A stretch of DNA of 64,000 bases from contig CANXME010002275.1 in the NCBI GenBank assembly GCA_948144175.1, forward strand, positions 4,215,001 through 4,279,000. Reading direction: 5' to 3'. How positions within the stretch are numbered: the first letter of the stretch is position 1; every line of letters begins with the position of its first letter. The notes under the pieces were generated by a model. The model was not told where the DNA came from. It saw only the letters and a list, made by a program, of their open reading frames with translations, and made no database searches. This stretch comes from Closterium sp. NIES-65 (taxonomy: Eukaryota; Streptophyta; Zygnematophyceae; Desmidiales; Closteriaceae). Below, one piece after another: positions 1 through 64,000 of the stretch. The translations under genes and the position numbers were made by a program.

Positions 1-568
1 GTAGGGCCGGGGCGCGTCGGTAGGACTGGTAGCGGCTAAGCGGCTTGGCTGCTGGGCGGCGCGGCGGTCGGGCGGCTCGGCGACTAGGCGGCTCAGGTTC
101 TAGGCGGCTCGGCTGCTAGGCGGCTCGGCGGTCGGGCGGCTCGGCGAATCGGCTGTTGGGCGGCTCGGCTGCTGGGCGGCTCAGCGGCTCTGCTGCTGGG
201 CGGCTCGGCGGCTCCGCTGCTGGGCGGCTCGGTAGAGGCGGCGTCGAGGCCGCGTAGGAGGCGGCGTCGGGGCCGCTTAGGAGCGGTAGCGGGGCCGCGG
301 AGGGGCGGCGACGGGTCCCTAAGGGGAGGGCGACACACTGGGCGCGCCTCAGTCAGGAGCGACTCGATCTCAGGGCAGAAAAAAAATCGAAGTTCAGTGG
401 TGGGCCCTAGGAAGTTCCCACGAGGGAACTTGCTCTACACCATGTGAGAATTGAGGAATGAAGAAGAACTAGCACAAAGTTGGGTACTAGTAGGAAACCC
501 TAGGAAACTGTACCCCATAGTGTCTACCCCACTATAGCCTACACAAGCTATATAATATGAGTTTGACA
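1..568 (-). mobile_element. 5' end of a minus-strand Ty1/copia element, cut by window edge
   Basis: This is the 5' end of a minus-strand copia element; its coding region and other LTR lie beyond the left edge. The visible parts, in + coordinates, are a GC-rich leader made of GGGCGGCTCGG-like repeats (1 to about 345), a palindromic GGGCCC (402-407), a perfect 8-bp stem (412-419 with 424-431), a primer-binding site like initiator tRNA-Met (about 429-442) and a complete LTR (443-568). The order matches the right ends of the copias at 2757-9730 and 12873-20245. It is inserted in the gypsy element, whose protease reading frame resumes immediately after position 568. Confidence 0.8.
443..568 (-). 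repeat. Copia LTR (5' LTR of the edge element)
   Basis: This 126-bp LTR begins TGTGAGAATTG and ends GTTTGACA, so it has TG...CA ends in window orientation. It aligns by eye with the LTRs at 9599-9730 and 20116-20245 (shared GTGTACCCC, CCCACTATAGCC and TATAATATG-type blocks). The expected 5-bp target duplication would be CTTAG at 569-573, but the partner copy is outside the window. Confidence 0.8.
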
Positions 569-2756
569 CTTAGCCGTTGCTTACCGGAGATAGACGCACA
601 CTTAGTCGACGGCACGCCACTTGCCATACGGGAAAAGGTAGAGAGAGTCAAAGTCCGCTGCGGGGGGAATTTCGGGTTTACACAGGAAATGCTCGCAACG
701 ACACTGGATGGGCACAATATTTTACTGGGACGTGATTGGCTGCGACGGTATAACCCGCGAATTGACTGGACGACGGGTAGCTGCACCGTGCGAAGTAGTG
801 GTAACTGGGTCGAGCTACCTCGCTGGCAGTCGCCCGAGTCTTCAACGGTACACGTCATTGCCATCACAATGAAACGGGCTGTCGCTGCTGGAGCTGACAT
901 GTACGCAGTAGACATCGCAGTAGTAGAGGAAGCAGAGCAGCCGAGCGATTTCAAGAAACTGCTGGCACCCGTACCACTCGAATTACAGGAACTGTTGAAA
1001 TGATACCTCGGGATTTTCCCCGACGACTTACTGGAAGGACTGCCACCTCAACGAGCACATGACCACCGAATTGAATTAGAACCGGGGGCACAGCCAACCG
1101 TCCAGCGCCAGTTCAGACTGACACAGCCCGAGCTCGACGAACTAAAGAAGCAGTTAGATTTCCTGTTAGAGAAAAAAATCATCCGACCGAGCTCGTCACC
1201 GTTCGCCGCACCGATATTGTTCACGCCGAAAAAAGACGGGGGTTTTCGCATGTGTATCGACTACAGAGCACTGAACAGGGTAACATTCAAGTCACGATAC
1301 CCCATTCCCCGCGCCGACGAACTGATCGACCAAATGCGAACAGCACGGGCTTTTTCGAAAATAGATTGACGGGGAGGTTACCATCATATTAGGGTCGAAC
1401 CGTCGGACTGCGCCAAAACAGCTTTCAGGACTAGGTACGGGTCGTTCGAGCACATTGTGATGCCATTCGGGCTGACCAACGCACCGGCGACTTTTCAGAT
1501 GACCATGAACGAGGCATTTAGGCCGCTCTTAGATAAATGTGTAATAGTTTACCTCGACGACATCCTAGTTTACAGTCGGGATAAGCAGCAGCACTTAGCA
1601 GATCTAGAAGCAGTGTTTAAGGTTTTAGACGAGCACAGATTACTGACCAAGGGTTCCAAGTGCGAGTTCTTCCGGGATAGGCTAGAAGTTTTGGGGCACG
1701 TTATTTCGGGGGCTGGAGTTGAAATCGACCCAAAGAAGCTGGATACGGTAAAAGCGTGGCATCCCCCGACGAACATCACGGAGTTGCAGAGCTTTTTAGG
1801 GTTCCTTAATTATGTGCGTCGGTTCGTCCCCGATATGGCGCGATTAACTGCCCCACTGACGGATTTACTGCGGAAGGGGGTCGCTTTTTCGTGGGGGGAG
1901 AAAGAGCATGCTGCCTTCTCTGCCCTGAAAAATGTTCTCTGTTCACCACCCGTCCTGTGCATCGCCGACCCACACCGCCCATTTGAAGTAGTTACCGACG
2001 CAAGCGATATCGCCATCGGAGCCGTACTGCTACAGGATTTCGGCAATTGTCTATAGCCTATCGCATACGAGTCACGAAAACTGCATCCGCCCGAGAAAAA
2101 TTACCCGATACATGACCGCGAAATGCATGCGATCATGCACGCGTTCAAAGTATGGCGTTGTTACTTGACTGGCGCAGACGTGACAGTGTGGACAGACCAT
2201 AAATCACTACAGTATCTTCACGCACCGCCACACCTCAACCCACGTCAGATTCGCTGGCTCAATTTCCTCGAATCCGACTTTCACTACACGGTCACTTACA
2301 AAAAGGGAGCCTCGAACATCGCCGACGCACTGACCCGCCCCACTGCCCAGATCCACGCAATACTACTCGCCCAGACAAGCCCGCTACTGCCAGGTCTATT
2401 CACCCACAGGTACCAAACGGATCCATTCTTTACAGGAGGAAATTCACAACAGTTCGCAGCAGCAAGGGGAGTCTATTACGTAAAAACTGGGACTGACCGC
2501 ATTTGGGTGCCTGAGTATACACTACTACGGGAATTACTATTCCAGGAGGCACACGACGGAGTTACCTCGGGGCATTTCGAAGTAGAAAAAACACGGCAGC
2601 ATCTGCAGCGGTATTATTACTGGCCCGAAATGTTGACCGACGTACAACGACACGTGGCATTGTGTCCCACTTGTCGGCTCATGAAATCGTCATGACAGCG
2701 GCCGGCGGGACAGTTGCAGCCGATACCACCCCCAGAGCGTGCTTGGCAGCAGGTGA
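569..2756 (+). pseudogene. Ty3/gypsy pol, part 1: protease C-terminus, RT, RNase H, integrase zinc domain
   Basis: This is the first surviving part of the gypsy polyprotein. It starts inside the retropepsin domain, with the conserved ILLGRDWL block near 718-745; the catalytic Asp motif is lost to the left. Reverse transcriptase follows, with MPFGLTNAP at about 1460 and the catalytic YLDD box at about 1551-1562. RNase H (DASDIAIGAVL and TDHKSLQYL) and the H-H-C-C zinc domain of integrase (CPTC near 2660) come next. The frame is continuous from about 570 to 2695, broken only by stops at 1001-1003, 1367-1369, 2054-2056 and 2693-2695. Gag is absent. The frame continues at 9736 after removal of the copia at 2757-9730, so that insertion, not decay, split the gene. 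Confidence 0.9.
2752..2756 (+). repeat. 5-bp target duplication GGTGA, left copy
   Basis: GGTGA directly precedes the left LTR at 2757 and is repeated directly after the right LTR at 9731-9735. This defines the exact ends of the inserted copia. Confidence 0.9.
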
Positions 2757-2888
2757 TGTTGAAATGAATGAACAGGAATGAGTGAACTAACAGTGAAATG
2801 AGTACAAGTACCTAACCCTAGAATTGTGTACCCCCTATAGGCTAACCCACTGTAGCCTAAACAAGCACAATGTATATAATGTTTGACA
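2757..2888 (-). repeat. Copia 1 LTR (3' LTR)
   Basis: The LTR runs from TGTTGAAATG to GTTTGACA. The adjacent purine tract is read on the minus strand as CCAATAGGGGTG immediately before the LTR, as expected for plus-strand priming. Confidence 0.92.
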
Positions 2889-3050
2889 CACCCCTATTGG
2901 CAAATTGGGGGAGAACTAGGGGTCACAAGACCAGTCAAGTAAAGCAAAGCAAAGCAAGCTCAGGGTGGATCACAAAGTCACCACACATTCCGAGCACAAG
3001 TTCAAGGCCACAAGGCCAGTTCACAAGCATGAGTACATATATGTATAAGG

Positions 3051-6000
3051 CTAGACAAACAAGAACAGGTATATATATATGTAACAGTACAGGCAAGGTG
3101 AAGAGGTGAGCAAGTGAGGCAAGACAGGTACAAGACTCAGCTGGGTGCAGAAGCGCTGATAATCACAAGGCGCAAGTGCCTTGGTGAAGACATCAGCAGT
3201 GTTGGCCTCAGAGGCCACGTACGCAAGCCGCAACTCACCACGCTGCTGTAGCTCACGAGGAAGGAAGTAGCGGAGAGCAATGTGCTTTGTTCTGTGCTCC
3301 AGTCTCTACTCTCGACACAAGGCCAGCATGGACTTGAGGAGAACAAGGCGGCTCTCCAAGGCCGGTCAGCAGGTAGCTGAGCCAGCGAAGCTCCTGAGCA
3401 GCCATGGCCCCTGCGTAGATCTCAGCCTCACAACTGAAGCCAAGAACAAACGACGAGCGAGTAGCCCGCCACGAAACAGAGCCGGAGCCAAGGCTGAAGG
3501 TGTAACCCTATGACGACCGCTGCGTAGCCTGGTCGTCAGCCCAAGAAGCGTCTGCGTGACCAGTGAGGACCACTGGACTCCGCCCTCCAAGCACTAGCCC
3601 CATGCCCGACGTACTGCACAAATAGCGCAACACCCTCTTCGCTGCAGCCATGTGCTCTGGTCGGTGTCTCCCAGGAGCAACATAGCGTGCGAGAATGCTA
3701 AGAGGGTATGCAAGGTCAGGTCGTGTGCAGGTCATCAGGTACATGAGGCAGCCAACAAGCTCTGGGTACGGGCCACTCGACTATACGGACTCATCCGAAG
3801 GCAGAGCTGAGAGCGAGTGGCGAGTAGGCAGAGGTGTGGCCTGAGGCGAGGAGTACGTGAAGCCGAAGCGGTGAAGGACCTGCTGCACCATGTGTGACTG
3901 AGTCAGGGTAATGGTGCGCTGTGCTCTGTCCCGGGTGATCTGCAAGCCAAGGTAGCTGCGTAGTTCACCCAGGTCTCTGCACGTGTGTCTCTTCTGCAGC
4001 TCGGACTTCACGTGGGCGAGTCCAGCAGTGTCAGCAGTGGCAAAGACCAAGTCGTTGACGTACACGAGGATGTAGAGCGGCGGCAAAGAGGTGTCGGTGC
4101 GCAGAAACAGCGACGGGTCGGCAGTAGAGGGAGCAAACCCAAGAGCTGCAAGCGTAGTCCTCAGTGTGTCGTGCCACTCACGTGGTGCCTGGCGGAGACC
4201 GTAGACTGGCCGCCGGAGGCTCCACTGGGTGCCAGGAGGAAAAGTCCCAGTGAAGCCAGGTGGACGGCGCAGCCAGATCTCCTCGTGCAGGCTACCCTGC
4301 AAGAAAGCAGTGCTGAAGTCAAGAGAGTGAAGCTCGTAGTCGCGCTGAGCGGCTATGTGCAGCAGCACCCGAAGAGTGGTCATCTTCGGGGTGGGAGAGA
4401 AGGTCTGAAAGTAGTCAACTCCCTACCGCTAACTGAAGCCACGAGCCACGTAACGCGCCTTGAAGACAGGCGGAGAACCCGGCGGCCGCTTCACCCTGAA
4501 AATTCACATGCCACTGACGATGTTCGCCCCAGGAGGGGGGACAGCGTCAACGTAGGTGCCTGTGGACTTCCAGGAAGCCATCTCTGCATCCATAGCTGCC
4601 TGCCACTGAGAAGAGTAGGGACCCTCTATCGCCTCCGCGTAAGAGCGCGGAGTCGGGATGTCAAGTGCATCCGGGTCTCCCTCAGGGGTAAGCAGTACGG
4701 ACACGAGATGAGGTGAAGAAGCAACCAAGCACTGGAACTCCTCCTGCCTGTCCTCAAGGACGTCCGTGCCAAGGGCACACTCACCCCCGACGGACGGAGG
4801 ACAGACAGCCTCAGACTCTGCGACAAGACTAGCAGCGTAGTCTAGACGACAGCGAGCAGCAAAGTCGATGAGCTCAGTAACTAGGGCACACGCAGCAGTG
4901 GACTCGAAAGAAGGGTCAGTGACGACAGTAGCAAGGAGACGCGTGACAGTAGGACTGGTAGCACGAAGAGAGTCCGACTCCGGGTCGGGAAGAGCAGGAA
5001 GAGAGGACCCAGGAGGAGAAGGCAAAGGGGCACGCAGAGGAGCAGTGCACGGACGCAGAGACATCCGGTGCGTGCCAGGGACAGGAGGAGAACGCTGACG
5101 CGAACCGCAACCACTAGTGCGCGCAGTACGGACACGCGACGCAGGGCGAGACGCAGGCTCACGACGCTCAGCAAGACCTCCAGTAGGACCAATGTAGGGA
5201 GAAGTAGCAGGTAGTGGGGAGGCGGGCTGTAACTGTAACCGTGACTGGACAGGCTGTGGACACTCTAAGGGAGGAGGAGGACCGAGAGAAGGCGAGAGAC
5301 CAAGAACCTGCTGAAGGAGCGGAACGAAGTACGGCCGCGGCCGTGCAGCTACTCCAGAACCAGCAGAGACACCAGCGCCAGGGTCCTCAACAACAGCAGC
5401 AGCTCCAACTCCCGGGTCCTCAGCACCCGCAGCAGCTCCAACGCCCGACTCCACAGCACCAGCAGCAGCACCAGTGCCAGGGTCCTCAGCACCAGCAGCA
5501 GCTCCAACGCCCGGGTCTGCAGCACCTGCAGGAGCTCCAGCGCCCGGGTCCTCAGCACCAGCAGGAGCTCCAACGCCCGGGTCCTCAGCACCAGCAGCAG
5601 CTCCAACGCCCGGGTCCTGAGCACCAGCAGCAGCTCCAACGCTCGGGTCCTCAGCACCAGCACGACCAGTAGAGTCTCCAGCACCAGCAGCACCCCCAGC
5701 AGCAGCGGGGTCCGGGACACCAGGCACACCACTCCAAAGAGTGCAGCGCCGCTCGTACCACTCACAGATCCGCTCACGGGAGGGGAGCTCCCGACCAGGA
5801 GAAGAAGCACTGGCACCAGTCCCAGTAGAACGCCTGGCTCCAGAGGTGCCTCTCCTGAGGCTGCAGTACTGTAAGTACCACTCACGCAGCTGCTCCGAGG
5901 AGAGGGCTCCTCCAGGTGTAATACTCCCAGGCTCAGCACCTCCAGACTCAGAACCCCCAGACTCCAGACTCAGCAGCTCTGCACCCCCATGCTCAGCACC

Positions 6001-8940
6001 ACCAGGCTCAGTACCCCCAGACTCCGCACCCCCAGGCCCCGCACCCCCAGGCTCCGCACCCCCAGGCTCCGCACCCCTAGGCTCCGCACCCCCAGGCTCC
6101 GCACCCCTAGGCTCCGCACCCCCAGGCTCCGCACCCCTAGGCTCCGCACCCACAGCAGGACGAGAGTCGACAGCTACCTCAACATGCTCAACCGGATCTA
6201 CCTGAGACACACCTGAGGGAGCGGCACCCTGAGGGGGGAGGGGGTCTACGACAGCAGCACTTGGCGCAAGGAAGAGAGGCGGGGGGGGAAGCAGGGCAGT
6301 GCGATAGGGGAAGAGGCGGTAGTAGGGGACGGACTCGTCAAAAGTGACGTCCTGAGAGGGCAAGACTCGGCGTGAGGTGGCGTGGTAAAACTGCCAACCA
6401 GGCGCGTCCGGGGCAAAGCCAAGGAAGACGCAGGGAACAGCACGGGAGGAGAGCTTGTCCGCAGACGTATCGCGGACAAAAGCTCGAGATCCCCAGACCC
6501 GGAAACGCGACGCATCGCCAACCTCCCCCGTCCACAGCAGTGTGGGTGAGGTCTCCGGCAAGGAGACACGGGGCCAGAGGTTGAGCTGATGCGCAGCGTA
6601 CCGGACCGCAAACGGCCACAGAAAGTGGGGGGCAGCCGCATGGATCAAGGAGGTACGGGCGACCTCCATGACCAGGCCAATGCGGCGCTCCGCAACCCCA
6701 TTCTGCTGTGGTGAGGCCGGAAGCGTGAACGACTGCTCAATGCCGTGCTCAGCACAGTAGGCTGCGAAGAGGTCGGAGGAGAACTCACCACCTCTGTAAG
6801 AGTGCAAGCGCAGGACAGGAAAGTCCGAGTGGAAACGCTCGCTGAGCTGGAGACGGGCTCTGCGGATCCAAGGGATCAAGACATCAGGGACCTCACCCTT
6901 GGTGCGCAAGGGGAAGACTGTGGTGTAGCGCGAGTAGTCGTCAACAATTATCAGGAAGTACCTCTCCTGACCCTGACCACGAACGCGGGCTGGGCCCCAC
7001 ACGTCCATGTGGAGCGTCTGCAAGGGAGCAGTCGTCGGGAGAAACGAGGAGGAGTGAGGAGCGGCGCGCTGCTGACCCTCGACGCAGGGAAAACAGGGAG
7101 GAGCAGGCGAGGGTGGGAGGGGAGGGAGGACTCTGGGAAGACCGGAGACAAGGTATCGGGAGTGCATGGCACGAAGGCGCTGCACACACGGGTGGCCAAG
7201 TCGGTGGTGCCAGAGGACAGTCTCGTGCGCCAGAGAGCGACACGAGCAGGGGGCAGACAGCTGACCTGACGCGGACGCAGACGCAGACGCAGTGACCTGA
7301 GGGGACTCAGTGGTCAGTGTGTACAGGTCCGACTCCGGTTGCCGAGTGAAGGTAGCCAAGTGGCGGCCCGTACGAGCACACGTGCAGTGTGTCACGCGCT
7401 CGTAGGCAGGGGTGAACTGGTGAACACCCCCGTCCTGGAGTGCACTACCTGCCACCAAGTTCGTAGAGAACGAGGGGAGGTGGAGACCTGACAGTGTGCC
7501 CAACGGGACCGCAGGACAGGGAAGGACAGTGGAGGAGGTCGCAATGACTGGACCCCCAGAGGGGTCAGCGAGGGAGACAGCAACTGGCCGAGCAAGCGGC
7601 TCAAGGGCAGTGCGGTCACGAAAGAAGCAGCAAGAAGCACATGAGTCCAGTGTGAAGGTGTGCAGTGCTGTCGTCGACTCAGTACCAGGGGGGGCAGACG
7701 CACAAGCACCTAGAGCAGCTGCCTCACCAGCACCTGGGGTAGCAGACACGCGAGTACCTGGAGCAGCAGACGCACTAGTCCTAATGCCCGGGTCGGGCGG
7801 CACACACAGGTACTCAGCACCCTCTCCACTAGTAGACATCACATACATAGCAGTGAGAATAGCATCAAAGTCTAGAGCATAGATATCAATCCCCTTCTTC
7901 AGGAGATCAACCCAGCGGGGCAGCTCAGTGGCCTGAGGGAACTGAACACGCCAAGCGTCGTTGAGACGAGCGAAGCAGCGCTGTGTGGCGTGCGGTCCCC
8001 CACACGGCTGACCAGTGCGGTCACCAGTGCGAATGACGTACGTGCAGCTAAAGCCACCCCCACCGCTGGCACTAGCCCCTCCAGTCGCGCCACCACCCCC
8101 ACCGCCGCCACCGCCCCCACTACCGCCTCCCCCGCTGTCACCGCCACCGCCCTTGCCCCCTTTGCCCTTGCTGCTGCGGCGCCCGCTCGAAGCAGACGCA
8201 GTCCCGACCTTCTCAGCACCAAGGAGGTCAACAGCAGCAGCAGAGGCGACAGAGGGAAGAAGGGGGGAAGGAGAACACCCCTCAAAGAACGCGGTACGGG
8301 GGTCGCCACGAGAGGCACCTACAGCGACTATGCTAGCCTCAGCTGCAAGCAGTTCCTTCTCGAGGAGGGCAATGGTGAGCTCAGTGGGGCAGCGAGCTAG
8401 GAAGTGGTCCCTGACAGCACGAAGTTTGTCAGGGAGGCGGGTGACTAGGTGGTAGAGAGTGAGCCAGAGTGGGGGTGGGTTCTTGGCAAGGAACTCATCA
8501 GGCATGGCGGCGCGGAAGCGAGCCTCACTAGTGCAGAGGTGCGTAATGAGGTCAGCGACTGTGTGGAAAGAGGCTAAGTCGGGGAACAGGTAGGGAAGAG
8601 AGAGACGGCCTAGTGCGGCAGAGGCCGGTGAGGAGTAGCGGGCAACGACAGCAGTTTACAGTGCCTGTGCAGTCTTGTGCTGCCTAAAGTGTTCGCGCTC
8701 ATCTATCGGCAGGGAGTTGCGAATAGCGAAGCGAGCGTGGGCGTCACGAGTCTGCCACTGTGAGCGGGCAGTGCTGTCAGCAGTAGCAGCAGGAGTAGGA
8801 GCATGGCCTAGGGCGTGATCGTACAGTGAGATGTCCTCCTTGGCAGTGAGCTGTAGGAAGAGGTGTAGATCATCTAGCCAGGTTTCGAACTTCACTGGGC
8901 GGCCCTCAGCATCGAAAGAAAGTACAGGAGGGCTATCCAT
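3051..8940 (-). pseudogene. Copia 1 gag-pol polyprotein, disrupted
   Basis: Reading starts at the ATG at 8940 (MDSPPVLSFDAEG), matching the start of the related element at 19134. Domains in order are: gag; a glycine-rich stretch; a cysteine/histidine finger; protease with a DSCAS motif where DSGAS is expected; integrase with HHRLGH and CFPC; a long GAEPGG-repeat linker; reverse transcriptase; and RNase H with the C-terminal TADVFTKAL motif. Stops interrupt at 8656-8658, near 4504, twice near 4420-4435, at 3779-3781 and near 3508. At least one frameshift lies between about 3240 and 3500. Three catalytic motifs are altered: DSCAS in protease, HSYRGGEF for HSDRGGEF in integrase, and YVND for YVDD in reverse transcriptase. 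It cannot encode a working polyprotein. Confidence 0.93.
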
Positions 8941-9598
8941 AGCAGTAGTAGGAGTAATAGCAGTAGGGACACCCCAAAAACAGTAGGCAGTGCGACTCAG
9001 GTAGGGCGGCTCGGTCCAGTACGGACGGCGCAGCTCGGTTCAGGTAGGGCGGCGCGGCCCGGTTCGGGCGGCGCGGCTCGGTTTGGGCTGGGCGGCTCGG
9101 TTCGGGCGGCTCGGTTCGGGCGGCTCGGTTCGGGCTGGGCGGCTCGGTTCGGGCGGCTCGGTTCGGGCTACTCGGGTCGGGCGGCTCGTTCTGGGAGGGG
9201 GGGCCGTTCGGGGCCTCTAGGGGCAAGCGCGGGGCCGTAGGGGGCCGCTAAGGGCGAGCGCGGGGCCGATCGGGGCCTCTAGGGGCGAGCGCGGGGCCGT
9301 ACGGGGCCTCTAGGGGCAAGCGCGGGGCCGTAAGGGGGGCCCGCTAAGGGCGAGCGCGGGGCCGTAACGGGCCGCTAAGGGCGAGCGCGGGGCCGTTCGG
9401 GGCCTCTAGGGGCGAGCGCGGGGCCGTAAGGGGGGCCGCTAAGAGCGAGCGCGGGGCTGACGGGGGCCTCTAGAGAGGAGAGCGCGGGGCCAACGGGGCC
9501 GTTACAACCGAGGCGCCCTAGGGCGCAGGTAGGTAGGTAGGTAGGTAGGTAGTGGTGGGCCCTAAAATTCGGTCCTAGGAAGGACCTGCTCTATACCA
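8941..9598 (-). repeat. Copia 1 GC-rich repeated leader and primer site
   Basis: The segment between the gag start and the 5' LTR has two repeat blocks. One is a GGGCGGCTCGGTTC-type tandem repeat (about 9000-9190). The other has units of roughly 40-45 bp built on GGGGCCTCTAGGGGCGAGCG (about 9195-9500). A (GTAG)n run follows at about 9525-9552. Next to the LTR are GGGCCC (9557-9562), a 6-bp stem (9571-9576 with 9581-9586) and the primer site (about 9585-9598), which reads TGGTATAGAGCAGG on the sense strand. No credible coding sequence is seen. Confidence 0.8.
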
Positions 9599-9730
9599 TG
9601 TTGAAATGAATGAACAGGAATGAGTGAACTAACAGTGAAATGAGTACAAGTACCTAACCCTAGAATTGTGTACCCCCAATAGGCTAACCCACTGTAGCCT
9701 AAACAAGCACAATGTATATAATGTTTGATA
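9599..9730 (-). repeat. Copia 1 LTR (5' LTR)
   Basis: This is the second 132-bp LTR, differing from 2757-2888 at about two positions, including TA instead of CA at its right end. It is followed by the duplicated GGTGA at 9731-9735. Confidence 0.92.
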
Positions 9731-10209
9731 GGTGACGATGGACTTCGTCACGGGGTTACCGGTGGGGGCGAGTGGGAACGACGCGATCCTGGTCGTCGTC
9801 GATCGACTGACGAAAATGGCACATTTCGCAGCCTGCAAAAAAACAATCACAGCCGAAGAAACAGCACGCCTCTTCATCCCCACCGTCGTTCGACTGCACG
9901 GGATACCAGCCGCGATCATCAGCGATGGCGGCACGAAATTCACCAGCAACTTCTGGCGGAACCTGTGGCAGCAGTTTGGCACGCGACTGCAGTTCAGTTC
10001 ATCATACCACCCCGAAACCAACGGACAGACCATGGAACAGCTCATCAGGGCCACGTGTGACGACCCGACCACGTGGGAACAGCAACTGCCACTAATCGAA
10101 TTTGCGTACAACAACTCGCCATCCGCCACGACCCAACAGTCACCATTTTACCTAAACTACGGACAAGACCCGACAGTACCCATGACCCCGAATCCCGACA
10201 ACCCAGTAC
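9731..10209 (+). pseudogene. Ty3/gypsy integrase catalytic core (pol, part 2)
   Basis: This continues the gypsy frame from 2756. It shows MDFVTGLP, VVVDRLTKMAHF and IISDGGTKFTSNFW, which supply two of the three catalytic acidic residues. The region normally reading GQTERVN-like reads NGQTMEQLIRA, so about six codons including the third catalytic residue (Glu) appear deleted. The frame runs into the solo LTR at 10210, which adds a false stop, and resumes at 10355. Confidence 0.88.
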
Positions 10210-10349
10210 TGTGAAACAGTGAACGTGAATGAAGAAGAGAAGGGGGATTGAACTAGCAAGAATGAGGATACAAATAGCAAACCCTAGAAGGGTTGTACTC
10301 GCTATAGAGCACCCCACTACAGGCTAGAGCATAAGATAACATTCTGACA
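10210..10349 (-). repeat. Solo copia LTR
   Basis: This 140-bp sequence begins TGTGAAACAGTG and ends TTCTGACA. It is flanked on both sides by AGTAC (10205-10209 and 10350-10354). It resembles the other copia LTRs in the window (a CCCTAGAAGGGTTGTACTC block and an ACCCCACTACAGGCTAG block). The internal region is gone, consistent with recombination between two LTRs. The gypsy frame reads through cleanly once it and one duplication copy are removed. The strand is inferred from similarity to the minus-strand copias. Confidence 0.87.
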
Positions 10350-10926
10350 AGTACCACGAGCACAACAGTTCGCCAAAATATTACAAGTAGCACGGACCCG
10401 GGCAGCAGACGCAATAAAAAAATCGAACATCATCGCTAAACGCAACGCCGACCGCCACCGCAGACCTGTCACTTACCAGCCAAACGACTTAGTTTTACTT
10501 GACACTCAGAACCTCCGACTGCCCATCACCCCGAAACTCCGCCCCCAATACTGCGGGCCATTTCGCATAAGCCACATGCTTACACCCGTCACCGCCCACC
10601 TCCTCCTCCCTGCTGACTGGTACGTCAGCCCCTCATTCCACGTCAGCCTGCTTTGCCTTTACGTCCCGTCCACAAGCCAACTGCCACGCAATCGCCCAGC
10701 CAGCATAACAAGACCACCAACTGAACCAGTCATCACCCCCGAGAAAATTCTGAGTCACAGAGTTCGCGACCATCGAGGAGCCCGAAGGATCGAGTTCTTA
10801 CTCCGCTGGAAGGACCGTACACCCACCGAAGACAATTGGGTTCCCCTATATAGAATCGAAAACCACCCCGTCCTCACCGAGTATCTGCGCAACCGAAATT
10901 TCAGTGATGTACACGCACTTTCGTAA
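10350..10926 (+). pseudogene. Ty3/gypsy integrase C-terminus and chromodomain (pol, part 3)
   Basis: In the same frame as 9736-10209, this encodes the integrase C-terminal domain (KLRPQYCGPFRI) and a terminal chromodomain. In the chromodomain, EKILSHRVRD is followed by RIEFLLRWKD, NWVPLYRI and VLTEYLRNRN. A C-terminal chromodomain identifies the element as a chromovirus and is known in that family to direct integration toward particular chromatin. The stop codon ends at 10926. Confidence 0.88.
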
Positions 10927-10929
10927 GGA

Positions 10930-11016
10930 GGACCTCCTTAGGGGGAGGGGGCGGTAGTGTAAGGAAAATTCCTTTTCCTTGCTTGGCATCCCCGCTCAAC
11001 GCGTACATCACTGTAG
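10930..11016 (+). repeat. Gypsy purine tract and first part of its 3' LTR
   Basis: A purine-rich tract (GGGGGAGGGGGCGG, about 10941-10954) precedes TGTAAGGAAAATTCC, which I take as the LTR start at 10958. The LTR is interrupted at 11017 by the pol-less copia, continues at 12570-12872, is interrupted again by copia 2 and resumes at 20251. Confidence 0.7.
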
Positions 11017-11202
11017 TGTCAGAATGTTATTGTTCTCTAGCCTGCAGTGGGGTACTCTATAGCGAGCACAACCCCTTTAGGATTTCTTATATGTATCCTG
11101 CTGCTTTCTAGTGAACCTCCTTCCTCTCTTTTGCCCAATTCTCTCTTGCCTAGCTAGGTAAACCCTAGCTATGGCTCCTTTGTTCTAGCTACTATTGTGA
11201 CA
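11017..11202 (+). repeat. 5' LTR of non-autonomous copia
   Basis: This 186-bp LTR runs from TGTCAGAATG to ACTATTGTGACA. It shares the CTGCAGTGGGGTACTCTATAG block with the other copia LTRs. Confidence 0.9.
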
Positions 11203-12378
11203 TACTATCAGAGCTAGTACGCTCCTGGCCTGTGGGCCCACCTGCTTCCGCTGCTATCCTGTCTGTCGCGCGCCCCGTGGCGTGCGACGTTTATTTTCTT
11301 CCCGCCACGTGCTCGAAGCGCATGGCGGTTTTCTGCCCACCGCGCGCTCGGGGCGCGCGGCGGTTTTCTGCCTCACGCGTCACCCCGAGGACCCGCGGGT
11401 CCCTCCCTGTCGACCTTCGTGTCACCCCACAGACCCGCGCATCCCTCGTCGTCGACCGTCGCACCACCCCCGGAGAACCGCGCGTCCACCCCGTCGACCG
11501 TCGCGTCGCCCCTGGGGACCTGCGCGCGCCCCCCGCGATCCCGTTGCGTCGCCCTAGGGACCCGCGCGCGGCCCCCGCCATCCCGGCGCGCCACCCCGTG
11601 GGACCCGTGCGCCGCCTCGTGGACCCGCGTGTCGCCCTGCGGCCCCCCCTCCCCGCACACCTGAGTTCGCTTACCGCACATCCGAGTTCGCTTCCTGCAC
11701 ACTTGTGCACGATTCGCGCACACGTGAGGTCGCTTACCGCACACTCAGGGTATGAGGGTGACGGGTATGGGGGTGGCGGGTATGTGAGCCGTCACCTGCT
11801 CCTCCTCCTCCTCCGTCTCCCACTGCTGCAGCTGCCGCTGAGGGGGGTGGGTGTGTGGAAGCCGAAGGAGTGGTGCTAGGGGGGTGCTGTGGGAGTGGAG
11901 TTAGGGGTGAAGCAGGGGGTATGTGTCAGGGGGGGTGGGACTGTTTGGGGAGGTTGCACGGAGGTTGCCGTCGTGTCGCCAGCAGCACCTATATTCCGGG
12001 GAGTTGCTCCGGTAGCCCAGTCGCAGCCAGCTGTGCCAGTTGCCCGTGGGTCCGTTGCTCGTCTGCCGCTACTTTTAGCCGCGGGGCCAGTTACTCCAGT
12101 AGTCCGGAGCGTTGTTCCGGTAGCCGCTGTGCCAGTGTGACTCCTGTTGCCCGTGTGTCTGCAGCTGCAGCCGTCGCCTCCTATCTCCTCTCCTCTTACA
12201 GTCCCTCCTCCTCCTCCCTTGCCCGCTGTGACTACCACTAGCTTTGCTCATAATTGTGAACTTTAAAGTATTTCTTCTTGTACTTGTGCTCAGAATGTGT
12301 GGTGACATTGTGATCCACCCTGAGCTTGTTCTGCTTTGCTTGCTCTGCTGATTACACCCCACTTTGGCTATGGGGGTG
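11203..12378 (+). other. Internal region of non-autonomous copia; no intact gene
   Basis: The segment is GC-rich with degenerate repeats of the CGTCGACC/CACCCCG type (about 11380-11640), followed by runs such as GTGACGGGTATGGGGG and serine- or alanine-coding repeats. Several frames are open only because of base composition, and no conserved retroelement domain is visible. It probably represents leader sequence plus a small gag or linker remnant. Confidence 0.6.
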
Positions 12379-12564
12379 TGTCAGAATGTTATTGTTCTCT
12401 AGCCTGCAGTGGGGTACTCTATAGCGAGCACAACCCTTTTAGGATTTCTTATATGTATCCTGCTGCTTTCTAGTGAACCTCCTTCCTCTCTTTTGCCCAA
12501 TTCTCTCTTGCCTAGCTAGGTAAACCCTAGCTATGGCTCCTTTGTTCTAGCTACTATTGTGACA
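12379..12564 (+). repeat. 3' LTR of non-autonomous copia
   Basis: This is the second 186-bp LTR, preceded by the purine tract TATGGGGGTG and followed by the duplication TGTAG (12565-12569). Confidence 0.9.
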
Positions 12565-12569
12565 TGTAG

Positions 12570-12872
12570 CACCACAGTCAGCACCGTTACCACTCGCAAC
12601 CCTCGCATCGACAATCCACCCGCCACCTTCGCACGTCGCACCCCGACCTCACGGCTCGGCGAGTAACCCGCGCTCCGGGCCTCCGCTTCGACACTTTTCC
12701 CAACCTCAGTCCCAGGCCCGTTGCGCGACAACCACAGTCCATTACCGTTGTTGGGCTGAAAAAGCCCTTAAGGATCTTTGCAGAGGATAACTCTGGGTAG
12801 GATATTTGTAATAGCGGAAGCGTTTAATGAAGTTTGTGAACCGACCTTGCACTAGTGTGTGAGAGCAAAGTG
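12570..12872 (+). repeat. Gypsy 3' LTR, middle part
   Basis: This is sequence between two nested copia insertions. Because both insertions have matching target duplications, it must originally have joined 11016 on the left and 20251 on the right. It contains no gene. The AAGTG duplication of copia 2 occupies 12868-12872. Confidence 0.65.
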
Positions 12873-13002
12873 TGTGAAACAATTGAACAGGAATGGAATG
12901 ACTAAGTCAGAGTTGGGTACAAATACAACCCTAGAAAGCTGTACCCCATATGTGCTACCCCACTATAGCCTACAAACATGCATCAGCTATAATACTCTGA
13001 CA
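12873..13002 (-). repeat. Copia 2 LTR (3' LTR)
   Basis: The LTR runs from TGTGAAACAATTG to TACTCTGACA. The adjoining CACCCCCATAGG reads on the sense strand as the purine tract CCTATGGGGGTG. Confidence 0.92.
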
Positions 13003-13213
13003 CACCCCCATAGGCTAAGTGGGGGAGAACAAGGGGTCACAAGACCAGTCAAGCAAAGCAAAGCAAAGCAAGCTCAGGGTGGATCACAAAGTCACCACAC
13101 AGTTCGAGCACAAGAGCAGGGCCAGAGGCCAGTTCACATGCAGGAGTACAGACATATATATAAAACTAGACAAGCAAGAGCACGTATATATATATGTCAC
13201 AGCACAAGTGAAG

Positions 13214-16200
13214 TCAAGAGGAGAGCAAGTGAGGCAAGACAGGTACAAGACCCAGCTGGGTGCAAAAGCGCTGATGGTCACAAGGCGCGAGTGCCTTGGT
13301 GAACACATCAGCAGTGTTGGCCTCAGAGGCCACGTACGCAAGTCGCAACTGACCACGCTACTGCAGCTCACGAGCAAGGAAGTAGCGGAGAGCAATGTGC
13401 TTCGTTCTGTGCTCCAAGCGCTGCTCTCGAGACAAGGCCAGCATGGCCTTGTTGTCTACGTACAGCACTGGAGGAGAACGAGGCGGCTCTCCAAGGTCAG
13501 TCAGTAGGTAGGTGAGCCAGCGAAGCTCCTGTGCAGCCATGGCCCCGGCGTAGATCTCAGCCTCACAACTGGAGCCGAGAACCGAAGACGAGCGAGTAGA
13601 CCGCCACGAGACAGAGCCGGAACCAAGGCTGAAGGTGTAACCCTGTGACGACCGCTGCGTAGCCTGGTCGTCAGCCCAAGAAGCGTCCGCGTGGCCGGTA
13701 AGGACCACTGGACTCCGCCCTCCAAGCACTAGCCCCATGCCCGACGTACTGCACAGGTAGCGCAATACCCTCTTCGCTGCAGCCATGTGCTCCGGTCTGT
13801 GTCTCCCAGGAGCAACATAGCGTGCAAGAATGCTAAGAGGGTATGCAAGGTCAGGTCGTGTGCAGGTCATCAGGTACATGAGGCAGCCAACAAGCTCTGC
13901 ATACGGACCACTCGACTCTACGGACTCATCCGAAGGCAGAGCGGAGAGTGAGTGGCGACTAGGCAGAGGAGTGGCCTGAGGCGAGGAGTACGTGAAGCCG
14001 AAGCGCTGAAGGACCTGCTGCACCATGTGTGACTGAGTCAAGGTAATGGTGCGGCGTGCTCTGTCCCGAGTGATCTGCAAGCCAAGGTAGCTGCGCAGTT
14101 CACCCAGGTCTGTGCACGTGTGTCTCTTCAGCAGCTCGGACTTCACGTAGGCGAGTCCAGCAGTGTCCGCTGTGGCAAAGACCAAGTCGTCGACGTACAC
14201 GAGGATGTAGAACAGCGGCAGGGAAGTGTCGGTGCGAAGAAACAGCGACGGGTCAGCAGTAGAAGGAGCAAACCCAAGAGCCGCAAGCGTAGTCCTCAGT
14301 GTGTCGTGCCACTCACGCGGTGCCTGGCGGAGACCGTAGACTGGCCGTCGGAGGCTCCACTGGGTGCCAGGAGGGAAAGTCCCAGTGAAGCCAGGTGGAC
14401 GGCGAAGCCAGATCTCCTCGTGCAGGCTACCCTGCAAGAACGCAGTGCTGAAGTCGAGAGAGTGAAGCTCGTAGTCGCGCTGAGCGGCTATGTGCAGCAG
14501 CACCCGAAGAGTAGTCATCTTCGGGGTGGGAGAGAAGGTCTGAAAGTAGTCAACTCCCTGCCGCTGACTGAAGCCACGAGCAACGTACCGTGCCTTGAAG
14601 ACAGGTGGAGAGCCTGGCGGCCGCTTCACCCTGAAGATCCACATGCCACTGACGATGTTCGCCCCAGGAGGGGGAACCGCGTCAACGTAGGTGCCTGTGG
14701 ACTTCCAGGAAGCCATCTCTGCATCCATAGCTGCCTGCCACTGAGAGGAGTAGGGACCCTCTACGGCCTCCGCGTAAGAACGCGGAGTCGGGATGTCTAG
14801 TGCATCCGGGTCTCCCTCAGGGGCAAGCAGTACAGACGCGAGATGAGGTGAAGCAGCCGCTAGACACTGTAACTCCTCCTGCCTGTCCTCTAGGACGTCC
14901 GTGCCAAGAGCACACTCACCCCCGACGGACGGAGGACAGACAGACGCAGACTCAGCAACAAGACTAGCAGCGTAGTCGAGACGACAGCGAGCAGCAAAGT
15001 CGACGAGCTCAGCGACAAGGGCAGACGCAGCAGTGGACTCAAACGAGGGGTCAGTGACGACAGTAGCAAGGAGACGCGTGACAGTAGGACTGGCAGCACG
15101 AAGAGAGTCCGACTCAGGGTCGGCAAGCGCAGGAAGAGAGGACTCAGGAGGAGAAGGCAAAGGGGCACGCAGAGGAGCAGTGGACGGACGCAAAGACATC
15201 CGGTGCGTGCCAGGGACAGGAGGAGGACGCTGACGCGAACTGCGACCACTAGCGCGAGCAGCACAAACAGGCGACGCGGGACGAGACGCAGGCTCACGAC
15301 GCTCAGCAAGACCTCCAGTAGGACCAGTGTAAGGAGAGGGAGCAGGCAGTGGAGAGGAAGGCTCCAGTAGGGACTGCGACTGGACAGGTGGTGGACCCTC
15401 TACTAGAGGAGAAAGACCAAGAACCTGCTGCAGGAGCGGAACGAAGTACGACCGAGGCCGCGCGGCAGCTCCAGACTCAGCAGGGACAGCACCACCACCC
15501 TCAGCGACAGCACCAGCGCCACCCACACCTCCAGCGGCAGGACCAACAACAGTAGGCTCAGCACCAACGCCCTCAGCAGCTCCAGCTCCAGGAGGACCCG
15601 CAGGTCCAGCAGCTCCGGGACCGGCAGCACCCGCACCCTCGACGGTCGAAGAAGCTCCAGCTCCAGCTCCAGCAGCACCTCCAGACGCAGCAGCACCTCC
15701 AGACGCAGCAGCACGCCTCCAGCGGCGAGCGAACCACTCGCGCAGCTCCTGTGGAGAGAGGGGCTCCCGGCGAGACGCAGCAGCAGGAGAAACCCCAGGC
15801 TCAGCAGCTCCAGACGCAGCACCCCCAGGCTCAGCAGCTCCCAGCACAGCACCCCCAGGCTCAGCAGGTCCCGACCCAGCATCCCCAGAACTAGCACCTC
15901 CAGGCACAGCACCCCCCGGCTCAGCACCCCCAGGCTCCGCACCCTCCGCAGTAGCACCCTCAGGCCCAGCACCCCCAGCAGTAGCACCCCCAGGCTCAGC
16001 ACCCCCGCGCACAGCACCCCCATAGTCAGCACCCCCAGGCTCAGCACCCGCAGCAGCACCAGAGTCACCAGTAACCTCGACCGGGTCAACGGCGTCTACC
16101 TGGGACACACCTGAGGGGGCAGGAACCTGAGGGGGGAGGGGGTCTACCGGGGGGGGAACCGGCACAAGGAAGTCCGGGGGAGGGGGGAGGGAAGGAGTGC

Positions 16201-19134
16201 GGTAGGGGAAGAGACGGTAGAAGGGGACTGACTCGTCGAACGTGACGTCCTGGGAGGACAGAACACGACGAGAGGACGGGTGGTAAAACTGCCACCCTGG
16301 GGCGTCAGTGGGGAAGCCAAGGAAGACACAGGGAGCAGCACGAGGGGACAGCTTGTCCGCAGACAAGTCGCGGACAAACGCCCGAGATCCCCAGACACGG
16401 AACACAGACGCATCGCCAACCTTCCCCGTCCACAGCAAGGCTGGGGACATCGCAGGCCGAGAGACCCGGGGGTGAAGGTTGAGCTGATGCGCCGCGTACC
16501 TCACCGCAAACGGCCACAGAAAATGGGGGGCAGCCGCATGCATCATGGACGTACGAGCGACATCCATGACCATGCCAATGCGGCGCTCAGCAATCCCATT
16601 TTGCTGTGGTGAGTCCGGAAGCGTGAAGGTCTGGCAGATCCCCCGTGCACGACAGTAGTCCCGCAGAAGGCGAGAAGAGAACTCTCCGCCTCTGTCCGAG
16701 TGCAGACGCAGAACAGGAAAGTCCGAGCCAAAGCTCTTCCTGAGCTGGAGACGAGCCGCGCGGATCTAGTCGATCAGCACCTCAGTGACCACACCCTTGC
16801 TGCGCAAGGGGAGGACTGTGGTGTAACGCGAGTAGTCGTCAACCACCAACAGGAAGTAGCGCTCGTAACCCTGCCCACGGACGGGGGCTGGGCCCCACCC
16901 ACCATGTGAAGCGTCTGCAGGGGAGCCTCTGTCGGGGGGAAGTGGGAGGAGTGAGGAGTAGCCCGGAGGCGACCCTCGACACAGGGGACACAGGAAGGTC
17001 CTGGCCCGGAGGGGAGAGGAGGGAGAGACTGGGGAAGACCAGAGACAAGGACACGGGAAGCCATGCTCCGAAGACGGGGCAAGGAGGGGTGGCCAAGACG
17101 GTGGTGCCACAGGAGAGTCTCGTGAGACAGAAGGCGACAAGAACAGGGGGCAGACTCAGGACCTGACCGGGACGCAGCAGCAAGCACCTGACCCGACGCA
17201 GCCACCTGACCAGACGCAGGGACAGGAGGAGACTCAACGGTCAGGGTGTAGAGACTCGACCCCGGCCGACGCGAGAACGTGGCCAGGTGTCGGCTTGTGC
17301 GTGCCTCCGTGCAGTGGGTCACCCGCTGACTCGCAGGAGTGAACTGGTGAACCCCCACATCCTGCAGGTCCGCTCCACTCACCAAGTTCGTAGAGAACGA
17401 GGGAAGGTACAGACCAGACAGGGTGCCCGAAGGGGCAGCCGGACACGGGAGGACAGTGGAGAAGTGAGACAGGACAGGACCCCCAGAGGGGTCAGCAAGG
17501 GAGACCGCAACCGGCCGGCCGAGCGGCGTAAGGGTAGTGCGGTCTCGAAAGAAGGAGCGAGAAGCCCCGGAGTCAAGTGTGAAAGTGAGGGAGGACGAGG
17601 ACGACGCAGTACCTGAGAGCGCAGTCTCACCAGTACCTGAGAGCACAGACGCACTGGCACCTAGAGCAGCATCCTCACAAGCACCTAGCGCAGCAGTACC
17701 AATGCCCGGGTCGGGCTGGAAACAACGGTAACCCTCATTCTCCTCACTATAATCCACAGCATACATAGCAGCAAGGATAGCATCAAAATCAAGATCAAAG
17801 ATCGCTACACCAGCCCTTAGAAGCTCATCCCAGCGAGGGATCTCACTAGCCCCAGGGAACTGCTGACGCCAAGCGTCCGTCAGGCGGCCAAAGCAGCGCT
17901 GGGTGGCGTGGGCACCCCCACACTGCTCACCCGCGCGGTCGCCGGAACGAAGAACGTAGGTGCAGGGACCAGTACCCCCACCCCTCTGACGCCCAGCGTA
18001 CCACTCACGAAGCTGCTGAGGCGGAGGGATGTCCCGCGAGCGCTGCTGCTGCTGCCGCTGCAAGCGCTGGCCACCACCACCGCCGCTACGCTGCTGGGTA
18101 CCACCTCGACCAGCTCCACCTCCTCCACCACCACCGCCTCCTCCGCTGCCGCCTCCACCGCCTCCACCTCCGCCGCCTCCACCTCCGCCGCTGCCTCCAC
18201 CACCACCGCTGGCACCACCACCACCGTCTCCGCCGCTGCTGCCACCACCACCACCACCCCCGCCACTAGTCCCGCCGCCACCCCCACTCCCTCTGCCGCC
18301 ACCGCCGCCACCGCCACCGCCCCCTCCAGCTCCACCCGCGCCCTTGCCCCCCTTGCCCTTGCTGGAGCGACGTCTCCCACTAGGGGTAGACGCCGCGCCG
18401 ACTGACTCAAGACCAAGCAGGTCGGCAGCAGCAGCAGAGGCAACAGAGGGCAGCAAGGGGGAAGGAGAGCACCCCTCAAAGATGGGGGTGCGAGGGTCAC
18501 CACGAGAAGCACCTACAGCGACTATGCTCTTCTCCGCTGCGAGGAGGGCCTTCTCGAGGAGGTCGACGGTGAGGGTGGTGGGACAGACTGCGAGAAAGTG
18601 GTCCCTGACGACGCGAAGGGAGTCAGGGAGGCGCGCGACTACGTAGTAGAGAGCGATGTACATGGGGGGTGGGTTCTTAGCGCAGAACTCAGCAGGAAGG
18701 GCGGCGCGGTAGCGAGTGTCACTAGTGCGGAGGTGCGTAATGAGGTCAGCGACAGTGGGAAAGGCAGAGAGGTCAGGAAAGAGGTAGGGAATCATGAGAC
18801 GGCTCAGTGCAGCAGTGGCAGGGGAGGAGTAGCGCGCAACTACAGCGTCGTACAAGGTCTGAGCACTCTTGTACTGACTAAAGTGCGCACGCTCAGAGGT
18901 AGGGAGGTGGCGACGCACAGCAAGACGTGCAGCAGCATCGCGGGTGGCCCACTGAGAGCGGACAGTGGGATCAGCATCAGCAGCAGGAGCAGGAGAGGCG
19001 CCAGAGGTGAGGTCAAAGAGAGAAAGGTCGTCAGCCCTGTCGCACTGTAAGAACAGCTGTAGATCGTCTAACCAGACCTCAAAATCAATGGCGCGACCCT
19101 CAGCGTCAAAAGCTAGGACACTAGGGGTAGCCAT
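13214..19134 (-). pseudogene. Copia 2 gag-pol polyprotein, near-intact but broken
   Basis: I chose the ATG at 19134 (MATPSVLAFDAEG) because it aligns with the start of copia 1. Domains in order are: gag; a very long glycine-rich tract (about 18100-18350); a C-x13-C-x3-H-x4-C finger; protease with DSGAS; integrase with HHRLGH, VPC and HSDRGGEF; a GGAEPGGA-repeat linker; reverse transcriptase with an intact YVDD; and RNase H ending TADVFTKAL. The frame is broken by a net 1-base deletion near 16905, a TAG near 16764-16766 at a conserved Trp position, and a TAG at about 13358-13360 at a conserved Gln position. Catalytic residues are otherwise preserved, so inactivation looks recent. Confidence 0.93.
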
Positions 19135-20115
19135 GGCGACGACAGCGACGCAGTGCAAGCAGTAGGGAAAGAGCTCGCAGTGTCAGTGGGACTGTGCTCA
19201 CCAGGCAGGGCAGGTCGTGCAGCTCTGCAGAAAGGCGGCTCAGCGACCGGGCGGCTCGGGTGCACAGCGGCTCGGCTCCCGGGCGGCTCGGCGGCAGGGC
19301 GGCTCGGGTGCAGGGCGGCTCGGCTCCCGGGCGGCTCGGCCGCAGGGCGGCTCGGGTCCCGGGCGGCTCGGCGTTGGGCGGCTCGGCTCCCGGGCGGTTC
19401 GGCTGCTGGGGCGGCTCTGCTGCTGGGGCGGCTCGGCCGGGAGATGCAGGGGCGGGGCCGTCAGGTGCAGCGGCGGGTCGACCGGTGCAGCGGCGGGCCG
19501 GCAGGTGCAGCGGCGGGGCCGTAGGGTGCAGCGGCGGGCCGACCAGGTGGGGCGGCGGGCCGTAGGGTGCAGCGGCGGGCCGGCAGGTGCAGCGGCGGGG
19601 CCGTCAGGTGAAGCGGCGGGCCGCTGGGTGCAGCGGCGGGCCGGCAGGTGCAGCGGCGGGCCGGCAGGTGCAGCGGCGGGGCCGTCAGGTGAGGCGGCGG
19701 GCCGTAGGGTGCAGCGGCGGGCCGTAGGGTGCAGCGGCGGAGCCGGCGGTGGGGCCGCGTCAGTGGAGGCGGCGGGGCCGCGTCAAGCAGGCGGCGGGGC
19801 CGCGACGAAGCGGGCGGCAGGGCCGCGTCAGAGCCGGCGGCGGGGCCGCGTCAGTGGAGGCGGCGGGGCCGCGTGAAGCAGGCGGCGGGGCCGCGACGAA
19901 GCGGGCGGCAGGGCCGCGTCAGAGCCGGCGGCGGGGCCGCGCCAAGCAGGCGGCGGGGCCGCGATCAGGAGGGGTGGCGGGGCCGCGTCTGAGGGACAGC
20001 GGGGCCGCGAGGGAAATGGCGACCCGAGGGGTCGCTAAAAAAAAAGGCGCGCCTCGGGGCGCGCTTCGGTGGGCCCTAAAAAAAACGGTCCTAAGGAAGG
20101 ACCCGCTCTATACCG
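19135..20115 (-). repeat. Copia 2 GC-rich repeated leader and primer site
   Basis: The leader has three repeat blocks: GGGCGGCTCGG units (about 19230-19440), GGTGCAGCGGCGGGCCG units of roughly 17-30 bp (19450-19740), and GGCGGCGGGGCCGCG units (19740-20000). GGGCCC (20071-20076), a 6-bp stem (20087-20092 with 20098-20103) and a primer site lie beside the LTR. The long frames open across it are products of GC-rich repetition, not genes. Confidence 0.8.
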
Positions 20116-20245
20116 AGTGAAACAATTGAACAGGAATGGAATGACTAAGTCAGAGTTGGGTACAAATACAACCCTAGAAAGCTGTACCCCATATGTGCTA
20201 CCCCACTATAGCCTACAAACATGCATCAGCTATAATACTCTGACA
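20116..20245 (-). repeat. Copia 2 LTR (5' LTR)
   Basis: This 130-bp LTR is identical by eye to 12873-13002 apart from its first base (A instead of T). The duplicated AAGTG follows at 20246-20250. Confidence 0.92.
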
Positions 20246-20250
20246 AAGTG

Positions 20251-20630
20251 GACTGAATTAAACAAGCAAATACAAGGTTTTATATAAGAGTACAGGGAAT
20301 ACGAATGGATAGATAACTGTATTTGCTGTTGCGATTCGATACAGTGCGACTCGGGCAACTGCTCTGTAACGAGTCAGTTGTGTGTCCTTAACTGTCGCGC
20401 TGTAATTGTCGAGTCAAAGGTCGCTGACCTTTGACTTTCCCGTAACCTCCAGGCGGTTACCCTAACCTCCGAGGTTTGACTCGATGCTTCGATTCGGACT
20501 GCTTCGCTATTGTTTCCAACAACCGTTACCACTGTAGTTTCGCTATATATTCTTTGCTCATGCCTTCGCTCATTGGACTCTTGCTTCGTTAGTACAATTC
20601 GCGTTCGTTCACTCAATTGCACTCGAAACA
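20251..20630 (+). repeat. Gypsy 3' LTR, last part
   Basis: This continues the gypsy LTR after copia 2. It contains a TATATAAG box at 20281-20288, a candidate core promoter for the element. I place the end at the CA of CTCGAAACA (20630), but the other gypsy LTR is outside the window, so the boundary is uncertain. No gene is seen, and the following stretch to 20869 looks like the 3' flank of the next gene. Confidence 0.5.
20281..20288 (+). promoter_or_regulatory. Candidate TATA box in gypsy LTR
   Basis: TATATAAG lies within the LTR and is oriented like the element. The assignment rests only on match to a TATA consensus and position. Confidence 0.4.
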
Positions 20631-20869
20631 GTGAGCATGTGTGAACCGTTTGCACGCTCTCGATATCTTTTCATTTGAAAGCTCTAAGTCCAAAAAGAAG
20701 GTTCTAGGTGTTTCGCAAATATGTTTTGATCAAGGCCTTCATTACCCATTCCCACCAGGCCTAGAGTCACATGAATGTGCTGCATCACTAAACCTTTGCA
20801 TGGATATGGAGTAATTTTAACAAGAGGTACGTTACTCACCATTTCCAGTTTCTTTCACAGACAAAACTT

Positions 20870-23212
20870 TCAGCCTCTGTTCTTTAATTGCTCAAGTTTC
20901 CCAAACAACTGCTCAAGCTCCATTCCCCACTCCTCCTTCACCACTATCGGTTCCAGGTCATCCAGCTCCACTGAGCTCAAAGAATTTCGACCACTGCCTC
21001 TCCCTCGTCCCCTCACACCCTTCACCTTCTTCCGCTCCTCATCCTCATCCTCACTACCAGAAGAAGCAGCAGCAGCAGCAGCGGCTGCGGCAGAGGCAGC
21101 AGCTCGTTCCTCAGCCATTCTCTGCATGCCAGCAAGAACCATCTCGCCTGTGATTGGTGGCAGCTGTCGCCGAGGCCGAGACGAGGACGAACCCTCCGAA
21201 AGCCCACCATCACCATTGCTATTCACCTCAGTGTCTATTGAAGACCAGACCTCCTTCCAGTCCTTCTCTTCAGTGCCTGGTAAAGTGCTTGACACAACGC
21301 CCTTCCTTGCATCATCCCCATCCCCTTCACTGCTGCTTTCACTGTCGCTATCGCTGTCACTCCCACTGGCATTGCCGAACTTGCTTTTCCTGCTCCAACT
21401 CCTCCTGGTGCTTATGCTGCCAGAAGCACCAGCGGCAACAGTGCCTGATACAGCCTTACTACCACCAGTACTGCTGCCGTTCTGATTGCTGCTGCTGGTT
21501 CTCTGCTTCTGCTTCAACTTCTGCTTCTCCAGCTGCTGCTGCTGCTGCTTACCCTGCTGCTTCTCCTGCTCCTGCTGACTCTCAATTTCCATCTTGGTCC
21601 CTGTTCTCACCTCCGTTTTGCTACCTCTTTCCCATCTGGATGCACTGCTTTGCCCACTCTGCTTATTCTCACCCATCCTATCCTTATTGCCACCCCCATT
21701 CTCGTTGCCTTTCCTTCCACGTCCCGCATGGTTCTTTCCACTCTCCTCTCTCCCCATCTCCTCACGCCGCTCATTCCTGCCTCCTTTGCTGCCAGCCCCT
21801 GCTCCCGTTGCGTCCACCCTCGACCCGTTCCCCTTCTTAACCTGGACCTTATCCCCCTTCACCTCCTCTTCCTTTCCCCCCTCTAGTCTGTCCGCCCCTC
21901 CACTCTCTGCCTCTCTTCTCTCTGCCTCTCTTCTCTCCGCCTCTCTTCTTCTGCTTCTGCCATCACCGGCACGCCCCGCACCACCATTTCCGACGCCGCT
22001 CTCAGCACTCTCAACCCTGCGACCTTTTCCTATCTCTCCCTCCTCCTCCCCCAATTCACCCTGCTCCTCGGGATCATCCCACGGGTATCGCGTCTCAGTT
22101 TCCTGCACCTGCATCTTCCGACTTGTTCCTACTCCGTTTCTTACATTTCTCCCCTTCGGCTCTCCTCGTTCCCCAGCAGCACGGCTCACTGGCACTGCGG
22201 CCTGCTGCTGCGCCTCTGCTGCTGCTTTACCCCCCTGCACTTCCACTTCATTGCCTTCTGATCCATTTCTCATCTGCGTTGACTCAAAAGGCGCTTCGGC
22301 GTCCAAGCCCTGCCTCCTCCTCCACTCGACGCTTTCTTCAAACTGACTCTCTCGTGGTGCTGCTTGCTGCTGCCGCTGCTTCTCCGCTGCTTTGAGCTCT
22401 GCTACTTTAATCTCTGCTCGTTTACTCTCTGCGCCTTGCATCTGAGCCTGCAGCGCCCGCAGCTGATCCACATACCCTAACCCGCTAGCCTGATCCAATC
22501 TCTTCTCCTTCTGACCCGACTTCGACCCTCGCTCCTGCCCCTCTGCTCCCACCCCTCCCTGACTGCTCCCTGCTGCCACTCCTCCTCGCTGCTGTCGCTT
22601 CTGACGATTCCCAGGGAGCCTACCGTTTGTACCACCTTCGGCACCTGTCGTTCCTCCATTGCCATTCCCCCGCACTCCTTCTAGCATTGAACCCCCTCTC
22701 ACCCCCGTCGAGGCTCGTTCTCCTTCCACGTGCTGCTGCTGTTTCTGCTGATGTTTCTGCTGCTGCTTCGGTTGCTGCTGTGTCCGCTTCGTCCCCTGCT
22801 CCCCCGGTCTCCTCTCCTCCTCCTGCTGCCGCTGCTCTTGGTGCTGCTGCAGCTCGTTTCTACCAGAATCCCTCCCAGCACTCGTCCCGCCGTCGAGCCC
22901 TGTATCAGAAGCATCCACAGCCCGCTTGTCCACCTGCTTCTCTGCCTCTCCTGCCGTACTTTCGTCAGTCACTCTCTTCCCCTTCTTCGTGTTACTAGAA
23001 GATTCGCGTGTCGTCGTGGAGGGAGATTTCGGAGTCGGGATCAGAGAAGCTAGCTTAGCGAAAGGTCCTGACGCATCGTCTCCGGAGCCGAACCGCGCTG
23101 AAATCGCGGGAGCCAATCGCCTCCTGGAATGCGCAAAATTCCCGTTATACGCAGGCCACTCCATGCCAATCGCCCGTCTGGGGGAGGAACCCGTTCGACC
23201 GGTCCAAGCCAT
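20870..23212 (-). CDS. Low-complexity Q/E/S-rich protein, function unknown
   Basis: This is a long open frame ending at 20870. The frame extends upstream to 23617, but I prefer the ATG at 23212 (MAWTGRTGSS, about 780 residues). The extra upstream part is a 33-bp tandem repeat without protein character, and the residues after 23212 (basic, Ser/Ala/Arg-rich, few acidic) look like an organelle transit peptide. The middle is dominated by polar low-complexity sequence: Q-rich runs, an AERREAERREAE repeat, and K/Q coiled-coil-like stretches. An acidic serine patch (SGSDSDSDSESSSEG) follows. The last 150 residues look most conserved, with PPITGEMVLAGMQRMAEERA, an alanine run, an RGRGRG patch and a closing EWGMELEQLFGKLEQLKNRG. 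I do not recognise the family; transit is inferred, not shown. Confidence 0.6.
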   Translation of the reverse strand: MAWTGRTGSSPRRAIGMEWPAYNGNFAHSRRRLAPAISARFGSGDDASGPFAKLASLIPTPKSPSTTTRESSSNTKKGKRVTDESTAGEAEKQVDKRAVDASDTGLDGGTSAGRDSGRNELQQHQEQRQQEEERRPGEQGTKRTQQQPKQQQKHQQKQQQHVEGERASTGVRGGSMLEGVRGNGNGGTTGAEGGTNGRLPGNRQKRQQRGGVAAGSSQGGVGAEGQERGSKSGQKEKRLDQASGLGYVDQLRALQAQMQGAESKRAEIKVAELKAAEKQRQQQAAPRESQFEESVEWRRRQGLDAEAPFESTQMRNGSEGNEVEVQGGKAAAEAQQQAAVPVSRAAGERGEPKGRNVRNGVGTSRKMQVQETETRYPWDDPEEQGELGEEEGEIGKGRRVESAESGVGNGGAGRAGDGRSRRREAERREAERREAESGGADRLEGGKEEEVKGDKVQVKKGNGSRVDATGAGAGSKGGRNERREEMGREESGKNHAGRGRKGNENGGGNKDRMGENKQSGQSSASRWERGSKTEVRTGTKMEIESQQEQEKQQGKQQQQQLEKQKLKQKQRTSSSNQNGSSTGGSKAVSGTVAAGASGSISTRRSWSRKSKFGNASGSDSDSDSESSSEGDGDDARKGVVSSTLPGTEEKDWKEVWSSIDTEVNSNGDGGLSEGSSSSRPRRQLPPITGEMVLAGMQRMAEERAAASAAAAAAAAASSGSEDEDEERKKVKGVRGRGRGSGRNSLSSVELDDLEPIVVKEEWGMELEQLFGKLEQLKNRG

Positions 23213-23395
23213 TTGACCTGTAAACTTCTCGGAGACTCCATCAGACAGGCGATGCCTGAAAAATAGCCTCTGAGAAGTTGGAAACAAGGGTGGATTTGAA
23301 TATAACCTCTGAGAGCGGAAGGGGTCGTGCAGTGAAAATACTCGCAAATGCCTATCCTGCCAAGCAGATAGTTCCAAATTCGGGCGATTGCTCGA

Positions 23396-23494
23396 CGCAG
23401 AATGTCGCACACGCGATCGTGGGAAATCCGCAGTATGTCGCACACGCGATCGTGGGAAATCCGCAGTATGTCGCACACGCGATCGTGGAAAATC
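23396..23494. repeat. 33-bp tandem repeat, three copies
   Basis: There are three nearly identical 33-bp units (23396-23428, 23429-23461, 23462-23494), each containing TGTCGCACACGCGATCGTGG. They lie 180-280 bp upstream of the preferred start of the minus-strand gene ending at 20870, where promoter or 5' UTR would be expected. The units also read as an ADFPRSRVRHT repeat in frame with that gene. Confidence 0.85.
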
Positions 23495-23883
23495 CGCAGC
23501 TAGTTGATTTCGCACGATGACTGTGATCGACGAATCCAAGCGTGATTGCACGGCAGCGCGCTGCTGCCAGGGACATGCTGCGCTTTTCACGGAGAGTGGA
23601 GCCATGCGCGCGCACACTGTCGACTTACTGAAGCTACGAAGATTGTGCGGGAACTAAAACTGTGTACTAGTAAGGCGTACGGAGTGCGTAGGTGATGAAA
23701 GGTTGTTGGGAGTGACGTGTGCTGTTCTGGTCCACAACGGCACTGGCCGACATTTTTCGCGATAAAGGGAGGCTTCCGCCAAAAGAAGTGTGATACAGAA
23801 CCAAGAAACTCGCCGCTTGGTGATAAAACGGAAGATCTGTAGGAATTTCACATTACGGTATTCATGTTATCTACATTTCTAGT

Positions 23884-25357
23884 TTAGCATTGTACTTCGC
23901 TACATCCTAAGCTTGGCCTTCTCTGTACAGCATCTCCATTTGCAGGAGGAGGATTTGTGGGCATTGAAACCGACCCTCCCCTCCCATCAACACCAATTTC
24001 CACCACTGAGCCACCATATCTGGCTGGCAATGTTTCACCTGAATAACCCATTTTGAAGTTCTGATGATACCCTACACCTGGAATGGACTCTGGCAACGCC
24101 CCAACTGGTTTAGTGTACGGGTGTACACTAAACGAACCTCCATAAGAGGACATTGTCATGCGGGTCACCTCAGACCTCATCTCCTCCATAGCCTTCCTCT
24201 CAGCTCGCCTCTGCCGCCACATGCACACCCCACACACCGCACAGCCGCAGAAAACAAGCACGATCACCACAACCACAACCACAATAATCGCAATCATTCC
24301 AGCTCCCAAACCAGGAGTGCCATTTTTGCTCGCACTTTGTCCCTCATTCCCCTTTGAGCTTGCGAAAGTGCTGGGACCCTTTACAACGCCAGCACCATCA
24401 TTCCCAACGCTGCCTGGAGGTCCGGAATCTGATGGAAATGGCGACGGAAATGAAGTCGCACCTTCAGGTAGGGTGCACCACTGGAAGGTTCGGCCAAGGC
24501 TCTGGTTTGGGTCGGTACTCCAGCCTTGGGAACAGATGCACTGGCTGCTGCCAGGTGCTGCTGGCGTTCCGTGGGGCCCACAATCAGAAGGCTGAGGAGG
24601 GGGTGGTGGTGCTGAGGCCTGTGCTTGTGGCGGGGGTGGTTGTAACGGGTATGTGGGTGTAGCTGGTGAGAATGGTGAGCCTGATAAAGGAGGTTGAAAG
24701 GAACTACCAGGAGGAAGGGGAGAGGTGGGAAGGGGGGATGGAGACGGATAGGAGGGAACTGCAGGGGGGACGGAAGGAGGAATTTGCGGTTGGAGCCAGG
24801 GGGAAGGCGGAAGGGAAGGGGACGGGGGGCTAGGCGGGGGAGGGGACGTGCAGATGAACCCGGGGAGGCAGGAAGTTGAATAAGGGGAGGGCGGAAGGGG
24901 AGTCTCGCATAAATTCTTGATGGTGTTCCAGATGGGCCTGAAAGGACCGTATTTGGTGCTGCAGTCGACTGCACGGCACCAGGGGAAATCGTCTCCCGTT
25001 ATAAGCTCCTGATCTACAGTGCATGTGATGCAATAGAGGCGGTAGTTGTACGCGATTAGAACGCCTGGCGGTGGACATGGAGGGGCCGCGGCGGATTGAA
25101 GTATTCTCCTCCCGTGATTATTTTCCATAGCTGCTGGCAAGAAAAAAACAGGATTGAAGGGCGATGGCACTGCCGACACCATTCTTCCAAAATACTGCTG
25201 TTGGAGTCTGAAACGGCGAGATTGGCGCGATTAGGTATCAGAAAAGAGGAACTACCCGAGAGGAATGACAAACCTTAGGCCTAACTATCAAACTATTCAT
25301 GCCGTACAGGATGAGAAGAAATGCGATATGACACGTTGCCCATACTGGGAACTTCAT
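23884..25357 (-). CDS. Secreted/membrane proline-rich protein with one TM helix
   Basis: The main exon (end at 23884, start near 25135-25150 after a TTTTCTTGCCAG acceptor) encodes several parts in order. A Cys-rich N-terminal region comes first. An extensin-like Pro/Ser stretch of about 130 residues (SPPPPSPPSPSLPPSP) follows, then a small EGF-like Cys cluster (CGPHGT...CICSQGW). Next are a Ser/Gly linker, one strongly hydrophobic helix of about 25 residues (AIIVVVVVVIVLVF) and a cytoplasmic tail starting with RRAERK. An upstream ATG at 25357 opens MKFPVWATCHIAFLLILYGM, a convincing signal peptide, so I infer a first exon there. The exact donor (near 25270-25274) is unresolved because phases do not match at the best GT. 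The tail has no kinase domain. A cell-wall-associated sensor or anchor is plausible but unproven. Confidence 0.65.
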
Positions 25358-26351
25358 CTCTTTTTCAACCATATTTTTGAGCCTGGAACAGTGAAGCCAT
25401 TAGAAAACATACTTACCACGCATTCCCATGGCTTAAGGGAGGCCGCGCACCTGAGAGCGTGAACGTAAGGGTCGACGCGCGAGAGGTGCAAGGTTACCTA
25501 CTTCGCTGCTCACGCTGCTGAAGCTAGTTGTCTTGTGACTGGATTAGTGAAATGAGAAAGGAGAGTTCGAATGAGGCGGGTGGTGGAGGGGATTAGCTGA
25601 GTGGGTCGTCGACTCGTCGTCGCAGGTGGCTCAAATTCGCGCGCGACGTCGCGGCAATCGCAATTTTTTTATGCTCTAGCATTGGCGAGGCAAACATGTG
25701 GGAAGCGATGGAGCTTGTCAGCAAACGGGCGACATGCGACGAAGATGAACCGGCAGGTTTGCGAGGCAGATTTGAGCATTTGAAGGAGTGGGATGTTCCG
25801 TCGATCGGTTGAAGGTCTCGTTTCGACCACTTTTTGCTTTTAATGTGGGGTTGCGATGTACCCGTTTGTGAGCTAATATCTCGGAACGGCTGCTGGTTAT
25901 GGAATTTAAAAGCCAGATGAAGTATCAAAACAGGTTCTAACGTGACTCCTGTTCGTTTTGGGGGTGGCGTGGCACACCCCTTCATCCATTGTTTGTCTAG
26001 TGCGGTTTGGCTAGTTTTTGCAAGGTAAGAAACGGTTCCCGCACTTGCCTACTGGATAATTAGGTCAGGGAATCTTGCACTGGGGAAAAGTTTCACCATC
26101 CAATCCAGCAGCTATCTTCTCGTTGCATGGCAGCCATGCAAGGGATTCTAGCGTTTTTCCTAGTGTAGAGATAAGTTAATGCAGGCCGTAATCAATGTCG
26201 GGCGACATTGGTCACGTCGTCCATGTATAGCACCTCTTTCATCGACTGAGTAACATTTGCAAGCCACTTTACCGTACTTACCGGTAGTACTTTTTGTTTC
26301 CAGGAGAACCTGGGCGAAACAGGGAATATAATTCTGCTAGTTCACAATCTT
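25358..26351. other. Intergenic, no gene seen
   Basis: I find no coding, RNA or mobile feature here. It should include the promoter of the proline-rich gene to the left and the 3' flank of the F-box/LRR pseudogene to the right. Confidence 0.5.
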
Positions 26352-26400
26352 CAAGTGGTCTCTATATTAAGGGCTCCATCTCAAGGATAGAGACCACTTG
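26352..26400. repeat. Perfect 14-bp inverted repeat (hairpin)
   Basis: CAAGTGGTCTCTAT (26352-26365) is followed after 21 bases by its exact reverse complement (26387-26400). It lies just downstream of the F-box/LRR pseudogene on the minus strand. It could be a transcript-end structure or a small-RNA hairpin, but nothing else supports either role. Confidence 0.75.
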
Positions 26401-26419
26401 GAGAGTAGTACTGGAGTCC

Positions 26420-28792
26420 ATGCCTCAAATAAACATCGGGAGTCACTGGATCTGGGCCAAGCAGCTTGCAGCCATGAACATCCAGCACTCGCTACATTGT
26501 CATGTATCGCAGCTCTTGTGATGGACGGGACCGAAGTTCCTCACAGTCCCTCAGGTTCAACTCTCTAAGTCTTCTCAAATGGTGGAAGTTGGGAGGGAGG
26601 ACTTGAAGTGATGTGCCGCTGACATCTAACTTGTGCAGGTAAGTGAGGGCGGTGAAAGAGCAGGGCAGGCTTGTCAAGAAGGAGCAATTCCGCAGGCTGA
26701 GGTCACCCAATCTCGACAAGGAAGAGATGGTCTCAGGAAGGTGGGTCAGATTCGAAGCTTCAATATGAAGAGATATGAGTTGCACAAGCTGGCCCACACT
26801 TCTTAGAATCTCCTAAAAAAATTCCGCCCATTCCACGTGCAGCTCCCGCAGCTGAGACAGAGAGCCAAGATCACGAGGCAGGTGTTGCATGGACCTGGCA
26901 CATGAGATGTGAAGAACGCAGAGGCATGAAAGGAACCCGAGCAACAGTGGGAATTCTCTTTGTTCAGTGCCCAGGCGCATCTCCAGGTGCTCTAACTGAG
27001 AGAGGCAACAGCTCCTAGCTGGTGCATCCATGATAGCAACCTGATTCAACAACAGCTTCCTAAGATTTGGAGCCGTTGACATGTCAGGAAGAATGATGCT
27101 ACTGATGCCGTTTCCCAACCGCAAGGTTTCCAGAAACCTTGGTAGAGTTTCTTTAGTTTCCGTTAGCGGATAACAGTGAGAAAGATCCAGCTCCCGCAGG
27201 CTCGAGAGGTTTCCCATGGATCTAGGGGCAGATGCGAGATCAAGACACATGTCAGCCTTGAGAGCCTCCAGGCGGCTCAGCTGAGTGATGGATGCTGGCA
27301 GTTCTGTCAGATGACTACAGCTCAAGGTCAGCTCTCGCAGGCCACCCAACTGGCCTGTACCCTCTGGAAGGCTTCTAATGGGACAGTTGCTGAGATCGAG
27401 CTGTGCTAGAGAGGAGAGACGACTGAGTGATGGCGGCAGCTTCTGCAGGACACGATTCCCGCTCAGCACCAAAGTGTGGAGATTGGTCAGCTCGCCTATC
27501 TCCTCCGGGATCGACGTCAGCCTTGAATACATGATTGTCAATGATTCGAGAGCAGACAGGCATGAAACTGCTGCAGGGAGGATCTCAATGTTCATACCCT
27601 TCATGGAGAGCTTCTGAAGCCCGGCGAGTAACCCAATGGAATCGGGAAATTTCTTCAGCGAACAGCCTCTCAACAGTAAGTTCTTCAGCCTTAACAAATT
27701 TCCAAGCTTCTCAGGCAGGCTGGATATACCGCAGTTGGAAATGTTAAGAACTTCCAAGGTGCTGATGCTAGTGAGGGAATCTGGCAGCTCAGTCAAATCC
27801 ACGAATCCGGAAAGAGAGAGTTCGAAAAGAGCCGGGAACCGCTCGCCAAGATTCTCAGGCAAGGAGTTGGTAAGCAGTAAACGTTGAATACGGAAAAGCG
27901 GTGATTCTGACGGAAAATCTGAAGAAAGTACTGTCGACCCTCGCATAAATCCAAGCGAACGAAGTGCTGTCAGATGATCGAATGAAAAATCCTCCTCTAC
28001 ATCATGGAACCATGTCCTTTCTCGAAAAAACAGGCTGGCCAGGTTCGGAATGCGAGTTAACGGCGTCAGCTGATGTAATCGCATGTCCCGTTTCAGAATC
28101 GAAAGATTTGTGAGCGAAGACAGATTGCCGAAGTTTGGGTCCTTCAGAGGCGATATCTTCCCAAGGGACAGAGTGTGCAGGTGTGTCAGATGGAATAACA
28201 AAATTGGGAACTTTGTTTTTCGATGCAGGCACTGAAGTGACAGCTGCTCCAAGCGGCGACATCGGCGGAAAAGACTGTTCAGCCCAGCTGCTGTGACAGG
28301 GTGCTCCGAAATATCAAAGTCGTCCACCTCCTCCTCATCATACGCCTCGTCATCCTCTGGAGCTATACCTGAATCGACATGAAGAGCGGTTAGGTTTGGA
28401 GACGAAGAGCTGAGAAATGCGAGAAAATCGTCATCGATCGTTTCCATGCTCCCGTCGCTCAGGTGCAGTTGAGTGAGATTCGGGAAGGACGCCAAAACGC
28501 GTTTCAGATCCCGGCGAGACACCAGACGATTTGGTGAAACGTGAAGCGTTGTGACGGACTGTGCGAGCTCCCGCCAGCGATGGCAGACCGAGGCGATGCG
28601 GAGAACGTGGGCGACATTGGCAGAGACAGGAGGCAACGAGAAATGCGGTTCAGGCTCTCGATCTGGTTCGATCCCATTACAGACGTAATTGGAGAGTGAC
28701 TATGAAGACGTGGGCTGACAAAGATCAGAATTCCAGAAGATCCTGAGAAGCGCATCGTCGGGAAGAGAGTGGATGCGTGCGGAATGACTCAT
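26420..28792 (-). pseudogene. F-box/LRR protein pseudogene (copy 1)
   Basis: The ATG at 28792 opens an F-box (HSLPDDALLRIFWNSD, continuing ANVAHVLRIASVCHRW), followed by many leucine-rich repeats of the LPxSxxxLxxLxxLxL type. It aligns along its length with the paralogues at 52734-55084 and 58416-60716. Three in-frame TAG stops break it: 28700-28702 just after the first half of the F-box, 26813-26815 in the C-terminal repeats, and near 26492. The paralogue at the second site reads CAG. In known families such proteins are substrate receptors of SCF ubiquitin ligases. The long open segment (28636-26813) suggests recent inactivation, or possible readthrough or splicing that I cannot exclude. Confidence 0.82.
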
Positions 28793-28852
28793 GTCCTAAA
28801 ACTGGCCTTGCAAAGGCTTCAATGTCTGAGACGACTATGCGATACTAAACAC

Positions 28853-29638
28853 TTAGCTTGAGGACAAAACGCTACCGAACACCCCAGCGGAATCAGGTCG
28901 ACGGACCCGAGTTGCCGGTGTCGACGAGGGGGGTCGTCGAAGCCTGGGCCGACGGGGCGGAGCACTGACGCGCGTGCGGGCCCGCCAGCCTGGCCCAGGG
29001 CTGGCCCGAGCGCACGACCGCCGCCCCGCGGCCCCGCCCCGAACGTGAACAGCGGCCCACGTTACCGGGTGGGGTCGGCGAACTGGCGACACCTCGCGCG
29101 TGGGAAAATTACCCTCGCGCGAAGGCAGCCCACGCGCGCCACCTGCCCTCGAGGTCCTAGTAACCCATCGCGGCCTGCCCGGACGGGCAGGCGAGGGCCG
29201 GGCGAAATGTCGGGGCCCCCTCGGGACGCTCGACAATTTCGCGACCCGTTGCGGCGACGCCACGTGTTCGCCCGCCTGCTTCGCATCGGGCAACATGCAG
29301 AATTTGATACATTGCGAACTCAATTCGGGACATCGCGAATTCGATGTCGATCGCTTCGCGGCGCACGTTTTTCGCTTCGGGGCGTGACATCGACTTGCTG
29401 GCTCGGCGGCGAACGAGGACTTGTGCCACTTGTGGAGGACTTGTGCCAAACCCCGCCGAGGAAGGCACCACGAGGGCCGGGCGATGCCTCGACCGTTCCT
29501 GTGGGGCACCGACCCCCTTTTCTTGGTGGAAGGGGGCATAGCTCCTCATTTTCGGCATCTCGTTTCCCTTTCCACCTTTTCCCCAGCTCTGCGCCTTCTC
29601 CCACATTTCACGTCCCTTAGCCGCTTCCCTTCCCCGCC
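28853..29638. other. Left flank of the recombinase element, GC-rich, no gene
   Basis: This is non-coding GC-rich sequence upstream of the first gene. It contains a short direct repeat GAGGACTTGTGCCA at 29415-29428 and 29435-29448 and several TCGATGTCGATCGCTTCGCG-like palindromic bits. It should contain the promoter of the plus-strand gene. Frames open in it are composition artefacts. Confidence 0.45.
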
Positions 29639-32600
29639 ATGTCGGCCGCCACGAAACTCGGCGAAGTGACGCCGACTTCGCAGGACTTCCCTCTGTATCT
29701 CGACCTGGGCAGTGGACTGACTGCCAAGCTCGACGAACACGACTACGCCGTCCTCGTAGACCATAGGCTAGAGTTCAACGCCCGTTGCTTGGGATTCGGC
29801 CTCAAGTGAGTGTCCGTATTGGGATGTCGACGTCGACCGCTGGATACCTTGCAGGTCGACGTCGATAGGGTTGTCCCACGTTAGGGTTTAGATCACTACT
29901 CGGTGACGCACGCAGCCGTAGGTAGGCATCGTACTCCGATCACTACAGTAGGTCGGTGCCCGCATCGGTAGGCGCCATTGATTACAACGTAGCGACGGTG
30001 GTGCACCGTTCTACTCTAGCCATCCCCGTCAGTTGTCGGTTCCAGAACCCACGTGTCCATCCGTCATGCCGTGCACGTCCTCAAACACATCTACTACCCA
30101 TGCATGCGTGCAGGTACGCATGGATCCGCGCGGCGCCGGCCAACATGCGATTGTGGTCGATAGGACTCGGCCGGCTTCGGGCGGCGATGGGCAAGGAAGA
30201 CCACTCATGCTTTGCAACGGTGTTCGACGCCGACGTAGCTGTTATCCCTCTGCATTCGAGGTGAGCCTAAGTCATGATGGTGTGCCTTGATGCCTTATGT
30301 CGCTGCTCCGTTCTGATCGACGTCGTGGTGCCTAGCCTGTGCAGCATCGCACCGCTTCCAGGGGCACATTGTAGCGTCGTGGTCATCCTGTACCCCGGCG
30401 ACTTGTTGCGGGCCGGGGGAGAGACGATCAGGACCTCTGTCCGGCACTTCGACCCGCAAACCGTGAAGCAGTGGCACCGCGACGAGGCGATCCGCGTGCT
30501 GAAGTGAGCTCGATAGTGTAGTCGACGACGCATGCAATTTCGCCGCTGGGCGTTAAGCAAGTCTACTGACGATATGTGCCATGTTGCTTCAGGTTTTTCC
30601 GGGCGGCGGTGCTGGCCGAGCTCGGCCGCGATGGCCGGCACTGGGAGTGGCCGAAGCCTTCTGCTGAAGAGGTGGCGGCCAGGCTCGCCGACTTCAATGA
30701 ACCCGTTCGAGATGTGAGTACCGATCGTTTTACCGTCCTAGCGCGATGCCATCTCCGCCGTCGGTGCTCATCCTTGCTCTCTCCTCTGTTGTTTGCAGAA
30801 AATGCGCGACACCGTCCGGGACGGCGACGCAGGCTCTGGCCTCCTCTCAATGAGCGCGCTGTGCTGGGTGGTGAAGAGGATGGATCGCCTGACCGGCGAC
30901 GACCGTCGCAGTGCGACCAGCATGGACAAGGTCCTCGTTTCGGGGTTGAAGGAGCTGCGGATTCGGATGATGACAAACATCAAGGAACACGTCGCACGCA
31001 GACGGTCAGGCCATGTCGGAGTTGGTGCCGATGCCTGTGAAGACGACGCCGCGGAGCCCCCTTCGGCATCCCAAGCAGTCGGTGTCGCCGACACAAGCGG
31101 AGAGGCCGGAGACGGCGTCGACAAGGCAGATGAGGAGGCAGAGAGGGCTGTGGCGAGGACCGCGGATCAGGAAAAGGAGGAGGAGGAGGATGACACCGAC
31201 GATCAGGATGATAACGAGGAGGATCGTGAGGAGCGTGAGCAGGGGCATGGGCAGGAGGAGGAGGAGGAGGAGGACGAGGAGGAGGAGGAGGAGGATGATG
31301 AGGAGGAGGAGGAGGACAAGGAGGCGGCGGCGGCGGAGGCCGTGGAGCAGGGTTTCGGGTCGGTGGAGCAGGTGGCGGAGGGGGAGAAGCAGCAAGAGGG
31401 GGAGGAGGAGGTAGAGTTCCCCTGGGTCGAATTCGAGATGGAGGATGTTGAGGGAGCGGCGGCGGTGGCCGTGGAGGGAGCGGCGGCGGCCGTGGAGGGA
31501 ACGGGCGGGATGTCGGCGGATGTTGTGTACGTGCGAGGGGAGGGTGCCGATGTGGAGAATGTCGGCGTGGAGGAGGCGCACGTGGTCGGCAATGTGGTTG
31601 GCGACGCGAAGGAGGAGGATAACGTCGCGTCCCCGACGCCGACGGGCGTGGAGACCACCACAGGGAACGCAGGGGTGGAACGCCGGGGTGGAGCGGTAGA
31701 GGCGGGCCGTCAACCGGGTTCCTCAGCAGCTGGTCGGCAGGCAACGCCGGCCGTCGTCGCGCAGCTGCGACAGGAGAACATGTGGCTGAGGGCAGAAAAT
31801 GCTCGACTCGAGACGGCGCTCGGAGTGGAGAGGGGTCGGGTGGACAGGTTCGCGATGGGGATTGGCCACCTCGTGGACAAGCTCAGGTCGTTGGCCGACC
31901 AGGTCGCCGCCTCCGACCAGGACGCGTCGAGTCGGCTGATGGACGCGTCCTTGACCATGGCGACGACCGTGACGGAGAACATCACCGCCAACATGGGTGA
32001 AGCATGGGAGGCGATGAAGGCGTACGCCGAGAGGGCGGAGAGCTGGTTGGACGATCTAGAGAATCCGGAGGGGTTTATGGCGGTGCAACGTGCGAACGCG
32101 GTCGTCGCCCTGGACAACCACGTGGACGAAGCGAGGAAGGGATTGGAGGAATACATATCGAAGCACCTAGTCGCCGCGCAGACCAACATCGCCGCCGCGG
32201 TAACTCAACGCGTCGCCGTCCCGCCGCCCACGCAGCCCGCCCCACCGCCAGCCGTCCCGGACGAGCTCATGAAGTCTTTCAAGGCGGACGTGTTGAAGGC
32301 GGTGACTGAGGCCACCCAGCAGTCGTTTGCTGCGTCCGGGTTAAACCTCATGACCCAGGTGATCGGCCATCTGGCGCCTGGTCGGCATGGGTCGTCGCCG
32401 TCGGACAACGAGGCCGACAAGAAGGGTGCGAAAAGGGCGGGCGGCGGAGATGATGCGTTGAGCTCGAAGCGGAGCAAGGGAGCCGATGGGAGCCGCGGCG
32501 TCGGCCAGGTGGCTCCAGGCGGCTCGCGGAGCAAGGGAGCCGATGGGAGCGGAGGTACGAGCGTGGTCGACCAGCTGAAGAAGAACGGGACCAAGGTGAT

Positions 32601-35020
32601 AAGGACGCACAGCAAGGGCGATGGAATCAGGAGTGCGGAGGGGGGCCCTGCCGACCAGGTTGCCGCTCAAGAGGCTGGACCAACAGCCCCGCCATTGGTC
32701 GCCGAGAAGCCGGCCAGTCTAGCGACCGCACCAACGGCGATAGATGGCGGCGCCAAAACCGTCAAAGGACCGTCCGTCGGAGTGGCGGGGACCACGTCGA
32801 TCCCCCGCAAACCCCCTGCGGCTAGCAGCGCGCCGGTCGCCCCGTCAGCCGCCAACAACGATGGGCCGTCCCTTGCGGCTACTCCAGCACCAGCAGGCAC
32901 GTCTGCCGCCAAGGTTGACGCGGTGGATGCTGCGGCTAACCGCGCTGGTCCGTCCGCCCCAAAGGCGAACGCGCTCAGGGAGATGCTCAGCCGCATGGAG
33001 ACCCATCGACAGGACGTGCAGCAGCCTCCCGTGGTCGGCACCGCGCCGGCCACAACAGCACGTCGCTCGGTCACTCCCCAGGTCGCCGCCACAACGTCCA
33101 GTGCCCCACCTACCGCGCCTATCATCGCCGCCCGTCCTCCTGTGGACCCAAAGTCCGCGTTGCTTCGCGCCCAGTTAGGCGTACGTACTGCGGCTGCGCC
33201 GGCACGGGCTCAGCCGGTATCCAGCTCATGCGCGACGCCGACGTCGGTGACCGTAGCTGCACACACACTCGGTGCGGCTACTATCGAGGCGGTGCTGGAG
33301 AAGGGCGTGAGTGCAGCGCTAGCCACGGGCGGCAGATCAGTTGACCCTGCACAGGCGGCGAAGGACCACAACGACGCCGATATCGCTGCCATCCAGGACC
33401 TGTTGGAAGCGGTAAACCGCCCCAAGCAGCCCCCTGTGCTGGCCATCTTGGACTCGGCGAGTCCCACCGGCTGTACAGCGGAGCCAAAGACGACCACTGC
33501 TGCGGTCGGCGCGGGAAAGTCGAAACGGAAGGGGACGGTCGACGCAGGGAAAGCGAGGCCGAGCTCGAAGAAGAAAACACGGGCGACGTCGGCGATGGTG
33601 AAGTCGGTGCAGAAAGGACAGGGGATGGCGACGGCGATGGTGGAGAAGGAGAAGAAGGAGGAGGAGAAGGAGGAGGAGGAGAAGAAGGAGAAGGAGAAGG
33701 AGAAGGAGAAGGAGAAGGAGAAGGAGAAGGAGAAGGAGAAGGAGACGGAGAAGGAGAAGGAGAAGGAGACGGAGGAGGAGGAGGAGGAGGAGGAGGAGGA
33801 GAAGGAGGAGAAGGAGGAGGAGGAGGAGGAGAAGGTGGAGGAGGCGGAGGAGAAGAAGCTGGAGGAGGAGGAGGCGGCGACGGAGGAGGAGAAGGTGAAG
33901 GTGAAAGAACGGAAGGGTCATGGCATCCGCCACGACTCGACGGGCGACAAGCAAGGGTGGGTGGGCGAGATCAAGGTGGTCGGGAACGAGAGCAGATACA
34001 TTGGCAAGTCCCGCGACAAGATGGAGCTGGCGTACCTTCACTCCATTGTGTACCTCCTGTACGACGGTTTCGTCAGCAAGATCCTCATGGCTGAGCTCAC
34101 CGGCCTGGAGGAAACAGTGATGAAGCAGTGGAGGGCGGTGTGGAAGGAAGTCCGGTTCTTGCCGGCTGGGATGTGGACGGTGATCTGGGCAAGGGGCGCG
34201 TTCCTCCCAAGGACACGGTAAGTCGGATAAACGTCGGCCAAGCTATGATGTCGACGTCGGCGTTCCTAACCGCCAGTTTCGTTTGCGTGACAGGTTCGAC
34301 GACATCCTCGGGAAGTATAGAGCGTACAAGACATCAGGCGATGCGCACCACGACGCGCTTTTGCCCGCGATCTGGTTCCCCGTCGATGCCGACGGGAAGT
34401 CGGATGCAATGATGTCGGCCATGCTTGATCGCGTGTCCTTGTGCGCGGCGTATGGGGAGGTCGCTGCATCCGCGGCGAGAATGGAGGGCGACACGGATCA
34501 GAAGACGGCGAAGGTCGCACAGGCGCTGTCGGCCTCAGCTTGCGCACTGTGGTGCTTAGTCGAGGGCGACGGCGCCCAGGTGGCTGATGCCGTCCGCGAA
34601 GGGAAGGCGGCGGCGATGTTGGTCGGCGCCAGCGAGACTACCGCCGCCGAGTTCAAGAAGGTCATGACGGCGGTGCTGGAGGCCGCGATCAGCAGGCAGC
34701 AACCCCTTGGGGAGGTTGCGCACAACGTCGCACCGGCGCTGGAGTCCACCGCTCTGGCCAAAGCCTATCCGGGGTTGGATGTTGAAGCCGAGGCCAAACT
34801 GATCGCACGAGCGACGGTGGAAACCCTCGCGTTCTGGGGAATGTGCCCCGTGGATGGGCCGAAACTCAGGAAGATCGGCATCGCGGTGCCGCTTGACGCG
34901 CAGATGGAGTACGACATCGAACACAGGGGGAGGAAGAGGCCGAGGGGCAAGCAGGTCAAGGACAGCTCGGGGAAGAAGGGGAAGAAGGGCAGAGCGGGCA
35001 AGGACAGCACGGCGGCGTAG
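29639..35020 (+). CDS. Large acidic/coiled-coil protein of the recombinase element, six exons
   Basis: My splice model has exons 29639-29805, 30114-30260, 30345-30503, 30593-30713, 30799-34217 and 34294-35020. All introns are GT-AG and phases agree, giving about 1,579 residues. Exons 1-4 encode a compact N-terminal region of about 200 residues with Trp and charged residues (QWHRDEAIRVL, HWEWPKPSAEEVAARL). Then come an acidic run (about 322-379), a coiled coil (LRQENMWLRAENARLETAL, about 516-550), an Ala/Pro/Thr-rich spacer, and a K/E repeat (about 1146-1233). A block starting near 1239 (GWVGEI, RYIGKSRDKMELAY) faintly resembles an AP2-type DNA-binding fold. The Ala-rich C-terminal region ends in a basic tail (KGKKGRAGK), a probable nuclear signal. 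Function is unknown; I infer a DNA- or chromatin-binding partner of the recombinase. Confidence 0.75.
31168..31340 (+). repeat. Acidic-coding GAGGAG/GAC tract
   Basis: This low-complexity purine tract inside exon 5 encodes nearly uninterrupted Glu and Asp. A second GAG/AAG tract coding for K/E repeats lies at about 33640-33900. Both are in frame with no frameshift, so they are maintained as coding sequence. Confidence 0.85.
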
Positions 35021-35759
35021 TCGGCATAACAATCTGCCATGGGCGGCAGGAGGGAGCGCAAGTAGGTCTTCTTGCAAGGATGGCCTGGTATGGGCGGCGT
35101 CGATTATGTGGTGTTTTTGGGATTTTTTTTTTCGTTTGATTGTATAGTTTTCGTTGGGATTTCTTTTGTTGGCTGTAACTTTTTGGTAATGCATGTTACT
35201 AGAACACTCCTCGGCAAGGTCGACCTGATATATACCATGTTACTCAAATGCGGGCCCCGGTTCGATGAACCCCGTCGTACGGTGTCGACATAGTGCGTCT
35301 GGCTGTATGCATGTATATTCTCGGCGATGAGCATCGTCGGCTAGGCCGAGATGGTCAATGGTCGGCGCTTTGGGGAATGTGCCGCGCCGCCCAGGTGGCC
35401 GAAACTCTAGGAGGTCGGCATCGATGTGCCGTTTGACGCGCATATCGAGCGGGCATGGACAGCACGGATGCGTAGTCGGCGCGCGGAAGGAGCGCTAGGT
35501 GGTATGATTGCTCGGTTATAGCGTGATGGGCGCCGTTTGCGCCGTTTGCATGCAGTCAGCGATGTCGACATGAATAAGGCACAATGAATTGCACACACAT
35601 GGTGGCGACTATGTCGGAGTCCGACATATCTGGCTCGGATGTATGTGTTGGATCTTGTATGTTCGTGTTGCATCAAAATGAACAAGTGCGATGGGAACAC
35701 AACGGTTTGCTAAATTAACGTATCATCAACCTACGCTAACACATATACACCGAGGATCT
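35021..35759. other. Spacer between the two convergent genes, containing a decayed duplicate
   Basis: This is the shared 3' region of the two genes. About 35369-35535 is a degenerate copy of the last coding part and 3' end of the plus-strand gene. Matching blocks are GGGGAATGTGCC, GGCCGAAACTC, TCGGCATCG and CGCATATCGAG, then GGACAGCACGGATGCGTAGTCGGC, versus 34837-35030, with internal sequence deleted. No functional gene is seen. Confidence 0.65.
35369..35535 (+). pseudogene. Decayed copy of the 3' end of the plus-strand element gene
   Basis: Sequence blocks occur in the same order as 34837-35090 (codons near the end of the gene, the stop TAG, and 3' flank), with substitutions and a deletion of roughly 80 bp. 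This suggests either an older nested copy of the same element or a local tandem duplication that decayed. Confidence 0.65.
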
Positions 35760-38700
35760 TCATGCCGACTTCTTGCGCTTTGACGGAGGACGCTGCGCAG
35801 GTGCGGTCTGCTTGGCCAAGTCGGCCACGGTCTTCGGCATCTGCTCCTCCCAGGTGTCTGGAAACAGGCGGTCGACCCACGTCGTCGGCTTCAGCTCGAG
35901 CGCCACCAGCGCACAGGCGAGGCGTAGCTTCGAGACCACCTTGGGGCCAAGCCCCTTGACGCCCATGCCAGGCTCCTTGGACATCGTCGGTGCCGTCACC
36001 GGGTTGAGCACCGTGAGGGCATCGCAGAAGGTACCAATGCCCGGTGCCGCGATCGTGTTCAGTGCATCGACCACGGCTTCGGTGTCGGCATCGCCGTCGC
36101 TCGCGCGTAGCTGGCGCACCGCATCCATGGCCTTCAGCATGCGGCGCACCCTCATGTTGAGTGCACCCTGGGTCGCGCCTTTGAGGAGGGTGTGGCGGTC
36201 GATGAACCCCGGCTCGGCGACCCTGTCGCAAAGACGACGGGTGTCATTGGCGGTGGCGGAGTTCCAGAGGCGCCAAGCGTCCCGCACGGTCTTTGAATCC
36301 CGCCAAGGTTGCACGACGTTGAGCTCGTAACTGGCCTCCTCTGCCGTCTGGGGGGGTGGCGGGGGTTTCCCATCATCTCTCTTGGCTCCGGTCCCCGTGT
36401 TGGCCGAATCCGCGGAGCCACCTTCGCCCGGAGTTTGATCGGTAGCCGACGTCGGCGCCGCCGGCATCCTCCGGGCTTCTGACACACGGAGTGCCTCAGT
36501 GAGTCGAGCAAGCTCGGCGGTGAGCGACGCGATGGTGTCGTTTTGCTTCTCGATCGTCTCCTGAAAGCCTAGCTTCTCGAGCGCCGAGCGCTCGACCTCC
36601 TTCTTCAGCGCCTCCTTGAGGGACATGTTGTGATACTGGGTGTCCATGCGCACGGATATTTCCTGCAATGTTGGGTGTGCGGAAAGGCGACAAGAGGTTA
36701 GAATTCACCGGCTAAAATCCAACAACGCCGACATGGTCGGCAACTCACCTCCGGTTGTATCTGAGTCGGGTCCCGGCGCTTTTTGATCGTATCGGTGTCG
36801 ACCGACTCGACCCTTTTCGCCCAGTGCTGGAAGAGGGCAATCCTGCAGAGCTTGGAACCTTGGACGTACGGGTGCCACGGTGTGCGGACGAGCTTCACCG
36901 CGAGGTCCTCGGCGACGATTCGTCGGAACATCACGAGGGTGCGCAAGAAGTGCACTGCGGCTGCAGCGGCGTCGCTCCCGTTGACGGCACGCGTCTCCGC
37001 CTGCAAGTCGGAAAGTGGCGTGGGTTAGTAGGGAGTTGGGCAGCCAACTAGGCCACGACGACTGAAATACATTGTCGGCGTCGCGTGACATACATCGCGC
37101 AGCATAGCATCCACGCCGGGGAAGATGTGCTCGGCGAGCAGGTCCAGGAGTTTGTCGGAGGGCTCGACCCTGCTGCGCCCCAAGAAGTAGTCTTGCTTGA
37201 GTCCCGAGTAGCCGGCCTTCTGCATCACCACCCCAACGGGAATGGCCGTGATGTACGCACGCGTCATCTTGTCGAGAGCCCAGTGTCCCAGCTCGGCGAT
37301 CTGGGCGCGCGGCGTCCCTCCGATGGCTAACTCCTGCGCACCTCCGGCGCGGGCGGCGTGCACGTTCCTTTTGCAGAACACCTTGTTGGTCGTCCACACC
37401 TGCCGAGTCCAACGTTGGTGGGTGGCGGAGGAGAGCTCCTCCTGCTCCTTGTCGTTTCTGGCGAAGAAGAGATGCTTCTTGTACCAGCGTTCGCGTTCTG
37501 TGATGTCAAGCGGCGAAAGAAAGTCGGTGCCGGAGAACTGACCGATCTGGTCGAGGATGAAGTGCAGCCACAGGCCGGTCTCGCCGACGGCGCACAGCTC
37601 CGCTTCCAGGTGTCGCGCAGCGTAGCTCTGCTGAAGACGGGCATCCTTGGAAGTCTTCGAGTTACGCGCGGCGATCACCATGACGACCGGCTGGCTATCC
37701 GGGTTCACCTCCGAGGTGCTCGCCAGGTGGTACAAGAAGATGTCGGGGAGCGTGATCTCGCGGATGCTGCCGCCGCGCAGGAGAGTGTGGTGGGAGAGTA
37801 GCGTGAGCACCTTGATGAGCAGGAATCGCCACAGCGTCTGCGACGGAGTGGTAGCCCGCGGGTTCCACGCCGCCGCCGCCCATGTCGGCAGCACCCTCAT
37901 CATGATCTGGCGGAACTGCTCGGCGGTGTAGGTATCGCCGATGGTGCCGCGTCGACGGTCGGCGCAGTTCCTGAACGCAAATCGGCGGGGAAATTCTGTT
38001 AGACTGCGTCGACTTCACAGTGCACAGTGATATATAATAAGGTTGTCGACCAACTTACTTGAGGTCCCTCTCGTTCTTGTGGCGGACGTTGAACCGCACC
38101 TCCGATCTCACCACCGAGATCTCCCTCATAAGGCCCAGCTCCTTCTCTCGGTACAGCGTCGCCTCCACCCTCGCCGCCATCTGGCATGCCTTTATCCGGC
38201 CGAGGATCGTGTGCACAGTTGTCGACCTCACAGGCCCCGTTCGCGTGGCATTGTTCTCCTCCCCGGGCTGGTCAACAATGAGGTTACACTCACGGCTCAT
38301 TTGCTTCACGTAGGCGCGCAGCCGGGTTTCGGTGACCCTAGGGCCGTGCAGCCAGATGTACTGTCGGCGGACCACTTTCTCGTTGCACCAATCCTCTTTC
38401 TTGTTGTCGCGGATGTAGTGGCCGATCTCGTCGACGTGCCTAAGTCGTTGCTCATGGGGTAGCTTGTCGCGTAGCTGCTTCAGCATCTTCGCCGCCCACT
38501 TCTTGTAGTGGTAGATGAACGCGGTGTACAGCCTGAGCGTGCTATTCTTCTCCAAGCATTGTAGGTGTCGTAGGGCGTCCATTATGAGCACGTCAATGCT
38601 GGAGTACACCATGTCGTCCACTACAAAGTCCGTCGCCTTCCACCCTTCGCGCGGCACCGCCATGTGCTGATCGTCCTCCTTCTCGTCCGCGTCGAGCATG

Positions 38701-39056
38701 TCACGTATGTATTCAAATTCCCGCCTAAGGCGTTCTTCCAAGGTGCGCGGATTCGTGCTACGCGGAGGACGGTCGTCGACTTCGTCGTCGCTCTCTTCCT
38801 CGTCCTCCTCGTCGTTATCACCTTGGTTTTCCGAGCCGGCGGGCACCGACGAAGGTCCAGTCTGCCCATCTGCCGTCGGTGTCGACTTCTTCGTAAACTC
38901 CCCAATTGGCGGATTCGGTATGTCCTTGGTGTACTCCCCTTCGGGAATCTGAGTAAGTTTGTCAAGATCGTAAAGCAACTTCAGCGTCTCTACGGGGGCA
39001 GAGGACGGACTGTGGTCGGTTGGGGTACCAACGTCGGGCATGTCGACGTCGTCCAT
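35760..39056 (-). CDS. Crypton/Ndc10-type tyrosine recombinase, four exons
   Basis: Exons are 39056-38059, 37970-37094, 37000-36749 and 36662-35760, with GT-AG introns and consistent phases, giving about 1,009 residues. An acidic N-terminal segment is followed by a core-binding region ending DRRRGTIGDTYTAEQF. The catalytic region carries the first Arg in LLRGGSIREI (about residue 398), a NSKTSKDARL lysine-bearing hairpin, HAAR as the H-x-x-R motif (about 538), GHW, and the tyrosine in RAYI (about 571). IPVGVVMQKAGY follows, as in Crypton/Ndc10 proteins. Exon 4 resembles the helical C-terminal part of those proteins. Exon 5 adds a coiled coil and a stretch (KTVRDAWRLWNSA) like the GCR1_C DNA-binding domain of some Cryptons. 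It probably cuts and joins element ends. An in-frame open stretch upstream (39075-39327, with RTIRAYTAPVNQYHLWL) may be a first exon, so the start is uncertain. Confidence 0.82.
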
Positions 39057-39074
39057 GACCGCTCGTATGCTCTA

Positions 39075-39327
39075 CCGCCGGCCGTGGAAGAGGGAAAGAT
39101 TGGTCAACCAGAGATGGTACTGATTCACGGGTGCGGTGTACGCCCTAATCGTCCTGCGGCTGTCTTCCTCGAATTCCCTCTCAAGTGCTTCTAACTCAGC
39201 GTCGACCTCGAGTCGTTCCAGTTGCGCTTTGATGTCGTCGTCTACCGAATCGGCGGGGGGTGGGATAAGTTGTTGTGGCTGTTGGGCACTAGCCCTTCCT
39301 CTGGCCACGCGTCGCCGACTCGGTAAG
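39075..39327 (-). other. Possible upstream exon of the tyrosine recombinase
   Basis: This is an open stretch in the same frame as the exon starting at 39056, separated from it by a single TAG (39072-39074). It is bounded upstream by another TAG and has no ATG. It encodes an acidic/Glu helix followed by RRTIRAYTAPVNQYHLWL, typical of the start of recombinase core-binding domains. It could be an exon whose splice sites I could not fix, or a decayed original N-terminus. Confidence 0.4.
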
Positions 39328-39937
39328 GTTGGGAGATGCTATCGTCGCCCTGATCTATCGTCGCCGACTTTCCTAGATGACGACCTAGAACCTAGTAAGG
39401 CGAAGTCGACGATGGTCGACCCCAACACCGACCTATGGCAGTCTATTCCAGGTCGTCGCCTTTGTGCCGCCGCTCGGTCAACTCGGCCGTCGAGTAACCT
39501 ACACCCGCAGAGATAGCGAGGGTCCTGTGAAGAAAACGAAGTGCTAGATGGCGCACAGGAGCATGAGAGAAACACGAAGCTGAACCGGCAGAATGAGAGC
39601 GTTGTGCGTGGTCAAGGAGGGGTATGGTTGCGAGCCACTGCGCACCTGCCGCGCTCCACGCAGCCCTCTTTGCAAGCGCCGCTGTGCACGGGCATGACGT
39701 GTCACGATCGATGCATGTCTAGTGTCACGCCGCTCTGCGCTCAACGGCACTCCCGCCGGTGCCTTGCCACGGTGGAATTCACGTGCGCCACGTGCAATAG
39801 GCCGATGACCTAGTTCCACTCTCCCGAAATGCCGTAGCGTCCTGCTCTCCCGCGCAAGCCTCATCGACCTGCGAGTAGGCGCGTGGCCGGAGGCTTGGTC
39901 GACGCCGACATTCCCTGACTCTGGGGCTCTCTTCGCC
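39309..39937. other. Right flank of the recombinase gene, no gene
   Basis: This is GC-rich sequence expected to contain the promoter of the minus-strand recombinase. Nothing else is supported. Confidence 0.4.
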
Positions 39938-40377
39938 GAGGTATACCATCCCAGTCGTCTTTCGCCGCGTGGACGATGGTTACCTTTTTCGTCGGCGCGC
40001 CAGGTTTCTCGCGCAGCGAAATATACCCGGTGGTGCGAAGCGGGGCCACGTCGGCGCCGTCGTGGCACCTCCCGATTGTCAGGGTCGATCTCGGCCGTCC
40101 CTACTAAGCCACGTGGCAGTAACCGCGGCTCGGCGCACGACGTGTCGAGCTGTGGTTCAGGGTCCGCTGAGGTATCCTTCTCAGGTTTCTCTCAGCGAAT
40201 ATCGAGGTCGTCAGGTAGTCGACAATCCCGAGGGGTTGAGGGCCCCGGAGGACTGCCAGGTCGCCCCAGTTTGCCACTCGGATGTCGTCAGGAGCTCGTC
40301 AATCCCGAGGGGGTTCGTTGTCCTATCGCAACCGCGAAATTGGGCGGCAGGTTTCGTCGGCTGAGGTATACCATCCC
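39938..40377. repeat. Degenerate repeat array at the right edge of the recombinase element
   Basis: Several blocks recur. GAGGTATACCATCCC occurs at 39938-39952 and 40363-40377, with a weaker copy near 40169. CAGGTTTCTCGCGCAGCGAA occurs at 40001-40020, with a variant at 40182-40200. TCAATCCCGAGGGG-type blocks lie near 40220 and 40298. Sub-terminal repeats at an element edge are candidate recombinase binding sites, though this is inference from position alone. Confidence 0.6.
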
Positions 40378-41093
40378 CTTGTTAGCAGAGAAATCCGATG
40401 AAACAAGCAAGGGCCAAACAAGAGATTACAGCTGATCTGATCCTGCTTCTTGGTGCAAGTTGCAGCTCCCTGCCGTTTGTATCAATGAAGTCACGTCACC
40501 ATCAACCAGAGAGCTGTACTTCTAAAGTAAACTTGGGACTAAATTTGAGAAATGTTTGAAACTATGGAGCTGGGATGTACTTTCCCGAGGAAAATCTGTA
40601 CCGCTCTTGGTGGGGTTTTGCCATGCTTGCACCAGGCCAAGCTCCAAGCCTGAGACGGACGCGAACACATCAGAAGGGTCACGATGTCTGATGAAAGTGG
40701 TTACCGTGAGCATAACGTCGCAAAACTTACATACTCGTTATGGATAAGAATATGAAGGCGGTGATTAGAATTACAGATAACAACTTAATCTAGACTACAA
40801 TGAAGAACACTGTTCAGGAAAGATGAAAGAAAAACCTTAAAAAATTATACCACTTTATCTTAGAAAGGGATGCACATGTATAAAAATGCTATTGGACAAC
40901 TAAATCACCACAGACTTCTCCATTGTTTCTAAATGTGTTGCGAAGTCACTGAGCTCAACCACCGGGTTTTCCAGACCTAGCCATAGGACACGTGAAATAT
41001 TGATATGGGTGCAAAGAAGCGCGAGTTGGAAGCAATGGGGACATTCAAAAGAACGGTGGAGAGAGTTAGGGCGATAACAACAGCCATATGGAA
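40378..41093. other. AT-richer intergenic stretch, nothing recognised
   Basis: Composition returns to that of the host flanks. No gene, RNA or repeat family is seen. Only short chance open frames are present. Confidence 0.5.
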
Positions 41094-42109
41094 TTAGAGG
41101 ATATATGATGGGGCTGACACATCATGGACGGCATGAGTTAGGATGGATGGCATGAAATGGATGGATAGCATTATATGCATGGATTGCATGAGATGGGATG
41201 GGTGGCATGAAATGGGTCTGATGGCATGCAATGTGATGGGATGGATGGCAAGAGCTGGGATGGGTGACAAGAGATGGGATGGATGGCATGAGATGGGATG
41301 GATGGCATGCGATGAGCTGGGTGGCATGAGATGGGATGGGTGGCATGAAATGGGATGGGTGGCATTAGATGGGATGGATGGCATGAGATGGGACGGATGA
41401 GATAGGATGGATACGATGAGATGGGATTGATGGCATGAGATAGAATGGATCCCATGAGATTAGATGAGATGATGGCATGAGATGGGATGCATGAGATGGG
41501 ATGGATGTCATGAGATGGGATGAGTGGCATGATATGGGATGGCATGGATGGCATGAGATGGGATGGATGGCATGGCATGGGATGGCATGGATGACATGAG
41601 ATGGGATGGATGGCATGACATGGGATGGATGGCATGAGATTGGAAGGATGGCATGAGATAGAATGGATGGGATGAGATGGGAATGATGGGATGGAATGGG
41701 ATATAGATGGGATGGACGGAGTGGAATGTAATGGGATAGGTGGCATGGGATGGAATTAATTCTCATGAAATGGGATGGATGGCGTAAGATAGGACTCAGT
41801 GCATATGATGGGATGGATGGCATCAGCTGGGATGAATGGCATGAGATAGGATGGATGTCATGAGATGGGATGGGATGGAGTGATGGGATTGATTGCATAG
41901 ATGGGACGTATGACATGATATTGTATGGATGCCATGGGATGAGACGATTAATGGCATGACATGTAAACAATATGATATGTAAACGAATGGATGTCATGAG
42001 ATGGAATAGATGGCATAAAACACGATGGATGGCATGAGGTGGGATGAATCGAATGTGGTGTGAGAAGGGATGGATGGCATGATATGGGATGGACTTAGGT
42101 GAGATATGT
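41094..42109. repeat. GGATGGATGGCATGAGATG minisatellite, left block
   Basis: This is a degenerate tandem array built on ATGGGATGGATGGCATGAG, with unit length drifting around 15-20 bp. Frames reading HPISCHPSHLMPSIP on the opposite strand are by-products. The array is interrupted by the copia at 42110-49092 and continues at 49098. Confidence 0.9.
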
Positions 42110-42242
42110 TGTCAAACTATATATGTGTTAGTTCTGTGTAGGCTATAGTGGGGTAGCCCATATGGGGTACAACCCAAAGTTAGGGTTAGTACTTGTACCC
42201 ACATTTCATTCAATGCAACCATTCCTCCTTGCTATCTTGACA
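42110..42242 (+). repeat. Copia 3 5' LTR
   Basis: The LTR runs from TGTCAAACTATATATG to GCTATCTTGACA and contains the family-wide GTAGGCTATAGTGGGGTAG block. Confidence 0.92.
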
Positions 42243-43107
42243 TGGTATCAGAGCAGTAGGTCCGTAGGATCGTTTTTTTTTTTTCAGCCCACCATAGTTA
42301 GCTTCTGACTACGGTTACCACGTTACCCCACTACCCTGCGTTGCCCTGCCCTGCGCTAGCGCCCTGCCCTGCGCCAGCGCCCTCCCCTACGCCAGCGCCC
42401 TGCCCTGCGCCATCGCCCAGCCCTGCGCCGGCGCCCAGCCCTACGCCAGCGCCCTGCCCTGCGCCAGCGCCCTGTCCTGCGCCAGCGCCCTGCCCTGCGC
42501 CAGCACCCTGCCCTAAGCCTGCGCCCAGCCCTACGCCCGTGCTGCGGCCCTGCGCGTCGCACCCTACGGCAGCCTGCGCGTCGCGCGCTGCTGCCCCGCG
42601 CATTGCGCTCTGCTGCAGCCCGCACGTCGCGCCCTAAGGCAGCCCACGAGTCGCGCGCTACTGCCTCGCGCGTCGCGCTCTGCTGCAGCCCGCGCGTCGC
42701 GCCCTAAGGCAGCCCGTCGCGTCGCGCTCTGCTGCCCCTCGCGTCACGCACTGCTGCAACCTCCGCCAGCGCCTTACCCTGCGCCAGCGCCCTGCCCTGC
42801 GCGCTGGCGCCCTGCCCTGCGCCAGCGCCCTGCCCTGCGCCCGCGCCCTGCCCTGCGCCAGCGCCCTGCCCTACGCCAGCGCCCTGCTAAACCCTAAAAA
42901 AAATTGAAATAATTATTAAAAAGAACAAAGGCCCTAGGTGCTTCTGCCCTAGGAGCTATTACCTGCTACTGCCCTGTTGTGGCCGCGCACCGCCCTGCTC
43001 TGGCCGCGCGCCGCCCTGCTGCTCTTACTGTTGTTGCTGCTGCTACTCGTGCTACTGCCTTCACTCCATACTGCCCTAGAGGTCGCGCTCCTCCTAGCTT
43101 GCCCGCC
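42243..43107 (+). repeat. Copia 3 leader with CCCTGCGCCAGCG tandem repeat
   Basis: The primer site (from 42243) is followed by a short stem (GGTCC 42259-42263 with GGATC 42267-42271). Next is a T-run with CAGCCCACC, then a long array of CCCTGCGCCAGCG units (about 42330-42540 and 42770-42890) flanking GCGTCGCGC-type repeats. No gene is seen. Confidence 0.8.
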
Positions 43108-46100
43108 ATGACTTCCCTTTGTCGTACTGGTGGGTGTGGTGACGGCGGTGGTGGCAGCAGTGGGAGTGGTGGCGGCCGTAGTAGCAGTCACTGTGGCGCT
43201 GTTTGGTGCGGAGTGTCTGGCGGTGGCCAGATGCAGCTACAGCGGCGTCCGACCCTTACGCCCCGGCAGCTTCGTGTGTGGCTTTACCAGCGTGGGCCGT
43301 CTCCGAGTCCAGGTCGCTGCCCGTACGTCATTCGCACAGGTCGTCGAGCTGGTGAGACCTGTGGGACACTTGGACACGCACAGTCGTGCTGCTTCGCCTA
43401 TTTGACTGACGTCTGGCGCACAGAGTTTGGCGACGAGGCTGAGATCCCCCCCTGGCTTGAGCTGCTTAGGTCGGGCATTGCTGTCTTTGCTTTAGACTAT
43501 GACGCCATCCTTACTGCCATGTCTGCTTTGCCTGGTGGTGCTAAGCGTGACTGTCACCTGTGCGTGCAGTACGACCCCGGTATAGAGTTTGCTGCTCTAG
43601 GTGCTAGTGAGGCTGCTGCTTTAGGTGCTAGCGAGTCTGCTTCCTCAGGTACTGCGTCTGCTGAGGCCTTGCACACCTTCACGCTTGACTCAGGTGCTTC
43701 CCGCTGTTTCTTTCGTGACAGTTTTGCACTCACACCACTCAATGCACCTGTTGCAGTCTCTCCGGCTGACCCCTCAGGGGGCCCAGTTCTTACACGGCCC
43801 ACCACTGTGCTTCCGTGCCCGGCGGTTCCGCCTAGCTCACTAACAGGCTTCCACCTCCCCTCGTTCTCTACGAACTTGGTGAGCAACGCACTTCTCTAGG
43901 ACCAGTGGGTTGACACCTTCACTCCTGGAGGACTGCGTGTGGCGATCTGTACGTGCTCCCAGACCGGCCGCCACCTGGCCATGTTTACCCGTCGGCCAGG
44001 GTCGAGTCTTTACACACTGATGACTGCGCCTCCTCAGGTAGCTGCTACTGGTCAGGTGTCTGCGTCCGGTCAGGTAGCCTCCCCTTGTGAGTGTCACTCC
44101 CTGTCACACCAGACTCTTCTCTGGCACCACCGTCTGGGTCACCCCTCCTTGCCACATCTACGTGGCATGCACCGTTGCCTCCTTGTGTCTGGTCTTCCCA
44201 GGTCTCTCCCTCCCCTCCCTGTCTCGCCTGCGCCGCCCTGCCTTCCTTGCGTCGAGGGGCGGCAGCGCGCCGCTCCTCACTCCTCCTCGTTTCCCTCGAC
44301 AGGGGCTCCTCTGCAGACCCTCCACTTGGACGTGTGGGGCGCAGCCCGCGTTCGTGGACAGGGCGGTGAGCGGTACTTTCTGCTGGTTGTCGACGACTAC
44401 TCGCGGTACACCACGGTCTTCCTCTTGCGCACCAAGGGTGAGGTCCATGCTGTCCTGATCCCTTGGATCCGAGCAATTCGTCTCCGGCTCCGCCGCAGGT
44501 TCCGCCATCCCTTCCTATCTTGCGTCTGCACTCTGACAGAGGTGGTGAGTTCACCTCCGAACTCTTGCGGGCCTTCTGTTAGGGGGAGGGCATCGAGCAG
44601 TCGTTCACGCTTCCGGGCTCACTACAGCAAAATGGGGCTGCTGAGCGCCGCATTGGCTTAGTCATGGAGGTTGCTCGTACCTCCTTGATTCATGCGGCGG
44701 TTCCCCATTTTATGTGGACGTTTGCGGTCCGGTTAGCCGCACAGCAGCTCAACCTCTGGCCCCGTGTCTCCTTGCCGGAGACCTCGCCCACACTGCGTTG
44801 GACGGGGGAGGTTGGCGATGCGTCGTGTTTTCGGGTCTGGGGTGCTCGTGCCCTTGTCCGCGATATGTCCGCGCACAAGCTCTCCTCCCGCACCATTCCC
44901 TGTGTCTTCCTTGGCTTTGTCCCTGATGCGCCTGGCTGGCAGTTTAACCACCCCACCTCGCGCCGTGTCTTCCCCTCTCAGGACGTCACCTTTGATGAGT
45001 CGGTTACTTTCTACCGTCTCTTCCCCTACCGCACTGCCCCTCTCCCTCCCCCGCCGCTTTTCCTCGCTGCAGGTCCCCCTCCGGTAGACCCCCCCCCCCC
45101 TCAGGGTCCTGCTTTTTCAGGTGTGTCTCAGGTAGACCCGCCCCCCTTGGCTGAGCCTGTAGAGGTCACTAGCGACTCTGGTGCTTCTGCGGGAGGTACT
45201 GCTGAGGGTGCTGCTTTTGAGGGTGCTGAGCCTGCGCGTGAGGTGCTGGGGAGTGCGGAGCGTGGGGGTGCTGAGCCTGCTGCTGCGGAGTCTGGGGGTG
45301 CTGAGCCAGTCCGTGAGGTGCCTGGGGGTGCGGAGCCTGGGGGTGCTGGGTCTGCTGGTGTTCCTTTGGGTCTCGTTTCACGACGCGGGCCTGTCTCACC
45401 ACAGTAGGCACGAGAGTGGCTTGCGTTGCGTACCCGCCTGAGGAGTCGTGCTGATGGAGCTGCTCGTCGTGGAGGCGCTGGGAGTGCTGGTGTCTCTGGT
45501 CCTGGAGGTGCTCGTACTGGAGGCACTGGAGCTGCCGGGACTAGTGCTGCTCCTGGAGCTGTAGGTGTCGGTTCCCGGGGTGCTATTGCTGGAGGTACTG
45601 GGGATGGAGGCCCTGGAGCTGGTGCTGTCGACCCTGGAGTTGGAGACCTTGGAGCTGGAGGTGCCGGTTCTGGGGGTGTAGCGGCTGGAGGTACTAGGGC
45701 TGGAGGCCCTGGAGCTGGTGCTGTCGACCCTGGAGCTGGGGGTGCTGAGTCTGCAGGCGTTCCTCTGGGTCTCGTTTCACGACGCGGGCCTGTCTCACCA
45801 CAGCAGGCACAAGAGTGGCTTGCGTCGCGTACCCTCCTGAGGAGTCGTGCTGCTGGAGCTGCTTGTTGTGGAGGCGTTGGGAGTGCTGGTGTTTCTGCTC
45901 CTGGAGGTGCTCGTGCTGGAGGTACTGGAGCTGCCGAGTCTGGTACTGCTCTTGGAGCTGGAGGTGTCAGCTCTGGGGGTGCTGCTGCTGGAGGTCTGGG
46001 GCTGGAGACCCTGGAGATGGTGCTGTCAACCCTGGCGTTGGAGACCCTGGAGCTGGAGGTGCTGGTTCTGGGGGTGCTGCTGCTGCAGGCCCTAGCGCTG

Positions 46101-48725
46101 GTCCTGTCGACCCTGGAGCTGGGGACCGCGAGGCTGGAGGTGCCGGTTCTGGGGGTGCTGCTACTGGTGGCGCTGGAGCTGTTCTGGAGCTGCTGGAGGC
46201 GCTGGAGCTAGAGCTACTGGAGTCCCTGGAGCTCGAGGTACTGCTGCTGGAGGTGCTGGAGCTGAAGGTGCTGCTGCTGGAGTCGCTGGAGCTGGAGGTT
46301 CTGGAGCTGCTTGAGGCGCTGGAGCTGCTGGAGGCGCTGGAGCTGCTGGAGGCGCTGGAGCTGGAGGTGCTGCTACTGGAGTCATTGGAGCTAGAGGTGC
46401 TGTTGCTGTAGGTGCTGGAGCTGGAGGTTCTGGAGCTGTTGGAAGCACTGGAGCTACTGGTACTTGTGGCCCTGCACCGTCGCGACTGTTTTTCGCTCCG
46501 CCGTCACCGTCGTCTCTGCCACCGCCTGACTCCGTGCTTCGCCAGGTTCTTAGGCTCCCGTCTTCCACCGGCCTCCCATTACAGCCCGGAGCACTACTGC
46601 CTGCTCCTTCTCCTTACACTGAGCAGACAGACTTGCTTACAGAGCGTCGTGAGCCTACGTCTCGTCCTGCCTCGCCTGTTCGCGCTGGTCGCACTGGTCG
46701 TCGTGTTCCTCGTGAGCGTCCGCCTCCTGTCCTTGGCATGCACACTATGGCACTTCATCCTTCCCCTATTTCATAGCGTGTTCCCCTACTGTCTCCTCCT
46801 GCGTCTTCTCTACCTGACGTTGAGGACCCTGAGTCTGACTTGGTTCGTGCTGGTCACCCTACTGTCACGCGTCTGCTAGCCTCTGTTGTCACTGACACGT
46901 CGTTTGAGTCTGCTGCTGCGTCTGCCTTAGTCTCTAAGCTTGCTGACTTTGCTGCTGCCTGTCGTCTCGACTTCGCTGCTAGTCTTGTTGCTCAGTCTGA
47001 GTCTGTCTGTCCTCCGTCCGTCGGGGGTGAGTGTGCTCTTGGCATGGACGTCCTTGACGACAGGTAGGAGGACTTTGAGTGTCTTGCAGGCGCTGCCCCT
47101 CATCTTGTGGCCATGCTGCTTGCCCCTGAGGAAGACCCGGATGCTCCAGACATCCCGACCCCGCGCTCTTACGCTGAGGTGATCGCGGGTGAGTACTCCT
47201 CTCAGTGGCAGACAGTCATGGACGCAGAGATGGCATCCTGGAAGTCCACAGGCACTTACGTCGATGAGGATCCCCCTCCTTGGGCGAACATCGTCGATGG
47301 CATGTGGATTTTCAGGGTGAAGCGGCCGCCGGGTTCTCCGCCTGTCTTCAAGGCTCGTTACGTTGCACGAGGCTTCAGTCAGTGACAGGGAGTTGACTTC
47401 TTCCATACCTTCTCCCCCACCCCAAAGATGACCACTCTTCGGGTGTTGCTGCACGTCGCCGCTCAGCATAACTACGAGCTTCACTCTCTTGACTTCAGCA
47501 CAGCGTTCTTACAGGGCAGTCTATAGAGGAGATCTGGCTGCGCCGCCCACCTGGCTTCACTGGGTCGTTCCCTCCTGGTACCTAGTGGAGCCTCCATCGG
47601 CCAGTCTACGGTCTCCGTCAGGCGCCTCTTGGGTGGTACGACACACTGAGGACGACACTTGCGACTCTTGGGTTTGCTCCTTCCACTGCTGACCCGTCGC
47701 TGTTTCTGCGCACCGACACTTCGTTGCCGCCGCTCTACATCCTCGTGTACGTTGACGACTTGGTCTTTGCCATTGCTGACACTGAGGCTATCGCCCTAGT
47801 GAAGTCGGAGCTATAGAAGAGACACATGTGCACAGAATTGGGTGAGCTGCATAGTTACCTTGGCTTGCAGATCACCCGAGACAGAGCACGCCGCACCATC
47901 TTACTGACTCAGTCACACATGGTGCAGTAGGTCCTTCAGCGGTTCGGCTTCACCTGGTCCTCAGCACAGGCCACTCCTCTGGCTACAGGTCACTCGCTCT
48001 CAGCTCCACCTTTGGACGAGTCCGTAGAGTCGAGTGGTCCTTACCTAGAGCTAGTGGGCTGCCTCATGTAGCTGATGACATGCACTCGTCTTGACCTTGC
48101 GTGCCCTCTTTGCCTTCTGGCTCGCTACGTGGCTCCTTGTCAGCACCGAAAGGTGCACATGGATGCTTCTAAGAGGGTACTGCGCTACTTGTGCAGTATA
48201 TTGGGCATGGAGCTCGTGCTTGGAGGACGGGGCGACGTTGTCCTCACTGGGCACTCGGACGCTTCTTGGGTTGACGACCTGGCTACGCAGCGGTCGTCAC
48301 AGGGTTACACCTCCAGTCTTGGCTCTGGCACTGTTTCTTGGCGGTCTACACGCTCGTCTTCTGTTCTCAGCTCCAGTTGTGAGGTTGGGATCTACGCCAC
48401 AGCCATGGCTGCACAGGAGTTACGCTGGCTTACCTACCTGCTGACCGACTTGGGAGAGAGGCCTCGTTCTCCTCCAATTCTGTACGTCGACAAAAAGTTT
48501 GCTATTGCCTTGTGTCAGAATCACAGACTAGAGCACAAAACAAAGCACATCGCTCTGCATTACTTCCTTGCTCGAGAGTTACAGCAGCGTGGTCAGCTTC
48601 GTGTCGCTCACGTGCCCACCTGTGACAACACTGCTAATGTATCCACCAAGGCCCTTCCGGCTGGTGATCATCAGCGCTTCTGCACTGCTCTAGGCCTGGT
48701 GCCTACGTTTCCTCACTTGTTGTAG
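43108..48725 (+). pseudogene. Copia 3 pol, decayed; gag domain absent
   Basis: The remnant opens in the glycine-rich region. It retains a variant finger (C-x13-C-x4-H-x3-C), protease (LDSGASRCFF), integrase (HHRLGH, LPC and a HSDRGGEF block in a shifted frame near 44530), a low-complexity linker, reverse transcriptase with YVDD near 47745, and RNase H ending at 48725. Stops occur at about 43897, 45405, 47383 and 47521, and several frameshifts are present (near 44510, within 45400-46900, and later). In the linker a block of about 399 bp is tandemly duplicated (starting 45361 and 45760). Confidence 0.9.
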
Positions 48726-48959
48726 ACTCTGTCTGTACTGTGATCTATATATGTATACCTGCATGTTTACTCTTGCTAGGTAGTGATCACTGTACTATTG
48801 TTGTTGCATATATACCTTTGCATGTGAACTGGCCTTGTGGCCCCTTTGCTTGTGCTTGAGTGTGTAGTGACGTTGTGATCCACCCCGAGCTTGCTTTGCT
48901 TTGTTTTTCTTGACTGGTCTTGTGACCCCTTGTTCTCCCCTACTTTGCCTATGGGGGTG

Positions 48960-49092
48960 TGTCAAACAAAATATGTGTTACTTCTGTGTAGGCTGTAGTG
49001 GGGTAGCTGATATGAGGTACAACCCGAAGTTAGGGTTAGTACTTGTACCCACATTTCATTCAATGCAACCATTCCTGCTTGCTATCTTGACA
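48960..49092 (+). repeat. Copia 3 3' LTR
   Basis: This is the second 133-bp LTR, preceded by the purine tract TATGGGGGTG and followed by the duplication TATGT. Confidence 0.92.
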
Positions 49093-49097
49093 TATGT

Positions 49098-51063
49098 TGC
49101 ATTAGGCGGTTTGACGCTATCATGATACGACGGATGGACGGGACCAGATGGTATGGATGGCTTGAGGCTCTGTGACACGAACAAAACAGCTACCGTCAGC
49201 ATCTTGCCTCGTCACCAATACAAAGGCAATGTGGGCCTTGTGCTGCTTCTTTAGTCAATCTAACAATGTAAAAAGCTACCACAGAGAAAAGCCTCACATA
49301 GAAATGAGATAATTGCTTGTACCTTACTACTTTCTACTGTCATGCCACATGAGCCTAAAAAAACCAGCGAGTGAATCACCACCAACTCTTTTGTATCTTC
49401 TTTTTTAGTTGTACTACCAAGTCACTAAACGCAATGTGTTCGTTTTTAGCTCATTCGCCATGTTGTTCATTTTCTATTATGCAAGCACCGAATGGCATAA
49501 AAATAACTGAGGTGAGTGCAAAAAGGCCAGAGTCAGAAGCTAAGGGGACAATCAACTCGTAATTAGCGAGAAAAAACATAAGCGATGGAGCAAAGAGTTA
49601 AAAGTGAGTTAGTGGGGTAACAACAGGCATGTGGGGGTAGTGCATATAGTATGGAAAGAGATGGTGTGGATGGCAGAAGGTATTATGGTAATGAGTAGGA
49701 TGGATGACATGAAATACGATGGATGTCATGATGTAGGATGGGTGCCATGAGATGCCATGGACGGCATTAGATATGATTGATGGCATGAGATGAAAATGAT
49801 GACATGTGATGGAATGGAGGCCACGAGATGGGATGCTTGGCAAGAGATGAGACCTAAAAGCATGCAATGGGATAGGATGGCATGAGATGGGATGAATGGC
49901 AAGAGATAATATGGGTGGCATAAGATGGGATGGCATAAGATGTTATGTGTAGCATGAGCCTAGATAGGTTCCATGAGATGTGATAAAATGGTAGGCATGA
50001 AATGAAATGAATGGCATGATATCGGATAGATGAAATGAAATCGGCTGCATGGAATGAGACGGGACGAATTGCACGAGATGTGCATGATCACTTGATTGGC
50101 TGCATAGCATTCAAAAGGATGTATCGCGTGAGATGGGATGAAATTGTGCATGAGATAGGATGGATGCTATGAGATGCCATGGAGGGCATGGGCTGGGATG
50201 GATCGCATGAGATGAGATGGATGGCATGAGATGGTACGATGTTACGTTGAGCTAGAAATATAATGAATGGGTGGCATGAAATGGAATGGATAGAAGGAGA
50301 TGGAAATGGGCTAGATTGAAACAGACGGGATGCATATGCAATGGGATGAATGACACGAGATGTAATTCATGGTACATGATGGGATGGATGGCATGAGATG
50401 GGATGCATAGCACGAGATGGGTTGGAAAACATTGGTATGTCCTGAGATGGGTTGGGACGGATGTCTTATGACGGGATGGGCAGCATGAGATTGGATAGAT
50501 ATTATGTGTCTTAATTGGATGGATTGCATGGGATGAAATGGATTGTGGCAGGAGATGAGATGGATGGCATGATTTGGGATGGATTGCGCGAGATGGGACG
50601 GGTTGGATGGCATGAGATGAATCGGATTGGATGAGATGGGCTGCCATAAGATGAAATGGTTGGGATGAAAACGAAAGGATGCGTTGAAAGCTTCGGATGG
50701 CATGAAATGGGTTGGATGGAAAGCGATGGCATGGATGGTATGAAATGGGATGAAAGACATGATTTAATATCGATGGGATGAATGGCTTGCGATATGGAGG
50801 ATTGCAGGAGATGAGGTGTTCGGGATGAGACAGGATGAACGAAATGAAAAGGGATGAATGACGTGTCATGGATTGGATGGATGGTATGAGATGGAATGGA
50901 TGGAATGTGATGGGATGGATGGTATGAGAAGGGAGGGATGGTATGGGATGGGAAGGATGGCATGAGATTGTATGGTTGGAGTACAATGGGATGGTTTGGA
51001 TGGGAAGAATTGCTTGAGCTGGGATGGGTCACATGAGATGGAATGTATATTGGATGGCATGAG
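49098..51063. repeat. GGATGGATGGCATGAGATG minisatellite, main block
   Basis: This is the same degenerate repeat as at 41094-42109. It is dense from about 49630, while 49170-49620 is mostly unique AT-rich sequence with no gene seen. It abuts the 20-bp array at 51064. Confidence 0.85.
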
Positions 51064-51460
51064 TTCACATCACTTGCTGCTTCCTCACATCACTTGCTGC
51101 TTCCTCACATCACTTGCTGCTTCCTCACATCACTTGCTGCTTCCTCACATCACTTGCTGCTTCCTCACATCACTTGCTGCTTCCTCACATCACTTGCTGC
51201 TTCCTCACATCACTTGCTGCTTCCTCACATCACTTGCTGCTTCCTCACATCACTTGCTGCTTCCTCACATCACTTGCTGCTTCCTCACATCACTTGCTGC
51301 TTCCTCACATCACTTGCTGCTTCCTCACATCACTTGCTGCTTCCTCACATCACTTGCTGCTTCCTCACATCACTTGCTGCTTCCTCACATCACTTTCTGC
51401 TTCCACACATCACTTGCTGCTTCCTCATATCACTTGCTGCTTCCACACATCAATTTCTGC
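51064..51460. repeat. 20-bp tandem repeat, about 20 copies
   Basis: The unit is TTCCTCACATCACTTGCTGC. Fifteen consecutive copies from 51081 to 51380 are identical, with one partial unit before and four diverged units after. Because 20 is not a multiple of three and the unit has no stop in any + frame, all three frames stay open, producing spurious ORFs of about 125-170 codons. There are no spacers, so it is not a CRISPR array. Confidence 0.95.
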
Positions 51461-51689
51461 AGACTTTCTTCTAACGATGTTTCTTGAGTAAGACACACAT
51501 AACATCTTTCTTCTAAAGATGTTGCTTGGCTTGAGTAAGGCACACACATGATATTGACAAATCCTGCCAATTTGGTTGGGAATTGTAAGAGGCATGAGTG
51601 AACCACCACATTGCTGATCAGCGGGTGGCTGCAACTTGTAAGGGGGGTCAAACAGGTAAGACTTGCAGGTGAGCAGCGAGGCACCCAGT

Positions 51690-52200
51690 CTTTAGCATGG
51701 GATGCGATCCTGTAGTTTTCATGGCATGGAGTAGGATGGCCATGAAATACAATGGCTGTTATGAGATATGATGGGTCTATGGATGGCATAAGATGACAAG
51801 GGATGGTATGTATAATCTGAGTCAGAACAGGTGTGAAACGGAAATAGAATGGATGGCGTGAGATGAATTGAAAGCATGACATCGGATGGATGAAACGGAA
51901 TGGCCTGGATGGAATGTGTTGGGATGGATGGCATCAGTTTGGGACGGATGACATGACATAGTATGGTTAGCATGATATGAGCGCATTTCTGGGATGGATG
52001 ACATGAGAGGGGCCAGATTTGTAGAAAATTGGATGGATGGCTAAGATGACATGTATTGTATGAGATGGGATGGGTGGCGTGAGATGGGACGGCTCGCATG
52101 ATATGGGATGGATGACATGAGAGGGGCCAGGTTTGTGGGATGGATGGTATCACATGAGATGTGTTCTATGAGATGGGATGGGCGGCATGAGATAGCACGC
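51690..52200. repeat. GGATGGATGGCATGAGATG minisatellite, right block
   Basis: The degenerate unit continues here, including a longer duplicated piece (GGATGGATGACATGAGAGGGGCCAG at about 51993 and 52106). The stretch 52201-52733 that follows holds no feature I can support. Confidence 0.8.
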
Positions 52201-52733
52201 ATGAATGTCAGTCTTGGTGGGGGGGGATGTGGAAGGGAAGGGCGATGGGAAGGCTGAATGATGCTAGATGATACAGAGAAGAGGGTGAGTGGCAAGTGTG
52301 CCAGTGGTTGGGTGACCAGATTCATGTGAGAGATGGGTGTGATGGTGTGGGGGGCTGTAAGTGGAGGCAGAGATATCTGAAACAAAAAACACAGGTAGAA
52401 AGTTTCAAGTGCACCGGTATTTACTTTCAGACCAACTAATTGAAGGACTAAAAAAATCAGATTATAAGAACATGGTTTGAGAACTTTTCTGTACCACTTA
52501 CTTGATCTCTGACAAATCAGGTGAAATGAATTGCATCCAAAATCAGACAACTACAGTAGACTTATCCTAATTGGAAGATGAAAACAGTGAAAATGCTTGC
52601 TGTCTCCCCAACACTCACATGTATACATCTACAAAGATCAGCAAGACATATTCTCATGCCTACCTAGTACATTACTACCATACAAATCTGCACACCAAAA
52701 CAACCTAGACATGCCAGCTGCTGGTTTGACGAC

Positions 52734-55084
52734 CTAGTCATCTAACACCGGATCTGAGCCAAGCATCTTGCAGCCACGGAGGTGGAGATCTCGCAGCATC
52801 GTCAAGCAACAAAGGTCTTGCGGCAGAAACTGAAGCTGCTCACAGTCACGCAGGTCCAGCTCTCTGAGTCTCCCCCAGTGGTGGAAGTTGGGAGGGAGGA
52901 CGTGAAGTGGTGTCCTGCTGAGGTCCAATTTGTGCAGGTAGGTGAGGGCGGTGAAAGAACAGGGCACGGCTGTGAGGGAGGAGCAATTCCGTAGGCTGAG
53001 GTCACCAAACTTAATAAGGAAGAGAGGGTCTCGGGAAGGTGGGTCAGATTTGGAGCTTCGACCTGGAGAGACCTGAGTTGAACAAGCTCAGCCACACTTT
53101 CTGGAATCTCCTGCAAAGATTCTTCTCCTTCCAAACCCATCTGCCGCAACTGAGGAAGGGATCCGATGTCATGAGGCAGGTGTTGCAGGGACTTGGCGTT
53201 CGAGATGCGCAGGTCACGGAGGCATGATAGGAACCCGAGCAGGAGAGGAATCTCTGCTTGTTCAGCGCCCAGCTGCATCTCCAGTTGCTTGATCCCAGAA
53301 AGGCTACGGCTGGTTGCTGGTGCGTCCATGAAAGTGACATTAATCAGCTTCAGCTTTTTGAGATTCGGAGCCGTTGACATGTCAGGAAGAATGATGCTGC
53401 TGGTGTCATTCCCCAACCTCAAGGTCTCCAGAGACCTAGGCAAGGATTGTAGAGTCTCCGTTAAGAGAACACACCCAGTCAGATCCAGCTCCTTCAGGCA
53501 TAAAAGGTTTTCCATGACTCGGGGTGCAGAAGCGAGCTTGATGCACATGCGGACTTTGAGATTCTCTAGGCGGCTCAGCTGAGTGATGGATTCCGGCAGC
53601 TCTGTCAACTCCTTGCACCTGCTCAAAGTCAGCTCTCGCAGGCCACCCAGCTGGCCTGTACCCTCTGGAAGGCTAACGATGGGACAATTGGTGATACTCA
53701 ACCGTGTTAGAGAGGAGAGACGACCGAGTGACGGCGGCAGCTGCTGCAGATCGGCACAGCTGCTCAGCACCAAAGTGTGGAGATTGGTCAGCTTGCCTAT
53801 CTCCTCTGGGTTCGGCAGCCTTGATCGCCTGATGGTCAACAATTCAAGGGCAGACAAGGAAGAGATTGCTGCAGGGACGATGTCAGTGAACATACAGTCA
53901 ATGAACAGCTTCTGAAGCCCTGTGAGCAACCCAATAGAATCAGGGAGTTTCTCCAGTGGCAACATACTCAACACTAAGGACGTCAGCCGTGACATATTTC
54001 CAAACTTCTCAGGCAGGCTGTCTAAACCGCAGTTGGAAATAGTTAGAATCTCCAAGGTGCTGATGCTTGTGATGGAATCTGGCAGCTCAGTCAAAAAACG
54101 GCTCTCTGAAATGCAGAGTTCGCAAAGCGCCGGGAACTGCGCGCCAAGGTCCTCAGGCGGGATGTTTCGAACATGGGCTAGCAGGAGACGCTGAAGACGG
54201 AAACACGGTACGGCTGACGGAAACATGGAATGGAAGTTTGTTGGCGCCCGCACAAATCCCAGCAACTCAAGAGTTGTCAGTTGAGCAAATGAGAAATCTC
54301 CGATGAACTTGCGGAACCATGTCCTTCCTGGAAAAAACAGGCTGGTCAAGTTTGAAAGGCTAGTTAACGGCGACAGCTGATGTAACCGCATGCCCCGTTT
54401 CTGAATTGAAAGCTTCATGAGCGAAGACAGATTGGCGAAGTTAGGGTCCTTCAAAGGCGACATTTCCCCGAGGGACAGAGTGTGTAGGCGCGTCAGCTGC
54501 AAGAACGAGAGCGGAAGCTTCGTTGCCTGATGGAGGCACTGGAGTGACAGCTGCTCCAAGCGGCGACATCGGCGGAAGAGATTATCCAGGCCGGCTGGCG
54601 TGACGGGGTATCCTGATGCGACATCGATGAAGACTTCCATCTTCTCTCCGTCATACACTTCGTTATCCTTTGGAGCAATGCGTTCGCCGACATGAAGAGC
54701 GGTTAGGTTTTGAAAGGACGAGCCGAGAAATGCCAGGAAATCGTCGTCGATCGTTTCCATGCTCCCATCGCTTAGGTGCAGGCGAGTGAGATTCGGGAAG
54801 GACGCCAAAAAGCGTTTGAGATCCCGGCGAGACAAGAAACGATTCTGTAGCACCTGAAGCGCTGTGACGGATTCGTGTGCGAGTTCCCGCCAGCGACGGC
54901 AGAGGGAGGCGATGAGGAGAACGTGTGAGACATTGGTAGAGGCAAGAGGCATCGAGACATTTTCGCCGGTACTAGCATAACGCGAGAGAGATAATGACGA
55001 GGCTGACCGGAATGGGTCTGAACGCCAGAAGATCCTGATGAAAACTTCATCATGGAGACAGCAGATGCTCGTCGCAGCACTCAT
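52734..55084 (-). pseudogene. F-box/LRR gene with 3' frameshift (copy 2)
   Basis: The ATG at 55084 opens a degenerate F-box (CCLHDEVFIRIFWRSD, then VSHVLLIASLCRRWRELA), followed by leucine-rich repeats over about 690 residues. Near 53010-53020 the sequence is one base shorter than copy 1, so the natural C-terminus (ALTYLHKLDLSRTPLHVLPP to the stop at 52734) is in another frame. The shifted frame runs to 52802 as an unrelated Ser/Thr-rich tail, giving a 760-residue protein if translated. It could be an expressed truncated form or a recent pseudogene. It is close to copy 1 throughout, including METIDDDFLAFL and SSIILPDMSTAPNL. Confidence 0.8.
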
Positions 55085-56640
55085 GTCCTTGTACGATTGA
55101 CGTGCTAAGCTCTGGCTCCTGCGACGTTTATTTCACAACGAACACTAAGTTGGGGAAGCACAACCTTTGTTAGACAACTTTAGGAGAGGATGCTACTGGT
55201 TCGACAAGCAAGATAACAGCAGTCAGATTTACTAGATGAGAGCCATGCCAGTTATACTGCAGAGATCTTTGCAAACAAAGCGAAGTTGAAACGTAGGGCT
55301 CGACCAGACTGGAGCTTCCTATCGTCATGGCTGCCAGATTTACGCAGGAGCAAAATACCACCATGCAATGTAGGATGCCTCACAGTTGTCATATTGACAC
55401 GCGGAGGGAAGGAAAGCACAAACATGGAGCATGTCTCATCTCACAGTTGTCATATCTTCGTGGGAGTGAAATTCCACCATCCCATCCCTCTCCATCCGCT
55501 CTCCGCTTTCACCTTCACGAAGTTCAACCCATCACGTCGCCGTTCGTCTCGCCAGCCAACCGAGAGCTTCGACCTCCTGTTGTTCTTGCTGGGGCTATAC
55601 TTCAGAACGTACCCTTTACTAACTTTCCGCTATGTTCCACTTCATCATACAGCGCAGTGATTTGAAATGCAACATTAGGTTGTTCACGTTACCTTTAAAG
55701 AAGTGTACTTCCTCAACAATGCTTCTGTACAAGCAGGAAGTGTCAAGCTCTGACAGTGACGCCCTAATGTAGGGCGTCTGAAAGTAGCAATAATAAAATG
55801 TTTGGAGATGTGTTTTGAATTAACATAACGAGGGTTACATTGCCCTTTGATGGACAGCTCCTCGTATAACGCAACGCTTCTAACACAACAGTAGAGGCGT
55901 AAGGACCAATTTCATATATGCTAAGTCACCACCACCACATATTTTCCATTATTTTTTAGCTGTGCTGCCAAGTCACTGAACTCATCTGTATCCGTCTCTA
56001 GCTCGTCCTCCATGTCATTCAGTTTCTGCCATGCATGTGGTGCAGTCAGACATGAGTGAAAATTGGATGATGTGATATGCGAGAAAAGAAATTTGGAAGT
56101 GAATGGAATAGTGGGAAAAAAACAGAAGCGATAGAGGGGCTGGAATAGGCAATGGAGTTGCTTCAGGCATGAGGAAGTACGGTGTATGGATGGCATGAGA
56201 TAGGGATGGGTGGCATGAAGTTGAATGAATGACATGAGACAGCTGGCATGAGATAGTATGCATGAGAGAACGTACACTGATCTTCTCTCCTCGTTCCATC
56301 AGCCTGTTCCTCGCATTAGCGGCTGCAGATGCTGGTGAGCCTGCAGGGGGTCATGTGGGACACATGAGGAAGCATGAGAGACATGAAGAGCAGGCCAGAA
56401 ACATGCGCAAGAGGGGAGAGATACAGCAAATAAGCAACCAATGGGGATGTTATTGACATGGCAGAAGCCACCAATGGGCAACCGCAGAAACGTTAAAATG
56501 TTCAAGGTAGCAGCATGATTATGGATGTGGGGCGAAGTCCGTTAAAAATAGATAAATAGCAAGAAGCAAGCACCCTCCGGTGTTGTGTTGATGTTGTGTA
56601 CTGCTTCGGCGCCACGTGGTCGGGCTCTTGGGTTGAATCA
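55085..56640. other. Intergenic, no gene; scattered minisatellite units
   Basis: This is the upstream region of copy 2. A few TGGCATGAGATAG-type units are present at about 56190-56260. No coding or RNA feature is supported. Confidence 0.45.
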
Positions 56641-57030
56641 AAGTCACCACTGGCTCAGGCAACTTGGCTGCTTAGGAGAGAGTGAGAGAGGTGAGGCAAA
56701 TAAGAATGTGGAAAGGCAAGGCAAATGGAGATGTGCGACAGGAGAGGCTGAATCGGCAGTGGCACCACTCGCTCAGGCTCCTTAGCTGCAAAGGGGATGT
56801 GTGAGAGGCAAAGCAAAGGCGGAAGAGTCAGAGGAAAGGGTAGAAGGGGCAAATGAGAAAAGTAGCTTCTTTAGCACCACTGTCTCGGGCTCCTTGGCTG
56901 CACAGGAAGGCGTGTGAGAGGCAAGGCAAAGGGAAATGTGCAAATGGATGTGTGGCAGGAGAAGATGCTTTGACACCACTATCCCAGGTCCCTTGGCTGC
57001 ACATGAAGGCGTGAGAGAGGCAAGAGTTTA
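56640..57030. repeat. Degenerate 100-115 bp tandem repeat, four copies
   Basis: Units start near 56646, 56761, 56875 and 56973, each opening with CACCACT...CTCAGGCTCCTTGGCTGC followed by a purine-rich GTGAGAGGCAAGGCAAA segment. No gene is seen. Confidence 0.75.
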
Positions 57031-58415
57031 CTGAAAAAGCACCTACCACTGTTTAAAGTTAATTAGTTTCATACAAACTGTATCCTGGTTTCCAGATACT
57101 GTAGTGCTGTGAACATATGAGGGGAGGTAATATGAGTGAGAAATCAGCTGAAGAGAATGTTTGATGGTGGATTAAGGGTCTGGTGATTGAGATGAAAGTG
57201 AGAGAGAGAAAAAGATGGGGGTGAAGAAGAGAGGAGGGAGGAGGATGAAGAGAGGGAGAAGATTGCTGCTCACAGAAAGGAGTTTGCGATCATATAGTCA
57301 GGATGGGGGAGGAGAGGGGGTGAGCAATGTGGAGGGTGTTGCTGGAACTTATAGAAGTCAGTTGAGGGAATAAAGGGGTTTGTGTGAGTTTAAGAAAGGA
57401 AGGGAGGAGCAACGGAAGTACTCAGGTGTCTCAGTTCATGCAAATGCTAGGTGCATGGGAAAGAAAGTGCACAGATTGACAAGGCGCCAAACAGGGAAGG
57501 GATGGTAGACTCCATTTGATGCGTTGCACCTTTGTCTACCCAAGTGCTCGTGTATTTTGTAAATTGTACTCTAGTGGATACTGAACTTAGCAAACATACT
57601 GTACCATCCCGTCCATCCCACTTCATCCATCCTATCTCCATGCCTTCCTTAACATCACATGCCATCCAGAGTATTGCATACCATCCAAAAAAAAAAAATG
57701 CCAGCGGTCCCATCTCATATCATGCGGATTGTCTCATGCCATTCAGATACTCACTTGCCGTTCCATTTATCTGATGCATATAATCTTACGCCATTTAGGC
57801 TGGACACTCCTCTCTTCTGGTCTTGTCATTCAACTCTTCCAAACGGTTCACACTTGTTTGGCGGTTATAGTTCTGATTGAACAGTATGGCATATGGTCTT
57901 TTGTTGCTAGGGATTGCAGAGAAGAAGAAGAAGAAGAAGAAAAAAAAAAAGTTAAGAAAAAAAATCATGGTGGCACAAGCTCATTCAGACATGTTTCCAA
58001 CTTGCCAAACATGTGAAATCCATTTTAGGGTTTTCAGCAATTCCAGGAGCACGCTATGTCCCCATTTCCCAAGGAGTGTTGGTAGAGATGCAGAATAACA
58101 GTACCCATTAGTGGCAGATACGTTAACAAATGGTGGCTGAACAGAGATCGAGGTGCGAATGGGTACAGCTTGGAGCGATGTTGCAACATTCAGATAGTGG
58201 TGGATTCAAAGCACAATCTACCAGCATCAGTTCAAAACGAAACCAGCAAAATCTGAGACATTGGACGTAAATGATCTACAGAAACTCCTTAAGCCTTAGC
58301 CTGAAGCTTCACACCACAGTTCGTAACTCATTCTCCAGCCAGCGCCCTGTCCAACGTTTTCGGACTCATCATCCAACACACCATAGCTGATATGCAAACT
58401 GCGCAGTAGCTTCAG
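57031..58415. other. Intergenic, no gene; inverted minisatellite units and GAA run
   Basis: At about 57600-57760 minisatellite-like units appear in the reverse orientation (CCATCCCATCTCATGCC-like). A (GAA)n/A run lies at 57918-57965. Nothing else is supported. The right part is the 3' flank of the F-box/LRR gene. Confidence 0.5.
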
Positions 58416-60716
58416 CTACAACAGCTCCTGCATCACCTTTTGTGGCGTAAGGAGTCTAAACAAGTGACATCCTACCAAATCCAAGTCCCTCAGCCTTGTC
58501 AATCGACTGAAACTGGAAGGGATGCTGCATATCGGCTTTTTAAAAAGGTCCAGCTTATGCAGGCAGGAGAGGTGACCGAAGGAATCTGGAAGGTGTTTAA
58601 TGGCAGAGCACTTGCGCAGGCACAGTTCCCGTAAATGTGACAGGGCACCAATCCCATCAGGAAGGTGAGCCAACTTTGGAGCTTCAACATGAAGAGAGGT
58701 GAGGTGCAGCAGCCACGTCACACTGTCTGGTACACTCTCCAAACAGCTCGCTCCTTCCACATGCAGCTGGCGCAGCTGAGGCAGCGCTGAGCCTATTTTA
58801 CCTGGGAGCCTTCGCAAACATGGAGCATGTGAAATGTGGAGAGTGCGGAGGCGTGAGAGGAAAGTCAGTGGAAGTGGGAGATTCTCTTGATCCGGACCGA
58901 GAAGCAACTCCAGATGCTCCAGCTGAGAGAGGCTGCTGCTGGTGGCTAACCCGTCCCTCAGCATAACCCTATTCAAGTGCAGCTGCGTAAGACCAGGCGG
59001 CATTAGCACAACTGGGAGAATGATGCTCTCCCTGTCATTGCCCACACTGAAGATCTTCATTGAATGAGGCAAACACATTGGAGCTTCTCGAAGCGGACAT
59101 CCCTTCAGACACAGCTGCTGCAAGCGTGAGAGGCTCTCCATGGTTCTCGGTGTAGATGCAAGCTTGACACACATCTCCACTTTGAGAGTCTCAAGGCGGG
59201 TCAGCTGAGTGATGGACTGGGGCAGCTCAAGCATCTCGTTGCGCTGGCTCAAAATCAGATGCCGCAGGCAAGAAAGCTGCTCCATACCCCGTGGAAGACT
59301 GATAACTCCAACCTTGCTGATTTCCAGCCGCTTCAGAGATGGAAGCTGAGTAAACGACAAAGGGAGCTGCTGCAACGTCTTCATCTTGCTCAGAACCAAG
59401 GTCTGGAGATTTTTCAGCTCGCTTATTTCCTCCGGAAACGATGTCAAGCCAACTTCTTCAATTGTTAGAGACTTGAGAGAAATCATGCAGGAAATTGAAT
59501 CTGGGAGAATGACAATGGCAGAACACCCCATTATCGACAGTGCAGACAACCCTGTGAGCAATCCAAGGGAATCAGGCAGTCTTAATAACTCCGACTCCCT
59601 AATCACCAAGATTTTCAGCATCGGCAAATTTCCAATGTCTTCAAGCAGGCTAAATAAACTGTAGCAGCAGGCGACAATGAGCACCTCCAAGCAGCTGAGA
59701 GAAGTGAGTGAACTTGGCAGCTCTGTCAGATCGACGCTCGCGAAAATCATGAGCTCTTGGAGGCATGGGAATAGTCTGCCAAAATCACCTCTTAGACCTG
59801 TATCTGTACAGCCGCTTAGCAACAAGCGTTTCAGATGCACGCATGGCAATCCAGATGCGAAAAGCACATTGAAGATGATAGAATGTCCGTTGAACTCCAA
59901 CGACTGGAGAGATGTCAACTGCGAGAATGAAAAACCCTCTTCGTCTTCATCCATGTCAAGCGAGCTATCAGCAGGAAAGTATACGCTGGTGAGGTTGGGG
60001 AGATGGGCCAAAGGTGCCAACTGGCGAAGCTTCATACTGCTATATGGGGCTTCAATCCTAAGTTCAACAAGAGAGGTCAGATCCGTGAAGTTGTCATTCC
60101 CAATTGCAGATGCATCACGCAGAGTCAGCGTCTGTAGACAGGTCAGTCGGAAGAAAGAGCTGGGAATCTTGGTTTTGTAATGCAGACAGTAAAGAGAGAG
60201 CTGTTCCAGATGGCTGCAATGTCGAACGAAATAATCCAGTCCATCTTCAGTGATGGGGTGCAGTGATTTTCCCAAAACGAAGTCACCTGGGGCAACGCCT
60301 GTACCAACATAGAAAGTAGTCAGATTTGGACACGAAGAGGCGAGAGCTGCCAGAAAATCATCATCAATGGTTTCCATGCCCCTGTTGCTCAAGTGCAGAT
60401 GAGTGAGATCCGGGAAGGACACGATCACACGCTTGAGATCCTGGCGGGAAACCACGCGATTCTCCAACACTTGAAGGCTCGTAACGGACTGACGTGCGAT
60501 GCGACGCCAGCGACGACAGACAGAAGCAATAAGGAGAACATGAGCGACATTGGCGGATGGCGGAGAATACGGAACAGGGTCCGGTAAAAAAATATCATCA
60601 CGGACAGAAGTCGACCAACGAGCAGCGGTTTCGGGTCTGGGGATGGTTACGTCTGAATTCCATAAAATTCTTATCAAAACATCGTCAGGAAGGCAACTAA
60701 TGTCTGAGGAGCTCAT
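58416..60716 (-). CDS. F-box/LRR protein (copy 3), intact
   Basis: I choose the ATG at 60716 (MSSSDISCLPDDVLIRIL), giving about 766 residues. The frame stays open to 61151, but the extra N-terminus has no paralogue counterpart, and a TTACCTGCCAG acceptor lies just upstream, consistent with a 5' UTR intron. The F-box is in two parts split by an insert: residues about 6-18, then ANVAHVLLIASVCRRWRRIA. It is followed by about 25 leucine-rich repeats of 23-24 residues, including LPSSLTSLSCLEVLIV and LPDSLGLLTGLSALSI. By family knowledge this is an SCF ubiquitin-ligase substrate receptor; the substrate is unknown. There is no NB-ARC or TIR domain. Of the three copies in the window, this is the only one without a visible lesion. 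Confidence 0.85.
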   Translation of the reverse strand: MSSSDISCLPDDVLIRILWNSDVTIPRPETAARWSTSVRDDIFLPDPVPYSPPSANVAHVLLIASVCRRWRRIARQSVTSLQVLENRVVSRQDLKRVIVSFPDLTHLHLSNRGMETIDDDFLAALASSCPNLTTFYVGTGVAPGDFVLGKSLHPITEDGLDYFVRHCSHLEQLSLYCLHYKTKIPSSFFRLTCLQTLTLRDASAIGNDNFTDLTSLVELRIEAPYSSMKLRQLAPLAHLPNLTSVYFPADSSLDMDEDEEGFSFSQLTSLQSLEFNGHSIIFNVLFASGLPCVHLKRLLLSGCTDTGLRGDFGRLFPCLQELMIFASVDLTELPSSLTSLSCLEVLIVACCYSLFSLLEDIGNLPMLKILVIRESELLRLPDSLGLLTGLSALSIMGCSAIVILPDSISCMISLKSLTIEEVGLTSFPEEISELKNLQTLVLSKMKTLQQLPLSFTQLPSLKRLEISKVGVISLPRGMEQLSCLRHLILSQRNEMLELPQSITQLTRLETLKVEMCVKLASTPRTMESLSRLQQLCLKGCPLREAPMCLPHSMKIFSVGNDRESIILPVVLMPPGLTQLHLNRVMLRDGLATSSSLSQLEHLELLLGPDQENLPLPLTFLSRLRTLHISHAPCLRRLPGKIGSALPQLRQLHVEGASCLESVPDSVTWLLHLTSLHVEAPKLAHLPDGIGALSHLRELCLRKCSAIKHLPDSFGHLSCLHKLDLFKKPICSIPSSFSRLTRLRDLDLVGCHLFRLLTPQKVMQELL

Positions 60717-61344
60717 GTCTCGAGCGATTAACTGGCAGGTAAGAGCACGAATTCGTCTTACACAAAAAAGACCCGAGCTAGAAACTGGAAAGCCACACTT
60801 ACAGATTTTGGTCTTAACAGTTCTTACAGGCCAGGCTAGAACCTGGGGGAGGCTCCTATATGCTGGAATTGTGTGGATGCGTCGGACTATCGAACAGCAG
60901 TTCTTGCAGAATGATCCCATGTAATGCACATTGAGAGTCTCAATCACGACTCGCGAACCATCATCATTCATGCATGCATGCAGGTTCCTAAACGAGGTTC
61001 CGCACTTCAGGTTCGGAATCTCATGGAGCCTATGCTTCGTTTGAATCACACCGAACCACCTAGCAGAGCCTGGTTGCGTCACCTCAGGCAGCCAGGAACA
61101 AGGGAGCGTTACCTCAGGCGACGAAGCATCATCACTCCAGAGAGGTTTCACACGGGGTCACCCACCTCGTCGCGAATCGAGTCATGCACGAAGGTCCCCT
61201 CCCCCGCACGGAATGCTCTGCGTGCCTCGCCCAGGCCATTCGTGGAAAATCGTAAACCGGCGGAATTCAGTGCCCACCAAACAGTGCCTAGAAATCAACT
61301 ATATGTCCAGGATGCAGAGCTGAATTTGGTTTGGGCCGAAGAGC
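60717..61344. other. 5' flank of the intact F-box/LRR gene
   Basis: This probably contains a 5' UTR intron and promoter. The open frame extension to 61151 is not supported by the paralogues. Confidence 0.45.
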
Positions 61345-61530
61345 AAATGCCGAGGCTGTCGAGGCTGTCGAAGCCGTCATGTTGCCGAGACTACCGGTTC
61401 GGCCGTCGATTCGACGCTATTGACGCTACCGAGGCTGTGGAGTGGAGGCTGTGGAGGCTGTCATCGACACTCTCAAGTCTCGACGCTCTCGAGGCCGTGG
61501 ACGCTCTCCACATTGTTGAGTGGAGGTTCC
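61345..61530. repeat. Short degenerate GAGGCTGTCGAGG repeat
   Basis: This is an irregular array of GAGGCTGTGGAG- and CGACGCTCTCGAGG-like units. The stretch after it (61531-61880) holds no feature I can support. Confidence 0.6.
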
Positions 61531-61879
61531 AGATTATGCATGTGCGGATTCTGGTCAGTGTACCCTCTAGTAAGTTGCCGCAGTTAATCCTTTTACCTTG
61601 AAGAAAGTGTTTTGATTCGAAAAGCACGCATTAGGGTATTCAGTTCACCACCAAACGATTTGTGTACTTCTCCAGCAATGCTTAGGCTACGTGGGTTCGC
61701 GCAATGGGTTTCTGCTACAGACAGGAAGTGTGAGCTCTTTATAAAATGAACAATCAACTGCAAGATTCAGTCAGAGACGAAGCAATGCACCAACCTGGTG
61801 AAGAGACTCAACAGCAACAACTTCACTAGCCACCACCTACAGCACCCGATGGCACGCAGAGGAATCACCTGCAAGCCTC

Positions 61880-62569
61880 TTGATCAGCTGGACGGGTATT
61901 GGCTCCTTCTCCTGCACCACCTACGCTCCCTACTGGCACACTGAGAGGAATCACCTCACCCTGCAGCTGCAGCAGCAGGAGCAGCTGCAGGTTAATTTAC
62001 ACCGTGCTGCATGTTAACAACGGCACCAGCAGCAGCAGAACTGACACTCTCAATCGCCTCCCCAGCACCCATGAGGCGCCAGCACTCTCATGTTGCGTGA
62101 GAGTGCAGGACGCCAGGGCCATTGCCACCTGAACCACCTGGATTCCCCGATGACACACCCTGCAGCTGCAACAACCAAGAGCAATCACCCTGCAGCTGCA
62201 GCAACCGCTGGGGTTGGGACCACAGCCTTGTATTCATTGTTACAATTGGCAACAGCAGTAGCGATGTCACTCTCACTCGCCTCCCCAGCACCCACGAGGC
62301 ACCATGCAATGGCATGCAGAGCACTCTCATGCTGCCGGAGAGTGCAGCACGCCAGGGCCAATGCCTCCTGCACCACCTGCAGGACTGTTCAAAAAGGGTC
62401 TCACCCTGCAGCAGCTGGATGCACAGCCTTGTGTTGTGTGTTCACACTGGCACCAGCAACAACAGCACCACCAGCAGCAGCAGCGATCTCACTCGCCTCC
62501 CCAGCATCCACAAGGCGCCATGCAATGGCGTGCAGGGCACTCTCATGCTGCCGTAGAGTGCAGCACGCC
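61880..62569. repeat. About 220-bp degenerate tandem repeat
   Basis: A block containing CGCCTCCCCAGCACCC, CACTCTCATG and GAGTGCAG recurs at about 62055, 62278 and 62493. Each is preceded by a CAGCAGCAGC- and CACCCTGCAGCTGCAG-rich segment. The array continues after the inserted element, at 63859. Confidence 0.75.
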
Positions 62570-63858
62570 TATGTTGGAATTTACGCGTTTAGCGTATATT
62601 TGCGTTTCGTATATACGCTAACGTGTATACGCCATACGCGTAAGGGTCAGATTGGGCATACGCTTTTCCGGGCAGGGAAAACACCCTCCCAGGCAGGGTG
62701 AAAAAAACTGCGTGCTCAACATCCGGGAAGGTAGGTACTCCCTACCCAATTCCCAGTAAGACTCGCTAGCCTTTTCCCAAGTCTGAACGGTGGTTGCGGT
62801 GGGATGCGGAGTAGATCGCTAGAAGTAGGAATTGGAAGGAAAGTTGTTGGGAAGCGGGAATGTTAAGTAGAAATCTCGAGTGCAGTTGGGCTGGCTGGCT
62901 GGCTGGTAAGGGCGCTTCACCTGTCGGTTCGAACAACACACTCGTTCGAACAGGCGAAACGTTACTCGTTTCGCCTATGTTCGTAGTGGTGATCGTGACG
63001 TCGCGAAGCACAGTTTCGCCAATTTGAACAGAGCTGTCACCTCAAGCACGATTTTCATCATCCCGCACGTTCGAACACGTTTGTTCGAACAGGTTGGGAT
63101 AGGTGACATACAATTCCGCACAAACGACTGATATGATTGGTCCACAGTCTTCCGGGTCGCCCATGAACGTTTGCGACCAGGCCAGACGTCGCCATGAACG
63201 AGAATGTGCTCGCACGTTCAGCACGAATCGCATGCCTCTTGCCCAAAGGCCAATTCGTGTCGCCAATTCAACCCACCAATACAAATGGAGCCCACTCAAT
63301 GGCATACGACTGAATTATTTTCTTGCGACGTTTTGCGAAGCCGTCCAACACTTGGCGACGTCGCATGTTCGAACAGGCTGTCACCTCTAGTCTCGAGCTG
63401 TCACATTCACCAGGGTGTTCAAATTTGTGTTCGGATCTCGTCGGGAAACTGTTCGTACAGTGAATTCGTTACGTATGTTCGGATTTGGGCCTTCCAGCCC
63501 CGAGGTGATGCGCCCTAAGTAGCGTGAGTGTGAGGTGGTTGGGGGAACACTTTTGACAGGTTGGAGTTTGTAGGTAGGATGGGTTTCAATGCGGTACAAA
63601 TCGAAAGGTCAAGTTGGAACTACCAGAATACTTCAAAAGCACATTCCCGCTCCCCTAGACCGCCGAATTGCATTTCGACTTCGGCGAAATGCTCACCAGG
63701 AGAATCCGCATCTTCTCGTACACTTTCGATTTTTTTCCCGGGCAGCCCCAAAAAAATTCTGAGTGCGTATAGCGTATTAGCGTGCGTATAGCGTTTTGTG
63801 TATATACGCAAGCGTATATACGCATACGCTTATGGGTCTGAGCGTATATTCCAACATA
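62570..63858. mobile_element. TIR transposable element, 1,289 bp, 10-bp target duplication
   Basis: The ends are inverted: the left begins TATGTTGGAAT and the right ends ATTCCAACATA. Sub-terminal GCGTATA/TATACGC repeats are dense within the first 70 and last 100 bases. GCAGCACGCC stands on both sides (62560-62569 and 63859-63868). A 9-11 bp duplication is typical of Mutator-like elements, so a non-autonomous member of that group is the best fit. No transposase is present; internal open frames are short and unconvincing. GTTCGAAC palindromes and a repeated ACAG..GCTGTCACCTC block (about 63030 and 63373) occur inside. Confidence 0.82.
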
Positions 63859-64000
63859 GCAGCACGCCAGCCAGGGCCATTGCCTCCTGCACCAACTGCA
63901 ACACTGCCTTCAAGGAGTCATCCTGCAGCAGCTGGATGTACAGCCTTGTGGTGTGTGTTCACACTGGCACTACCGGTAGCAACAACAGCACCAGCGACAG
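63859..64000. repeat. Continuation of the 220-bp repeat array
   Basis: The sequence after the inserted element (AGGGCCATTGCCTCCTGCACCA and so on) matches the repeat block at about 62350-62400 and runs off the window. Confidence 0.7.

Follow-up and report, generated by a model that had tools for sequence, protein, structure and literature searches.

The window analyzed here, a stretch of 64,000 nucleotides from Closterium sp. NIES-65, a green alga of a lineage near the land plants, contains a mobile element of 11,503 bp at positions 28875-40377, in which a recombinase gene on the minus strand faces a second spliced gene on the plus strand. The element forms a GC-rich island (61.9%, vs. approximately 50% immediately outside), as stated in the original prediction, and the borders proposed there (28850-40430) lay close to the true ones.

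The recombinase gene comprised four exons (38059-39056, 37094-37970, 36749-37000 and 35760-36662, for exons 1 to 4, respectively) encoding 1,009 aa, with GT-AG introns and no internal stops, in agreement with the four-exon gene of about 1,009 residues originally predicted. A Pfam NDC10_II match (E 1.1e-16, 61.2 bits against a cut-off of 26.3) spanned residues 368-659, from exon 2, which holds the catalytic residues according to Pfam and the alignment of homologues, into exon 3, and this domain was found in all 39 aligned recombinases. The motifs said to be readable directly from the sequence were recovered at R398, H537-R540 (HAAR), the GHW ending at W563, and the AGY tyrosine, Y587. Residues R398, H537, R540, H562, W563 and Y572 were retained in 110-116 of the 120 homologues listed (168 matches in total), the exceptions being mostly gaps, with three or fewer other residues per site. 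Judged from this alignment, the predicted protein is a recombinase with the catalytic R-H-R-Y in place (R398, H537, R540 and Y572), the nucleophile being one that we presume, from Cre-type spacing, to be Y572 and not the AGY tyrosine.

The Crypton/Ndc10 affinity of the recombinase, claimed in the original prediction, was supported by the NDC10_II match but not by GCR1_C, which was absent from the Pfam matches of both the whole protein and its C-terminal 210 residues, a remote version of the domain being conceivable. A PDB profile search with the recombinase as query gave no relevant match, and the structure model of a relative (P0005) was poor (mean pLDDT 37.5). Relatives were searched by a method requiring shared 5-residue words and similar length, under which finding none elsewhere does not amount to absence elsewhere; none from outside Closterium occurred among the 120 listed of the 168 recombinase matches, nor among the 31 matches of a divergent recombinase exon, all of which were listed. 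Tyrosine recombinases are also carried by DIRS and Ngaro elements, according to Kojima and Jurka (2011, PMC3212892), and a retrotransposon of this type that had lost its reverse transcriptase would present such a gene. This origin is extremely improbable given the NDC10_II match itself and the finding of both genes open at five loci; in addition, Pfam searches with the recombinase, the whole of gene 2 and eight gene-2 relatives matched neither RNase H nor a reverse transcriptase.

The second gene, hereafter gene 2, ran convergent to the recombinase and corresponded to the facing, spliced gene of about 1,579 residues that had been anticipated: six exons (29639-29805, 30114-30260, 30345-30503, 30593-30713, 30799-34217 and 34294-35020) encoded 1,579 aa. 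GT and AG splice dinucleotides were retained at corresponding positions of all 11 loci compared (the window and ten others). Exon 5 encoded acidic and low-complexity stretches, a stretch that appeared heptad-like by eye, and the beginning of a conserved C-terminal part, the bulk of which was encoded by exon 6. Stretches alignable with relatives were found between residues 12 and 1555. The ratio pN/pS was lowest, among the parts tested, in residues 1236-1579 (0.30), while the middle of the protein showed little constraint (0.95); values among close copies (0.62 and 0.71) were just mildly below 1.

No Pfam match over cut-off was obtained for the whole of gene 2, DDHD coming nearest at 15.2 bits where 28.3 would be required, and precomputed Pfam domains were absent in most of its relatives (two in P0160, one each in P0165 and P0166). 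All 59 gene-2 matches retrieved by the same word-based, similar-length method came from Closterium. The structure model of one relative (P0159) was poor (mean pLDDT 42.6), and Foldseek returned no fold for the gene-2 model at E < 0.001. Two candidate identities were discarded. The order of motifs in the N-terminal region resembled that of a C48/Ulp1 peptidase, but the N-terminal parts had no Pfam match even with E allowed to reach 10, a search of PDB sequences yielded chance-level matches alone, mostly to coiled coils, and the candidate cysteine was not conserved. The C-terminal part resembled a BEN-like pattern, for which a 170-residue piece of P0159 gave no Pfam support.

A search for other copies of the island fixed its exact ends. 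By blastn, six of the ten loci fetched started and stopped at the same positions as the element, with 98.3-98.9% identity and unrelated flanks; among the other four, two terminated at copies of the end motif lying further in (C1756 and C1880), one was truncated (C2270), and one had diverged ends (C985). The 18 right ends lined up had 17 distinct flanks, and both reading frames were open at 5 of the 11 loci (window included). In the whole genome, at least 125 recombinase matches and 159 matches to gene 2 exon 6 (150 of them listed) were detected. Positions 28875-40377 thus make up a single mobile unit that has defined ends and occurs in many copies, since end-to-end copies had different flanks and 79 of the 125 listed recombinase matches were paired with a convergent gene-2 exon; this bears out the proposal, marked as inference in the original prediction, that both genes belong to one element. 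An alternative would be that a Crypton and an unrelated neighbour, either another element or a host gene, were co-amplified by segmental duplication, a frequent process in Closterium. Copy number variation abounds in its genomes, as reported in PMC10407611, and loci C68 and C1878, having a flank and right end in common, represent a single insertion that was later duplicated. In the copies examined, homology nevertheless halted at the same two places with unrelated flanks beyond them, and the partner gene was retained across deep divergence, leaving very little credence for this alternative.

The association of the two genes was far above that expected by chance: 79 of the 125 listed recombinase matches had a gene-2 exon in convergent orientation no more than 12 kb away, vs. 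0.13 expected. Matches without a listed gene-2 partner (46 of 125) fell mostly in the lower-scoring 65 (42 matches), and 71 of the 150 listed gene-2 matches had no listed recombinase. Protein distances of recombinase and gene 2 on shared contigs were correlated (Mantel r 0.69, p 1e-4, n = 14, one pair per contig). As an early hint of pairing, superseded by the above count, 13 contigs were common to both protein lists.

The possibility that gene 2 is cargo of a one-gene Crypton, in the manner of Starships, was weighed against these data. At C1878, a natural chimera, the left end and the recombinase half were the same while gene 2 was swapped for another type and the right end lay at the middle motif; such a swap, together with the weak constraint in the middle of gene 2 and its lack of Pfam matches over cut-off, would suit cargo. 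The replacing gene, however, still belonged to the gene-2 family, the C-terminal part of gene 2 was the most constrained of those tested, a convergent gene-2 partner accompanied 56 of the 60 top recombinase matches, and the gap between the genes was 1.6-2.0 kb in 72 of the 79 pairs. Moreover, in the C1769 subfamily, whose recombinase shared 34% identity over 480 residues, one opposite-strand frame matched a gene-2 protein (E 1e-6) and the next frame matched the gene-2 profile (2.5e-6), although phmmer with the C1769 frame returned no gene-2 match. The presence of a gene-2 relative at the same place in so distant a subfamily argues for gene 2 being a core gene, and a cargo origin is unlikely.

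The ends were compared across lined-up copies. The left end (28875-28890, plus strand) read CCGAACACC[CT]CA; among 16 left ends, which were picked by exact GAACACC and did not include the diverged one of C985, the first two bases were CC in 14, AC in one and CA in one, and TTA replaced [CT]CA in one. The right end was formed by an 18-bp motif (40360-40377, plus strand; consensus GC[CT]GAGGTATA[CT]CATCCC), and 14 of the 18 right ends lined up fell at this outermost copy, three of them with a variant motif (C2230, C985 and C1006). Two further copies on the same strand lay inward, one at 39935-39952, used as right end by C1756, and a degenerate middle one at 40166-40183, used by C1880 and by C68/C1878. 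At up to 3 mismatches the motif had no match in the rest of the window and averaged 0.01 matches per simulated element (200 order-1 simulations). Comparing the left end with the right one revealed no inverted repeat beyond the level of shuffled controls, and across the 16 left and 18 right ends terminal direct repeats of 4-6 bp were absent, CC alone being common to both. Left target flanks resembled the right-end arm in register (73 matches, a level reached by 0.6% of the shuffled arms, vs. 40-62 when shifted to other offsets), while right flanks showed no likeness to the left-end arm (27% of shuffled arms reached the score).

For the empty-site comparison, the joined flanks of ten loci (the window and nine of those fetched, truncated C2270 being omitted) and of five more were compared with retrieved DNA. 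One of these 15 insertions, C637, gave a spanning match: its empty site was ungapped over 87 bp with a 2-bp core and is a paralogue at 77% identity, not an allele; a 2-bp core scored 76 and a 1-bp core nearly the same (74). No target duplication was seen across the 16 left and 18 right ends and this paralogue. At C1828, two units were joined head to tail with a shared CC, a form like that of a circle junction, and C1769 contained a head-to-tail array with a unit of 10,422 bp, identity being 99.7% in the 3,578 bp that were compared. Further same-strand neighbours were also present in the genome. An integrated virus or virus-like plasmid bearing a recombinase would fit both the length of the element and such head-to-tail arrays; it is nonetheless very unlikely, as the Pfam matches included no structural or replication gene and viral contigs scanned with the aligned recombinases contained no relative.

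Taken together, the element is best explained, with a probability of roughly 85%, as a Crypton-type DNA transposon that possesses two core genes. The absence of inverted repeats, the 2-bp core (mostly CC), the empty site, the reused right-end motif and the CC-sharing junction suit the action of a recombinase. Counting against this reading are the missing 4-6-bp terminal direct repeats and GCR1_C match, the single paralogous empty site with its nearly equal 1-bp score, the lack of likeness between right flanks and left-end arm, the recombinase and gene-2 matches without a listed partner, the pN/pS values just mildly below 1, the phmmer result for the C1769 frame, and the poor structure models. 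Excision by the recombinase would yield a circle in which the ends are joined as ...GAGGTATAYCATC-CC-GAACACC..., and insertion would proceed by strand exchange at the 2-bp core, mostly CC, at loosely chosen targets and without duplicating more of the target. The right end could presumably be provided by any copy of the 18-bp motif, and head-to-tail pairs might arise when the element integrates at one end of a copy already in place or when a multimer integrates. As for gene 2, it may encode an accessory protein of the transposition complex, although we hold this at somewhat less than even odds: a coiled-coil factor that bridges DNA ends or recombinase and so acts in synapsis, direction or the choice of target. 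More tentatively still, the element could be an obligate two-component tyrosine-recombinase transposon, in which gene 2 would found a new family, co-evolved with the recombinase across deep divergence, as a direction, synapsis or target factor.

A recombinase transposon travelling with a second gene is unusual for the Crypton kind. Two questions become open to experiment: by what means recombinases of Crypton type select ends and join them, and whether tyrosine-recombinase transposons of eukaryotes depend on a partner protein. Should it prove active, the element would be a candidate tool for DNA insertion in algae.

Starships have a tyrosine recombinase at the edge of a larger element, with DUF3435 as captain domain. 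The resemblance to their layout noted in the original prediction holds as a likeness alone, limited to the recombinase lying at an edge: the Closterium element measures 11.5 kb, shows no variable cargo in fetched copies, has edge genes both reading inward, and its second gene looks core. DUF3435 was not among the recombinase Pfam matches up to E 1. In the Fanzor-bearing MCi-2A, described by Bao and Jurka (2013, PMC3627910), a second gene likewise lies beside a partial Crypton-like recombinase, yet no Fanzor/TnpB domain appeared among the Pfam matches of either Closterium gene. Among the titles and beginnings of abstracts listed in searches of the open-licence literature, none dealt with Crypton elements of streptophyte algae, Closterium included; the passages naming cryptons in PMC11630846, PMC12220804 and PMC10794571 are general and do not concern streptophyte algae, and the main text of the Closterium genome paper (PMC10407611) contains neither 'crypton' nor 'recombinase'.

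The closest comparisons are with elements described by Kojima and Jurka (PMC3212892), where known Crypton hosts are fungi, animals and stramenopiles, with mostly very low copy numbers. Fungal CryptonF and Ndc10/Cbf2 have the NDC10_II match in common with the Closterium recombinase; however, CryptonF has GCR1_C, and Ndc10/Cbf2 is a domesticated gene without a catalytic site, in contrast to the mobile element, catalytic residues and convergent partner found here. Like the Closterium element, CryptonS and the CryptonF-2_PS group of oomycetes are tyrosine recombinase DNA transposons without terminal inverted repeats, some of which have a second protein. That Cryptons usually carry one gene, as originally stated, thus stands as a rule but not for some CryptonF and CryptonS elements, in which a C48 (Ulp1) peptidase occurs (in CryptonS as an additional protein), whereas gene 2 has no C48 match. 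CryptonS elements terminate in direct repeats of 5 or 6 bp, most of which have TATGG, vs. CC alone here; the hosts are oomycetes vs. a streptophyte alga, and the recombinase matches (at least 125) contrast with the very low copy numbers of most described hosts (PMC3212892). Having neither a C48 nor a GCR1_C match, nor terminal repeats of 4-6 bp, the element behaves like a Crypton but is not CryptonF or CryptonS as published; given that Cryptons with a second protein (C48) were already known in oomycetes, we take it as a further Crypton variant.

The genome search covered the 874-Mb assembly (2,400 contigs), and ten other loci were compared with the window in full, as 20-kb pieces, and ten more by their ends only. 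The original prediction had placed both genes in one element and proposed looking for other copies of the whole island; in six of the ten loci, homology to the window spanned positions 28875-40377 end to end (98.3-98.9% identity) and the flanks of the compared copies were mutually unrelated, so that the element is one mobile unit carrying both genes. Homology with contig C637 began at 28868 rather than 28875, a chance extension, and stopped at 39961 in C1756, at 40181 in C1880 and at 38464 in C2270 (a truncated copy), while C985 was a more diverged copy (96% identity). Both frames were open in five of 11 loci (the window, C1649, C1746, C1233 and C1548) and the recombinase frame in seven of 11, the remaining copies carrying stops or frame breaks. 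Same-strand recombinase matches lying 10.4-11.6 kb apart pointed to probable head-to-tail arrays at C1769:2628904-2650531, C1780:2284070-2295612, C1673:5786227-5798807, C2261:27702-39968 and C1828:380223-392462.

Element ends (16 left and 18 right) were aligned from the window and 20 loci. Left ends were selected by an exact GAACACC, which excluded C985; those of C1640, C429 (inner part only), C68 and C1878 were missing at the predicted place, as were the right ends of C904 and C1828, and the left end of C1878 was located farther out than first predicted. The left end reads CCGAACACC[CT]CA and starts with CC in 14 of 16 copies, with AC in one and with CA in one; the right end reads GC[CT]GAGGTATA[CT]CATCCC, with small variations among the 18 copies. 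The 18-bp right-end motif, outermost at 40360-40377, recurs within the copy in the window, at 39935-39952 and, in degenerate form, at approximately 40166-40183 (mean of 0.01 matches in simulated sequences of equal base-step content). Right ends fell at the outermost motif in 14 of 18 copies, at the middle motif in three (C1880, C68 and C1878, the latter two counting as one insertion because they share a flank) and at the inner motif in one (C1756); therefore, it is the motif that sets the right end, and copies other than the outermost one also serve. No inverted repeat between the two ends was found beyond shuffled controls, and no flank duplication was seen among the aligned ends. At the tandem junction in C1828 the right end of one element directly abuts the left end of the following one (ATCATC-CC-GAACACC), with a single CC common to both.

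When the C637 flanks were joined with CC, they aligned without gaps over 87 bp (77%, E 3e-12) with a related repeat from the same region, a paralogous empty site rather than an allele and the sole spanning match among 15 joined flanks. This match carries CT at the core, and a 2-bp core scored best, though narrowly (76 vs. 74 for a 1-bp core). In an exploratory sequence comparison of 16 left flanks (C1828, which abuts another element, excluded, and C1878 added), the 13 bases flanking the insertion on its left resembled the right-end arm GAGGTATACCATC in true register (73 matches, vs. 40-62 at offsets 1-11; 0.6% of shuffled arms reached 73). Right flanks showed no likeness to the left-end arm, 27% of shuffled arms scoring as well.

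Regarding the surroundings, the element starts 176 bp beyond a leucine-rich-repeat frame (26813-28699), one of three large ones on the minus strand (the others at 52802-55132 and 58416-61157). Copia-type retrotransposon frames (integrase, gag_pre-integrase, RVT_2) occupy 4504-8655 and 13358-19182; their setting is rich in GC and contains tandem repeats. A 19-bp repeat (ATGGATGGCATGAGATGGG and relatives) forms arrays at 41124-42093 and 49698-52126, the latter broken, and an open reading frame of 927 aa (20870-23653, minus strand) had no Pfam match at E 1e-5.

The predicted four-exon recombinase of about 1,009 residues was borne out by the gene model (minus strand, 1,009 residues), and of the profiles suggested for it, NDC10_II matched residues 368-659 (Pfam, E 1.1e-16), while GCR1_C was absent among its Pfam results. 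In an alignment of 120 homologues listed of 168, R398, K438, H537, R540, H562, W563 and Y572 were conserved in 110-116, the exceptions being mostly gaps, with at most three other residues per site. Y572 was chosen over the Tyr of AGY (Y587) as candidate nucleophile because of the H537-W563-Y572 spacing, which is the same as in Cre; the choice is tentative, since Y587 and Y594 are conserved on par with Y572 (each in 113 of the 120 listed homologues).

The second spliced gene, expected to face the recombinase with about 1,579 residues, has six exons and 1,579 residues on the plus strand and is convergent. The whole protein had no Pfam match over the cut-off, and a search requiring shared 5-residue words and similar length found no relatives beyond Closterium. 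Residues ~520-570 look like a coiled coil by eye, and residues 971-1100, in the C-terminal part of the related protein P0159, are helical in a predicted structure that is poor overall (block pLDDT 77-94, except 57 at 1041-1050). Among gene-2 relatives, P0165 and P0166 carry the precomputed Pfam domain PF08016 (polycystin-type channel), and P0160 carries PF03130 and PF13646 (HEAT-like repeats); merged gene models or elements inside host genes are perhaps responsible.

The original prediction turned on the two genes recurring together elsewhere, and they do: among the matches listed (150 of 159 for gene-2 exon 6), 79 of 125 NDC10_II matches had a convergent, opposite-strand gene-2 match ≤12 kb away, vs. 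0.13 pairs expected by uniform chance, and 72 of the 79 gaps measured 1.6-2.0 kb. Again among the matches listed, 56 of the 60 best-scoring recombinases were paired vs. 23 of 65 others, and 79 of 150 gene-2 matches had a recombinase; for unpaired matches of either gene the partner is absent among the matches listed, from which single status does not follow. Six near pairs were non-convergent, four being neighbours in same-strand arrays. For recombinases and gene-2 proteins on shared contigs, distances were correlated (Mantel r 0.69, p 1e-4; the window plus 13 contigs, one pair per contig where several occurred), with P0097/P0144 and P0009/P0174 as discordant pairs. The former is a natural chimera (C1878:369281-383250, 13,970 bp), matching the window at the left end (95%) and recombinase half (97%); its right end is the middle motif, and its gene 2 belongs to a different type, with 34-63% identity depending on the segment. 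The C1769 array represents a distant subfamily, its recombinase showing 34% identity over 480 residues. The repeat unit there is 10,422 bp long, and units were 99.7% identical across a compared stretch of 3,578 bp. On the opposite strand, a 702-aa frame matched P0159 (33% identity over 102 residues, E 1e-6), although phmmer with this frame gave no hits; the adjacent frame matched the gene-2 profile (2.5e-6).

Values of pN/pS were 0.62 for the recombinase (nine close copies) and 0.71 for gene 2 (eight close copies), the latter comprising 0.60 in the first 270 residues, 0.95 in the middle and 0.30 in the C-terminal part. For recombinase exon 2, eight search loci gave 0.35-1.19 from few changes, the lowest value coming from 27 codons, and one further locus had zero synonymous changes. 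By these ratios, the C-terminal part of gene 2 is clearly constrained, and constraint elsewhere is weak.

We read the element as a Crypton-type DNA transposon with two core genes, with a probability of roughly 0.85, slightly lowered because the empty site is a single paralogue. It works like a Crypton, with its recombinase, lack of inverted repeats, tiny core and likely circle. The recombinase would excise the element as a circle and integrate it again, and gene 2 may serve as an accessory factor. Of the published Crypton group features sought, GCR1_C, C48 and 4-6-bp terminal repeats were absent; since it departs from the published groups on these points, the element is classed as Crypton-like, a new variant in Closterium with a new partner gene. 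Gene 2 has no C48 match, whereas some oomycete Cryptons carry a C48 peptidase gene, according to passages in Kojima and Jurka (2011, PMC3212892), and that second gene is a real precedent for a partner.
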